A stretch of DNA of 46,246 nucleotides. It comes from Labilithrix sp. (GTDB taxonomy: Bacteria; Myxococcota_A; Polyangia; Polyangiales; Polyangiaceae). The notes beneath the pieces were generated by a model. The model was not told where the DNA came from, did not search any database, and saw nothing but the letters and a program-made list of their open reading frames with translations. Positions 1 through 46,246 of the stretch are shown here, piece after piece. The translations under genes and the position numbers were made by a program. Numbering within the stretch: the first letter of the stretch is position 1; every line of letters starts with the position of its first letter. Where the stretch lies: contig JAHBWF010000047.1 in assembly GCA_019637105.1 (NCBI GenBank), positions 1 through 46,246 on the forward strand, read 5' to 3'.

Positions 1-1033
1 GCGGCGCCGCGATCGCCGGAGGCTGGCCGGACATCACCATCGACGGCGGGATCATCCCTTGCACCGTCGGCGCGTCCGAGATCGACGCCGCGAGGGCCGG
101 CTCCGCGCGCGTGGTCGGCGACGCGGAGGTGAGGAGGTTCACCGCCGTCGCCGACCGCGGGCTCGCCTCCTCCTCGCGGAGGATCCGCCGGAGCTCGCTC
201 GCGAACGCGAAGCAGTCGCGCGGGCGCTCCTCGGGGTCCTTCGCGAGCGCGCTCGCGACGAGCCGCTCGACGTCCGGCGACACGCCGCGGACGAACCGCG
301 ACAGCGGCGGCGCCGGCGTGTTCGCGTGGGCCGAGCCGACCGCGTAGGCGTCCCCCGCGTCGTCGAAGGGGCCGCGCCCCGCGAGCATCTCGAAGAGGAC
401 GACCGCGAGCGAGTAGATGTCCGTCGCCGGGCCGACCTTCTTGCCCGTGACCTGCTCCGGCGACGCGTAGCGCAAGGTCCCGATGAACTTGCCGTGCGTG
501 TGGCTCGCCTTGCGATCGAGCAGGCGGACGATGCCGAAGTCGAGGAGCTTGGTCGTCGTCGTCCCGTTCGCGTTGCGGTGGAGGAAGATGTTCTCCGGCT
601 TCACGTCGCGATGGACGATGTTGTTCTCGTGCGCGTGCTCGAGCGCGTCCGCGACGTCGATCGCGATGCGGTACGCGTGCGGCACGTGGAGCACGCCGGT
701 CTTCTCGAGCACCACGCGGAGGTTCTGCCCGATGAGCCGCTCCATCACGTAAAACGGCATCTTCCGCGCGTCGTTCGTGACCCCGGCCGTGACCACGTCG
801 ACGATGTTCGGGTGCTGCAGCCGCGCGAGCGATTTCGCCTCGTCGCGCATCCTGAGCGCGAGGTCCTCGCGCGCGACGAGGTTCGGGTGCAGCGTCTTCA
901 GGACGTAGCGCTTCTCGACCGTCACGTCCTCGACGTCGTAGACGCTGCCCATCCCGCCCGTCGCGAGGTGCCGGACCACCCGGTAGACCGTGCCCGGGAG
1001 CACCTGTCCGGGCTGGTACTGGGCGGCGTCCAT
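1..1033 (-). CDS. Hanks-type serine/threonine protein kinase (C-terminus cut by window edge)
   Basis: This eukaryotic-like kinase phosphorylates Ser/Thr residues of unknown targets. Reading the minus strand from the ATG at 1033 gives 344 open codons with no stop before the window edge, so the C-terminal part is missing. The kinase domain covers roughly residues 15-285: a glycine loop (ATGGMGSVY, about 24-32), the ATP lysine K46, the catalytic HRDVKPEN loop at 141-148, DFG at 165-167 and an APE-like SPEQ at 191-194. After about residue 290 the chain becomes Ser/Ala/Pro-rich, as in juxtamembrane linkers of such kinases. It follows the lipoprotein gene on the same strand after a 50 nt gap, so cotranscription is possible. 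Family assignment is firm; the link to polysaccharide is only positional. Confidence 0.93.
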   Translation of the reverse strand, partial: MDAAQYQPGQVLPGTVYRVVRHLATGGMGSVYDVEDVTVEKRYVLKTLHPNLVAREDLALRMRDEAKSLARLQHPNIVDVVTAGVTNDARKMPFYVMERLIGQNLRVVLEKTGVLHVPHAYRIAIDVADALEHAHENNIVHRDVKPENIFLHRNANGTTTTKLLDFGIVRLLDRKASHTHGKFIGTLRYASPEQVTGKKVGPATDIYSLAVVLFEMLAGRGPFDDAGDAYAVGSAHANTPAPPLSRFVRGVSPDVERLVASALAKDPEERPRDCFAFASELRRILREEEASPRSATAVNLLTSASPTTRAEPALAASISDAPTVQGMIPPSMVMSGQPPAIAAP

Positions 1034-1083
1034 GGCCAGCGTATTTTGCTACGCGTCGAGGGGGGGTGTCTACAGGGGTGGGG

Positions 1084-1608
1084 TCACAGCTTGCCTGGAG
1101 GAGGTGGCGCCTGAAGGCCTCCGCACGCGACGGCATCGCATTTGCGCGTCTCGGCCGACGTCAACAGCGCCGGGACCGCGACGACGTCGACGACGCAGCT
1201 CGGCGTGACGAGCCCCATGCACGAGAGCAAGCCGAGGACGCCCGTATCGCCGCGCGCGACGATCCAGGAGATCCCTTCTTGCGCCGAGCCCTCGCGGACG
1301 ATCACGCTCTCGCGCGCGAAGTCGACCGCGGGGACGTCCGACGTCGCGCCGGCGTCGGGCGTCGCGCCGGCGAGCTCGTCGTAGAGGCGGCGGAGCTCGT
1401 CCTCGGAGCGGATGACGACCACGCGAGGACGTTCGCAGGCCTCCGCCGACGCGGGCCTCCCCTGAAGCGTCCGCGGGGTGAGGCGGGCGGCGCCGCCGAG
1501 GTCGAACTCTTCGGGCGTGCACGGGGACGGCCCGCAGGCCCCGCCGACGAGCGAGGCGACGACCGCGCATCCGACGGAGAGGGTCAGGGCGAAGCGACGA
1601 CGAGACAT
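1084..1608 (-). CDS. putative secreted lipoprotein with PrcB-like C-terminal region
   Basis: This is a predicted exported protein of 174 residues. It has an Arg-rich start, a hydrophobic segment at about 7-24 and a cysteine at 25 (VGGAC), which resembles a lipobox although position -3 is Gly. The rest carries about seven cysteines and a stretch around VDFARESVIV that recalls the PrcB-type C-terminal domain; that resemblance is by eye and weak. It starts 4 nt after the dehydratase stop, so translational coupling with the aminotransferase-dehydratase pair is likely. No enzymatic function can be assigned. The open frames on the opposite strand here look like shadows because they are Arg-rich and low in complexity. 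Confidence 0.6.
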   Translation of the reverse strand: MSRRRFALTLSVGCAVVASLVGGACGPSPCTPEEFDLGGAARLTPRTLQGRPASAEACERPRVVVIRSEDELRRLYDELAGATPDAGATSDVPAVDFARESVIVREGSAQEGISWIVARGDTGVLGLLSCMGLVTPSCVVDVVAVPALLTSAETRKCDAVACGGLQAPPPPGKL

Positions 1609-1612
1609 CCGC

Positions 1613-3562
1613 TCAGTTCGCGAGGGCCACCTCGGTCGAGGGGCGGCTGATCCGCTCGTCGGCGTCGCGCGGCTCGTTCGGAGCCGGGGGCTCCGACGCG
1701 GCGTCGTGGGCGCCCTCGCTGTACTCCGGGACGATCCGCCGGAACGCCCGCTTGATCGCGTCGAGGTCGCGCCCGTCCGAGAGGCGGTGGAGCTCGGCGA
1801 CGTTCCGCTCCACCTCGGCCAGCGCCTGCGGGCGGAATCGCCCGACGTAGATCTTCGGGTGCTTCGTCTTGTCGACGTTCTCCTCGTCGACCGCGATCTC
1901 CTCGAAGAGCTTCTCGCCCGGGCGCATGCCGGTGAACCGGATCTCGATGTCGTGATCCGGGTTCAGCCCGGAGAGCCTGACGAGGTCCCGCGCGAGGTCG
2001 ACGATCTTCACGGGCTCGCCCATGTCGAGGACGAAGATCTCTCCGCCGCTCCCCATCGCTCCGGCCTGGAGGACGAGCTGGCAGGCCTCCGGGATCGTCA
2101 TGAAGTAGCGCTGCATCTCGGGGTGGGTCACCGTGATCGGCCCCCCGCGCGCGATCTGCTCGCGGAACAGGGGCACCACGCTGCCCGCGCTGCCGAGCAC
2201 GTTGCCGAAGCGCACCGTGACGAACTGCGTTCGAGACCGCTGCGAGAGCGACTGGACGTAGATCTCCGCCACGCGCTTGGACACGCCCATCACGCTCGTC
2301 GGGTTCACCGCCTTGTCGGTGGAGACCATGACGAACTTCTCGACCCCGTGTCGGTCCGCGACGTCGGCGAGCTTCCGCGTCCCGAAGACGTTGTTCTTGA
2401 TCGCCTCCCCGGGGTTCGCCTCCATGAGCGGCACGTGCTTGTGCGCGGCCGCGTGGAAGACGACCTGCGGCTTCTCCGCCGCGAAGACCGCGTCGACGCG
2501 GCGCGAGTCGCAGATGTCCGCGATGCACGGCGAGACGTCGATCTCGGGGTACTCCGCGCGCAGCGCGCGCTCGACGTGGAACAAGCTGTTCTCGGCCTGC
2601 TCGATCAGGACGAGGCGCTTCGGATCGAAGCGGCAGACCTGGCGGCAGAGCTCGGAGCCGATGCTCCCCCCCGCGCCCGTGACGACCACGACGCGCCCCC
2701 GGATGAACCGCGCGAGCTCCTGGGCGTCGAGGACGACCGGGTCTCGTCCGAGGAGGTCCTCGATGTTGACCTCGGCGAGCTGCGTGACCGTCACGGTCCC
2801 GTCGATCAGCCGATCGACGCCGGGCAGCGTCCGGATCTGCGCGCCCACGGGCCGGCAGATCTCGACGATCCGGCGCATCTCGCGGCCGCGCAGCGACGGG
2901 ATGGCGAGGATGATCTCGTCGATCTTCGTGCTCTGCGCGATCTCGACGACTCGATCGATCGGCCCGAGCACGCGCGCGCCGTGGATGTGCTCGCCGTGCT
3001 TCGACGGGTTGTCGTCGAGGAACCCGAGCGGCTCGTAGCGACGGCCGTAGATGCGGACGATCTCGCGCATCAGCATCTCCCCCGCGTCCCCCGCCCCGAT
3101 GACGAGCAGACGCCGACGCGGCGCGCCGTCGTTCGGGAGCGTGTTCTGGATGGTCACCTCGCGGACGGTGCGGATGAGGAACCGCATCCCGCCGACGATG
3201 AGGATGCTGAAGGCCCAGTCCAGGACGAAGATCGATCGCGGGAACGTGTACGACTGGAGGAACGCCCACGCGGACGCGTACGAGACGGACGACACGGTCG
3301 CGGCCAGGATGATCAGCCGCAGGTCCCGCGAGCCCGAGTAGCGCCAGAGGCCGTGGAAGAGGCCGACCCGCCAGTGGACGAGGACGCGGATCGCCAGGGA
3401 AATGGCGAGGAGCTTCGGGATGATGACGCGGTACGCGCCCGGGATCTCGAAGTCGAAGCGGAGCAGCACCGCGAACACGAGCGCGAGCGTCCAGAGCACG
3501 CCGTGGAACGCCACGACGAGGGCGCGCCGGTAGACGACGATCAGGTCGCGGACGCGGTCCAT
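1613..3562 (-). CDS. membrane-bound nucleoside-diphosphate-sugar 4,6-dehydratase (WbpM/PglF/EpsC family)
   Basis: It probably converts UDP-GlcNAc to the UDP-4-keto-6-deoxy sugar, the first step to a 4-amino-4,6-dideoxy sugar. The product is 649 residues, close to the 600-665 of this family. Four hydrophobic segments fill the first ~150 residues, then comes a nucleotide-binding region (VIGAGDAGEML) and a second Rossmann domain (VTGAGGSIGSE). The motif STDKAVNPTSVMGVSKR carries the Met-x3-Lys that replaces Tyr-x3-Lys in the WbpM/PglF group. I chose the ATG at 3562, which overlaps the end of the upstream aminotransferase by 22 nt; a longer in-frame extension to 4570 is the shadow of that aminotransferase. 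With its partner it forms the PglF-PglE (EpsC-EpsN) pair. Confidence 0.92.
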   Translation of the reverse strand: MDRVRDLIVVYRRALVVAFHGVLWTLALVFAVLLRFDFEIPGAYRVIIPKLLAISLAIRVLVHWRVGLFHGLWRYSGSRDLRLIILAATVSSVSYASAWAFLQSYTFPRSIFVLDWAFSILIVGGMRFLIRTVREVTIQNTLPNDGAPRRRLLVIGAGDAGEMLMREIVRIYGRRYEPLGFLDDNPSKHGEHIHGARVLGPIDRVVEIAQSTKIDEIILAIPSLRGREMRRIVEICRPVGAQIRTLPGVDRLIDGTVTVTQLAEVNIEDLLGRDPVVLDAQELARFIRGRVVVVTGAGGSIGSELCRQVCRFDPKRLVLIEQAENSLFHVERALRAEYPEIDVSPCIADICDSRRVDAVFAAEKPQVVFHAAAHKHVPLMEANPGEAIKNNVFGTRKLADVADRHGVEKFVMVSTDKAVNPTSVMGVSKRVAEIYVQSLSQRSRTQFVTVRFGNVLGSAGSVVPLFREQIARGGPITVTHPEMQRYFMTIPEACQLVLQAGAMGSGGEIFVLDMGEPVKIVDLARDLVRLSGLNPDHDIEIRFTGMRPGEKLFEEIAVDEENVDKTKHPKIYVGRFRPQALAEVERNVAELHRLSDGRDLDAIKRAFRRIVPEYSEGAHDAASEPPAPNEPRDADERISRPSTEVALAN

Positions 3563-4719
3563 GATCTCTCCGAGGCCCCGGCGGAGCTCGTCCTGGTCCG
3601 CGCCACCCTGCGGACGACGTCGATCACGCGCTCCTGCTCGCGCGACGTCATGTTGCTCGAGCTCGGCAGGCAGATCCCGCGGGCGAACAGGTCCTCCGCG
3701 ACCGCGCCGCCCACGCGCTCGGCGGACGCGAAGACGGGCTGCGCGTGGAGCGGCTTCCACACCGGGCGGCCCTCGATCTCCTCGGCGGCCAGCGCCGCGA
3801 GGAGCTCGTCGCGGCTCGCGCCGAACGCGGCCTCGTCGAGGAGGAACACGCTCAGCCAGTTCGTGTGTCGGCCGTACGGAGCCTGAGGCATGAGCTCGAT
3901 CCCCGGGCAGTCGGCGAACGCGTCGCGGTACCGAAACGCGTTCGCGCGCCGCGCCGCGACGCGCTCCTCGAGCACCTCGAGCTGACCGCGACCGATGCCG
4001 GCGAGCACGTTGCTCATGCGATAGTTGAAGCCGACGTCCTCGTGCTCGTACCAGGCGACCGGCTGGCGGGCCTGCGTCGCCCAGTAGCGGGCCTTCTCGG
4101 CCCACGCGCGATCGCGCGTCACGAGCATCCCCCCGCCCGACGTGGTGATGATCTTGTTGCCGTTGAAGGAGAAGACGCCGAGCGGCGCGCGCTGCCCGAC
4201 CTGCTCGCCGCGGTAGTGCGTCCCCAGCGCCTCGGCCGCGTCCTCCAGGATCGGCACGTCGAAGCGCTCGCACGCCGCCTCGAGCCGGTCGAGATCCGCG
4301 CTCTGCCCGTAGAGGTGCACGACGATCAGCGCCTTCGGGAGCTTGCCGGCGCGCGCGCGCGCCTCGAGCGTCTCGGCGACCAGGTCCGGATCGACGTTCC
4401 ACGAGGCGCGGTCGCTGTCCACGAAGACCGGCCGCGCCCCCTGGTAGACGATCGGGTTGGCCGACGCGGCGAACGTGAGCGTCGAGCACAGCACGTCGTC
4501 GCCGGCGCCCACGCCGAGCAGCTTCAGCCCGAGGTGGATGGCCGCCGTGCCGCTCGACAGCGCGACGCACGGCAGCCCCCCGACGCGCTCCGAGAACGCG
4601 CGCTCGAACGCCTCGATGTTCGGACCGACCGTCGACACCCAGTTGGTGGCGAAGGCCTCCCGGACGTACTTTTCCTCGTTGTCCCCGAGGTGCGGCGCCG
4701 AAAGGTAGATGCGGGTCAA
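3541..4719 (-). CDS. DegT/DnrJ/EryC1/StrS aminotransferase, PglE/EpsN-like
   Basis: This PLP enzyme should transaminate the 4-keto sugar made by the next gene to a 4-amino-4,6-dideoxy sugar, using glutamate. It has 392 residues. Visible motifs are SSGTAAIHLGL near residue 57 (phosphate-binding region), LEDAAEALG with the PLP-contacting Asp, and SFNGNKIITTSGGG with the Schiff-base lysine. The start is a TTG at 4719, preceded by GAGAG about 6 nt upstream; no better start fits the conserved N-terminus (IYLSAPHLG). It is the first gene of a minus-strand operon that diverges from the initiating transferase across a 238 nt control region. PglE/EpsN is the nearest recognised type; exact substrate is inferred. 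Confidence 0.9.
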   Translation of the reverse strand: MTRIYLSAPHLGDNEEKYVREAFATNWVSTVGPNIEAFERAFSERVGGLPCVALSSGTAAIHLGLKLLGVGAGDDVLCSTLTFAASANPIVYQGARPVFVDSDRASWNVDPDLVAETLEARARAGKLPKALIVVHLYGQSADLDRLEAACERFDVPILEDAAEALGTHYRGEQVGQRAPLGVFSFNGNKIITTSGGGMLVTRDRAWAEKARYWATQARQPVAWYEHEDVGFNYRMSNVLAGIGRGQLEVLEERVAARRANAFRYRDAFADCPGIELMPQAPYGRHTNWLSVFLLDEAAFGASRDELLAALAAEEIEGRPVWKPLHAQPVFASAERVGGAVAEDLFARGICLPSSSNMTSREQERVIDVVRRVARTRTSSAGASERSWTASAT

Positions 4720-4957
4720 AGAGGACTCTCTGCGGTGCGACGACCTGCTCCGGGGAGCAGCGCCGCGATACTTGCCTGGCTAGCTTCGTGGCGCAAGCAG
4801 GGCGCTGGATTCAGGGGCTTCCGCCGTTCGACGCTGCCCGGACGTTCAGCCGGCCGATCGCGCCGGGCCGTGGTAAGGGACCCCCGACGCGAAGAGCGTC
4901 GAAGCGCCTGAAACCCCTGGCGCTTCGACGCACCCAACCGTCGAGGAGGAAAACAGC
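4720..4957. other. divergent intergenic control region
   Basis: These 238 nt separate two divergent operons, so they should hold both promoters. No convincing -35/-10 pair was found for either direction. The region contains a perfect 12-bp inverted repeat (4897-4930) and a second, imperfect copy of the same core in opposite orientation at 4812-4835. A strong Shine-Dalgarno (GAGGAGG, 4943-4949) precedes the GTG at 4958. Confidence 0.6.
4897..4930. promoter_or_regulatory. perfect 12-bp inverted repeat, candidate operator or leader hairpin
   Basis: CGTCGAAGCGCC (4897-4908) is repeated as its exact reverse complement GGCGCTTCGACG (4919-4930) across a 10-nt spacer. No T-tract follows, so a rho-independent terminator is unlikely. 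It lies 28 nt before the GTG of the initiating transferase and just upstream of its ribosome-binding site. It may bind a dimeric regulator or fold in the leader RNA. A related 24-nt segment at 4812-4835 matches the reverse complement of 4895-4919 imperfectly. Confidence 0.5.
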
Positions 4958-5617
4958 GTGCGTCGACCGAGGCGTATTGAGTCAGCCGTGAAGCGCGCGA
5001 TGGACGTGGCAGGTGCGGTGACCGGCCTCGTCCTCTTCGCCCCCGTGATGACCGCCGCCGCGGCCGCGATCGCCGCGACCATGGGACGGCCGATCTTCTG
5101 GCGCCACGTCCGCCCCGGCCTCCGAGCCGAGCCGTTCGCGATGTACAAGTTCCGCACGATGCGCCCGGCCGCGCGGGGCGAGGTCTGGTTCCGGACCGAC
5201 GCCGACCGGCTCACGCGCGTGGGTCGGGTGCTCCGGAAGGCCAGCGTCGACGAGCTCCCCGGCCTCTGGAACGTGCTCAAGGGTGAGATGAGCCTCGTCG
5301 GCCCGCGCCCGCTGCTCATGGAATACCTGCCGAGGTACACGCCGGAGCAGAGCCGTCGTCACGAGGTGAAGCCGGGCATCACCGGCTGGGCGCAGGTGAA
5401 CGGCCGGCAGTCGATCCCGTTCAGCAAGCGCCTCGCGCTCGACGTCTGGTACGTCGACAACTGGAGCGTCGCGCTCGACGTGAAGATCATCGCGATGACG
5501 ATCAAGCAAGCCGTCTTCGGCTCGGGCGTGCTGTCGGGTCAGGACGTCGACGAGGTCGACGACCTCGGCCTCGCCCCGAGGACGCTCGAGACGGCGCCCG
5601 CGAACGGAGACGCCTGA
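4958..5617 (+). CDS. undecaprenyl-phosphate sugar-1-phosphate transferase (PglC/EpsL type)
   Basis: This initiating enzyme transfers a sugar-1-phosphate from a UDP-sugar to undecaprenyl phosphate at the inner membrane. The 219-residue size is that of the small, single-domain monotopic class, not the long WbaP/WcaJ class. It has one N-terminal hydrophobic segment (about residues 15-40), the KFRTM motif, the Asp-Glu catalytic pair in SVDELPGLWNVLKGEMS, LVGPRP, and the PGITGWAQVNGR signature. The GTG at 4958 has a perfect-looking GAGGAGG 8 nt upstream. Together with the divergent dehydratase and aminotransferase and the following GNAT, the set matches a bacillosamine-like first sugar. Confidence 0.93.
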   Translation: MRRPRRIESAVKRAMDVAGAVTGLVLFAPVMTAAAAAIAATMGRPIFWRHVRPGLRAEPFAMYKFRTMRPAARGEVWFRTDADRLTRVGRVLRKASVDELPGLWNVLKGEMSLVGPRPLLMEYLPRYTPEQSRRHEVKPGITGWAQVNGRQSIPFSKRLALDVWYVDNWSVALDVKIIAMTIKQAVFGSGVLSGQDVDEVDDLGLAPRTLETAPANGDA

Positions 5618-5618
5618 C

Positions 5619-6155
5619 ATGCACTTCGACCTCGGCAGCGCGCGCCTGCGGAAGCCTGAGCCGTCCGACGCGGACGCCCTCTACGTCCAGAAGAACGATC
5701 CCGAGGTCGCGGCGATGCTCGGCGGCTTCACCAAGGGCTACACGCGCGCGGACCTCGCGCGGTGGGTCGAGGCTCACGCGCAGGCGAAGGACGAGGCGCT
5801 CTACGTGATCACCGACGCGAACGACCGCTGCCTCGGGCACGTCGGGCTCTACAAGATCGATCACCGCGCCCGCTCGGCCGAGTTCGCGATCCTCCTGGGT
5901 GACAAGGGGGCGTGGGGCGCGGGCATCGGCCGAGCCTGCACGAGCTTCATGCTCAGGTTCGGCTTCGAGGAGCTGCACCTCCACCGCATCTACCTCGAGG
6001 TGCTCGAGAGCAACGCGCGCGCCCGTAGGCTCTACGAGTCGCTCGGCTTCCAGCACGAAGGCAAGCTCCGCCACGCGCAGTGGAAGGGCGGACGCTGGCT
6101 CGACGTCCACGTGATGGGGATCCTCGACGACGAGTGGCGGACGCATGCGCGATGA
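5619..6155 (+). CDS. GNAT-family N-acetyltransferase
   Basis: This RimJ/RimL-like acetyltransferase of 178 residues starts one base after the stop of the sugar transferase. The chain shows the family pattern: substrate half up to about residue 60, then the GHVGLYKID strand, the acetyl-CoA loop region around GDKGAWGAGIG, and a C-terminal RLYESLGFQHEG motif. Since the canonical PglD/EpsM hexapeptide acetyltransferase is absent here, this GNAT is the best candidate to acetylate the 4-amino group made by the divergent aminotransferase, as PseH does in the pseudaminate route. That role is inferred from position. It overlaps the next gene by 11 nt. Confidence 0.85.
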   Translation: MHFDLGSARLRKPEPSDADALYVQKNDPEVAAMLGGFTKGYTRADLARWVEAHAQAKDEALYVITDANDRCLGHVGLYKIDHRARSAEFAILLGDKGAWGAGIGRACTSFMLRFGFEELHLHRIYLEVLESNARARRLYESLGFQHEGKLRHAQWKGGRWLDVHVMGILDDEWRTHAR

Positions 6156-7221
6156 GCGCTGGGAGCACGGCTCCGACTTCGCCTACCCGGAGGTCTCCGC
6201 GGGCGGTGAGCGCGCGCGCTGGCTGCCGAGCGGCGCGTCCCTCTGGCACTCGGGCCGGGACGCGCTCCGCGCGCTCGTCCGCGCGCTCCGGCCGAGGCGG
6301 GCTCTCTTCCCTTCGTTCTATTGCCAGGACGTGCTCGAGGCCGCCGAGCGCGAAGGGGTCGAGGTCCGCGCGTACGCCGACGGCCCGGACGACCCCGACG
6401 TCGACCCGCGCGCCCTCGCGCTGGGCGCCGGCGATCTGCTCGTCGTGGCCAACGTCTACGGGATCCGCCGCGCGCCGCCCCCGCGCGCGCTGCCCGACGG
6501 CGTCACGCTCGTCGAGGATCACACCCATGACCCGCTCTCCGAGTGGGCGCGCGCGAGCGCGGCGGACTTCGCGTTCGCGTCGCTGCGCAAGTGGCTCCCC
6601 CTCGCGGACGGCGCGGTCCTCTGGTCGCCGGCGCAGAGACCCACGATCGAGCCCGGCGCCTTCGATCCGAGCGCGCACGCGCGCGCCGCGGCGATCACGC
6701 TCGATCGGCTCACGGGGATGCTCCTCAAGCAGCGCTACCTGGCCGGCGAGCCGGTCTCGAAGGACGCCTACCGCGCGCGATCGGTCGCGGGCGAGGGCGC
6801 CATCGGTCGCGGCGAGCCGGCGCCGATGTCGCCGCTCTCGCGCGCGCTGCTCGACGTGCTGCCGGTCGGGGCCTGGCGCGCGGAGCGGGCGCAGAACCAC
6901 CGCGCGTTCGCGGCCGCGCTGGGGCAGCTCCGGCGCGCTCGCCTGCTCACCGCGCGCGACGACGAGCGCGTCGTCCCGTTCGCGGCGGTCCTCTGCGTCG
7001 ACGACGCGGAGACGCGCGACGCCTTGCGGGCACGCCTCGTCGAGGAGCGAATCTATCCCGCCGTCCTCTGGCCGATCGACGGCGCGCGCGCGCCCGGGAT
7101 CCCCGCCGCCCACGTCGAGCTCGCGCGCCGCGTCGTCTGCCTGCACTGCGATCATCGCTACGACGTCCGCGACATGGAGCGCGTCGCCGGCGTCGTGCGG
7201 AGGGCGCTCGAGGACGCTTGA
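6145..7221 (+). CDS. DegT-like PLP-fold protein, divergent
   Basis: The 358-residue protein has the layout of a fold-type I aminotransferase but is far from the sugar aminotransferases in this window. VEDHTHD (E124-D125) fits the pyridine-binding Asp and SLRKWLPLADG places the PLP lysine at K149. The usual SSGTAA phosphate loop is replaced by SGRDALRALV. Similar SxRKxLPxxDG proteins occur next to FemAB-like proteins in other glycan loci, and here too the next gene is FemAB-like with a 1-nt overlap (TGATG). It could aminate a sugar or make an amino-acid-like substituent; substrate unknown. Confidence 0.75.
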   Translation: MRDERWEHGSDFAYPEVSAGGERARWLPSGASLWHSGRDALRALVRALRPRRALFPSFYCQDVLEAAEREGVEVRAYADGPDDPDVDPRALALGAGDLLVVANVYGIRRAPPPRALPDGVTLVEDHTHDPLSEWARASAADFAFASLRKWLPLADGAVLWSPAQRPTIEPGAFDPSAHARAAAITLDRLTGMLLKQRYLAGEPVSKDAYRARSVAGEGAIGRGEPAPMSPLSRALLDVLPVGAWRAERAQNHRAFAAALGQLRRARLLTARDDERVVPFAAVLCVDDAETRDALRARLVEERIYPAVLWPIDGARAPGIPAAHVELARRVVCLHCDHRYDVRDMERVAGVVRRALEDA

Positions 7222-8258
7222 TGAAGGTCGAGGTCGTCACGCCGAGCTCGGGCCTCTGGTCGGCCTTCCTCGACCGGGTGCCGCACGACTTCTACCATTT
7301 GCCAGCGTACGTCGCGCTCTCCGCCCGACTCGACGGCGGCGCGGCGAAGGCCTTGCTCCTCCAGGACGGCGGCCGCTCCCTCCTCCTGCCGTTCGTCGCG
7401 AGGCCGATCCCGGGCGCCGACGGCGCGTGGGACGCGCTCACGCCGTACGGTTACCCCGGTCCGCTCGTCTCCGGCGGCGCGGAGGCCGATCGCGACGCCT
7501 TCGCCTCGCGCGCGCTCGACGCGGCGGCGGAGGAGCTCCGCGCGGACGGGTGCGTGTCCGTCTTCGCGCGGATGCACCCGCTGCTCGGCGCGACGCCGCG
7601 CCCGGAGGGCGGCCTGCTCGTGCAGCACGGCACGACGGTCCACGTGGATCTCCGTCGATCGGAGGGCGAGCTGTGGTCCGACACGACGTCGGGGCATCGC
7701 AACGAGATCAACCGCGCGATCAAGGCAGGGCACCGCGCCTCGTTCGACGAGGGCTTCGTCCACGCCGATCGCTTCGTCGAGATCTACCAGGCGACGATGA
7801 GGCGGGTCGGAGCGGCGGCGCACTATTTCTTCGATCGCGACTACCTCGCGGGCCTGCGCGAAGCGCTCGGGCCGCGCCTCAAGCTCGCGGTCGTCGAGAT
7901 CGACGGCGCCGTCGCCGCCGCCGGGCTCTTCGTCGCGACCGGCGCGTTCGTGCAGTACCACCTCTCGGGCGCCGACGAGGCGTACCTGCGGAAGCAGCCC
8001 ACCAAGCTGATGCTCCATTTCGTCCGCGGGTGGGCGAAGGCGCGCGGCGCCGCGTGGCTCCACCTGGGCGGGGGCGTCGGCGGCGGCGAGGACTCTCTGT
8101 TCAGGTTCAAGGCCGGCTTCTCCAAGGCGCGGAGCCCGTTCTACACGCTCCGCCTCGTCGTGGATCCGGAGGCTTACCGCGCGCTCTCGCGCGCGAGGCA
8201 CCCCGGCGCCGACGCCGCCGACGTGTCCGGCTTCTTCCCGCTCTACCGGAGGCCCTGA
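7221..8258 (+). CDS. FemAB/BioF2-like GNAT-fold acyl or aminoacyl transferase
   Basis: The 345-residue protein resembles the Acetyltransf_6 (BioF2-like, FemAB-related) family, whose members transfer acyl or aminoacyl groups to amines. Supporting stretches are LTPYGYPGPLVSG near residue 75, SGHRNEINRAIKAG near 155, YHLSGADEAYLRKQPTKLM near 245 and FRFKAGFSK near 295, typical of the second half of this fold. The ATG at 7221 shares its A with the upstream stop. A long upstream in-frame extension is the shadow of the previous gene. It may decorate an amino group on the repeat unit. Donor and acceptor cannot be told from sequence. Confidence 0.78.
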   Translation: MKVEVVTPSSGLWSAFLDRVPHDFYHLPAYVALSARLDGGAAKALLLQDGGRSLLLPFVARPIPGADGAWDALTPYGYPGPLVSGGAEADRDAFASRALDAAAEELRADGCVSVFARMHPLLGATPRPEGGLLVQHGTTVHVDLRRSEGELWSDTTSGHRNEINRAIKAGHRASFDEGFVHADRFVEIYQATMRRVGAAAHYFFDRDYLAGLREALGPRLKLAVVEIDGAVAAAGLFVATGAFVQYHLSGADEAYLRKQPTKLMLHFVRGWAKARGAAWLHLGGGVGGGEDSLFRFKAGFSKARSPFYTLRLVVDPEAYRALSRARHPGADAADVSGFFPLYRRP

Positions 8259-9455
8259 GTGCCGCGCGTCGTCCACGTCTTGACCGTCCCGGAGTCGCTC
8301 GTCTTTCTGCGTGGACAGGTGGACTTCATGCGGGCGCGCGGCTGGGAGACGAGCGTCGTGACCTCGCCGGGGCCGGCGCTCGACGCGTTCGGCGCGCGCC
8401 ACGGCGTCCCGGTCCACGGCGTCGACATGCCGCGCCGGATGTCGCCGCTCGAGGACGCGAAGAGCCTCGCGCGCCTCACGGCGCTGCTGCGGCGGCTCCG
8501 GCCCGATCTCGTGCACGCGCACACGCCCAAGGGCGGCCTCCTCGGCACGCTCGCGGCGGCGATGGCCGGCGTCCGGGCGCGCATCTACCACATGCGCGGC
8601 CTCCCGCTGATGACGGCGACGGGGGCGCAGCGGCGGATCCTCGCCGCCACCGAGCGGACGTCCTGCGGGCTCGCCACGCGCGTCCTCGCCGTGAGCGCCT
8701 CCCTCCGCGCCGCGGCGGTCGAGGCGAGGCTCTGCCCCGCCGGGAAGATCCGCGTGCTCGGCTCCGGGAGCGGCAACGGCGTCGACGGCGAGGGGCGCTT
8801 CGATCCGGCTCGCGTCCCGCCCGACGCGCGCGCGGCGCTCCGCGGCGAGCTCGGGATCGCGCCCGACGCGCCGGTGATCGGCTTCCTCGGCCGGCTCGTG
8901 CGCGACAAAGGGATCGTCGAGCTCGCCGAGGCGTGGGGGCGCCTCCGCGCGACCAGGCCGGACGCCCACCTCGTGCTCGGCGGGGTGTTCGAGGAGCGCG
9001 ACGCGGTCCCGAGCGCGACGCGCGCGGCGCTCGAGGGCGATCCGCGCGTGCACGTCGTGGGGTTCGTCGACGATACGCCGCGGTTCTACGCGGGGGTGGA
9101 CGTGATCACCTTGCCGACGTACCGCGAGGGGTTCCCCAACGTCCCCCTCGAGGCGGCGTCGATGCGCGTGCCGATCGTGGCCACGCGGGTGACCGGCTGC
9201 GTCGACGCGATCGTCGACGGCGTGACGGGCACGCTCGTGCCGCCGCGCGACGCCGAGGCGCTGGCGGCGGCGCTCGCCGGATACCTCGACGATCCCGCCC
9301 TCGGTGAGCGGCACGGCCGGGCGGGGCGCGCGCGCGTCCTCCGCGAGTTCCGGAGCGAGCGGCTTTGGGCCGCGCTCGCGGAGGTGTACGAGGAGGAGGT
9401 GCCCTCCACGCCGCGCAGCGCCACGAACCCGCGCCCCGAGGCAGGCTCGCCGTGA
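8259..9455 (+). CDS. family 4 glycosyltransferase (PglA/EpsD-like)
   Basis: A retaining GT-B glycosyltransferase of 398 residues that should add a sugar to the lipid-linked chain on the cytoplasmic face. The N-terminus (RVVHVLTVPESLVFLRGQ) and the segment MRARGWETSVVTSPG are typical of the group that includes PglA. HTPKGGLLGTLAA, a donor-site region GFLGRLVRDKG, and the E-x7-E pattern in YREGFPNVPLEAASM complete the family picture. The GTG start at 8259 directly follows the stop of the FemAB-like gene, and the last codons overlap the next gene as GTGA. PglA-type enzymes add the second sugar, which would fit its position after the initiating transferase. Confidence 0.9.
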   Translation: MPRVVHVLTVPESLVFLRGQVDFMRARGWETSVVTSPGPALDAFGARHGVPVHGVDMPRRMSPLEDAKSLARLTALLRRLRPDLVHAHTPKGGLLGTLAAAMAGVRARIYHMRGLPLMTATGAQRRILAATERTSCGLATRVLAVSASLRAAAVEARLCPAGKIRVLGSGSGNGVDGEGRFDPARVPPDARAALRGELGIAPDAPVIGFLGRLVRDKGIVELAEAWGRLRATRPDAHLVLGGVFEERDAVPSATRAALEGDPRVHVVGFVDDTPRFYAGVDVITLPTYREGFPNVPLEAASMRVPIVATRVTGCVDAIVDGVTGTLVPPRDAEALAAALAGYLDDPALGERHGRAGRARVLREFRSERLWAALAEVYEEEVPSTPRSATNPRPEAGSP

Positions 9456-10855
9456 ACGACATCCTCGCGAGCGTCGTCGTCTTCTTCTTCGCCGCCCTCG
9501 GGCTCGCGCTCGTCGCGAGGCGCTACACGAAGCTCGAGCAGCGCCTCCTCGCGCTCGCCTTCGGCGCCCACCTCCTGGCGGCGCTCGGACAGATCGCGAC
9601 GGCCAAGGGCATCTATCAGGGCGGCGACAACCTCACGTACATGACCGAAGGCTCGTTGCTCGCCCGGGCGATCGAGCTCGACCCTGGACGCTTCGGTCGC
9701 CTCTGGCTCAACGTGCTCTTCCAGCGAGAGACGGGGGAGGCGCTGACCGTCCTCGGAGAGGGCGACGCGACCGGCACGATGGTCGCCCTCGCCGCGGGCC
9801 TCGCGCTCCTGTTTCGGTACTCGCTCTTCGGGGTCTCGTTGTCGATCGCGTTCTTCGCGTTCTTCGGCAAGCTCGCGCTCTACCGCGTCTTCCGCGAGCT
9901 CTTGCCTTCGTCGACGCGAGCGCGCGTCTCGATCGCCGTGCTGCTCATGCCGTCGGCCGTGTTCTGGTCCGCGGGCATCCAGAAGGAGGCGGTCGTCATG
10001 GGCGGGATCGGGCCCGTCTGCCTGGGCGTCCATCGGCTCTTGCGCGGGCGTCCGTTCCTCGGCGTCACGCTGTTCGCCCTCGGCGCGGTCCCCGTCGCCC
10101 TGGTCAAGCCGTACACGCTGTTCGCGCTCACCGTCGCGGTCGGAGCGTGGATCGGCGTGGACCGGCTCCAGGCGCGCATGGGCGGCTCCGGCGCGGTCCG
10201 GATCCGCCCGCTCTACCTCGTCCTCGCCGCGGCGCTCGTCTACGGAGGCGTGATCGCGCTCGGCCAGCTCTACCCGATGTACTCGATGGACAACCTCGGC
10301 AAGGACCTCGCGCGGCATCAGGGCCTCGGCGTGGCGACCGGCGGCGGCTCCTACTACACGATGGGGGACGAGGAGGCGATGTCCTTCGGGAAGCAGCTCG
10401 CCTTCGCGCCCCTCGCCGTCGCCACGGCGCTCTTCCGCCCCTTCCCCTTCGAGGCGAACAACGCGCTCGCGTTCGGCGCGTCGCTCGAGGCGCTCGTCCT
10501 CACGATCTTCGTCGTCCAGGGCCTCGCTCGGAGCGGCCTGCGCGGGGCGGTGACGACGGTGATGTCCACGCCGGTCCTGTTCGCGGCCATCGTCTTCTCG
10601 CTCACGTTCGGCATGGGCGTCGGCCTCGCGACGACCAACTTCGGCTCCCTCTCGCGCTATCGGATGCCGCTCATCCCCTTCTACGCGACCGCCGTCCTCG
10701 TGCTGAGCGCGCCGAAGATCCGCGCCGCCGTGAGCTCCGTCAAGCGCGCGCCGTCCGCGACGCGACCGGCCGCGCTCTCGGGGCGCGCGGTGCGCGCGCG
10801 TGTCGCGGGCCACGCGCGAGCGCGCCTGCAAGGCCCCGCGCGGGGGCGTGGCTGA
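9452..10855 (+). CDS. multi-pass membrane protein, putative Wzy-type polysaccharide polymerase
   Basis: The 467-residue protein is strongly hydrophobic throughout, with about ten predicted membrane segments. A larger polar stretch at about residues 275-330 (LYPMYSMDNLGKDLARH) may be the periplasmic loop expected in polymerases and ligases. The segment LFRPFPFEANNALAFGASLEA recurs in O-antigen polymerase-like and ligase-like proteins. I start at GTG 9452, overlapping the upstream stop by 4 nt; earlier in-frame codons lie within the glycosyltransferase. Position between two glycosyltransferases and the presence of a Wzx in the locus support a Wzy role, but Wzy proteins share little sequence, so this is inference. 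Confidence 0.75.
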   Translation: MNDILASVVVFFFAALGLALVARRYTKLEQRLLALAFGAHLLAALGQIATAKGIYQGGDNLTYMTEGSLLARAIELDPGRFGRLWLNVLFQRETGEALTVLGEGDATGTMVALAAGLALLFRYSLFGVSLSIAFFAFFGKLALYRVFRELLPSSTRARVSIAVLLMPSAVFWSAGIQKEAVVMGGIGPVCLGVHRLLRGRPFLGVTLFALGAVPVALVKPYTLFALTVAVGAWIGVDRLQARMGGSGAVRIRPLYLVLAAALVYGGVIALGQLYPMYSMDNLGKDLARHQGLGVATGGGSYYTMGDEEAMSFGKQLAFAPLAVATALFRPFPFEANNALAFGASLEALVLTIFVVQGLARSGLRGAVTTVMSTPVLFAAIVFSLTFGMGVGLATTNFGSLSRYRMPLIPFYATAVLVLSAPKIRAAVSSVKRAPSATRPAALSGRAVRARVAGHARARLQGPARGRG

Positions 10856-10857
10856 TC

Positions 10858-12084
10858 GTGCGAGCGCTCTACGTCTCGCACAACGGCATGCTCGAGAACC
10901 TGGGGCAGGCCCAGGTGCTGCCCTACCTTCGCGGGCTCGCCCGGCGCGGCGTCGACTTCGATCTCCTGAGCTTCGAGCTCCCGACGGCGGAGCGACCATC
11001 GATCGACGCGTTGGCCGAGTCGCTCCGCGCCGACGGGATACGATGGACGCCGCTCCGACGCGCGCGCGATCCGCAGCTCCGCACCAAGGTGCTGGAGTCG
11101 TCGCGAGGCGTCCTCCGCGCCTTCGTCACGGCGCTCCGCCGGCGGCCCGACGTCGTCCACGGGCGCAGCTACCTGCCGACCGCGATCGCGGACCTCGTCT
11201 CGAGCGTCGTCCCGAAGGCGCGCCTCGTGTTCGATTGCCGCGGCATGCTCGGCGACGAGTACGTCGACGCGGGGTACTGGACGCCGGACCGGCTCGAGTA
11301 CCGCCTGATCAAGCGCTACGAGCGGCGCGCGTTCCAGCGCGCCGAGGGGATCGTCGTGTTGACGGAGACGCTCCGCGGCATCGCGCGGGAGCGCGGGTGG
11401 GTCGGGCCGCGCTCCACGATCGAGGCGATCCCGTGCTGCGTCGACACCGGGCGCTTCCACTTCGACGAACGAGGCCGCAGGGAGGTCCGCGACGAGCTCG
11501 GCGTCGCGGATCGCCTCGTGATCGTCTACTCGGGCTCCCTCGGCGGCTGGTACCTCGAAGAGGAGCTCGCGCGGTTCGCCGGCCTCGTGAAGCGCGCGAC
11601 CGAGCGCCGGATCGCCATGCTGGTGCTCACCCACCAGGACAGCGACGCCCTGCGGAGCGGGCTCGGCCGCGAGGGGCTGACGCCGGACGAGATCGTCGTG
11701 CGGAGGGTCGCCCCCGCGGACATGCCGAGGTTCCTGTCGGCGGGCGACCTCGCGCTGTCCTTCATCAAGAGCTGCTTCTCGAAGCTCGGCTCGAGCCCGA
11801 CCAAGGTCGCCGAGTACCTCGCCTGCGGCCTCCCCGTCGTCCTGAACGGCGACGTCGGCGACCAGGCCGACCTGGCGCGCGAGCAAGACGCCTGCGTCGT
11901 CGTCTCGTCCTTCTCGCCCGCGGACCTGGCGGAGGCGGCGCGGCGCGCGCTTCCCCTCGCGGAGCGCCCCATCGGAGCGCGCGTGACGGCCGGACGCGAG
12001 GTGGCCGAGCGCAGGTTCGGGCTCGAGTCGATCGGCGTCGCGCGCTACGAGCGCCTCTACCGCGCGGTCGTCGCCGGCCCGTAG
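10858..12084 (+). CDS. family 4 glycosyltransferase
   Basis: A GT-B type glycosyltransferase of about 408 residues. The N-terminus (ALYVSHNGMLENLGQAQVLPYL) is the acceptor-side motif of many GT4 enzymes. The middle holds LVFDCRGMLGDEYVDAG, then YSGSLGGWY in the donor domain and a C-terminal KVAEYLACGLPVV motif. The conserved start is best met by GTG 10858, 2 nt after the polymerase stop; the much longer frame upstream is a shadow. It is the last gene of the plus-strand operon that begins at 4958 and ends facing the FkbM gene across 28 nt with a hairpin. Confidence 0.88.
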   Translation: MRALYVSHNGMLENLGQAQVLPYLRGLARRGVDFDLLSFELPTAERPSIDALAESLRADGIRWTPLRRARDPQLRTKVLESSRGVLRAFVTALRRRPDVVHGRSYLPTAIADLVSSVVPKARLVFDCRGMLGDEYVDAGYWTPDRLEYRLIKRYERRAFQRAEGIVVLTETLRGIARERGWVGPRSTIEAIPCCVDTGRFHFDERGRREVRDELGVADRLVIVYSGSLGGWYLEEELARFAGLVKRATERRIAMLVLTHQDSDALRSGLGREGLTPDEIVVRRVAPADMPRFLSAGDLALSFIKSCFSKLGSSPTKVAEYLACGLPVVLNGDVGDQADLAREQDACVVVSSFSPADLAEAARRALPLAERPIGARVTAGREVAERRFGLESIGVARYERLYRAVVAGP

Positions 12085-12092
12085 CGGGGGAG

Positions 12093-12107
12093 CCCGCGCG
12101 ACGCGGG
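12093..12107. terminator. hairpin between convergent genes, possible bidirectional terminator
   Basis: CCCGCG (12093-12098) pairs exactly with CGCGGG (12102-12107) around a CGA loop. It sits in the 28 nt between two convergent stop codons. There is no T-tract on either side, so termination would depend on the stem alone or on Rho. Confidence 0.4.
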
Positions 12108-12112
12108 ATCGC

Positions 12113-12958
12113 TCACGCCTGAGGAGGGAGGAGCCCCTGGACGCGCGACGCGTTCTCGGGGTGGACGAACACCCAGTTGTCCTCCACGATCTCGGAGGCC
12201 GGCGTCGGGACGAGGCGCCCCCCTTCGTCGTAGCGGTAGCAGGCGTACCCGAGCTCCTCGAAGAAGCCGTAGACGTCCGCCACCGTGAAGCCGAAGCCCT
12301 CGAGGAACCACGGGGTGATCTCGATGATCACGACCGGCTTGTGCTTCTCGAGGAGGCGGCGCGCCCCGCGCATCGCGTAGAGGTCCGCGCCTTCGATGTC
12401 GCACTTGAGGAGGCTGACGCGCTCGACGTTCGGGAGGTGCTCGTCGAGCGCGACGACCTCGCACTCGACGTTCTTCGTCTTGTCGAACGCGGCGTGCTTC
12501 TCCTTGCCCGGCCGGGCGTCGTGACGACCGACCATGTGGACGAGCCCCGCGCTGATGGCGACCCCCTCCTGGACGGGGACGGTGAACTCCACGCGCCCCG
12601 CCGCCTCTCCGCAGCCCTTGTTCACGAGCTCGACGTTGTCGAGGAAGCCGAGCGCCCGGCCGATGAGCCGGAACGTCCGCGCGGTGAACGGGAGCGGCTC
12701 GAACGAGTAGACCTTCCCCGTCGGCCCCACCGCGCGCGACAGGTGGTAGGCCCACAGCCCGTAGTTGGCGCCGACGTCGATCGCCGTGTCCCCCTCTCGG
12801 ACGACGCGGTCGACGAGCTCGAGCTCCGGCTCCCACCAGGACCGGCGCTTGATGTCCCAGCCCATCGCGAGGGCCTGGAAGAGACTGTACGTGCCCTCAG
12901 TGAGCACTGGCGCGAGCAGCCTCTTGACCACCCGGCGCGGGAGCGAATTTGCCGCCAT
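12113..12958 (-). CDS. FkbM-family SAM-dependent methyltransferase
   Basis: FkbM proteins O-methylate sugars or polyketides with S-adenosylmethionine. The 281-residue protein contains the SAM motif DVGANYGLWAYHLSR at about 54-68, SFEPLPFTARTF, and LLKCDIEGADLYAMRGA, all standard for the family. I prefer ATG 12958 over a TTG at 12976 because AGAAGG (12965-12970) lies 6 nt before it. Either start overlaps the upstream gene, by 62 nt for the ATG, which is long for a coupled pair. It probably methylates a hydroxyl of the repeat unit. Confidence 0.9.
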   Translation of the reverse strand: MAANSLPRRVVKRLLAPVLTEGTYSLFQALAMGWDIKRRSWWEPELELVDRVVREGDTAIDVGANYGLWAYHLSRAVGPTGKVYSFEPLPFTARTFRLIGRALGFLDNVELVNKGCGEAAGRVEFTVPVQEGVAISAGLVHMVGRHDARPGKEKHAAFDKTKNVECEVVALDEHLPNVERVSLLKCDIEGADLYAMRGARRLLEKHKPVVIIEITPWFLEGFGFTVADVYGFFEELGYACYRYDEGGRLVPTPASEIVEDNWVFVHPENASRVQGLLPPQA

Positions 12959-13934
12959 CGTCGACCTTCTTTCCAAGTGCGCGGAGGGCGCGGAGGACGT
13001 CCTCGCGCGTGAAGTTCGCGTACGGGATCCCGTGGTGCATGCTCGAGAGGCGGCCGTCGATCGGCCGGCCGCGCTCGAGATCGTCGAGGAGCCGCTCGAT
13101 CGTCGGCCGGGCGGACGCGCCCGCGCCGCGAGCGAGCTGCCTCCGGATCACCCGACCGAGGTGCTCGTTGCCGGTGCGCTGAACGACGTGAAAGACGCTG
13201 TGCAGGTGATCCTCGTTGGGTCCGAGCTCGAACTCCTTCCGCTCCCGCATCACCTGGAAGCCCTCGGCGGTCGGGAAGAAGTCGTAGGACTCGACGACCT
13301 TGAGGTCGAGCGCCTTCCTCATGCCCATCTTCACGGCCACGTCGCGGAGGAGGTTCGCGTTCTGACTCACGCCCGGCAGGCGCTTCAGGTGATCGCGCCA
13401 GGTGGTGTCGAAGCGGTTCGACCAGAGCGCGAGCGTGATCGACAGCTCCTTCGGGTAGAAGGGCGTGTGCGCGACCCAGGCGTCGACGAACGAGACGTGG
13501 TGCCGAGGGTGCGGCGCCGCCTCCAGGAGGTCCATCTCGTAGAGGCCCCGCTCGCGATCGAGCTCCTTCGGCGGCGTGAACATCCAGTGCTCGTAGCCCG
13601 GGCCGAAGAGGGTCGCGGTGCTGAGCAGCATGTTGCCGTGATGATGGATCGCCTTCGTCGAGAGGTGGGTCTCGCGCCCGGGCAGCGGGATCCAGCAGTT
13701 GGCGACGAGACCGAACCAGGGGTTGGAGGCGATCTCCATCCCGACGACCGGGTAGTTCCGGCGGTCGAGGACGCCCCGCGAGGTGAGGTATTTCTCGAGG
13801 ACGGCCGTGAGGAACGCGGGGTGCCTCGTCAACTGCTCGAGGATCGGCCCCGCCGCCCGGTTCGCCTCGTGCTTCGACGGCGCCGAGCGAAAAACGCCCA
13901 CGAGCTCGCGCACGGCTTCACGAATGCGGTCCAT
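12897..13934 (-). CDS. unrecognised His-rich protein, possibly cupin-like
   Basis: I do not recognise this 345-residue protein. It is soluble, without signal peptide or membrane segment. Two histidine clusters stand out: H90 with IHHHGNMLL (H97-H99) and GYEHW (E115-H116), then HPRHH (142-146) and WVAHTPFYP (H156). Spacing of His and Glu recalls a double-stranded beta-helix metal site as in cupins, but this is a guess by eye. A good ribosome-binding site (GGAGAGGG) precedes ATG 13934. It is the first gene of a two-gene minus-strand unit with the FkbM methyltransferase and diverges from the epimerase operon. A metal-dependent modification of the glycan or its precursor is possible. Confidence 0.75.
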   Translation of the reverse strand: MDRIREAVRELVGVFRSAPSKHEANRAAGPILEQLTRHPAFLTAVLEKYLTSRGVLDRRNYPVVGMEIASNPWFGLVANCWIPLPGRETHLSTKAIHHHGNMLLSTATLFGPGYEHWMFTPPKELDRERGLYEMDLLEAAPHPRHHVSFVDAWVAHTPFYPKELSITLALWSNRFDTTWRDHLKRLPGVSQNANLLRDVAVKMGMRKALDLKVVESYDFFPTAEGFQVMRERKEFELGPNEDHLHSVFHVVQRTGNEHLGRVIRRQLARGAGASARPTIERLLDDLERGRPIDGRLSSMHHGIPYANFTREDVLRALRALGKKVDDGGKFAPAPGGQEAARASAH

Positions 13935-14188
13935 CTGACGCCCTCTCCGGTCGCGTTCACGCGCCCAGGACGCCCGATGTAGCGTCTCGCTCCCCGGCTC
14001 GCAAGCAAACGCTCCGCTCGGCCGCCGCGGGACGGCTCAGCCCTCGGCGCCCGCTCAGACCGCTGGAAAACCCGCGCCCCGACGGCTATGAACGTGCCCC
14101 TGTCGTTTCTGGCTCGCCTCGGACCCTTCTGCCCCTCGGCTGAACGCCGAGGCGACCGAGCGCAACGAACGTCGCGGGAGGCATTCGC
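13935..14188. other. divergent intergenic region with leader hairpin
   Basis: This 254-nt stretch separates the His-rich gene (minus) from the epimerase operon (plus) and must contain both promoters. I could not point to a convincing promoter hexamer pair. It holds the palindrome at 14134-14152. No small ORF with good coding character was seen. Confidence 0.5.
14134..14152 (+). promoter_or_regulatory. 7-bp stem hairpin in the epimerase leader
   Basis: CCTCGGC (14134-14140) pairs with GCCGAGG (14146-14152) around TGAAC. It ends 36 nt before the GTG at 14189. Nearly the same palindrome (CCTCGG-ACG-CCGAGG) occurs in the leader of the wbpB homologue at 44869-44883; the two differ by a 4-nt insertion in the loop. 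It could be a shared operator or a leader RNA element. Confidence 0.35.
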
Positions 14189-15199
14189 GTGAAGAAGCAA
14201 CGCATTTTCATCTCCGGTGTCGCTGGCTTCCTCGGCAGCCACCTCGCGGATTCTTTCCTGGCGGACGGACACGAGGTCATCGGCGTCGACAACATGATCG
14301 GCGGGTACCTGGACAACGTCCCCGCCGGCGTCGAGTTCTACCAGTACGACTGCAACGACTTCGGCCGGCTCCGCGACCACATGAAGGGCGTGGACATCGT
14401 CTACCACTGCGCGGCGACGGCCTACGAGGGCCTCTCGGTCTTCTCGCCGCACATGATCACGCAGAACATCGTGACCGCGTCGACGGGCATGATCTCCGCG
14501 GCCGTCGCGAACAAGGTCAAACGCTTCGTGATGTGCTCCTCGATGGCGCGCTACGGGACCAACAAGGTCCCCTTCACCGAGGACATGGTCCCGAACCCGC
14601 AAGACCCGTACGGCATCGGCAAGTACACCTCCGAGCTCATGCTCCGGAACCTGGCCGAGACGCACGGGATGGAGTGGGTCATCGCCGTGCCTCACAACAT
14701 CGTCGGGCCGCGGCAGAAGTACGACGACCCGTACCGCAACGTCGCCAGCATCTTCATCAACCTGATGCTGCAGGGCCGCCAGCCGTACATCTACGGCGAC
14801 GGCAACCAGAAGCGCTGCTTCAGCTTCATCTCCGACGACGTCGCGCCGCTCAAGCAGATGGCGCTCGACGACGCCTGCGTCGGCCAGGTGATCAACATCG
14901 GCCCCGACGACGAGTTCGTCACCATCAACGAGCTCGCCGAGGTCACCGCGAAGCTCCTCGGCTTCCCGCTCGAGATCACGTACACGCGGGGGCGGCCGCA
15001 GGAGGTCTACCTCGCCAACTGCAGCGCGGACAAGGCGCGCAAGCTCCTCGACTACAAGCCGCGCGTCAGCCTCGAAGACGGCCTCCGCCAGATGATCGAC
15101 TACATCCGCACGCGCGGGCCGCGGCCGTTCAAGTACCACCTGGATCTCGAGATCATCAACGAGAAGACGCCGGACACCTGGTCGAAGCGCCTCTTCTGA
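14189..15199 (+). CDS. NAD-dependent nucleotide-sugar epimerase/dehydratase (extended SDR)
   Basis: An extended short-chain dehydrogenase of 336 residues, similar in plan to UDP-glucose/UDP-GlcNAc 4-epimerases. The NAD-binding motif reads GVAGFLGSH near residue 10. CSSMARYG supplies the catalytic Ser and YGIGKYTSE the Tyr-x3-Lys pair. C-terminal motifs GDGNQKRCFSFISDDV and NIGPDDEFVTINELA match nucleotide-sugar binding regions. The GTG at 14189 follows CGGGAGG at 14175-14181. It opens a plus-strand unit with a glycosyltransferase. Epimerase versus dehydratase and the sugar acted on cannot be settled by eye. Confidence 0.88.
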   Translation: MKKQRIFISGVAGFLGSHLADSFLADGHEVIGVDNMIGGYLDNVPAGVEFYQYDCNDFGRLRDHMKGVDIVYHCAATAYEGLSVFSPHMITQNIVTASTGMISAAVANKVKRFVMCSSMARYGTNKVPFTEDMVPNPQDPYGIGKYTSELMLRNLAETHGMEWVIAVPHNIVGPRQKYDDPYRNVASIFINLMLQGRQPYIYGDGNQKRCFSFISDDVAPLKQMALDDACVGQVINIGPDDEFVTINELAEVTAKLLGFPLEITYTRGRPQEVYLANCSADKARKLLDYKPRVSLEDGLRQMIDYIRTRGPRPFKYHLDLEIINEKTPDTWSKRLF

Positions 15200-15213
15200 C
15201 CGGCGGGCGGCGG

Positions 15214-16380
15214 ATGGATCGAGCGACGGCGCTCCACGACGGCGCGAAGGCGCCGGGCCCCGCCCGCGGCGTCGCGCGCCCCGGCCGGCTCATCGTCTTC
15301 ACGGTCAAGCCCCCCGGGGTCTCACCCGGCCAGCGGTTCCGTCTGGAGCAGTGGGCGCCCTACGTCCGCGAGCGGGACGGGATCGAGATGGACTTCGTGC
15401 CCTTCGAGTCGCCGGAGCTCACGAGCGTCCTCTACGAGACCGGGCGCACGGCCGAGAAGGCCCTCTGGGTGCTGCGCGACTTCCTGCGCCGGGCGGCGCA
15501 CGTCGTGCGGGCGCGTCGCTACGACGCGGCGGTGATCTACCGCGAGGCCTCGTTGATCGGCCCGGCGATCTGGGAGCGCGTGCTCGCCCGCGCCGGGATC
15601 CCCTTCATCCTCGACTTCGACGACGCCATCTGGATGCCCACGCAGGTCTCGAAGGCGAACGGCCTCTTCGCGAAGCTCCACTTCGTCGGCAAGACGTCGA
15701 CGCTCTGCCGCCTCGCGAGCGCCGTCACGGTCGGGAACGAGTTCCTCGCGCGCTACGCGCGGGAGCGGAACCCGAGCACGTTCGTGCTGCCGACGAGCAT
15801 CGATCTCAAGGCGTACCCCGTCCGGCAGGAGGCGTCGCCCGCCGAGCCGTTCGTCGTGAGCTGGAGCGGCTCGATGCACACGCTCTACAACTTCGAAGAG
15901 GCGCGCCCCGCCCTCGAGCGCCTCGCGCAGCGGCGGAGGCTCGTCGTGAAGGTCATCTGCAACAACCCTCCGTCGCGGCCCATCGCCGGCGCGGAGAACG
16001 TCTTCGTCCCGTGGCGGGAGCAGGGCGAGGCCGACGCGATCGGGGACACCCACGTCGGGATCATGCCCCTGCAGGACGAGCCCTACATGCGCGGGAAGTG
16101 CGGGCTCAAGGCGCTCCAGTTCATGGCGACGGGCCGCCCGGTGGTGGTGTCGCCCGTCGGCATGAACAGCGACCTCATCCAGTCCGGTCGGAACGGCTTC
16201 CTCGCGCGGACGCCCGACGAGTGGGTGGACGCGCTCGAGATGCTCGCCGCGTCGCCCGAGCTGAGGCGGCGTCTCGGCCGAGCCGCGCGCAGCACGATCG
16301 AGGAGGGCTACGCCGGCTCGGTCGTGGCCGCTCGCTTCGCCGACGTCGTCGAGCGCGTCCGGGCCGCGCGGCGACGCTGA
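15214..16380 (+). CDS. family 4-type glycosyltransferase
   Basis: A GT-B glycosyltransferase of 388 residues. The N-terminal part includes FTVKPPGVSPGQRFRLEQW and FILDFDDAIW, the latter common in this subgroup. The donor domain carries VVSWSGSMHTLYNFE and a C-terminal GLKALQFMATGRPVVVSPVGMN motif, where GxKxLxxMAxGxPVV is the nucleotide-sugar binding signature. The start at ATG 15214 is 14 nt after the epimerase stop; a much longer upstream frame is a shadow of the epimerase gene. It probably adds the sugar produced by its neighbours. Confidence 0.88.
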   Translation: MDRATALHDGAKAPGPARGVARPGRLIVFTVKPPGVSPGQRFRLEQWAPYVRERDGIEMDFVPFESPELTSVLYETGRTAEKALWVLRDFLRRAAHVVRARRYDAAVIYREASLIGPAIWERVLARAGIPFILDFDDAIWMPTQVSKANGLFAKLHFVGKTSTLCRLASAVTVGNEFLARYARERNPSTFVLPTSIDLKAYPVRQEASPAEPFVVSWSGSMHTLYNFEEARPALERLAQRRRLVVKVICNNPPSRPIAGAENVFVPWREQGEADAIGDTHVGIMPLQDEPYMRGKCGLKALQFMATGRPVVVSPVGMNSDLIQSGRNGFLARTPDEWVDALEMLAASPELRRRLGRAARSTIEEGYAGSVVAARFADVVERVRAARRR

Positions 16381-16432
16381 CCGCGCGCCCCGAGAGGCCC
16401 GCGTCTCGCGCCCTCTCCCGCCGCGCGCGCTC

Positions 16433-16452
16433 CCGGAGGCGCTCCGCTCCGG
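16433..16452. terminator. hairpin downstream of glycosyltransferase, weak terminator candidate
   Basis: CCGGAG (16433-16438) pairs with CTCCGG (16447-16452) around an 8-nt loop, 53 nt after the glycosyltransferase stop and 51 nt before the next start. There is no T-tract. It lies in the 123-nt gap before the asparagine-synthetase gene, where a TATAGG (16490-16495) may mark a -10 element with no clear -35. Confidence 0.25.
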
Positions 16453-16503
16453 ACCAACCGGGAGGCCTGGGTCGCGGGGGGGCGCGTGGTATAGGGACGA
16501 CGC

Positions 16504-18447
16504 ATGTGCGGCATCGTCGGCGTCCTGGGGCTCGAGCAGCGGCTGGATCACACGCAGGCGCTCGTGTCCGCCATGGCGGACCGCATCCGGCACCGCGGAC
16601 CCGACGGCGGCGGGGTCGTCACGCACCCGGACGCGACGATCGGGATGACCCGCCTCGCGATCGTCGACGTCCCGCACGGCCACCAGCCGATGGCGAACGA
16701 CGACGAGTCGGTCTTCATCGTCTACAACGGCGAGATCTACAACGCCCCCGCGCTCCGGAGCGAGCTCGAGGGCCGCGGCGTTCGCTTCCGCACGCGCAGC
16801 GACACCGAGGTCATCCTTCGCCTCTACGAAGAGGATCCGGAGCGGGTCGAAGAGCGACTCGTCGGGATGTGGGCCTTCGCGATCCACGATCGGAGGCGCC
16901 GCAGGGTGGTGCTCAGCCGCGACCGGTTCGGGATCAAGCCGCTCTTCGTCGCCGACGCCGGCGCCGCGCTCGCGTTCGCCTCGGAGCTCCGGTGCTTCGA
17001 TCGCTCCGCCGAGCCGTTCGCGCGGCTCTTCGGCGTCGACCACGACGCCGCGCACGCCATGGTCTCGTGGAGCTACATCCCCGAGAGCGGCACGATCTAC
17101 GAAGGCGTCCGCCGCCTCGCGCCGGCGACCCGCCTCACCGTGGACCTCGAGAGCGGCCGGCGCGAGACCCGCAGCTACTGGACGCTCGAGCCGTCGGAGG
17201 ACGCCTCTCGGGTCAAGACCCTCGACGAGGCCTGCGAGCACGTCGACGCCCTCCTCCGGCGCGCGGTCAAGGAGCACCTCGAGAGCGACGTGCCGATCGC
17301 GACCTTCCTCTCGGGAGGCATCGACTCCTCCCTCGTCACGGCGTACGCCCACGAGGTCTCGAACGCGCCGATCAAGGCCTACTCGATCGGCTTCACCGAG
17401 AGCTACTTCGACGAGTCGCCCTTCGCGCGACGGACCGCCGAGAAGATCGGCGTCCCCATCAACGTCGAGACCTTCGACGAGGACAAGGCGCGCGCGAAGC
17501 TGCCCGACGCGCTCCTCGCCTACGACGAGCCGTTCGGCGACTCGTCGAGCCTCGCGACGTACCTCCTGTCCCACCACGTCGCGCGGGACTTCAAGGTCGC
17601 CCTCGGCGGTGACGGCGGCGACGAGGTCTTCGCGGGCTACAAGAAGTACATGGTCGTCCGCCTCCGCCGCCCGTTCTTGCGCGCGCCGCGCCTGCGCGAC
17701 GCGCTCGGCGGCGCGCTCGGGCGCGTCCCCGTCCGGCACGACCGGACCAAGGGCTGGAGCGAGCTGCTCCGGACCGTCCGGCGGGTGGCCCGGGGGCTCG
17801 AGGGGCCGGCGGCGCACGTCTACACGCAGCTCACCCAGGTCGCGCCGCTCGCGCGCACCGAGATCCTCATGCGGCGCCCCGCGTCCGCGAGGCGCTTCGA
17901 GGAGGAGGCGCACGCCCGCTTCGAGCGCGCGCTGGGCACCGAGCTGCAGAAGTCGCTCGCCTGCGACCTGGGGAGCATGCTCTGCAACGACATGCTCGTG
18001 AAGGTGGACCGCGCGTCGATGGCCTGCAGCCTCGAGGCGCGCGTCCCCTTCCTCGACCATCGCGTCGCCGAGTTCGGCGTGGGGCTCCCGGAGACGTACA
18101 CGCTCGGCGCGTCGGCCCGGTCGTTCAGCGGCAAGCGCGTGCTGCGGACGCTCCACGAGCGCCGCTTCGGCCCGGAGCTCGCGCGCCGCAAGAAGCACGG
18201 CTTCGGCGTGCCCGTCGAGAAGTGGCTGCGGGGGCCGTTCGACGGCGCGTGCGAGCGCCTGTTCGACGAACGACGCCTCGACCGCTTCGGGATCCTCTCC
18301 AGCGCCGAGCTCTCCGGAGGACGTTTCCGTCGTTGGGTGGCGACCGATCCGTGGATCCTCTGGCACGCGTTCGCGCTGGCGTCCTGGTGCGAGGCGACGC
18401 TCGGCGACGGGCCGGACGCCTTGCGCGAGATGCTGAGCTCGTCGTGA
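16504..18447 (+). CDS. asparagine synthetase-like glutamine amidotransferase (AsnB family)
   Basis: The enzyme takes ammonia from glutamine and amidates an adenylated carboxylate. The N-terminal Ntn glutaminase domain begins MCGIVGVLG, with Cys2 as nucleophile, and contains RHRGPDGGG and YNGEIYN. The synthetase domain has the ATP PP-loop LSGGIDSS at about residue 268 and GGDGGDEVFAGY near 370. At 647 residues it is normal for AsnB-type proteins. In glycan loci such enzymes are thought to convert uronic acids to uronamides, and the nearby uronate genes (wbpB/D/E type) make that plausible. True asparagine synthesis cannot be excluded. AGGGA 7 nt upstream serves as ribosome-binding site. Confidence 0.92.
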   Translation: MCGIVGVLGLEQRLDHTQALVSAMADRIRHRGPDGGGVVTHPDATIGMTRLAIVDVPHGHQPMANDDESVFIVYNGEIYNAPALRSELEGRGVRFRTRSDTEVILRLYEEDPERVEERLVGMWAFAIHDRRRRRVVLSRDRFGIKPLFVADAGAALAFASELRCFDRSAEPFARLFGVDHDAAHAMVSWSYIPESGTIYEGVRRLAPATRLTVDLESGRRETRSYWTLEPSEDASRVKTLDEACEHVDALLRRAVKEHLESDVPIATFLSGGIDSSLVTAYAHEVSNAPIKAYSIGFTESYFDESPFARRTAEKIGVPINVETFDEDKARAKLPDALLAYDEPFGDSSSLATYLLSHHVARDFKVALGGDGGDEVFAGYKKYMVVRLRRPFLRAPRLRDALGGALGRVPVRHDRTKGWSELLRTVRRVARGLEGPAAHVYTQLTQVAPLARTEILMRRPASARRFEEEAHARFERALGTELQKSLACDLGSMLCNDMLVKVDRASMACSLEARVPFLDHRVAEFGVGLPETYTLGASARSFSGKRVLRTLHERRFGPELARRKKHGFGVPVEKWLRGPFDGACERLFDERRLDRFGILSSAELSGGRFRRWVATDPWILWHAFALASWCEATLGDGPDALREMLSSS

Positions 18448-18509
18448 CCGCGCGGCGGGCGCCCGCGCGGATTGAATTCGCGCGCCCGCGGACGTAGCGT
18501 GCCCGCCAG

Positions 18510-19445
18510 GTGCTCGACGTGCAGGAAGACCCACCGCCGATCCGATCGACGAGCGTCTGCCCCGTCTGCGCGGCGCGGCCGCGAGCGCTCCGCGGCGGCG
18601 GCTGCCCCGACGCCTGGTTGTGCCCTCGCTGCGGGCACACCTTCGTCAGCGTCCTGCCGACCGCGAGCGAGCTCGAGGACACCTACGAAGACTACGGCTA
18701 CGGCGCGCTCGACGACGCGAGCCTCCCCAAGTTCCTCGACCGGATCCTCGAGGACCGCCTCGCGTCGTTCGACCGGCATCGCTCGACCAATCGCATCCTC
18801 GACGTCGGGTTCGGCGCGGGCGGCCTCCTCCGCGTCGCGCGCGGCAGAGGCTGGGACACCTTCGGGGTCGAGCGCTCGCCCGCCGCCGTTCGATACGCGA
18901 AGGCGAAGGAGCTCGGGACGATCGTGCTCGGCGACTTCCTCACGGCGGATCTCGAGCGCGGCTCGTTCGACGTCGTCGTCATGTCCGAGCTCCTCGAGCA
19001 CCTGATCGAGCCTCTGCCGTTCCTCGAGCGCGCGGCCGAGCTGCTCCGCCCCGGGGGCTTGCTCTACGCGACGACCCCGCACGGTCGCGGCGTCAGCGGG
19101 CGCGCGCTCGGCAGCTCGTGGTCCGTCCTGCGCCCTCCGGAGCACCTGCAGCTCTTCTCCATCCGGTCGATGCGCCGTTCGCTGGCGAGGGCCGGCTTCC
19201 GGCGGATCGACGTCTACACCCAGGGACTGCTCCCGCACGAGCTGGTGACGGCCGTTCGGTCGAAGCTGTCGACGTCGTCGGGCTCGAAGGGCGGCGCGCG
19301 GTTCGAGGGCCGAGTCACCCAGAGCTATCGGCTGAACGAGAGCCTGATGAGCAACACCGGCGGGCGAGCGCTGAAGAGCACGGCGAACGTCGTCCTGCGC
19401 GCGCTGCGGCTCGGCGACAGCCTGCGCGTCGAGGCGGAGCGCTGA
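18510..19445 (+). CDS. class I SAM-dependent methyltransferase with N-terminal zinc ribbon
   Basis: The 311-residue protein begins with a zinc-ribbon-like pattern (C17-x2-C20 and C38-x2-C41, CPVC and CPRCGH), followed by a class I methyltransferase fold. DVGFGAGGLLRVARG is the SAM motif near residue 95, DVVVMSELLEHL matches the post-II region, and LLRPGGLLYATTPHG motif III. Zinc-ribbon methyltransferases of this style include sugar C- or O-methyltransferases. The start at GTG 18510 is provisional; a second GTG lies 9 nt downstream. It follows the amidotransferase by 62 nt and is the last plus-strand gene before the convergent hisF-like gene. Confidence 0.85.
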   Translation: MLDVQEDPPPIRSTSVCPVCAARPRALRGGGCPDAWLCPRCGHTFVSVLPTASELEDTYEDYGYGALDDASLPKFLDRILEDRLASFDRHRSTNRILDVGFGAGGLLRVARGRGWDTFGVERSPAAVRYAKAKELGTIVLGDFLTADLERGSFDVVVMSELLEHLIEPLPFLERAAELLRPGGLLYATTPHGRGVSGRALGSSWSVLRPPEHLQLFSIRSMRRSLARAGFRRIDVYTQGLLPHELVTAVRSKLSTSSGSKGGARFEGRVTQSYRLNESLMSNTGGRALKSTANVVLRALRLGDSLRVEAER

Positions 19446-19539
19446 GTCGTCGAGGGTCGGCGGCCGCGCCTGCGCGCCGGGGCGACGCCGGGCTCGAGGT
19501 GGAGCGCCGCCGGTCGAGCGGGGCGCCTCGGCGCGTCGA

Positions 19540-20325
19540 TCACGGGCCCGCGGGCGCGGCGCCGACGCGTTGCACCTCGGCGAGCTCCTTCGGAGACAGG
19601 TAGCTGACCAGGACGGCGCGGTACGGCCCCTCGTAGATGAAGCGCGCGCCGACGCCGATCGCCGACAGCCCGCCCGCGCGGACCGCCGTCTTCATGTCGG
19701 TCACCGATCCCACGCCGCCGCACGCGATGATCGGCACGTCGAAGCGATCGCGGAACCGCTCGAGGAGCGCGAGGTCGCAGCCCTGCATCGTGCCGTCCCG
19801 GTGGACGGCGTTGAGGAGCACCTCGCCTGCGCCCAGCCCGACGAGGCGCTCCACCCACCGCAGCGGATCGCGCTCGGGGACGCGGCGCCCCGCGTGAGAG
19901 TGGACCTCGTAGGCGCCGCGCCAGGTCCGCTTGACGTCGACGGAGGCGACGACGCACTGCGCGCCGAGGCTGTCCGCGAGCTCGCGCACGATCTCCGGTC
20001 GGTCGAGCGCCGCGGTGTTCACGGAGACCTTCTCCATCCCGAGGCGCAGGACGCGCTTCGCGTCGTCGACCGAGCGAACGCCGCCGCCGTAGCAGACGGG
20101 CATGAAGGCCTCGCTCGCGATCTGCTCGAGCAGGTCGAAGTCGGGGCCGCGCCCCTCCTTGGTCGCCACGACCTCCGTGAGGAGGATCTCGTCCACCTCC
20201 TTCTGGTTGAAGATGCGGACCACGTTGATCGGATCGCCGACGTAGCGCGCGTCGCGGAACCTCACGGTCTTGACCAGGCCGTGGCGGCGCAGCAGGAGGA
20301 CCGGGATGACGCGGACGTCAAGCAT
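19540..20325 (-). CDS. wbuZ: HisF-like ammonia-utilising partner of sugar amidation (WbuZ type), set 1
   Basis: This 261-residue protein is a HisF paralogue. In sugar amidation it works with a HisH-type glutaminase and a WbpG-type enzyme to deliver ammonia for turning an acetamido group into an acetamidino group. The barrel is full length. The catalytic Asp11 of true HisF (ACLDV) is replaced by Leu in IPVLLL, while Asp130 is kept (VASVDVK), which argues against histidine synthesis. GDPINVVRIFNQKEVDEI and CYGGGVRS are typical of the WbuZ subgroup. It overlaps the hisH-like gene by 8 nt. Confidence 0.88.
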   Translation of the reverse strand: MLDVRVIPVLLLRRHGLVKTVRFRDARYVGDPINVVRIFNQKEVDEILLTEVVATKEGRGPDFDLLEQIASEAFMPVCYGGGVRSVDDAKRVLRLGMEKVSVNTAALDRPEIVRELADSLGAQCVVASVDVKRTWRGAYEVHSHAGRRVPERDPLRWVERLVGLGAGEVLLNAVHRDGTMQGCDLALLERFRDRFDVPIIACGGVGSVTDMKTAVRAGGLSAIGVGARFIYEGPYRAVLVSYLSPKELAEVQRVGAAPAGP

Positions 20326-20995
20326 GGTGTCCGGCGGCGACGAGCGCGGCGAAGTTCTCGAGCACGCGCATCCCGAAGCGATGGCTCTTCTCCGGGTGGA
20401 ACTGCGTCCCCATGATCGGACCCCGGCGCACCGCGGCGGTGAACGGCGCGCCGTAGACGCACCGGGCGGCGACGTCCGACGGGTCCTCGCACACCACGTG
20501 ATAGGAGTGGACGAAATAGAAGCGCGGAGCCTCGAGCGCCGCGAAGAGCTCGCGATCGAGGCACTCCGTTCGGTTCCACCCCATGTGAGGGACCTTGAGC
20601 CGCGGGATCTCCCGGTCGACGGTGAGGCGGCGCGCCGTGGCGGCGAGCAGCCCGAGCCCCTCGAGGCTCCCCTCCTCGCTGCCCGCGCCGAGGAGCTGCA
20701 TCCCCAGGCAGATCCCGAGGATCGGCGTCCGGGCGTCGAGCACGCTCGCGCGGATCGCCTCGAACAGCCCGCGCTCGCGCAGGCTCTTCACTCCGGCGTC
20801 GAAGGCCCCGATCCCCGGGAGCACCACGGCCGAGCTCCCCGCGAGCGCCGTCGCGTGCCGGACCGCAATGGCCTCGACGCCGATCCGCCGGAACATGTTC
20901 AGCACGGAGCCGACGTTGTTGACGCCGTAGTCGATGACCGCGATGGGCTGCCCTCTCGCTCGACCGTTCGAGCTCGTCGGTTCCGATGCCGTCAC
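20318..20995 (-). CDS. hisH: HisH-like glutamine amidotransferase subunit, set 1
   Basis: A class I glutamine amidotransferase of about 225 residues that hydrolyses glutamine and passes ammonia to its HisF-like partner. Motifs are IAVIDYGVNNVGS at the N-terminus, the nucleophile in GICLGMQLLG, and the His-Glu pair in QFHPEKSHRFG. The start is uncertain: GTG 20995 fits best, a GTG at 21010 is possible, and conserved sequence begins only about 17 residues in. It diverges from the amidotransferase gene at 21092, the third member of the set. Residues for glutaminase activity all appear present. WbuY/HisH2 is the equivalent in O-antigen loci. Confidence 0.87.
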   Translation of the reverse strand: MTASEPTSSNGRARGQPIAVIDYGVNNVGSVLNMFRRIGVEAIAVRHATALAGSSAVVLPGIGAFDAGVKSLRERGLFEAIRASVLDARTPILGICLGMQLLGAGSEEGSLEGLGLLAATARRLTVDREIPRLKVPHMGWNRTECLDRELFAALEAPRFYFVHSYHVVCEDPSDVAARCVYGAPFTAAVRRGPIMGTQFHPEKSHRFGMRVLENFAALVAAGHHA

Positions 20996-21063
20996 GAGAT
21001 CACCGGGCACGCAGTTAGCCCAACCCGCCGTCCTGGACAAGCTCGCCGGCGACGCGTACGCCG

Positions 21064-21091
21064 CGGAGGTGAGGTAGGCTTCCCGCCTCCG
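21064..21091 (+). promoter_or_regulatory. leader hairpin enclosing the ribosome-binding site of the set 1 amidotransferase
   Basis: CGGAGG (21064-21069) can pair with CCTCCG (21086-21091), whose last base abuts the ATG at 21092. Purine-rich candidate ribosome-binding sites (GGAGG, GAGGTAGG) lie in the stem and loop. Folding would hide them. GC-rich DNA gives such pairings by chance, so this is weak. Confidence 0.25.
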
Positions 21092-22210
21092 ATGCAGGTC
21101 TGCTCCTCGTGCGTGATCGACGCAGCCGTGCCGACGACCGTCTTCGACGCCGACGGACGGTGCTCGTGGTGCCGCTTCTTCGACGAGCGCGCGCGCCGAT
21201 CGCCCGTGGACCCCGCGCGGCGCGACGCCGAGCTCGCGCGCGTGCTCGCGACGATCAAGGAGGCGGGCCGAGGGCATCGGTACGACTGCGTGATCGGCAT
21301 CTCCGGCGGGGTCGACAGCTCGTACGCCGCGCTGGTCGCGAAGCGTCACGGCCTGCGGCCGCTCCTCGTCCACGTCGACAACGGCTGGAACACCGAGCTC
21401 GCCGTCGGGAACATCGAGGCGATCGTCCGCGGGCTGGAGCTCGACCTGGTCACGGAGGTCATCGACTGGGAAGAGTTCCGGGGCCTCCAGCTCTCGCTGC
21501 TACGAGCGGGCGTCGTCGATCTCGAGCTCGTGAGCGACCACGCGATCGTCGCCGCGATGTACCACGCCGCCCGGCGCCACCGCGTTCGCTTCATCGTCAC
21601 GGGCGACAACGAGGCGACGGAGGCGACGCTCCCCCGCGGGTGGAACCACCGGAAGACGGACCTCCGCAACATTCGCGCGATCAACCGCGCCCACGAGCGG
21701 GCCTCGATGAAGACGTTCCCTCGCCTTTCGACGATCGGGATGCTGGCTCACAAGCACCTCCTCCGGATCGAGTACGTCGGCCTGCTGAGCTACGTGGAGT
21801 ACGTCAAGGAGCGCGCGATCCACGAGCTGGAGACCGAGCTCGGCTGGCGCAGGTACGGCAAGAAGCACTTCGAGTCGGTGATCACGCGCTTCTACCAGGG
21901 CTACATCCTCCCGACGAAGTTCGCGATCGACAAGCGGAAGTTCCACTACTCGCTCTTGATCCACTCCGGCCAGATGACCCGCGACGAGGCCCTCGCCGAT
22001 CTCGCGACGCCGCCGTACGAGCCGCGCCAGCAGCTCGAGGACAAGGTCTACGTCTGCAAGAAGTTCGGCGTCTCCGTCGAGGAGTTCGACCGCATGATGG
22101 CGGAGCCGCCGCGCTCCCACTCCGAGTACCCGACGGACGAAGCCCTGCTCGAGCGCCTCTTCCGCCTGAACCGCGGCGTTCGACGCGTCCGCAGGCTGAT
22201 CGGTCGATGA
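21092..22210 (+). CDS. wbpG: N-acetyl sugar amidotransferase (WbpG/WbuX family), set 1
   Basis: This 372-residue enzyme belongs to the ATP-PPi-type family that includes WbpG of Pseudomonas O-antigen, where it forms a 3-acetamidino group on a 2,3-diacetamido uronate. It shows the zinc-like pairs C4-x2-C7 and C24-x2-C27 and the PP-loop SGGVDSS at 71-77. GDNEATEATLPRGW and LLSYVEYVKERAI are shared with WbpG-like proteins. The hisH/hisF-like pair directly upstream on the other strand completes the system. WbpB, WbpD and WbpE homologues at the right end of the window would supply a suitable substrate. It overlaps the next glycosyltransferase as ATGA. Confidence 0.9.
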   Translation: MQVCSSCVIDAAVPTTVFDADGRCSWCRFFDERARRSPVDPARRDAELARVLATIKEAGRGHRYDCVIGISGGVDSSYAALVAKRHGLRPLLVHVDNGWNTELAVGNIEAIVRGLELDLVTEVIDWEEFRGLQLSLLRAGVVDLELVSDHAIVAAMYHAARRHRVRFIVTGDNEATEATLPRGWNHRKTDLRNIRAINRAHERASMKTFPRLSTIGMLAHKHLLRIEYVGLLSYVEYVKERAIHELETELGWRRYGKKHFESVITRFYQGYILPTKFAIDKRKFHYSLLIHSGQMTRDEALADLATPPYEPRQQLEDKVYVCKKFGVSVEEFDRMMAEPPRSHSEYPTDEALLERLFRLNRGVRRVRRLIGR

Positions 22211-23316
22211 CCGAGAGCGTCCACATCATCCTCTCCGCGTCCGCCGTCGGAGGGATGGAGAAGCGGCTCAGCGGCCTCTTCCTCCACCTCGTCCAGCGCG
22301 GTGAGGACGTCCGGCTCGTCGCGCCGCGCGCGCTCGTCGAAGCGCTCGGCGAGTCGGCCGAGCACGGCGGGCTCCTCGACCACGGCGAGCGGCTGCACCT
22401 GCTCGACTGCGACGCGACCGATCCGCGCTTCCGCGAGAGGGTCGGCGAGGTCGTCGCGCGCTCCCCCGACGGCGTCTTCCACTATTGCCTCGCCTCTCCG
22501 TTCCGCCTGCACCGGGCGAGGACGAAGCGCACCCTCTACACCATCCCGAACGCGAGCCTCTCGCAGTACAGCGCCCGCGGGCTCCTCGACGTGTACGGCG
22601 GCATCTTGCGCTCCACGCGCGTCGACGTGCTCGACCCGAACGTGTTCGCGACCCTGTCGCGGCGCTTCCCGTGGCGGCGCGGAAGCTTCTCCCTCACCCC
22701 CGGGAGCTACGTCGACCTCGACCGCTTCGCGCCCCTCCCCGCCGCCGAGCGAGAGGACGCGATCGTGTTCCTCGGCCTCTTCAGCGACGAGAAGCAGGCG
22801 CCGCGGCTCGTCGAGCAGATCCCCGACCTCGTGCGCGCGCTCGAGGCGGGCGGCGTCGCCGCGCCGCGCGTCTGGCTGATGGGCCGCGACTCCGGAGACG
22901 TCAGCGTGACGGACCGGGTCGCCCGGCTCGGGGACCCGCGCGTCCGCGCGTGGCTGGAGCGGGATCCTGCGCGGGTGCTCCCGCGCGCCAAGGTGTTCCT
23001 GTCGCTCCAGCGGAGCACGAACCACCCGTCGAAGAGCCTGCTCGAAGCGATGGCGTGCGGGCTCACCCCGGTGGTCACCGACACGCGAGACTCGCGCCGG
23101 TCCGCGCCGGAGCGCCTCGCCGAGTACGTCCCGCGCGACTTCACGGCGGCGGACCTCGCCCAGGCTTGTCTGAAGGTCCTCCGCCGCGGCGACGACGCGA
23201 TCGACGCGCGCACGACGGAGATGCGCGCGTTCCTCGAGCGCCACTTCTCGATGGAGTCGATGGCCACCTACTATCGGCTCTTGTTCGAGCAGCTCCGCGC
23301 CCTGCCGCCCAGGTGA
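22207..23316 (+). CDS. GT-B glycosyltransferase (family 4-like)
   Basis: A glycosyltransferase of 369 residues. The start (VHIILSASAVGGMEKRLSGL) has the GGxE/GGMEK acceptor motif of GT4. The donor half contains IVFLGLFSDEKQAPRLVEQIP and the C-terminal SLLEAMACGLTPVVTDTRDS. RSTNHPSKSLLEA takes the place of the usual E-x7-E region. The ATG at 22207 overlaps the amidotransferase stop by 4 nt, so this enzyme may transfer the amidated sugar. Donor not determinable. Confidence 0.85.
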   Translation: MTESVHIILSASAVGGMEKRLSGLFLHLVQRGEDVRLVAPRALVEALGESAEHGGLLDHGERLHLLDCDATDPRFRERVGEVVARSPDGVFHYCLASPFRLHRARTKRTLYTIPNASLSQYSARGLLDVYGGILRSTRVDVLDPNVFATLSRRFPWRRGSFSLTPGSYVDLDRFAPLPAAEREDAIVFLGLFSDEKQAPRLVEQIPDLVRALEAGGVAAPRVWLMGRDSGDVSVTDRVARLGDPRVRAWLERDPARVLPRAKVFLSLQRSTNHPSKSLLEAMACGLTPVVTDTRDSRRSAPERLAEYVPRDFTAADLAQACLKVLRRGDDAIDARTTEMRAFLERHFSMESMATYYRLLFEQLRALPPR

Positions 23317-23361
23317 TCGGCGCCGTGCTCTTCGCTCCCTCCACTCCCCGCGCGTGACGTG

Positions 23362-24672
23362 ATGGTACGCCGCCTCCTCCGTAGAGCCTTCGACGCGGCG
23401 CGCTCGCCGTCGGCGATCTACGTCCTCGCGTCGGTCCTCGGGCGCGCGGTCGCGATCCTGCTGGTCCCGCTCTACACGCGGCGCCTCAGCCCCGACGAGT
23501 ACGGCGTCTACGGGCTCTTCGCGAGCATGCTCGGGCTCCTCCCCACGGTCTTCTCGCTCGGCCTCAACGCGGGGCTCAGCAAGGCCTACTTCGACGAGAA
23601 GGACGAGAGGTCGGGCCGAGCCGCGTTCGGCGCGGTCGCGCGCGGGATCCTGCTCGTGTCCGGGGCGTGGGCGCTCCTCGGCGCCGTCGTCGCCTTCGCG
23701 TTCCCGCCCGAGCTGCTCGCCCCGCTCTCCCGACGCCACGTCGTGCTGCTCGTCTTCGCCGCCTGGGGGACGTCCGCCACCGGCGCGGCCGAGTACTTCT
23801 TCCGCATCCGCGAGCGGGCGTTGATCGCCGCGGCGTTTCCGCTCTTGAGCTTCGCGGTGACCGCCAGCCTCGGCCTCACGCTGGTCGTGCACCTCGACCG
23901 CGGCGTCAACGGCGCGGTCGAGGCGCCCTCCGTGGCGTCGATCGCGGTGGGGCTCGCGAGCGCCGCCTACCTCCTCGCGACGTTCGGGACGGGCGAGACC
24001 TTGAAGGCGACCCGGCGCGCCCTCGTCTACTCGCTGCCGTTCGTCCCGCACCTGCTCGCGGCGTGGCTCCAGACCGCCGGTGACCGGTGGGTGCTGAACA
24101 CGTTCGGCGGCGGCCACGATCTCGGCACCTACTACCTGGCGACCCAGCTCATGAGCCCGGTCCCGATGGTCCTGGCGTCGTGGAACCACGGCCAGTGGCC
24201 CGCGATGGGCCGGCTCTACCGCGACGAGGGGCTCGCGAGCTTGAAATCGAAGCTGTGGTGGTACGAGCGGCGCGCCTTGCTCCTCGCCGCGGGGACCGCC
24301 GCCGCGATCGGCCTGGGCATGCCGATCTTGCGCTTGCTCGTCGGTCCGAAGTTCTATCCCGCGCTCGCCTTCATGCCCGCGATCGCGCTCGCCCAGATCC
24401 TGGACGCGCCCTACTACCCCGACTCGACCGTCCTCTACTACGCGGGGCGCACCAAGCGGATCGTCACGATCACGACGCTCTCGACGTTCCTCGGCCTCGC
24501 GCTCTCCGCCCTCTTGCTCCCGTGGCTCGGCATCGCCGGGCTCCTCGGCGCGCGCGTGAGCGCCTCGGTCGCGCAGATGGCGGCGTTCGCGATCGGCGCG
24601 AGGCGCGCGACGTCGCTGCCGAAGAGCGACGACGCGGCCGCCGCGACCGCGGAGGAGGCCGAGTCGCTATAG
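23362..24672 (+). CDS. wzx: Wzx-type polysaccharide flippase
   Basis: This MOP-superfamily membrane protein flips the undecaprenyl-linked repeat unit to the periplasm. It has about 436 residues and twelve or so hydrophobic segments. The N-terminal part (YVLASVLGRAVAILLVPLYTRRL then EYGVYGLF) is the classic flippase signature, followed by alternating membrane helices and a last hydrophobic pair at LLGARVSASVAQMAAF. A GTG three bases upstream (23359) could also be used. Its last 6 nt overlap the end of the convergent set 2 hisF-like gene. With the polymerase candidate at 9452 it defines the Wzx/Wzy route. No Wza/Wzc-type export genes are in the window. Confidence 0.9.
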   Translation: MVRRLLRRAFDAARSPSAIYVLASVLGRAVAILLVPLYTRRLSPDEYGVYGLFASMLGLLPTVFSLGLNAGLSKAYFDEKDERSGRAAFGAVARGILLVSGAWALLGAVVAFAFPPELLAPLSRRHVVLLVFAAWGTSATGAAEYFFRIRERALIAAAFPLLSFAVTASLGLTLVVHLDRGVNGAVEAPSVASIAVGLASAAYLLATFGTGETLKATRRALVYSLPFVPHLLAAWLQTAGDRWVLNTFGGGHDLGTYYLATQLMSPVPMVLASWNHGQWPAMGRLYRDEGLASLKSKLWWYERRALLLAAGTAAAIGLGMPILRLLVGPKFYPALAFMPAIALAQILDAPYYPDSTVLYYAGRTKRIVTITTLSTFLGLALSALLLPWLGIAGLLGARVSASVAQMAAFAIGARRATSLPKSDDAAAATAEEAESL

Positions 24673-25452
24673 CCGCACGTCCAGGCCGGCCTTGGCCATC
24701 GCGCGCTTCGCGCGGCGGTCGCTCAGCTCGACGAAGTGGAAGATGTTCGCCGCCGCGGCCGCCGAGGCGCCGGCCTCGACGACGCTCGCGGCGAAGTGCT
24801 CGAGACGACCGACGCCGCCGACCGCGATCACGGGGACGGTCGTCGCGCCCGTGACGGAGCGGATCAGGTCGAGGTCGTAGCCTTCGCCGGAGCCGTCTCG
24901 GTCGACCGACTGAATCAGGATCTCGCCCGCCCCGAGGCGCTCCACCTCCCGCGCCCAGTCCGCCGGGGAGCGCCCGGCGCTACGACGGGCGTGGTCGTAC
25001 ACGACGTCCCAGCCGCCCGCCCCGTTCGCCTTCGCGTCGATGACGACGACGACCGCCTGGCTGCCGAACGACTTCGCCGCCTCGGTGATCAGCGACGGCG
25101 TCTCGATCGCCGCGCGGCTCAGCGTGATCTTGTCGGCGCCGCGCTGGACGCGATCGCGCACGTCGTCGAGCGTGCGGATCCGGCCCCCGAAGGTGAGCGG
25201 CATGAAGCAGCGGGAGGCGACGCTCTCGAGGATGCCGAGCGCGGAGCTCTCGCGTCGGACCTTCATGTCCTCGCGGCCGTCGATCCAGTCGTCGTCGCTG
25301 ATGTCGAGGTAGATGAGCTCGTCGACCGTCCACTGGTTGAACCGCTCCACCTCGTGGACCGGATTGCCGAGGATCTGGTGGGTCTGGAACGACTCGCTCC
25401 GTACGAGCTGGCCGTTCTTGAGGAGGAGGACGGGGATGAGGCGGGTCTTCAT
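24667..25452 (-). CDS. wbuZ: HisF-like partner of sugar amidation (WbuZ type), set 2
   Basis: A second HisF paralogue of 261 residues, clearly divergent from the set 1 copy. Again the true-HisF catalytic Asp11 is gone (IPVLLLKNG, Leu10), while the second Asp is present (VVVIDAK, D139). PLTFGGRIRT and EILIQSVDRDGSGEGYD are barrel loops of the family. It overlaps the preceding hisH-like gene by 4 nt (ATGA) and ends against the flippase. The most likely partner is the second amidotransferase at 32667, because set 1 already has its own. An in-frame extension upstream to 25701 is a shadow of hisH. Confidence 0.87.
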   Translation of the reverse strand: MKTRLIPVLLLKNGQLVRSESFQTHQILGNPVHEVERFNQWTVDELIYLDISDDDWIDGREDMKVRRESSALGILESVASRCFMPLTFGGRIRTLDDVRDRVQRGADKITLSRAAIETPSLITEAAKSFGSQAVVVVIDAKANGAGGWDVVYDHARRSAGRSPADWAREVERLGAGEILIQSVDRDGSGEGYDLDLIRSVTGATTVPVIAVGGVGRLEHFAASVVEAGASAAAAANIFHFVELSDRRAKRAMAKAGLDVRL

Positions 25453-26066
25453 GCGGAGCGGGCGAACGCGAGGAAGTTGGCGAGCAGGGCGAGCCCCCAC
25501 TTGTGGCTCTTCTCCGGGTGGAACTGGACGGCCACCACGTTCTCGTGCGCGACCGCGCTCGTGAAGCGGTGCCCGTACACCGTCGTCCCGTGAACGACCG
25601 CGGGATCCTCCGCAACGAAATGATAGCTGTGCACGAAGTAGAACGCCGTCCGGTCGGGGATCCCCGCGAAGAGGGGCCCTCGTCCTTCGACCTCGCTCCA
25701 CCCGATGTGCGGCACCCGAAGGTCCGGGGCCACGTCGAGCCGACGGACCTCGCCGGCGACCCAGCCGAGGCCGTCGTTGACGCCGAGCTCGTGCCCCCGC
25801 CGCGCCAGGAGCTGGAGGCCGAGGCAGATCCCGAGGAACGGCTTCTTCCTCTCCATGACCTCGCGGTGAAGCGCCTCCTCGAGCCCGCGCGCCCGGAGCT
25901 GCTTCATCGCCTCGCCGAACGCCCCGACCCCCGGCAGGACGATCGCCCCGGCGCGCTCGAGGTCCTGCCCCGCCTCGACGACCTCGGCCTCCGCCCCCAG
26001 GCTCGCGAAGGCGTTTCGCACCGAGAGCAGGTTGCCCATGCCGTAGTTGACGATGGCAAGGTTCAT
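25449..26066 (-). CDS. hisH: HisH-like glutamine amidotransferase subunit, set 2
   Basis: A 205-residue class I glutaminase that should feed ammonia to the HisF-like product of the next gene. It begins MNLAIVNYGMGNLLSV, has GICLGLQLLA with the nucleophilic Cys and QFHPEKSHKWG with the His-Glu pair. ATG 26066 gives the normal HisH N-terminus; an in-frame start at 26108 would add 14 unconserved residues. It diverges from the nonulosonate operon, so the second set may share regulation with that operon. Typical HisH size and intact motifs suggest an active glutaminase. Confidence 0.88.
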   Translation of the reverse strand: MNLAIVNYGMGNLLSVRNAFASLGAEAEVVEAGQDLERAGAIVLPGVGAFGEAMKQLRARGLEEALHREVMERKKPFLGICLGLQLLARRGHELGVNDGLGWVAGEVRRLDVAPDLRVPHIGWSEVEGRGPLFAGIPDRTAFYFVHSYHFVAEDPAVVHGTTVYGHRFTSAVAHENVVAVQFHPEKSHKWGLALLANFLAFARSA

Positions 26067-26089
26067 CGAGCGGCCTCCATGTCTCCCGG

Positions 26090-26118
26090 TTTCGGCCGGG
26101 GGTGTCAACTGCTATAGG
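26090..26118. promoter_or_regulatory. weak divergent promoter candidates between hisH set 2 and the nonulosonate operon
   Basis: On the plus strand TATAGG (26113-26118) lies 17 nt after TTTCGG (26090-26095), a good -10 with a poor -35, 36 nt before the ATG at 26155. On the minus strand the complement of 26103-26108 reads TTGACA, a perfect -35, but no good -10 follows at 16-18 nt. A small palindrome (CCCGG, 26085-26089, with CCGGG, 26096-26100) lies between. Only the location is well supported. Confidence 0.35.
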
Positions 26119-26154
26119 AAGCGCCTCCTGCGCGGCCTCGCGGCTCGAGGTTCC

Positions 26155-27183
26155 ATGACATACGAGTATCTAGCCAACAAAGTGGTCCTCATCACGGGCG
26201 CGGCCGGGACGGTCGGCTCGGCCATCGCCGAGCGGCTCGTCGGCCAGGTCAAGTCGTTGCGCTGCCTCGACCACGCCGAGAGCGAGCTCTTCCTGCTCCA
26301 CGAGCGCCTGAGATCGAAGGGGGTCGTGGCGCCCCAGCTCGGCGACATCCGAGACCTCGACCGCCTCCGGTTCGCCTTCCAGGGCGTCGACGTCGTCTTC
26401 CACGCCGCGGCGCTGAAGCACGTCGGGCTCGGCGAGTACAACCCGTTCGAGGTGGTGCAGTCGAACCTGGTCGGGGTGAACAACGTGATCCGATCCGCGC
26501 TCGACTCGAACGTCGAGCGCGTGATCTTCACGTCGTCGGACAAGGCGGTGAACCCCACCAACGTGATGGGCGCCTCGAAGATGATGGGCGAGAGGCTCAT
26601 CACGGCCGCCAACGAGATCCGCGGCACGCGCAAGACGCGCTTCGCGGCCGTCCGGTTCGGCAACGTGATCGGCTCCCGCGGCTCGGTCCTCCCCATCTTC
26701 GTGCGCTGCCTCCTCCGCGGCGAGCCGCTGCCGATCACCCACGCCGAGATGACCCGCTACGTGATGACGATCCGCGAGGCGGCGGATCTCGTGCTCGAGG
26801 CCGGCTCGAGGATGCACGCGGGCGAGGTCTACGTCACCAAGATGCGGGCGCTCAGGATCGTCGATCTCGCGTACGCCGCCGCGGAGGTCCTCGGCCGTCG
26901 CTGCGATCTGGTCACGACCGGCGCCCGGCCGGGTGAGAAGCTCTACGAGGAGCTCATCTCGATCGACGAGATCCCGCGGACGCTCGAGCTCGACCGGCTC
27001 CTGGTCGTCCTCCCGCCGCCCGAGGCCACGACGGAGCAGACGCCGACGTCGTCGATGTTCCCGCAGGCGACGCGCGTCACGCGGGAGTGGCACTCGTCCA
27101 AGGACACCTTGCTCAGCCGGGCCGAGATCGCCCAGTACCTCCGCGAGCATCGCGTGCTCGATCCGCTCCTGGAGGGAGCGTGA
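26155..27183 (+). CDS. UDP-sugar 4,6-dehydratase, PseB/CapE-like soluble SDR
   Basis: The soluble, 342-residue enzyme should convert a UDP-N-acetylhexosamine to a 4-keto-6-deoxy sugar, starting the diamino-trideoxy branch. It has the NAD motif ITGAAGTVGS at 13-22, FHAAALKHV, and SSDKAVNPTNVMGASK with Met138-x3-Lys142 in place of Tyr-x3-Lys, the hallmark of the PglF/FlaA1/CapE group. RFGNVIGSRGSV and TGARPGEKLYEEL are shared with PseB and CapD. The conserved region begins at ATG 26155. It is the first of 14 coupled genes. Stereochemistry (inverting or retaining) cannot be called from sequence alone. Confidence 0.88.
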   Translation: MTYEYLANKVVLITGAAGTVGSAIAERLVGQVKSLRCLDHAESELFLLHERLRSKGVVAPQLGDIRDLDRLRFAFQGVDVVFHAAALKHVGLGEYNPFEVVQSNLVGVNNVIRSALDSNVERVIFTSSDKAVNPTNVMGASKMMGERLITAANEIRGTRKTRFAAVRFGNVIGSRGSVLPIFVRCLLRGEPLPITHAEMTRYVMTIREAADLVLEAGSRMHAGEVYVTKMRALRIVDLAYAAAEVLGRRCDLVTTGARPGEKLYEELISIDEIPRTLELDRLLVVLPPPEATTEQTPTSSMFPQATRVTREWHSSKDTLLSRAEIAQYLREHRVLDPLLEGA

Positions 27184-28205
27184 ACGTCCTCGTCACCGGC
27201 GGCGCCGGCTTCATCGGACGCTGGGTCGTCGCCCGCCTGCTCCGCGACGGGGCGTCCGTGCTCGTGCTCGACGATCTCTCGAACGGACGCGAGGAGAACC
27301 TCCGCGAGCTCGAGGGGCACGCGGGCTTCCTCGGGCTCGTCCGCGGAGACTTGAAGGACGCCGGGCTCCTCGCGGAGCTCTTCGCCGCGCGGCGCTTCGA
27401 TCGCGTCTTCCACCTCGGCGCGTCGATCCACGTCCAGCGCTCGATCGACGATCCCGAGCCGACCTTCCGCAACGACGCCGAGGGGACGTTCAGGGTCCTG
27501 GAGGCGTGCCGCGCCGAGTACTTCGCGCGCAACGGGCTCGACGCGTCGAAGAAGCAGTTCGATCACGATCGCGACGTCGCGCGGGTGTCCGATCGCTCTC
27601 CCCGCGTGGTCGTCATGTCGACGTGCATGGTCTACGACCTGGCCGCCGGCGGCGCGATCCCGGAGACGCACCCGTACCGCCCCGCGTCCCCCTACGCCGC
27701 CGCGAAGATCGCCTCCGACGTCCTCGCGCTCTCGTACTTCCACGCGTACGGGATGCCGGTCACCGTCGTGCGGCCGTTCAACACCTACGGACCGTTCCAG
27801 AAGAGCAACTCCGAAGGAGGCGTGGTCTCGATCTTCCTGAAGCGCGACATCTGCGGGGAGCCGCTCCTCGTCAAGGGCACGGGGACGCAGACCCGCGATC
27901 TCCTCTACGTCGAGGACTGCGCGGACTTCGTCGTCGGCGCGGCCGAGTCGGCGTCGGTCGAGGGGGAGATCGTGAACGCGGGCACCGGCCACGACATCTC
28001 GGTCCGCGACCTCGCCGGTCTCGTCCGCGGCGCGAACAACTCGGTCGAGCACGTCCCTCACGATCACCCGCAAGCGGAGATCCCCAAGCTGCTCTGCGAC
28101 GCGCGCAAGGCGAAGCGCCTCCTCGGCTGGGAGCCCAAGGTGCCCCTCGAGGAGGGCCTGCGCCGGACGCGCTCCTGGCTCGAAGAGAATCGGTGGGCGT
28201 GGTGA
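27180..28205 (+). CDS. NAD-dependent nucleotide-sugar epimerase/dehydratase (extended SDR)
   Basis: A 341-residue extended SDR with VTGGAGFIGRWV at the N-terminus, FHLGASIHVQRSIDDP, a catalytic region MSTCMVYD and SPYAAAKIASD (Tyr-x3-Lys), and RPFNTYGPFQ. An unusual charged insertion of roughly 25 residues (ASKKQFDHDRDVARVSDRS) sits before the catalytic strand. It follows the PseB-like gene with GTGA overlap. The standard pseudaminate pathway needs only one SDR before the aminotransferase, so this extra enzyme may epimerise the intermediate and lead to another nonulosonate isomer. The exact reaction is open. Confidence 0.85.
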   Translation: MNVLVTGGAGFIGRWVVARLLRDGASVLVLDDLSNGREENLRELEGHAGFLGLVRGDLKDAGLLAELFAARRFDRVFHLGASIHVQRSIDDPEPTFRNDAEGTFRVLEACRAEYFARNGLDASKKQFDHDRDVARVSDRSPRVVVMSTCMVYDLAAGGAIPETHPYRPASPYAAAKIASDVLALSYFHAYGMPVTVVRPFNTYGPFQKSNSEGGVVSIFLKRDICGEPLLVKGTGTQTRDLLYVEDCADFVVGAAESASVEGEIVNAGTGHDISVRDLAGLVRGANNSVEHVPHDHPQAEIPKLLCDARKAKRLLGWEPKVPLEEGLRRTRSWLEENRWAW

Positions 28206-29398
28206 GCGAGAAGCCACTCCCTTATGGCAGGCAGCTGATCGACGAGGCCGACATCGACGCCGTCGTCTCGACGCTGCGCGGCGACTGGCTCACCCAGGGG
28301 CCGAAGGTCGCCGCGTTCGAGGATCGGCTGGCCGAGCTCACCGGCTCGAAGCACGCCGTCGCCGTCGCCAACGGGACGGCCGCGCTCCACCTCGCCTGCC
28401 TCGCCGCCGGCGTCGGTCCGGGCGACACCGGCGTGACGAGCACGATCACGTTCGTCGCCTCGGCGAACTGCATCCGCTACGCGGGGGGCCGGCCTCTGCT
28501 CTGCGACGTCGATCCCGAGACGGCGCTCCTCGACCTCGCGTCGCTGCGAGCGCGCGTCGCCGCGCTCGCGGCGCGGGGCACGCCGCCGAAGGTGATCGTC
28601 CCCGTGGACATGACCGGCGCGGTGCCCGATCTCCGAGCCGTACGCGAGATCGCCGACTCCGTCGGGGCGCTCGTCATCGAGGACGCGGCCCACGCGCTCG
28701 GCGCGACCTACGGCGGCGGGCGCTACCGCGCGGGGGGCGGCGCTCACGCCCAGATGGCGACCCTGTCGTTCCACCCGGTGAAGCACATCACCACCGGAGA
28801 GGGCGGCGCCGTCCTGACGAACGACGACGCGCTCCATCGCGAGCTCCTCGACCGCCGCACCCACGGGATCACCAAGGATCCCTCGCGCCTCCGCCGGAAC
28901 GACGGGCCTTGGTACCACGAGCAGCAGTCGCTCGGCTTCAACTACCGCATCTCCGATCTGCAGTGCGCCCTCGGGCTCTCGCAGCTCGAGAAGCTGCCGC
29001 GCTTCGTGGAGCGCCGGCGCGAGCTCGCCGCGCTCTACGACCGTGAGCTCGGGCGGCTCTCGGAGCACGTCTCGCCGCTGCGCGTCCCGGAGGGGTGCTC
29101 CTCCGCCTACCACCTCTACGTCGTCCGGATCCGCGCGGCCGAAGGGCTCCCGCTGTCGGCGACCGCGGAGCGGCGGCTCTCCGTGTACACGAAGCTCCGC
29201 GAAGCGAACATCCACCCCCAGGTCCACTACATCCCGGTCCACACCCAGCCGGACTTCGTCGACCACGGTCTCGGAGAGGGGGACTTCCCCGGAGCGGAGC
29301 GCTACTACGCCGGCGCGCTGAGCCTCCCGCTCTTCCCCGCCATGACGGACGACGACGTCCTCCGGGTCGTGGAGGCGCTGGCGGCCGCGGTTCGATGA
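28202..29398 (+). CDS. pseC: PseC-like UDP-4-keto-sugar aminotransferase
   Basis: This PLP enzyme should aminate the 4-keto sugar to UDP-4-amino-4,6-dideoxy-N-acetylhexosamine. At 398 residues it is the right size. It has PYGRQLIDEADIDAVVSTL at the start, ANGTAALHLACLAAG, IEDAAHALGATY with the PLP Asp, and SFHPVKHITTGEGGAVL with the Schiff-base lysine, all as in PseC. GTG 28202 overlaps the upstream stop by 4 nt. A very long upstream frame belongs to the shadows of the two SDR genes. The next gene is the synthase of the same pathway, 10 nt away with AGGAG between. Confidence 0.9.
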   Translation: MSEKPLPYGRQLIDEADIDAVVSTLRGDWLTQGPKVAAFEDRLAELTGSKHAVAVANGTAALHLACLAAGVGPGDTGVTSTITFVASANCIRYAGGRPLLCDVDPETALLDLASLRARVAALAARGTPPKVIVPVDMTGAVPDLRAVREIADSVGALVIEDAAHALGATYGGGRYRAGGGAHAQMATLSFHPVKHITTGEGGAVLTNDDALHRELLDRRTHGITKDPSRLRRNDGPWYHEQQSLGFNYRISDLQCALGLSQLEKLPRFVERRRELAALYDRELGRLSEHVSPLRVPEGCSSAYHLYVVRIRAAEGLPLSATAERRLSVYTKLREANIHPQVHYIPVHTQPDFVDHGLGEGDFPGAERYYAGALSLPLFPAMTDDDVLRVVEALAAAVR

Positions 29399-29408
29399 GG
29401 AGCGCTCG

Positions 29409-30941
29409 ATGAACGAATTTCGGATCGGCGAACGTGAGGTCGGCGGCTCGGCGCCCACGCTGATCGTCGCCGAGCTCTCCGCGAACCACGGGGGCAGCCT
29501 CGACACCGCGCTCGCCACGATCGAGGCCGCGGCCAGGTGCGGCGCGGACGCGATCAAGATCCAGACGTACACCCCGGACACGCTCACGCTGCGCTCGAGC
29601 GCCGCTCCGTTCGTGGTCCGGACCAAGAACGAGTGGGCCGGCCGCACGCTCCACGACCTCTACGCCGAGGCGATGACGCCCTGGGAGTGGCACGCCGCGC
29701 TCCGTGACTGCGCCCGCGCCAACGGCCTCGTCTTCTTCTCGACGCCGTTCGACGCGACCGCGGTGGAGTTCCTCGAGGACCTCGAGGTGCCGGCGCACAA
29801 GGTCGCGTCGTTCGAGCTCGTCGACCTGCCGCTCGTCGAGCGGATCGCCCGCACCGGCAAGCCCGTCATCATGTCGACCGGGATGGCCACGCTCGGCGAG
29901 ATCGAGGCCGCCGTCGCGACGTGCCGCTCCGCCGGGAACGACCGCGTCGCGCTCCTGCGCTGCGTGTCGGCGTACCCGGCGAAGCCGGAGTCGATGGACC
30001 TCGCGTCGCTCTCGACGCTGTCGTCCTTCGGCGTCGTCACCGGGCTCTCGGATCACACCCGCGATCCCACGGCGGCCATCGCGGCGGTCGCACTCGGGGC
30101 GAAGATCCTCGAGAAGCACTTCATCCTCCGACGCGACGTCGGAGGCCCGGACGCCTTCTTCTCGCTCGAGCCCGACGAGCTCCGGCGGACGGTCGAGGCG
30201 GTGCGCGCGGCCGAGGCCGCGGTCGGCCGCCCGCGCTTCGGCCCCGCTCAGGAGGAGGTCCCGAGCCTCGCCTTCCGTCGCTCGCTCTTCGTCGCCCGAG
30301 ACGTGCCCGAGGGGCGCGCCGTGGACATCGACGACGTCCGCAGCGTGCGCCCGAGCGGCGGCCTGCCGGTCCAGGAGCTCCCTTCCGTGCTCGGTCGCGT
30401 CGCGCGGCGTCCGCTCCGCGCGGGGACGCCTCTTCGCTGGGACATGCTCGGCGATCGCTCCGACCTCGACGGCGTCACGCTGCGCCCGGCCACGAGCGAC
30501 GACGCCGACCTCCTCCTCGAGTGGCGGAACGACCCCGTCACGCGCGAGATGTCGCTCTCGAGCGACGTCGTCACGCCGGAGGGACACGCGGCCTGGCTCG
30601 CGGCCTCGCTCGGATCGCAGGAGCGCCGTCTCTTCATCGCGAACGCGGACGGTAGGCCCGTCGGGCAGGTCCGGCTCGACGCGAGGGGGGCCGGCTCGTA
30701 CGAGATCTCCGTCACGATCGCCCCGGCGGCGCGCGGCCGAGGACTCGCGGCGCGCGCGCTCTTCGCTGCGGAGGAGGAGGCCCGCGCGCGAGGGAACGTG
30801 CGGCTCGAGGCGACGATCCGACCGGAGAACCAGGCGAGCGTCGCCGCCTTCAAGCGCGCGGGCTACTACGGCTTCGCGCGCGCGACGAGAGGAGGCACGG
30901 ACGTCCTGCGGTGCGAGCGCAGGCTCCGGCACTACGGATGA
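29409..30941 (+). CDS. fusion: NeuB/PseI-type nonulosonate synthase + PseH-like GNAT acetyltransferase
   Basis: A bifunctional protein of 510 residues. Residues 1-280 are a NeuB-type barrel that condenses a 6-deoxy-2,4-diacetamido hexose with phosphoenolpyruvate: VAELSANHGGS, ADAIKIQTYTPDT, MSTGMATLGEIE, LSDHT, and EKHFILRR with DAFFSLEP. A SAF-like domain follows (about 285-350, VARDVPEGRAVDIDDVRS). From about 354 to the end is a GNAT domain with LLEWRNDPVTREMS near its start, as in PseH, and the acetyl-CoA loop ARGRGLA. PseH acts before PseG and PseI, so the fusion joins an early and a late step. DAFFSLEP favours the PseI over the NeuB/LegI type, tentatively. Confidence 0.9.
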   Translation: MNEFRIGEREVGGSAPTLIVAELSANHGGSLDTALATIEAAARCGADAIKIQTYTPDTLTLRSSAAPFVVRTKNEWAGRTLHDLYAEAMTPWEWHAALRDCARANGLVFFSTPFDATAVEFLEDLEVPAHKVASFELVDLPLVERIARTGKPVIMSTGMATLGEIEAAVATCRSAGNDRVALLRCVSAYPAKPESMDLASLSTLSSFGVVTGLSDHTRDPTAAIAAVALGAKILEKHFILRRDVGGPDAFFSLEPDELRRTVEAVRAAEAAVGRPRFGPAQEEVPSLAFRRSLFVARDVPEGRAVDIDDVRSVRPSGGLPVQELPSVLGRVARRPLRAGTPLRWDMLGDRSDLDGVTLRPATSDDADLLLEWRNDPVTREMSLSSDVVTPEGHAAWLAASLGSQERRLFIANADGRPVGQVRLDARGAGSYEISVTIAPAARGRGLAARALFAAEEEARARGNVRLEATIRPENQASVAAFKRAGYYGFARATRGGTDVLRCERRLRHYG

Positions 30942-31942
30942 CCCCCGCGCCGTCCGTCATCTTCCGGGTCGACGCCGAGCCGGCCATCGGCCTCGGCCAC
31001 CTCGCGCGCTGCCGGACGCTGGCGTCGGCGTTCACGCGCGCGGGCGCTCGCTGCTCCCTCCTGACGGCGACTCCGGACGAGGTCGCGCGGCGCGCCGCGG
31101 GCCTCCCGGTCCTCCGCCTCGCGGGGCCGATCGGCTCTCGCGACGACGCGCGCGAGACGGCGCGCGCGGCCCGGGACGCCTCCCTCGTCGTCGTCGACGG
31201 GTACCGATTCGGCGAGGCCTTCGCCGAGGCGCTCGACGCGCCCGAGGTGCTCTGGATCGACGACGGCGGCTTCGAAGGGCTACGCCCCGGCCGCGTCCTG
31301 AACCACAACCTCTACGCGTCGGCGGAGCTCTACGCGTCGATGGATCCGGCTCGCCTCCTGCTGGGCCCCGGCTACGCCTTGATCCGAGAGGAGTTTCGGA
31401 GCGCGAGCGCCGCGCCTCGTCGGTCCGGACCGCCCGGCCGCGTCCTCGTGACGATGGGCGGCTCGGATCCCGCCGGCGTCACGGCGAAGGTGCTCGACGC
31501 CCTCTCGAGGTCGGGCGCCCGCGACTCGCTCACCGTGCGCGCGCTCGTGGGCGAGCTCAACCCGCGCAGGGAGCACCTCCTCGAGCGTACCGACGTCGAC
31601 GTGGTGGTCGCCCCGCCGGAGGTCGCGCCGCACATGCGATGGGCCGACGTGATCGTCAGCGCCGCGGGCGGGACCGCGATGGAGCTCTGCTGCGTCGGCG
31701 TCCCCGCGATCGTCGTCGCCGTCGCGGACAACCAGGTCCCGGTCGCCGAGGCCCTGGCGCGGCTCGAGCTGGCGCGGAGCCTCGGCTGGCACGCGGATCT
31801 CCGCCCCGAGGCGGTCGCCGGGGCCGTCGAGGAGCTCCTCGCGTCGCCGGAGCTCTGCGAGCGGATGCGCGCCCGTCAACGGGAGATCGTCGACGGGCGC
31901 GGTCCGGACCGCGTCGTCGCGGCGCTGGGAGCGTTCACGTGA
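30938..31942 (+). CDS. pseG: PseG-like UDP-sugar hydrolase
   Basis: PseG removes UDP from UDP-2,4-diacetamido-2,4,6-trideoxy-altrose, giving the free sugar for the synthase. The 334-residue protein has a GT-B fold pattern with FRVDAEPAIGLGHLARCRTLA at the N-terminus, where the Gly-Leu-Gly-His-His-like loop holds the catalytic His of PseG. WIDDGG, LLGPGYALIREEF, VTMGGSDPAGVT and ISAAGGTAMELCCVGVPAI (here VSAAGG) complete the match. ATG 30938 overlaps the synthase stop as ATGA. The gene order synthase-PseG-SpsF parallels spsE/spsG/spsF-like clusters. Confidence 0.9.
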   Translation: MTPAPSVIFRVDAEPAIGLGHLARCRTLASAFTRAGARCSLLTATPDEVARRAAGLPVLRLAGPIGSRDDARETARAARDASLVVVDGYRFGEAFAEALDAPEVLWIDDGGFEGLRPGRVLNHNLYASAELYASMDPARLLLGPGYALIREEFRSASAAPRRSGPPGRVLVTMGGSDPAGVTAKVLDALSRSGARDSLTVRALVGELNPRREHLLERTDVDVVVAPPEVAPHMRWADVIVSAAGGTAMELCCVGVPAIVVAVADNQVPVAEALARLELARSLGWHADLRPEAVAGAVEELLASPELCERMRARQREIVDGRGPDRVVAALGAFT

Positions 31943-32667
31943 AGATCGTGGTGGTCGTTCAGGCGCGCGTTCGGTCCACGCGCCTCCCGGCGAAGGTCCT
32001 GCTCGACCTCGGAGGCGTGACGGCTCTGGAGCGCTGCCTCTCGCGCGCTCGGCGCATCCGCGGCGTGCACGAGGTCGTCGTCGCGACCAGCGATGCGCCC
32101 GCCGACGAGCTCATCGAGAGCGTCGGTCGGCGCCTCGGCCACGAGGTCGTGCGCGGCTCCGAGTCCGACGTCCTCGCGCGGTTCGCGAAGGCTGCGCGGC
32201 TGCGCGAGGCCGACGCGATCGTACGGCTCACCTCCGATTGCCCGCTGCTCGACGTCGAGCTGTCGTCCCTGGTCGTCGATACGTTCGTCCGCGAGCGCCC
32301 CGACTACGCGAGCAACGTGCTCACGCGCCGGCTCCCGCGCGGCCTCGACACCGAGATCGTGAGCCGCGAAGCCCTCGAGCGCGCAGACCGCGACGCGACC
32401 GCGCCCGACGAGCGCGAGCACGTGACGCTGCACCTGGTTCGGCGCCCGGAGAGCTTCGTGCTCCGCTCCGTCGAGAGCTCGACGACGGACCTCTCGCGCC
32501 ATCGTTGGACGCTCGACACCCTCGACGACTACCGTTTCCTGCACGCCCTCTTCGAGGCCCTCGGGCCTCGCGCGGCGGACGCCTCGATGAACGACGTCCT
32601 TCGAGAGCTCGAGCGTCGCCCCGCCCTCCTCGAGATCAACGCACACGTCGAACAGAAGAGAACCTGA
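31939..32667 (+). CDS. spsF: SpsF-family cytidylyltransferase-like protein
   Basis: A 242-residue member of the CTP transferase superfamily in the SpsF branch. The signature QARVRSTRLPAKVLLDLGG is at residues 8-26, TSDAPADELIE follows, and TSDCPLLD provides the metal-binding Asp. SpsF-type proteins accompany NeuB and PseG homologues in many nonulosonate and spore-coat clusters and are taken as CMP-sugar synthetases, with limited biochemical proof. A second, NeuA-type cytidylyltransferase ends this operon, so one of the two may serve another sugar. It begins at GTG 31939 with a 4-nt overlap and shares 1 nt with the next ATG. Confidence 0.87.
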   Translation: MKIVVVVQARVRSTRLPAKVLLDLGGVTALERCLSRARRIRGVHEVVVATSDAPADELIESVGRRLGHEVVRGSESDVLARFAKAARLREADAIVRLTSDCPLLDVELSSLVVDTFVRERPDYASNVLTRRLPRGLDTEIVSREALERADRDATAPDEREHVTLHLVRRPESFVLRSVESSTTDLSRHRWTLDTLDDYRFLHALFEALGPRAADASMNDVLRELERRPALLEINAHVEQKRT

Positions 32668-33806
32668 TGCGATACTGCACACGCTGCGTCTACCCGGCCG
32701 TCGCGGCCACCCCCCTCACCTTCGACGACGGCGGCGTCTGTACGGGCTGCCGGGCCTACGACCAGCGGCAGAAGATCGACTACGCCGGGAGACGAAAGCT
32801 CCTCCACGAGCTGCTCTCCGAGTACAAGACGGACGGGTCGAACTACGACTGCATCATCCCCGTCAGCGGCGGGAAGGACAGCTACTACCAGACCCACGTG
32901 ATCGTGAAGGAGCTCGGGCTGAAGCCCCTCCTCGTCACCTACCACGGCAACAACTACCTCCCGGTCGGCGAGCGCAACCTGCTCCGCATGCGCGAGGTCT
33001 TCGACGTCGATCACGTGATCTTCAAGCCGTCCGTGAGCGTCCTGAAGAAGCTCAATCGGATCTGCTTCGAGCTCATGGGGGACATGAACTGGCACGCTCA
33101 CTGCGGGATCTTCACGTACCCGGTGCGCGCGGCCTTCCACTTCCGGGTCCCGCTGCTCATCTGGGGAGAGCACGGCTACACCGATCTCGCGGGCATGTAC
33201 TCGATGAACGATTTCGTCGAGATGACGGCGAAGTACCGGCTCGAGCACGCGCAGCGAGGCTACGATTGGAAGGACATGGTCGGCAGGGAGGGGCTGACCG
33301 AGCGCGATCTGCTCTGGGCGAAGTACCCGACCGACGACGAGATCGACGACGTCGGGATCCGCGGCATCTACATCTTCAACTACGTCCCCTGGGAGGCGAA
33401 CGACCACGCCGAGCTCGTGAAGAAGCTGTACGGGTGGGAGGAGGCGCCGGAGCCGTTCGACCGGACGTACCGCCGGATCTCCAACCTCGACGACATGCAC
33501 GAGAACGGCATCCACGACTACCTGAAGTACGTGAAGTTCGGCTACGGACGCGGGACCGATCACGCGTGCAAGGACATCCGCGCCGGGAAGATGACGCGCG
33601 CCGAGGGCGTCGAGATGGTCCGGAAGTACGATCACGTGAAGTCGCGCGACCTCGCGCGCTGGCTCGACTACGTCGGGATGAGCGAGGACGAGTTCGATCG
33701 CGTGGCCGACACGTTCCGAGATCCTCGCGTCTGGAGAAAGAACGAGCGCGGACAGTGGGAGAAGGACAACGTCTGGGACCCGCAGCATCGGGTCCCGGCG
33801 CGATGA
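32667..33806 (+). CDS. pseA: N-acetyl sugar amidotransferase (PseA/LegA/WbpG family), set 2
   Basis: A 379-residue amidotransferase of the same broad family as the set 1 copy but closer to the subgroup with SGGKDS. It has C4-x2-C7 and C25-x2-C28, PVSGGKDSYYQT at 66-77 (ATP PP-loop), WHAHCGIFTYPVRAA and LLIWGEHGYTD. Embedded right after PseG and SpsF homologues, it fits PseA, which turns an acetamido group of a nonulosonate into acetamidino. No glutaminase domain is present; ammonia likely comes from the divergent hisH/hisF pair at 24667-26066. Assignment to the family is firm, substrate is inferred. Confidence 0.88.
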   Translation: MRYCTRCVYPAVAATPLTFDDGGVCTGCRAYDQRQKIDYAGRRKLLHELLSEYKTDGSNYDCIIPVSGGKDSYYQTHVIVKELGLKPLLVTYHGNNYLPVGERNLLRMREVFDVDHVIFKPSVSVLKKLNRICFELMGDMNWHAHCGIFTYPVRAAFHFRVPLLIWGEHGYTDLAGMYSMNDFVEMTAKYRLEHAQRGYDWKDMVGREGLTERDLLWAKYPTDDEIDDVGIRGIYIFNYVPWEANDHAELVKKLYGWEEAPEPFDRTYRRISNLDDMHENGIHDYLKYVKFGYGRGTDHACKDIRAGKMTRAEGVEMVRKYDHVKSRDLARWLDYVGMSEDEFDRVADTFRDPRVWRKNERGQWEKDNVWDPQHRVPAR

Positions 33807-34795
33807 CCGTGGTCGCGCGGGTCGCGCGGCTGCTCGCGCCGCGAGAGCTCGTCTTCGAGGACGTCGAGCTCGACGCGGGCGCCCTCGAGCCCGGCTCGCT
33901 CTTCGCGGAGACCGAGGTCTCCGCGGTCTCCCTCGGCACCGAGCGCGCCGCGTACGTCGGCGATCCTCCGCTCCGGCCGGGGCCGGTGTACCCGCGGCTC
34001 GTCGGGTACTGCAACGTGGCGACGGTCCGCGCGTCCGCCTCGCCGGATCTTCCGATCGGCGCGCGGATCCTCACCCACCAGTCGCACCGGAGCGCGTTCG
34101 TCTGCTCGACCGCCGACGTCCTCGCCCGCGTCCCTCCCGAGGTCACGTCCGCCGAGGCGAGCCTCACCTACCTCGCGCACCTCGGCCTCGCGGCGCTGCG
34201 CAGGGCCGCGTTCGCCCCGGGTGAGCGCGTCGCGATCGTCGGGCTCGGCGCGATCGGCCTCGCGACGACCGCGCTCGTCCGGGCGTTCGGCTCCCCCGCG
34301 GTCGCGATCGGCAACGCGCCGGAGCGCCTCTCCCTCGCGCTCGCGGCGGGGGCGAGCGCGGCGCGCGCCGGCGACGAGGTCGAGGACGCCTCGGCCGATC
34401 TGGTCGTCCTCACCGCGAACACGTGGGAGGCGTGGCGGCTCGCGACGCGGATCGCCGCGCGGTTCGGGCGGATCGCCGTGCTCGGCTTCCCCGGGCGCAC
34501 CGATGGGCCGCCGCCGTTCAACCCGCTCGAGTCGCGCTCCTTCTACGACAAGCAGCTCGCGATCTTCGGCGCGGGCATGCCCGTGGCCTCCGGCCCGGCG
34601 CCGGAGAGCGAGGCGACGACGCTCTCCCGCGGCGTCGAGATGCTCCTCGGGATGATCGCGCGCGGGCAGCTCTCGCTCGCGAAGCTCGTCACCCACGAGG
34701 TGCCCTGGACCGAGCTGCGAGACGTCTACGAGCGCGCGGCGGCGGGCGACAAGCAGCTCGTCACCGCCCTCCTCCGCTGGAGGGACGGCCGATGA
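33803..34795 (+). CDS. medium-chain dehydrogenase/reductase (BchC-like zinc-less MDR)
   Basis: A 330-residue MDR-superfamily protein. The nucleotide-binding motif VGLGAIGLATTALVRAFG is at about 148-165. The catalytic-zinc ligands of true alcohol dehydrogenases are missing: the usual Cys region reads SLGTERAAYVG and the GHE motif is replaced by LVGYCNVATV. That pattern is typical of the BchC-like group, often paired with Gfo/Idh oxidoreductases, and the next gene is one, overlapping by 4 nt. The two may jointly oxidise and reduce a sugar, for example inverting a hydroxyl or making a keto group. No precedent in nonulosonate pathways known to me. Confidence 0.82.
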   Translation: MTVVARVARLLAPRELVFEDVELDAGALEPGSLFAETEVSAVSLGTERAAYVGDPPLRPGPVYPRLVGYCNVATVRASASPDLPIGARILTHQSHRSAFVCSTADVLARVPPEVTSAEASLTYLAHLGLAALRRAAFAPGERVAIVGLGAIGLATTALVRAFGSPAVAIGNAPERLSLALAAGASAARAGDEVEDASADLVVLTANTWEAWRLATRIAARFGRIAVLGFPGRTDGPPPFNPLESRSFYDKQLAIFGAGMPVASGPAPESEATTLSRGVEMLLGMIARGQLSLAKLVTHEVPWTELRDVYERAAAGDKQLVTALLRWRDGR

Positions 34796-35886
34796 ATGGA
34801 CCGCTGCGCTTCGGCCTCGTCGGCTGCGGCCGCATCGGCGCCCTCGCCGACGACCGCGCCGCGGGGTGGCCGCCGGAGCTCCGGGAGCTCTGGCTGCCCT
34901 ACGCCCACGCCTCCGCGATCGCGGCGACGCCGCGCGCGCGCCTCGTCGCGGTCTGCGACGCGTCGGAGGCGGCGGCGGCGGCGGCGGCGGCGCGCTTCCG
35001 CGTGGAGCGGACGTACACGGACCACCGACGGATGCTCGAGCACGAGCGCCTCGACGCGGTGGCGATCGCGACGCGCACGGCCGAGCGCCCAGGCATCGTC
35101 CTCGACGCCATCGAGGCCGACGTTCGCGCGATCTACTGCGAGAAGCCCCTGGCGTCGACGCTCGAGGAGGCCGACGCCATCGGCGAGGCCGCGCGACGAC
35201 GCCGCGTCGCCTTCGGGTACGGCACGCGGCGACGGCACATGGACGTGTACACGCGCGCGCGCGAGCTCTGCCGCGAAGGCGCGATCGGCGCGCTCAAGCT
35301 GGTCGTCGTCCGGTTCGGCGCGGGGGGCTTGATGTGGAATCATCCGCACAGCGTCGACATCGCGTCCTTCTTCGCCGGCGATCCCGGGATCCGGTCCGTC
35401 CAGGGCACGCTGGAGCTGCCCGAAGGCGCCCCGACCGAGCTCGTCGCGGATCGGACCCTCGACTGCGATCCCGTCCTCGTGTCGGGCGCGCTGGAGTTCT
35501 CGAACGGGGTCCGCGCCGCGATCCTCCCCGTGGACGGCCAGGACGTCGAGCTCGTCGGGACCACGGGGATCTTGACCGTGCGCCAGGACGGCCGGGAGCT
35601 CATCCTCCGCACGCTCGCGACCGACCGGACCGACATCGGGTGGATGCTCACCGAGCAGCCGATCGAGGGTCGGCCCGCCGCGAGCGGGACGCGTCGAGGC
35701 ATCGAACGCCTGATCGCCGAGGTCGAGGTGCCCTCGAGCGACGACGAGCTGCGGGCGGCGCTCGAGGGCCACGAGGCCATCTTCGGGCTCGCCGAGAGTC
35801 ACTTCGCCGGCGGCGCGCGGGTCTCGCTCCCTCTGCGACGGCGGCGGATTCGCATCACGGGGCGCGTCGGAGACAAGCTGTGCTGA
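34792..35886 (+). CDS. Gfo/Idh/MocA-family oxidoreductase
   Basis: An NAD(P)-dependent oxidoreductase of 364 residues. It shows the N-terminal motif GLVGCGRIGALADD, CDASE at the end of the second strand, the diagnostic CEKPLAST at about 118, and a C-terminal substrate domain with MWNHPHSVDIASFF, where the His/Asp pair is expected for catalysis. Eight GCG codons in a row (34969-34992) encode Ala 60-67, a trinucleotide run that cannot shift frame by unit changes. It shares ATGA with the upstream MDR gene. Substrate probably a sugar or nucleotide sugar; not resolvable further. Confidence 0.86.
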   Translation: MNGPLRFGLVGCGRIGALADDRAAGWPPELRELWLPYAHASAIAATPRARLVAVCDASEAAAAAAAARFRVERTYTDHRRMLEHERLDAVAIATRTAERPGIVLDAIEADVRAIYCEKPLASTLEEADAIGEAARRRRVAFGYGTRRRHMDVYTRARELCREGAIGALKLVVVRFGAGGLMWNHPHSVDIASFFAGDPGIRSVQGTLELPEGAPTELVADRTLDCDPVLVSGALEFSNGVRAAILPVDGQDVELVGTTGILTVRQDGRELILRTLATDRTDIGWMLTEQPIEGRPAASGTRRGIERLIAEVEVPSSDDELRAALEGHEAIFGLAESHFAGGARVSLPLRRRRIRITGRVGDKLC

Positions 35887-36446
35887 CGGATCGCCTCCTC
35901 TTCGTCGACGCCGAGTTCACCGGCGAGCATCAGAAGACGACCCTCGTGTCGCTCGCGCTCGTCGGGCTCGACGAGGAGTCGATCCTCGTGACGTTCAACG
36001 ACTACGACCGTGACCAGGTCACCCCGTGGCTGGAGGAGAACGTCCTCGCTCACGTCGACGCGTCCCGATCGGTGTCGAGCGCGGAGGGCTTTCGTCGGAT
36101 CGCCGAGTTCGTCGAGGCGTACTCCGCCGGCGAGCGCGTCTCGCTCGTCTCCGCCGGAAAGCTGACGGATCTGATCCTGCTCTTCGAGCTCTGGCACCAC
36201 GCGCACCCGGAGCGGAAGTATTTCCACAACCTGTACTGCCTGCCGCCCAGCCTCAACCACGCGGCGCACTTCGACCTCAACACGATGCTCTACCTGGCCG
36301 GCGTCGACCCCGGCGTCGACCGCGCCGAGTTCGCGGGCGTGACCGGCCCCAGGAAGCGGCACGACGCGTTGTGGGACGCGCGCGTCGTGCGCGCCTGCTT
36401 TTTCAAGCTCCACGACCCGAAGAACTTCCCTGGGCTCGCGCGATGA
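35880..36446 (+). CDS. DEDDh-fold 3'-5' exoribonuclease-like protein (Rv2179c/DUF5051 type)
   Basis: The 188-residue protein resembles the small RNase T-like exoribonucleases of the Rv2179c group. D10 and E12 lie in LFVDAEFTGEH (motif I), D97 in SAGKLTDLILLFEL (motif II), and H161 with D166 in HDALWDARV (motif III), so all five DEDDh residues can be placed. The GTG at 35880 overlaps the Gfo/Idh stop by 7 nt, and the next gene overlaps by 4 nt, so it is a true operon member. An RNase in the middle of a sugar operon is unexpected. It may instead cleave a nucleotide-linked intermediate or regulate the transcript; neither is shown. Confidence 0.78.
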   Translation: MLTDRLLFVDAEFTGEHQKTTLVSLALVGLDEESILVTFNDYDRDQVTPWLEENVLAHVDASRSVSSAEGFRRIAEFVEAYSAGERVSLVSAGKLTDLILLFELWHHAHPERKYFHNLYCLPPSLNHAAHFDLNTMLYLAGVDPGVDRAEFAGVTGPRKRHDALWDARVVRACFFKLHDPKNFPGLAR

Positions 36447-37450
36447 CCCTGTTCGCGCCGGACAACCTCTGCCGGCTCCGCGCGTCGTTCGCGCCGTCGT
36501 CGACGCCGCTGGCGCTCGGAGTGGCCGACGTCGCCCGGACCCATTTCGGCCTGGCTCGTCCGGACGTCTCCGCGTCGTCGGACCTGAACGGCTTGACCGA
36601 GTGCTTCCTGGTCGAGGACGACGTCACGCGACGTCGGCTCTTCGTGAAGACGAGCCGGCACGCCGGGGCGCCGGCGCGGTTCCGGCGCGAAGCGGAGTGC
36701 TCGATCCGCCTCTGCGACGCCGGCGCCCCGGTGCCGCGCGCGCTGCTGCCCGTCGTCGAGTGGGAGGAGCGCTCCGTCCTCGCCTTCCCCTACATCGAGG
36801 GAGCGCACTTCTCCGGCGAGGGCGCGCAGCTCGAGAGGGCGGCGGCGGCCTTCGGCGCGCTGACCACGATCGCCACCGACGTGCTCGGGAACGTCGACGC
36901 CCCCGGCGCGCCGCCGCTCGCGCGCCTCCTGGACGAGCTCGTCGCGCTCTATGGCCGAGCGCGCTCCGACGCCCGCACCGCTCCGATCTGCGCCGCCTAC
37001 GCCGCGGACGTCGCGCGCGCGATCGATCGCGTGAGCCGGCGCGTCGACGAGCTCGTCGCGCCGACGGCGTGGACCCACGTCGACTACCACCCCCTGAACC
37101 TCCTCTTTCGTGGCGACGAGCTCGCCGCGGTCCTCGACTTCGAGGACCTGCTGCGCTTCCCGGTCGCGATCGCCTCGGGCTTCGCCGCCTACAAACTGAT
37201 CCGCCGCGCCGCCGTGACGGCCAACGGCCACGTCGACGCGTCCCTGGCGAGCACCTGGGCGCGCGCCACGCGGCAGGAGATCGACCTGCCCCTCCTGGCC
37301 TTGGGTTCCCGCGCGCGGGCGCTGATGCTACTGCACCTCATCCTCGAGCACGCGCTCGACCAGGGAGACGATCGCTTCGTGTACGATCTCCCGAAGCACG
37401 CGAGCTCCTTCGCCGAGATGGATCGAGTATTCGACCAGGAGAACGGATGA
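36443..37450 (+). CDS. APH/choline kinase-fold phosphotransferase
   Basis: A 335-residue protein with the aminoglycoside phosphotransferase-like kinase fold. K69 in RLFVKTSRH fits the ATP lysine, THVDYHPLNLLF provides the catalytic loop (H212, D214, N219) and AVLDFED the metal-binding D232. Such kinases phosphorylate small hydroxylated molecules, including sugars and choline-like alcohols. In this operon it could phosphorylate a free sugar released by hydrolysis, upstream of the NeuA-type CTP transferase; that is inference. Resistance to an aminoglycoside is unlikely given the setting. ATGA overlaps on both sides bind it to its neighbours. Confidence 0.83.
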   Translation: MTLFAPDNLCRLRASFAPSSTPLALGVADVARTHFGLARPDVSASSDLNGLTECFLVEDDVTRRRLFVKTSRHAGAPARFRREAECSIRLCDAGAPVPRALLPVVEWEERSVLAFPYIEGAHFSGEGAQLERAAAAFGALTTIATDVLGNVDAPGAPPLARLLDELVALYGRARSDARTAPICAAYAADVARAIDRVSRRVDELVAPTAWTHVDYHPLNLLFRGDELAAVLDFEDLLRFPVAIASGFAAYKLIRRAAVTANGHVDASLASTWARATRQEIDLPLLALGSRARALMLLHLILEHALDQGDDRFVYDLPKHASSFAEMDRVFDQENG

Positions 37451-38214
37451 TGCGTTTCGAAGGTAAGGTGGCGCTGGTCACGGCCGCGAGTCGCGGCATC
37501 GGCTTCGCAGTGGCCCACGGACTCCGGGCCGGCGGCGCTCGCGTCGCGATCTGCGGGCGCGACGAGGCTTCGCTCGCGGCGGCGGCGAAGGAGCTCGGCG
37601 CGTTCGCGCTCGCCGGGGACATCGGCGACGCGAGCTTCCTGGAGCGGCTCGTCCGCGAGACGGAGACCCACTACGGCTCGACGATCGACGTCCTCGTCGC
37701 GAACAACGGCGGGCCCCCGCCCGGCGGCTCTACCGAGGTCACCGAGGAGCAGTGGGCCGCGGCCGTCCAGCGGAACCTCATGAGCGCCGTGCGTCTGACG
37801 AGGCTCGTCGCGCCCGGCATGCGCTCGAAGAAATGGGGTCGCATCATCCACATGGCGTCCACGACGGCGAAGGAGCCCGACGACGGCATGGTGCTGTCGA
37901 ACACGACCCGCGCCGCCACCGTCGCGTTCGCCAAGACGCTCTCGCGCGAGCTCGGACCGGACGGCGTCACGGTGAACGTGGTGCTCACGGGCGCGGTCCT
38001 CACCGAGAGGCTGCGCTCGCTGCTCCAGCCGGCCCCGGGGACGAGCTCGCTCGACGAAGCCGTCGCCGAGGCCGCCAAGATGTTCCCCGTGCGGTACATC
38101 CCGTCGGCCGACGAGTTCGCCAAGGTCGTCCTGTTCCTCGCCTCGACGGAGGCGGGCTACCTCACCGGCGTCGCCCTGCCCGCGGACGGCGGCTTCATGC
38201 GGAGCGCGATGTGA
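37447..38214 (+). CDS. atypical short-chain dehydrogenase (active-site Tyr and Lys replaced)
   Basis: A classical SDR of 255 residues with the NAD(P) motif TAASRGIG at about 12-19, NNG (86-88), the structural N110 and the catalytic-strand Ser (MASTT, S138). Where Tyr-x3-Lys should be it reads S151-N-T-T-R155, so both the proton donor and the lysine are missing. The rest (SRELGPDGVTVNVVLTG, GGFM near the end) is well conserved, so this is not decay. A subgroup of SDRs with SNxxR at this site exists to my knowledge, with unclear chemistry. ATG 37447 overlaps the kinase stop; a second ATG follows at once. Confidence 0.85.
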   Translation: MMRFEGKVALVTAASRGIGFAVAHGLRAGGARVAICGRDEASLAAAAKELGAFALAGDIGDASFLERLVRETETHYGSTIDVLVANNGGPPPGGSTEVTEEQWAAAVQRNLMSAVRLTRLVAPGMRSKKWGRIIHMASTTAKEPDDGMVLSNTTRAATVAFAKTLSRELGPDGVTVNVVLTGAVLTERLRSLLQPAPGTSSLDEAVAEAAKMFPVRYIPSADEFAKVVLFLASTEAGYLTGVALPADGGFMRSAM

Positions 38215-38903
38215 TCCACGCGGTGGACCGGGTCCTGGGACCGGTCGTCGACGCTGCGCGCGACAAGGTCGAGAGCATGCTCCGCTCGTCGGCCGGGCCG
38301 GAGGAGGAGCTGCGCCGGCTCGCCCAGCCGGCGCTGGGCGCGGACGTGGTCGAGCGCGTGCTCGAGCTGGCGCGCTCCCTGGGGAAGACGGGCGCGCCGT
38401 CGGGGCACGACGCGTACCTCTCGCATCCCTTTCGCGTCGCCCGCGTCGCCATGACGCTGCGGGACGGTCCCGACGCGCGCACGTTCACCGTCGGGACGCT
38501 GCACAACGTCTACGAGATCGGCAACGTCGGCGAGGCGCACCTGGTCGAGCGCGGAGTCGCGCCCGACGACGCGGCCGCCATTCGACTCTTGACGATCGAC
38601 CGCAGCCGCGAGACCGACCCTTCCTACCTGCGCGCCTTCTACGGCGCCATCGAAGCGCACAGCGAATGGCTGGCGCTCGTCCGCACCGTCGACAAGCTGG
38701 ACAACGTCCTCGGCCTGCAGCTCCTCGCGGAGGGTCCGGTCAAGACGTCGTACATCGATCTGGCCGAACGCTTCGTAGGCCCGATGGCGCGCGCCCTCGA
38801 CGCGAGGCTGGGCGCGTACTTCGCCGAGGCGATCGCCTTCGCTCGCGCGACGCCGTCCGATCCGGCCCGCATCGCCGACTACGAAAGGCGGACGCGCGCA
38901 TGA
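38211..38903 (+). CDS. HD-domain protein of RelA/SpoT-hydrolase style with HN in place of HD
   Basis: The 230-residue protein resembles the HD phosphohydrolase half of RelA/SpoT proteins. H72 in LSHPFRVARVAMTL is the first metal ligand. The central doublet is H98-N99 (TLHNVYE), not His-Asp, and the far ligand is D164 in TVDKLDNVLGL, aligned to KLADRLHN. The synthetase domain is absent, so if active it would be a stand-alone hydrolase of a pyrophosphorylated or nucleotide substrate. Asn in place of Asp may alter metal binding or abolish catalysis. It overlaps its neighbours by 4 nt each side. Function in the glycan operon is unknown. Confidence 0.75.
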   Translation: MIHAVDRVLGPVVDAARDKVESMLRSSAGPEEELRRLAQPALGADVVERVLELARSLGKTGAPSGHDAYLSHPFRVARVAMTLRDGPDARTFTVGTLHNVYEIGNVGEAHLVERGVAPDDAAAIRLLTIDRSRETDPSYLRAFYGAIEAHSEWLALVRTVDKLDNVLGLQLLAEGPVKTSYIDLAERFVGPMARALDARLGAYFAEAIAFARATPSDPARIADYERRTRA

Positions 38904-39601
38904 TCAACGGCAAGACGGCCGTGGCGATCGTGACCGCGCGCGGCGGCTCCAAGGGCGTGCCGCGGAAGAACGTCCGACCCGTCGCCGGCAAGCCGCTCAT
39001 CACCTGGACGATCGAAGCCGCCAAGACCGCGCGCACGATCGATCGCGTCGTCGTCTCCTCCGACGACGACGAGATCCTCGCGCGCGCGGCGGAGAGCGGA
39101 GCCGAGTCGATCCGCCGCCCGCCGGAGCTCGCGACCGACCTCGCGCAGCAGGAGGACGCCGTCGTCCACGCGATGCGCGCGCTCGAGCAGCTCGGCCGCG
39201 CGGCCGATCTCGTCGTCCTCCTCACGCCTACGAACCCTCTGCGCGACGGCGCGCTGATCGACGAGGTGCTCGGCTTCCACGCGCACCACGACCGGGCGCG
39301 CGCGACGCTCACGGTCGTCGAGTGCGAGCACCATCCGCTCCGAGCGAACACGCTCCCTCCGGATCGAAGCATGGCGGAGTTCATGCCTCCGGACCTCAAG
39401 TGGAAGAACCGGCAGGAGCTGCCCGTCTACTACCGCATCAGCGGCTCCGTGTGCGTCGCCGACTGGGACTACTTCCACGAGCAGCGCAGCTTCTTGACGG
39501 ACCTCACGTTCGCCTACCCGACGGCCCCGCGCGCGGGGCTCGACGTGGACGGCGAGGTCGACCTGCACCTCGCCGAGCTGTACCTGAGCGGCAAGGTCTG
39601 A
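38900..39601 (+). CDS. NeuA/PseF-type acylneuraminate cytidylyltransferase
   Basis: The enzyme activates a nonulosonic acid as its CMP derivative, using CTP. It is 233 residues, normal for the NeuA/PseF/LegF family. VTARGGSKGVPRKNVRPVAGKPL covers residues 11-33, here the nucleotide-binding loop; LLTPTNPLRDG carries the family TxPLR motif, and YYRISGSVCVADWDYF plus GLDVDGEVDLHLAE are typical C-terminal signatures. It is the last of the 14 coupled genes. Specificity for pseudaminate, legionaminate or another isomer is not readable. A hairpin follows the stop. Confidence 0.9.
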   Translation: MINGKTAVAIVTARGGSKGVPRKNVRPVAGKPLITWTIEAAKTARTIDRVVVSSDDDEILARAAESGAESIRRPPELATDLAQQEDAVVHAMRALEQLGRAADLVVLLTPTNPLRDGALIDEVLGFHAHHDRARATLTVVECEHHPLRANTLPPDRSMAEFMPPDLKWKNRQELPVYYRISGSVCVADWDYFHEQRSFLTDLTFAYPTAPRAGLDVDGEVDLHLAELYLSGKV

Positions 39602-39624
39602 CGGCGCCGCGCGCGCGGACGCCG
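39602..39624. terminator. GC-rich hairpin between convergent operons
   Basis: CGGCG-C-CGCG pairs with CGCG-GA-CGCCG immediately after the stop of the cytidylyltransferase, with a small internal mismatch. It lies in the 45 nt between convergent stops. No T-tract is present. Confidence 0.3.
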
Positions 39625-39646
39625 ACGGTACGCCCCGCGCGACGCG

Positions 39647-40531
39647 TCAGTCGAGCAGACCGACCGACGCGCGCTTCGCCTCGGCCGCCAGCGCGGGGCT
39701 CGTCTCGTACCCCTTGAGGTAAACGTAGTCCGGGCGCGACTGGATGTAGCGTCGGTACGCGCGCGCGTGACGGTCGTTCGCGCTCGCGACGATGAAGAAC
39801 GCGAACTTCCGGTGAGCCTCCGGGATCGTCGACACCCGGGCCGGCGTCGCGCGATGGTCCAGCCGGTAGTCGAAGATGACGACGTCGCCGGCCGCCGTCG
39901 AGACCGTCCGCCCGCGGCGGTTGTCGTCCAAGGACTTGAGCTTGTAGAGGGCGCGCGACACGAGCGAGATCGGCCACACCTTGCTCTGCGGTACGATCCG
40001 ATCTCGGTTCCGGTGCGAGCCGACGATCACGTCGATCCCTCCCCCGTACAGCGGGTGGTTCTCCTGCAAGTACAGGGCGCACTGGACGATCCTGAAGTCC
40101 GCCTCGCGATGGAACCGCAGGCCGGCGACCTCTTGAGACGTCGTATCCTTGTGCCAGCCGCCGTAGCCGCGATCGTGGATGGCGGCCTCGGGCAGGAACA
40201 AGAAGTCGTCGCCGAGCAGCTCTCGCAGCGCGGCGACGAGCGCCGGCTGAAACGGCAGGCCCGTGAGCGATGCGTACCGGTTGAGCGGATCGAAGTAGGC
40301 CCGTTTGTAGTTCGTGTGCTCGTTGATGTCCCCCGGGTAGGTCGACGGAGCGTCGAAGATCCTCGTCAGCTCGGACCTCAGCGCGTCGACCTGAGCCTCC
40401 CCGAGCACGTTTCGAAGGACGACGAAGCCGTTCTTCGCGAACTCCTGCCGGAGGCGGGTCGAGCCTGCGCTCGCGCGCGGGCGCGACACGCCCGTCTCAC
40501 TCGACGATTCAGCGGTGTTGGACATCTCCAT
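39647..40531 (-). CDS. phytanoyl-CoA dioxygenase (PhyH)-family oxygenase
   Basis: This 294-residue protein belongs to the Fe(II)/2-oxoglutarate oxygenases. The iron site can be placed: H127 and D129 in GGWHKDTTS and H226 in FDYRLDHRATP, with an Arg a few residues later for 2-oxoglutarate. GGGIDVIVGSHRNRD is a typical PhyH strand. GAGG lies 6 nt before ATG 40531; a second ATG lies 6 nt inside. It overlaps the upstream glycosyltransferase gene by 23 nt and ends the minus-strand operon that starts at wbpB. It may hydroxylate a sugar or acyl substituent of the glycan; substrate unknown. Confidence 0.87.
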   Translation of the reverse strand: MEMSNTAESSSETGVSRPRASAGSTRLRQEFAKNGFVVLRNVLGEAQVDALRSELTRIFDAPSTYPGDINEHTNYKRAYFDPLNRYASLTGLPFQPALVAALRELLGDDFLFLPEAAIHDRGYGGWHKDTTSQEVAGLRFHREADFRIVQCALYLQENHPLYGGGIDVIVGSHRNRDRIVPQSKVWPISLVSRALYKLKSLDDNRRGRTVSTAAGDVVIFDYRLDHRATPARVSTIPEAHRKFAFFIVASANDRHARAYRRYIQSRPDYVYLKGYETSPALAAEAKRASVGLLD

Positions 40532-42071
40532 CCCGTTCCTCGGGGGGGCGACCCGCCTCCCGTTCGGCCAGCGCGAGCAGCTCGTCGAGGTCGGAGGCGC
40601 GCGGGCCGGCCGCGAGCGATCGACGCAGCTCGTCGCGTCTCTTCCCTTGGCGGCGGAGCTCGTCGGCCACCGCGCCGGCGTCTTCGGCGACCCTGAGCCA
40701 CCCCGACGCGACGTACGGGGCGAAGGACGGCGCCTCGAGCGCCCCCCAGAGGACCGACGGGACGCCGAATTCGCTCGCTTCGATCACCGTCGTGGAGCTC
40801 TCGGTGACGTGGAGCTCCACGTTCCTGAGCAGCGCGTAGAGCGGCAGCGACGTCGCCCGCTCGACGTCGAACGCCGTGCCGGACTCGCGCAGGATCGTCT
40901 CGAGACGCGCCCTGTCGGTGATCCTGCACGGATGGAGCCGCACGAGCCAGAACAGCTCGTCCCTCGTCGCGCGGATGACCTCCGCGAGCGCGCGGAGCTG
41001 GGCCTCCGTCTCGAGCCCGTTCGCGGCGTACAGCACGGGGACCCGCGGGCGGTTCGCGTCGACGACGCCGCGAACTTCGCGGTCGTACCTCTTCACGATC
41101 TCCGCGTCGTCGTCGCGCCACATGCGCGCGAACAGGTTGCCGCCGACGCGCGCCCGGTGCGCGCCTCCGCTCCGCTCCGCCCAGCTCGCGATCGTACGGC
41201 GCTCCTCCTCGCTCCAGCACCAGAAGTATCGCGGGAGGAGCTCGAACCCTCCGGGCGGTACGTTCATCCACCGCGCGTATGCCCAGTGAAGCTCGCCGGA
41301 GTAGCCGTGCTGGACGTCGACGGTCGGGACGCCGAGCCGACGCGCGGCGAGCTGCATCGCGAAGCGCTCCGAGCCGTAGTAGCAGACGAGGTACACGACG
41401 CGCGGCCGCACCCGCCGGAGGAGCATCGTGTAGACGTCGGCGAAGACCTGGATGTAGATCGACGTCCGCGTGAGTCGCTCCGTCGCGGGCACGCTCATCC
41501 CCGGATGACGCTCGACCAAGGCGCTGCACGCACGCTCGTACTCCGGCAGCTCGATCGCCGGACGGCGCAGCCGACTCTCGAACAAGCCGCGGATCTTCGC
41601 CCGATCGAGCGCGGGCTGCACGAACAGCGACGGGCTGTGCCGCGGGACGGCGTACCCCTCGAGCGGCGTCGCGAGGAGCGTCCGGAGCCCTCTCCGCTCG
41701 AGCTGCTCGCGGATCGGATCGCAGAAGCGATCGTAGTACCGACCGTGCAAGAGAGAGAACGAGACACCGTCGCTGAAGAGCAGGGCGTCGGCGCGCGAGA
41801 TCGGCGCGCTCGCGGCGCGATCGCTCCACCGCGCCCGCCCCAGGCGAAGCGCGGCGGCGGCCTTCGACCGAAGCGCGCGCCCGACTCGCTTCGGCGCCTC
41901 GAGCTTGTCCGCTCGACGTTCGCCCGGCGAGCGCCGGTAGAGCGCGTGGTTGTTGTTGTAGACCTCGTAGCGGAACAGCGGCAGCACGTTGATCCCGTCG
42001 ATCGTCCAGCGGTGCGTCGGAAACGCGGCGTCCAGCTCCGCCAGTGCGTCGAGTATCTCCTCGCTGCGCAT
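40509..42071 (-). CDS. putative GT-B glycosyltransferase with QHG motif
   Basis: The 520-residue protein is not closely familiar, but several features fit a GT-B glycosyltransferase or related glycan polymerase. LGVPTVDVQHGYSGELHW has the QHG motif of KpsS/KpsC-like and glycerophosphotransferase-like enzymes. LFWLVRLHPC, HVTESSTTVIEASEFGVPSVLW follow, the second being the usual donor-phosphate region. I chose ATG 42071; the frame stays open to 42383 but that stretch is a shadow of the aminotransferase end. A GTG near 42122 is possible. It could transfer the CMP-activated nonulosonate, since KpsC/KpsS-type and sialyltransferase-type enzymes use CMP sugars; this is a guess. Confidence 0.72.
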   Translation of the reverse strand: MRSEEILDALAELDAAFPTHRWTIDGINVLPLFRYEVYNNNHALYRRSPGERRADKLEAPKRVGRALRSKAAAALRLGRARWSDRAASAPISRADALLFSDGVSFSLLHGRYYDRFCDPIREQLERRGLRTLLATPLEGYAVPRHSPSLFVQPALDRAKIRGLFESRLRRPAIELPEYERACSALVERHPGMSVPATERLTRTSIYIQVFADVYTMLLRRVRPRVVYLVCYYGSERFAMQLAARRLGVPTVDVQHGYSGELHWAYARWMNVPPGGFELLPRYFWCWSEEERRTIASWAERSGGAHRARVGGNLFARMWRDDDAEIVKRYDREVRGVVDANRPRVPVLYAANGLETEAQLRALAEVIRATRDELFWLVRLHPCRITDRARLETILRESGTAFDVERATSLPLYALLRNVELHVTESSTTVIEASEFGVPSVLWGALEAPSFAPYVASGWLRVAEDAGAVADELRRQGKRRDELRRSLAAGPRASDLDELLALAEREAGRPPEERDGDVQHR

Positions 42072-42147
42072 CTCGGCGGGAGCATGCTCGTGCGACGGGG
42101 TTTCGTCAATTCGAGCGGGCGTCACCCGAGGACGCGGGCGAGGACGG

Positions 42148-43290
42148 TCAGCGACGAAAGAACTCGGCGATCGCCGACACGACGAAGGACTGCATCTCCT
42201 CCGTGAGCTCCGGGTAGATGGGGATCGCGAGCGACTCCTCGGCGGCGCGCTCGCTCTCCGGGAACGCGCCTTCGCCGTAGCCCCAGCGCTCGAAGCACCG
42301 CTGGAGGTGCATCGGCTGCGGGTAGTAGATCTCGGATCCGACGCCGCGATCCGCGAGGTGGCGGCGGAGACCGTCGCGATCACGGACGCGGAGCGCGAAC
42401 TGGTTGTAGACGTGCCGTCGCCCGGGGAGCTCGACCGGGAGCGCGACGACGGCGCCTCCCTCCAGCGCGCCTTCGGAGACGGCGAGCCCGCTCGCGGCGA
42501 AGAGGCTCCGATACCGCGCGGCGTTGCGCTGCCTCGCGGCCGTCCAGTCGTCGAGGTGAGGGAGCTTCGCCCGGAGGACGGCCGCCTGCAGCGCGTCGAG
42601 CCGGAAGTTCCCGCCGACCTCTACGCTGAAGTACTTCGGCCGCTGGCCTTGGTTGCGGAGGAGGCGCAGCCGATCGGCCACGTCGTCGTCGTTCGTGACG
42701 ATCATTCCCCCGTCGCCGAACGCGCCGAGGTTCTTCGAGGGGAAGAAGCTGTAGGTCCCTGCGGCGCCGAACGCGCCGGCGCGCGCGCCGTCGAGCTCCG
42801 CCCCGAGCGCCTGCGCGGCGTCCTCGACGATCGGCACCCCGCGCCGCGCCGCGATCTCGCGGAGCGCGGTCATCTCCGCCATCTGACCGAAGAGGTGGAC
42901 CGGCATGATCGCCTTCGTGCGCGGACCGATCGCGGCCTCGAGCCTCGAGACGTCGACGTTGTACGAGCGGGGATCGATGTCGACGAAGACCGCGCGCGCG
43001 CCGAGACGCGCGACGCAGGAGCAGGTCGCGATGAAGGTGTACGGCGTCGTGACGACCTCGTCGCCCGGACCGACCGACAGCGCCGTCAGGGCGACCAGGA
43101 TCGCGTCCGTCCCGGACGAGACGCCGACCGCGTGGCGCACCCGCGAGTACAGGGCGATCTCCCGCTCGAGCGCCTCGACCTCGGGCCCCAGGATGAAGTG
43201 TTGAGACGCGACGACGCGGGCGACCGCCGCGTCGACGTCTCCGCGGACCGATTCGTACTGCGCCTTGAGATCGAGCAACGGCACGCGCAT
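42148..43290 (-). CDS. wbpE: WbpE-like UDP-3-keto-uronate aminotransferase
   Basis: It should transfer an amino group to UDP-2-acetamido-3-keto-glucuronate, giving the 3-amino uronate. The 380-residue DegT-family protein starts VPLLDLKAQYESV, has SSGTDAILVAL, VEDAAQALGAE with the PLP Asp, and SFFPSKNLGAFGDGGM with the Schiff-base lysine, which is the form seen in WbpE and WlbC. Its neighbours are the matching acetyltransferase (2 nt away) and dehydrogenase, in the usual three-step set. It differs from the two other sugar aminotransferases in the window, which carry PglE- and PseC-type lysine motifs. Confidence 0.9.
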   Translation of the reverse strand: MRVPLLDLKAQYESVRGDVDAAVARVVASQHFILGPEVEALEREIALYSRVRHAVGVSSGTDAILVALTALSVGPGDEVVTTPYTFIATCSCVARLGARAVFVDIDPRSYNVDVSRLEAAIGPRTKAIMPVHLFGQMAEMTALREIAARRGVPIVEDAAQALGAELDGARAGAFGAAGTYSFFPSKNLGAFGDGGMIVTNDDDVADRLRLLRNQGQRPKYFSVEVGGNFRLDALQAAVLRAKLPHLDDWTAARQRNAARYRSLFAASGLAVSEGALEGGAVVALPVELPGRRHVYNQFALRVRDRDGLRRHLADRGVGSEIYYPQPMHLQRCFERWGYGEGAFPESERAAEESLAIPIYPELTEEMQSFVVSAIAEFFRR

Positions 43291-43292
43291 GG

Positions 43293-43904
43293 TCAGATCC
43301 CCTCGTCCTCGCCCTTGTCGAGGCAGCGGACGATCCCGGGCTCGACCTCACGGTAACGCCAGCCGGACTCCGGGCAGGTCATCACGCCGTCGGCGTCGGG
43401 CGCGGTGAGCGGCTGCCCGTGTCGGCTGATCCACCCCTTGCGACGCGCCGGGACCCCGACCATCAGCGCGTAGTCGGGCACCTCGCCCCGGGCGACGACC
43501 GCCCCCGCCGCGATGAACGCGTAGCGACCGATGGTCGAGCCGCACACGATCGTCGCGTTGGCGCCGATGCTCGCGCCGCGCCTCACGATCGTCTTCGCGT
43601 ACTGTCCGCGGCGGTTCACCTGCGAGCGCGGGTTGTTCACGTTCGTGAACACGCACGACGGGCCGCAGAACACGTCGTCCTCGAGCTCCACGCCCTCGTA
43701 GACGGACACGTTGTTCTGGATCTTGACGTTGTCACCGATCCGCACGCCGGGCGCGACGAAGACGTTCTGTCCGAGGTTGCAGCGCTCGCCGATCGAGGCT
43801 CCGCTCGAGACGTGGCAGAAGTGCCATATCTTCGTCCCCGCTCCGATCGTCGCGGGCTCGTCGACGCACGCCGTGGGGTGGGCGAACCAGGGTCTGTCGT
43901 TCAC
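43293..43904 (-). CDS. wbpD: WbpD-like UDP-3-amino-uronate N-acetyltransferase (left-handed beta-helix)
   Basis: This enzyme acetylates the 3-amino group of UDP-2-acetamido-3-amino-glucuronate. The 203 residues hold a run of hexapeptide repeats (IGAGTKIW, IGERCNLGQNV, IGDNVKIQNNV) forming a left-handed beta-helix. NVSVYEGVELEDDVFCGPSCVFTN is nearly diagnostic for the WbpD/WlbB family and includes the conserved FTNVNNPRS loop. VGVPARRKGWISRHG follows, and the C-terminal extension with two cysteines (MTCPESG and IVRCLDKG) is also typical. It lies between the wbpB and wbpE homologues. Confidence 0.92.
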   Translation of the reverse strand: MNDRPWFAHPTACVDEPATIGAGTKIWHFCHVSSGASIGERCNLGQNVFVAPGVRIGDNVKIQNNVSVYEGVELEDDVFCGPSCVFTNVNNPRSQVNRRGQYAKTIVRRGASIGANATIVCGSTIGRYAFIAAGAVVARGEVPDYALMVGVPARRKGWISRHGQPLTAPDADGVMTCPESGWRYREVEPGIVRCLDKGEDEGI

Positions 43905-43908
43905 GATG

Positions 43909-44856
43909 TCACCGCCGGAGGATGGGATGGACGTCGCTCGTCGGGGGGGAGAGCTCCGCCTGTCGGAGCGCGTGGACGAGCTCGATCGCCGGGCGCGCGG
44001 CCGCGATGCCGTAGCCGTTGCCCGCGAGCGTCTGCTCGTAGACGCGCGTGTGCAGGTCGGTGAAGCCCTCGGAGAACTCGATCTCGCTGCCGTCGACCGT
44101 GATCGATCGGTAGGTCGTCTTCTGTCCCGGCTGGAGCGAAAACGGCAGATCGCGGGCGTCCACGGACAAGAACCATCGAACGCGGGCGAGCTCGAGCTCC
44201 ATGAAGCCGGCGATGCGTCGCGGTTCGTCGAGGTGGACGCGGCTGGCCTCCATCGGGCCGAACATCCACATGAGCATGTCGAAGAAGTGGATCCCGATGT
44301 TCGTCGGGACGCCGCCCGACTTCTCGTGCTGCCCCTTCCACGAGATGTCGTACCAGGGCCCGCGCGCGGTCACGTACGTGAGCACGACGTCGTGTTTGCC
44401 GCCGTTCGGCGTCGATCCGCGCAGCTTCTCGCGGAGCGCGACGAGCTTGTCGTGCGAGCGGAGCTGCAGGACCGTCCAGATGCGGCGCCCGGTCTCCGCC
44501 TCGAGCTCCTCGAGCGCGTCGAGGTTCCACGGGTTGATGACGAGCGGCTTCTCGCAGATGACGTCGGCGTGGACGCGCAGCCCGAGACGGCAATGCGCGT
44601 CGTGGAGGTAGTTCGGCGAGCACACCGAGAGGTAGTGCACGCGGTTGTCCTCCGGTCCGCGCCGAAGCTTCTCCAGGTAGCGGTCGAACCGCTCGATCTC
44701 GGTGAAGAAGCGAACGTCGAAGGTGTACTGATCCAGGACGCCGACGGAGTCCTTCGGATCGACGGCGGCGACGAGCCGGTTGCCCGTGTCCCGGATGGCC
44801 TTCAGGTGTCGGGGCGCGATGAATCCGCCTGCACCGCAGAGCGCGAAGTTCTTCAT
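43909..44856 (-). CDS. wbpB: WbpB-like UDP-uronate 3-dehydrogenase
   Basis: A Gfo/Idh/MocA oxidoreductase of 315 residues that should oxidise C3 of UDP-2-acetamido-glucuronate. The start MKNFALCGAGGFIAPRHLKAI matches WbpB/WlbA, with VCSPNYLHDAH, CEKPLVINPWN, LQLRSH and a catalytic region KSGGVPTNIGIHFFDML. It is the first gene of the minus-strand operon wbpB-wbpD-wbpE-glycosyltransferase-phyH. GAGGAG lies about 11 nt before ATG 44856, and part of it falls in a leader hairpin (44869-44883). The UDP-GlcNAc 6-dehydrogenase (wbpA) and the C2 epimerase (wbpI) that complete this path in Pseudomonas are not in the window. Confidence 0.92.
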   Translation of the reverse strand: MKNFALCGAGGFIAPRHLKAIRDTGNRLVAAVDPKDSVGVLDQYTFDVRFFTEIERFDRYLEKLRRGPEDNRVHYLSVCSPNYLHDAHCRLGLRVHADVICEKPLVINPWNLDALEELEAETGRRIWTVLQLRSHDKLVALREKLRGSTPNGGKHDVVLTYVTARGPWYDISWKGQHEKSGGVPTNIGIHFFDMLMWMFGPMEASRVHLDEPRRIAGFMELELARVRWFLSVDARDLPFSLQPGQKTTYRSITVDGSEIEFSEGFTDLHTRVYEQTLAGNGYGIAAARPAIELVHALRQAELSPPTSDVHPILRR

Positions 44857-45047
44857 ACGTTCCGTACTCCTCGGACGCCGAGGCTACGGTGCAGCGCTAT
44901 AGACCAGGATTCAGGGCGCCGCCAGCCGAGTGGCGGACGCGCTCACCGCGCCGCGAGGCTCGGCGGCTCGACCACGCCCGCGCCCTCGGGCGCGAGGTGA
45001 GCCGTGGGGACGCTCGACGGGCTCCGGCGACCGTCGCGGCGCGCTCC
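44857..45047. other. intergenic region between folC and the wbpB operon
   Basis: These 191 nt hold the presumed promoter of the wbpB operon (minus). On the minus strand TATAGC (complement of 44896-44901) is a possible -10 but no good -35 was found. A hairpin CGCGCCC/GGGCGCG (44979-44994, 2-nt nominal loop) 54 nt after the folC stop might contribute to termination. No ORF with good coding character was seen. Confidence 0.4.
44869..44883 (-). promoter_or_regulatory. leader hairpin overlapping the wbpB ribosome-binding site
   Basis: CCTCGG and CCGAGG form a perfect 6-bp stem with a 3-nt loop. On the transcribed (minus) strand the second arm contains the GAGG of the GAGGAG ribosome-binding site of wbpB, so folding would hide it. 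The same palindrome with a 4-nt longer loop lies before the epimerase gene (14134-14152). Confidence 0.35.
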
Positions 45048-46246
45048 TCACAACGCCACCGCCGGATCGCGCGAGAGCCCCAGCAGGCCCGCGCGCGCCT
45101 CGCCGACGAGGTAGAGCGATCCGCACACCACGACGCTCCGCGGCCCGGCGGCCCGGCGCGCCGCGCGGAGCGCCTGCGCCACCGACGTCGCCATGGTCCC
45201 GTCCGCGATCGCCTGGAGCGCCTCGAGGTCCGCGGGCGCTCGGCCGGGCGGCGCGGCGTAGACGCGCGGCGCGTCGAGCCCCTCGGCGATCGCGCCGAGC
45301 ATCTCGCGCCACGCCTTGTCCTGGAGCGCGCCGAAGACGACGGCGCCGACGGCCTCGCCCTCGAGCGCTCGCACGAGGGCGCGCGCGCCGTCCGGGTTGT
45401 GCGCGCCGTCGAGGAGCCACGGTCCGGCGAGGTCCCCTCCCCTCACCTCGACGCGCTCGAGGCGCCCTGGCCAGCGCGCCTCGGCGAGCCCGCGCGTCCG
45501 TGCGTCCTCGGGGAGCCCGAGCTCGGCGCCGATCGTCCACGCGACGCGCGCGTTGTCGCGCTGGTGCGGTCCGAGGAGCCCGACGCGCGCGTCCGGAGGG
45601 AGCGGCGGCGCCTCGACGGGACGCGCCTCGACGGCCCGCGCCACCTCCAGCACGGCCGCGCGAGCGTCGGCGGGGAGCGCGCCGAGCACGAGCGGGACGC
45701 GACGCTTCGCGATCCCCGCCTTCTCGCGGGCGATCGCGTCCAGGGTGTCGCCGAGCATGTCCTGGTGGTCGAGCGCCACGCCGGTGATCGCCGTCACGCG
45801 CGGCGCCACGATGTTCGTCGCGTCGAGCCGCCCGCCGATCCCGACCTCGAGCACGGCCAGCTCGACGCCGGCGGCCCGGAACGCGAGCAGCGCCGCGAAC
45901 GTCGCCGTCTCGAAGAACGACAGGTCGCGCCCGACGTGGAGCGCCTCCTCCAGCGCCGCGGCGAGCGCCTCGTCCGCGATCGGCTCGCCGTCGACGCGGA
46001 CGCGCTCGGCGAAGCGCACGAGGTGCGGCGACGTGTAGAGCCCGGTCCGCCGCCCCGAGGCGCGCGCCATCGCCTCGACCATCGCGCACGTCGATCCCTT
46101 CCCGTTCGTCCCCGGGACGTGGACGACCTCGAACGCGCGCTCGGGGTGCCCCGCGCGCGCGGAGGGCGCGCGCATCGGCTCGAGGCCGAGGCGCATCCCG
46201 AGCGGCGCGCGCTCGTGGAGCGCCACCAGCGCCGCCGCGAGCGACG
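45048..46246 (-). CDS. folC: FolC: folylpolyglutamate/dihydrofolate synthase (N-terminus at window edge)
   Basis: A Mur-ligase-family enzyme that adds glutamate to dihydropteroate and folates. The P-loop VPGTNGKGST, YTSPHLVRFAERV, EVGIGGRLDATN, ITGVALDHQDMLG with REKAGI, and LLDGAHNPDGARAL identify FolC clearly. A GTG at 46226 is possible as start, but the frame stays open to the window edge (46246) and FolC proteins normally have about ten more residues before GMRLGLEPM, so the true start is probably outside. It is a housekeeping gene and marks the right border of the polysaccharide locus. Confidence 0.93.
   Translation of the reverse strand, partial: SLAAALVALHERAPLGMRLGLEPMRAPSARAGHPERAFEVVHVPGTNGKGSTCAMVEAMARASGRRTGLYTSPHLVRFAERVRVDGEPIADEALAAALEEALHVGRDLSFFETATFAALLAFRAAGVELAVLEVGIGGRLDATNIVAPRVTAITGVALDHQDMLGDTLDAIAREKAGIAKRRVPLVLGALPADARAAVLEVARAVEARPVEAPPLPPDARVGLLGPHQRDNARVAWTIGAELGLPEDARTRGLAEARWPGRLERVEVRGGDLAGPWLLDGAHNPDGARALVRALEGEAVGAVVFGALQDKAWREMLGAIAEGLDAPRVYAAPPGRAPADLEALQAIADGTMATSVAQALRAARRAAGPRSVVVCGSLYLVGEARAGLLGLSRDPAVAL

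Follow-up and report, generated by a model that had tools for sequence, protein, structure and literature searches.

Nonulosonates are a common decoration of bacterial surfaces, and to our knowledge there is only a poor map of the genes that act after the core pathway to diversify these sugars. Several described systems lie close to the locus analyzed here. The Pen/Pal pathway of Bacillus thuringiensis yields CMP-pseudaminate, and the sps pathway of Bacillus subtilis, as set out in an excerpt of PMC7439481, makes legionaminate through UDP-linked precursors; its cytidylyltransferase is of SpsF type, and the active site of its first enzyme contains Met and Lys. Beyond the core pathways, EpaA (cytidylyltransferase plus reductase) and EpaB (an SDR) are described in part of a 2025 report (PMC12053666) as converting Pse to 8-epi-Pse, and the Leg pathway includes PtmA and the oxidoreductase PtmF, according to a section of PMC4481668.

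The window (a stretch of 46,246 nucleotides from Labilithrix sp., contig JAHBWF010000047.1) carries 14 plus-strand genes at positions 26155 to 39601, and a codon-position gene model confirmed the tight coupling reported in a first-pass annotation of this DNA. Nine of the 13 junctions are overlaps of exactly 4 nt, and the remaining four measure −13, +10, −1, and −7 nt. The 10-nt gap and the overlaps of 1 to 7 nt reported earlier were thus recovered except at genes 2/3, where the junction is −13, or −4 should the GTG at 28202 rather than position 28193 be the start of gene 3. Between 25900 and 39800, no promoter-like sites were found and one terminator-like place was listed twice (2 sites; shuffles, 2.9), both observations being weak evidence in such GC-rich DNA. 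GC3 is 0.90 to 0.96 across all 14 genes. Composition gives no sign of recent acquisition, as the GC and GC3 of the operon are similar to those of neighboring genes. The operon is in two parts, namely, a pseudaminate-type pathway (genes 1 to 7; 26155 to 33806) and an addition (genes 8 to 14; 33803 to 39601). We would draw the boundary of the added part to include the final CTP transferase, which makes it seven genes rather than the six singled out at first.

The first seven genes had been read as a pseudaminate-like path plus amidation, and this reading is supported by PseC, PseI, PseG, and WbuX, all of which passed their curated NCBIfam cut-offs. Gene 1 (26155 to 27183; PF02719) encodes a Pen-like UDP-GlcNAc dehydratase of the PseB family. 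It scored 272.3 bits against the PseB model (cut-off, 407.75) and is therefore not classed as a canonical one-enzyme PseB; its best PDB match is Pen (6bwc; 219 bits), with a margin of just 2.4 bits over FlaA1 (216.6), and it has Met at the catalytic-Tyr position (NVMGASK). Gene 2 (27180 to 28205) encodes a Pal-like extended SDR (best PDB match, Pal 6bwl, 349 bits; next, 169), so that by sequence comparison Pen-like and Pal-like enzymes stand side by side. A Pal-like gene (69 to 74% identity) was present in all seven regions with an M-type pseB and in none of the 13 with a Y-type; the Pen/Pal-like core is also present in seven or more further regions from the window's order, and much of genes 1 to 7 recurs in relatives of that order. 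Genes 3 and 5 encode the aminotransferase PseC (28193, or perhaps 28202, to 29398; TIGR03588, 456.7 bits; cut-off, 423.5) and the UDP-sugar hydrolase PseG (30938 to 31942; TIGR03590, 172.9 bits; cut-off, 153.55). Gene 4 (29409 to 30941; SAF and GNAT domains), the sole NeuB-family gene found in this genome, encodes a PseI synthase (TIGR03586, 421.9 bits; cut-off, 340.25) fused to a PseH-like GNAT domain that scored 36.2 bits against a PseH cut-off of 93.1. Gene 6 (31939 to 32667; PF02348) is the first of two cytidylyltransferase genes; it is SpsF type, has 42% identity to the cytidylyltransferase encoded in a pse operon on a cyanobacterial plasmid, and gave no match in a phage search. Gene 7 (32667 to 33806; TIGR03573, 333 bits; cut-off, 203) encodes a WbuX/PseA-type N-acetyl sugar amidotransferase. 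The SpsF-type CTP transferase, the Pal-like character of gene 2, and the fusion of the PseH-like domain to PseI had been missed in the first-pass annotation. Divergent from the operon, on the minus strand, lie genes for a HisH-like subunit (25449 to 26066) and its HisF-like partner (24667 to 25452), with homologues beside wbuX in regions L166, L169, L172, and L178; the HisH-like subunit is the probable partner of WbuX.

On homology, the Pen/Pal-like pair would dehydrate UDP-GlcNAc, after which amination by PseC, acetylation by the PseH-like domain, release by PseG, and condensation by PseI would follow; SpsF would activate the core nonulosonate, and WbuX with HisH/HisF would convert an N-acetyl to an acetamidino group. 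The product would be destined for an O-antigen-like polysaccharide. The likeness to B. thuringiensis lies in Pen and Pal being the best PDB matches of genes 1 and 2 and in the PseC, PseG, and PseI families that follow, whereas the PseI-PseH fusion, the SpsF cytidylyltransferase, the amidotransferase, and the seven-gene cassette set the window apart. With the sps pathway, as far as the excerpt describes it, the window shares the type of cytidylyltransferase, a Met-bearing first enzyme, and UDP-linked precursors, but its second enzyme is Pal-like and its proteins score above the PseC, PseG, and PseI cut-offs (window proteins alone were scored). By that account, similar genes make legionaminate in B. 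subtilis, so the pseudaminate stereochemistry of the product is tentative.

For the added part, the names MDR, Gfo/Idh, APH, SDR, and (in both parts) CTP transferase given earlier were backed by Pfam and NCBIfam. Every junction of genes 8 to 14 with their neighbors is a 4- or 7-nt overlap, so the claimed coupling to a NeuA-type CTP transferase also held, this being the second CMP-nonulosonate-type transferase of the operon. Gene 8 (33803 to 34795) encodes an MDR-family dehydrogenase with a weak PF00107 match under the cut-off and, judged by eye, apparently without zinc ligands; it matched the N-terminal half of bi-domain oxidoreductases. Gene 9 (34792 to 35886; PF01408) encodes a Gfo/Idh/MocA oxidoreductase with an EKP motif (by eye). 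The bi-domain oxidoreductases of polysaccharide clusters have the identical two domains in identical order, and seven of the eight MDR relatives scanned had MDR and Gfo in one chain; in the window, in contrast, these are two separate genes, and the operon has no heparinase or alginate-lyase partner. The sequences thus suggest a recurrent pair that corresponds to a protein often fused in relatives. At a standalone MDR gene (G740), no other window gene was found nearby. Gene 11 (36443 to 37450; PF01636) encodes an APH-type kinase; inspection by eye shows a catalytic-loop motif (HVDYHPLN) and a DFE motif. Gene 12 (37447 to 38214; PF13561) encodes a divergent SDR with SNTTR in place of the expected YxxxK; it was aligned to 2z1n, 1o5i, 5va8 (SNxxR), and 6jh7 (SGVVN). 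The product of gene 13 (38211 to 38903) had been called an HD-domain protein; it stands as a distant SpoT/MESH1-type relative, but Pfam gave no match even at an E value of 10, and HN and EI replace the HD and ED that three aligned relatives retain. Its AlphaFold model, made without an alignment, had a pLDDT of 44 and was set aside. Gene 14 (38900 to 39601; PF02348) encodes the second cytidylyltransferase, of NeuA/PseF type, which matched CMP-NeuAc synthetases in the PDB and scored 120.1 bits against the PseF model (cut-off, 205.7).

The reading we prefer, with a probability of roughly 45%, is that the operon makes a CMP-activated pseudaminate-type sugar and that genes 8 to 14 remodel the nonulosonate. 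The MDR and Gfo/Idh proteins would, as a pair, oxidize and reduce it, and gene 14 would activate the altered sugar separately. The presence of a second cytidylyltransferase with one NeuB gene found in the genome points in this direction; the SDR without YxxxK, the lack of an aldo/keto reductase, and the gene 14 score under the PseF cut-off speak against it. Judged from sequence, the cassette may alter a sialic-acid-like sugar, and the operon supplies a defined set of candidate genes for tailoring. The kinase and cytidylyltransferase that the cassette owns would also suit a separate pathway to another CMP- or CDP-linked glycan part, in which a small sugar or polyol is shaped by the oxidoreductases and phosphorylated by APH before its activation by gene 14. 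That the core already has SpsF for its single NeuB enzyme, and that relatives of gene 9 include inositol and sugar dehydrogenases, is in keeping with such a pathway. Gene 14 is nearest, however, to CMP-NeuAc/Pse synthetases, which act on 2-keto acids and not on phosphates, and no glycosyltransferase was seen in the cassette; we consider a separate pathway doubtful.

We examined whether the added genes occur in 53 other nonulosonate regions. MDR, DEDDh, APH, and HD were found in none of them, even at an E value of 1e-3, and at E values of ≤1e-5 Gfo had matches in three regions and SDR in five, all at 25 to 32%. These absence counts apply to stretches of up to ~25 kb, several of which are cut by contig ends (e.g., L088, L169 to L174, L176, and L177), and L171 and L172 probably represent a single locus in two halves. 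Relatives of gene 14 served to choose 20 of the 53 regions, where the counts of this gene consequently reflect selection. The six genes had been proposed to form a conserved module, with lack of co-occurrence as the refuting outcome, and by these counts the block is not such a module in this sample. The accompanying claim that such a core does not need them agrees with what was seen in 20 regions anchored on PseI and drawn from the window's order, in which MDR, Gfo, DEDDh, APH, and HD were not found. A first count in that set kept one best-matching query for each place; the count without this filter gave three weak gene 14 matches (L178, L171, and L182; 30 to 40% over 121 to 125 aa), which are taken to be the spsF genes there.

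Lack of co-occurrence had been expected to indicate chance insertion. The added genes could indeed be passengers, gathered by a gene-exchanging polysaccharide island from unrelated glycan or housekeeping genes with no common product, and besides the absence of the whole block from all 53 regions, the surroundings of their relatives fit this: by tblastn in a phylum sample, pse genes were absent around six of six HD relatives and eight of nine APH relatives (several of these regions are short), and across the 108 further genomes of the family the DEDDh gene was missing, bar one fragmentary match (E value, 7e-4). We regard this as possible but on balance unlikely, given that all seven genes overlap their neighbors and have the same GC3 as the rest of the operon. 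Two links also argue against pure chance, namely, the recurrent fusion of MDR with Gfo/Idh and the operon in which a relative of the DEDDh gene resides. A tailoring cassette is our best guess for genes 8 to 14.

Gene 10 (35880 to 36446) encodes an RNase AS-like protein of DEDDh nuclease fold that keeps D10, E12, D97, H161, and D166, which we take to be the five DEDDh residues of the family. It scored 28.5 bits against the NCBIfam RNase_AS equivalog (cut-off, 200); this weak match, phage relatives found in 112 records (34% at best), and a good AlphaFold model with RNase AS as best structural match uphold the earlier DEDDh assignment by both residues and fold. The nearest folds are those of RNase AS and RNase T, and the top matches include 4hvj, a Mycobacterium tuberculosis protein solved with AMP. 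The nearest relative (46%) lies in a Bacteroidales genome (L014), at the 3′ end of a pse/wbuX/hisH/hisF operon that also carries a PseF-type gene (28%); tblastn found none of MDR, Gfo, APH, SDR, and HD at L014, which counts against remodeling by the whole cassette. The alignment comprised the window and 21 of 42 loci (26 extracted; L017, L025, L034, L040, and L044 left out). In the tree, the window and Bacteroidales proteins are sisters (support, 99/96), with a long-branch warning on the window row. According to the model, the window protein has the fold and all five catalytic residues in common with RNase AS and the phage RNase-AS-like exonucleases, but with the Bacteroidales copy it forms its own clade, marked by a shared 11-residue insert near residues 109 to 130, where L026 and L031 have 4 extra residues. 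This grouping does not favor a recent phage origin.

A nuclease-fold protein in two pseudaminate/amidotransferase operons, presumably from different phyla, is an oddity, and our search of the open-access literature gave no paper joining "nonulosonic" and "exoribonuclease." One independent case, seen in sequence, thus appears to tie the DEDDh protein to amidinated-pseudaminate operons. It is a speculative and improbable extension that the family was recruited into the synthesis of amidinated nonulosonates, where it acts on a nucleotide-linked compound (an intermediate or a by-product), and that here, with a redox/kinase cassette and a second CMP-sugar synthetase, an undescribed nonulosonate results. 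The AMP-bound structure among the matches and the SpoT/MESH1-like nature of gene 13 would also fit clean-up of, or protection against, nucleotides or dead-end intermediates by the DEDDh, HD, and APH proteins; with Asn for the Asp of the HD motif and no PADLOC match for any of the six proteins (genes 8 to 13), we hold this to be very unlikely. A phage or defense reading of the six genes was rejected on the PADLOC result and the grouping of the DEDDh protein with the Bacteroidales pse-operon copy. Scans of viral contigs gave no relatives of APH or HD and, with A2, one relative (29%) whose locus had no further window-gene matches; plasmid searches with HD, DEDDh, and APH found nothing.

For the proposed remodeling by the cassette, the nearest precedent is 8-epimerization by EpaA/EpaB. 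Set against the partial description of Epa, the window likewise has an extra cytidylyltransferase, an SDR of the adh_short_C2 family, and a reductase beside a Pse pathway, but its MDR, Gfo, APH, DEDDh, and HD genes are extra. Gene 12 shares the adh_short_C2 family with EpaB (compared by family only), yet the catalytic Tyr and Lys are missing, which makes it a poor EpaB counterpart. A domain search found no Aldo_ket_red among the 14 operon proteins, and hence no EpaA-type fusion; for both reasons the cassette was not filed as an EpaA/EpaB member. A Marinovum pse locus has a fusion of EpaA architecture plus an SDR.

In Leg operons of the Campylobacter jejuni type (PtmA/PtmE/PtmF), too, a CMP-nonulosonate synthetase gene is accompanied by genes for an SDR and an oxidoreductase. 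The statement that Leg needs none of the six genes therefore requires amendment, as Leg has a PtmA and an oxidoreductase of its own; it holds in that the window genes are unlike orthologues of these. Orthology to PtmA/PtmF was not supported: in a comparison with the Azospirillum L154 Leg operon, whose genes were putatively named from order and size, the window SDR matched at 23% over 118 aa (E value, 5e-4), and Gfo (34792 to 35886) had no match to the gene at the PtmF place at an E value of 0.01. PtmE, LegG, and LegC were not seen in the window operon. The Azospirillum plasmid Leg operon has wbuX/hisF/hisH nearby. Among the better SDR matches, an Azospirillum plasmid SDR (H29; 40%) lies away from nonulosonate genes, and when phages were searched with the SDR of the window, the matching places were of SDR type or lacked annotation.

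The codon-position gene model confirmed the 14 plus-strand genes (26155-39601) that the first-pass annotation had read as one tightly coupled operon: nine of its 13 junctions are 4-nt overlaps, and the only gap is one of 10 nt. The window (G+C content, ~71%) belongs to a genome of 8.45 Mb (334 contigs; completeness, 91.5%). Upstream of the operon, and oriented away from it, are hisH-like and hisF-like genes (24667-26066). The remainder of the window, judged mostly by eye, looks like an O-antigen-type cluster, with a FlaA1/WbpM-like dehydratase, glycosyltransferases, a flippase-like protein, and a further amidotransferase with HisH/HisF-like partners. Given this second HisF/HisH/WbuX-type set (19540-22210; assigned by eye, with homologues in regions L155 and L170), the cluster seems to hold two acetamidino-forming systems. 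Genes for a DegT aminotransferase, a hexapeptide acetyltransferase, and a Gfo/Idh-like protein (42148-44856) resemble what we take to be a diacetamido-sugar (Wlb-type) set.

Genes 1 to 7 (26155-33806) are predicted to encode a pseudaminate-type pathway. Their earlier reading as a pseudaminate-like path plus amidation was right: PseC, PseI, PseG, and WbuX scored above the NCBIfam cut-offs, and the PseB-like gene and the PseH-like domain scored below them. The best PDB match of gene 1 was Pen (6bwc; 219 bits), with FlaA1 close behind (216.6), and that of gene 2 was Pal (6bwl; 349 bits; runner-up, 169). In B. thuringiensis, Pen and Pal are reported to take the place of PseB (PMC7439481). We examined the catalytic-Tyr motif of pseB in 20 regions with a pseB match. 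Met replaced the Tyr (NVMGASK or NMMGASK) in seven (L164, L166, L168, L169, L171, L176, and L183), all of which carried a Pal-like gene (69 to 74% identity). The motif was NLYG[AS][TS]K in 13, none of which had a Pal-like gene at that level; the only Pal-like matches among them were in L175 and L159 (26 to 29%).

Gene 6 encodes a SpsF-type cytidylyltransferase. At a Synechococcus plasmid pse locus, the sole cytidylyltransferase annotated within the 25 kb shown is 42% identical to gene 6, and spsF of B. subtilis is reported to act at a late step of a nonulosonate pathway (PMC7439481). Legionaminate is the reported product of similar enzymes in B. subtilis (PMC7439481), so the product here could have either Pse or Leg stereochemistry. 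The PseI-GNAT (PseH-like) fusion of the window (29409-30941) recurs within the window's taxonomic order, in eight fetched regions (L164 to L170 and L173; near-full-length matches, 53 to 65%). In a pse operon of L159 (6393-8423), a SpsF-type cytidylyltransferase sequence is fused to an annotated class III aminotransferase, and in a Bacteroidales pse operon (L014; 7451-8890), a PseG-like sequence precedes a GNAT domain in a single frame.

The remaining seven genes (33803-39601) encode, in order, MDR, Gfo/Idh, DEDDh, APH, SDR, and HD-like proteins and a NeuA-type cytidylyltransferase (gene 14). PseI relatives were present in 85 of the 184 genomes of the order, the source genome included (E ≤ 1e-30). 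Core genes were widespread in 20 fetched PseI-anchored places, of which L171 and L172 are probably two halves of the same locus (Pal-like genes at 69 to 74% in eight, spsF-type genes in ten); pseG was merely 31 to 41% identical to that of the window. No match to MDR, Gfo, DEDDh, APH, or HD appeared in any of these 20 regions, even with the threshold relaxed to E 1e-3, and SDR matched in L178 alone (29%, adjoining spsF). Partial gene 14 matches in three (E 8e-12 to 7e-6) were taken as spsF genes because gene 14 does not appear there when the best query per place is listed. Another 20 regions of the phylum, picked via gene 14 relatives, also lacked MDR, Gfo, DEDDh, APH, and HD and had one SDR match at E ≤ 1e-5 (25%). 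Thirteen NeuB-anchored plasmid regions (L127 to L133 and L154 to L159) lacked MDR, DEDDh, APH, and HD; Gfo matched in L155, L156, and L157 and SDR in L131, L156, and L157 (all 25 to 32%), and seven of the 13 had gene 14-type matches (E ≤ 1e-5). In Azospirillum, a gene 14 relative (41%) overlaps a wbuX gene, with hisH/hisF next. The proposal that genes 8 to 13 form a module was thus not borne out by co-occurrence: the block occurred in 0 of the 53 other nonulosonate regions, several of which are shortened by contig ends. On the basis of this absence, the core was taken to end at gene 7.

The MDR protein has relatives elsewhere in the order, at E ≤ 1e-8 in 25 of 178 further genomes. Eight (six from the order and two plasmid proteins) were scanned for domains; seven had ADH_zinc_N followed by GFO_IDH_MocA in a single frame, and the eighth (L189) was a standalone MDR. 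The window pair looks like the split form of such a protein. Both plasmid copies lie within polysaccharide clusters; a third plasmid match, from a haloarchaeon, lies outside any such cluster. The SDR is, judging by its sequence, a member of a divergent class: SNxxR occupies the YxxxK position, as in 2z1n, 1o5i, and 5va8, and 6jh7 has SGVVN there. The APH protein keeps its kinase motifs by eye; its closest relative in the phylum sample (genome G102; E 1e-8) resembles what is presumably a homoserine-kinase-type protein. RelA/SpoT- and MESH1-like proteins can be aligned with the HD-like protein, in which HN replaces HD and EI replaces ED.

The DEDDh protein (35880-36446) had relatives in none of the 281 other genomes of the phylum sample and a fragmentary match (E 7e-4) in one of the 108 other genomes of the family. 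Its AlphaFold model (pLDDT, 88) best matched RNase AS (TM, 0.71). Four phage relatives were aligned with the window protein, and a search of the genome_contigs collection (described as covering 84,980 species) with this alignment gave 42 loci. At the top locus, L014 (46%), the DEDDh gene begins 55 nt past pseI; the operon also contains pseB, pseC, a PseF-type gene (28%), wbuX, hisH, and hisF. Next come a gene of glutamate-dehydrogenase type and then genes for a 752-aa protein that had no Pfam match, an AMP-binding enzyme, and a glyoxalase-type protein, a set unlike the window cassette. By tblastn (E 1e-4), no pse neighbour turned up at the other 41 loci, whose best segments, some of them very short, were 23 to 48% identical; L041 and L044 each had one further window-gene match. 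Across the 344 genomes of the order of L014, the close form occurred in L014's own genome alone; five others had weak matches, and the regions fetched around these held no other window gene. D10, E12, D97, H161, and D166 were invariant in an alignment of the window protein with 21 of the 42 loci. An 11-residue insert is common to the window and L014 proteins; at that place L026 and L031 carry 4 additional residues, and none of the other 18 rows has any. The window and L014 proteins were sisters in a 26-row tree (support, 99/96), for which the program gave a warning of a long window branch and of long branches meeting close to it.

This kind of operon is itself known, and that of the window is a variant of it. 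The operon encodes two CMP-nonulosonate-type transferases, and one NeuB gene was found in the genome sequence. The redox genes of the cassette may remodel a nonulosonate, which the second transferase would then serve; we regard such a tailoring role as plausible, at a probability somewhat below one-half (roughly 0.45). The closest precedent is EpaA (a cytidylyltransferase-reductase fusion) with EpaB (an SDR), which are reported to convert Pse to 8-epi-Pse (PMC12053666). The window cassette has the idea in common with the Epa system but differs in its parts and is therefore not classed with it. In a Vibrio pse cluster, a dehydrogenase is reported to come directly after an SpsF-like/aldo-keto reductase protein (PMC7371886). 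We found the EpaA architecture, a CTP_transf_3-Aldo_ket_red fusion adjoining an SDR, at the pse locus of a Marinovum algicola plasmid (L131; 17563-20060).
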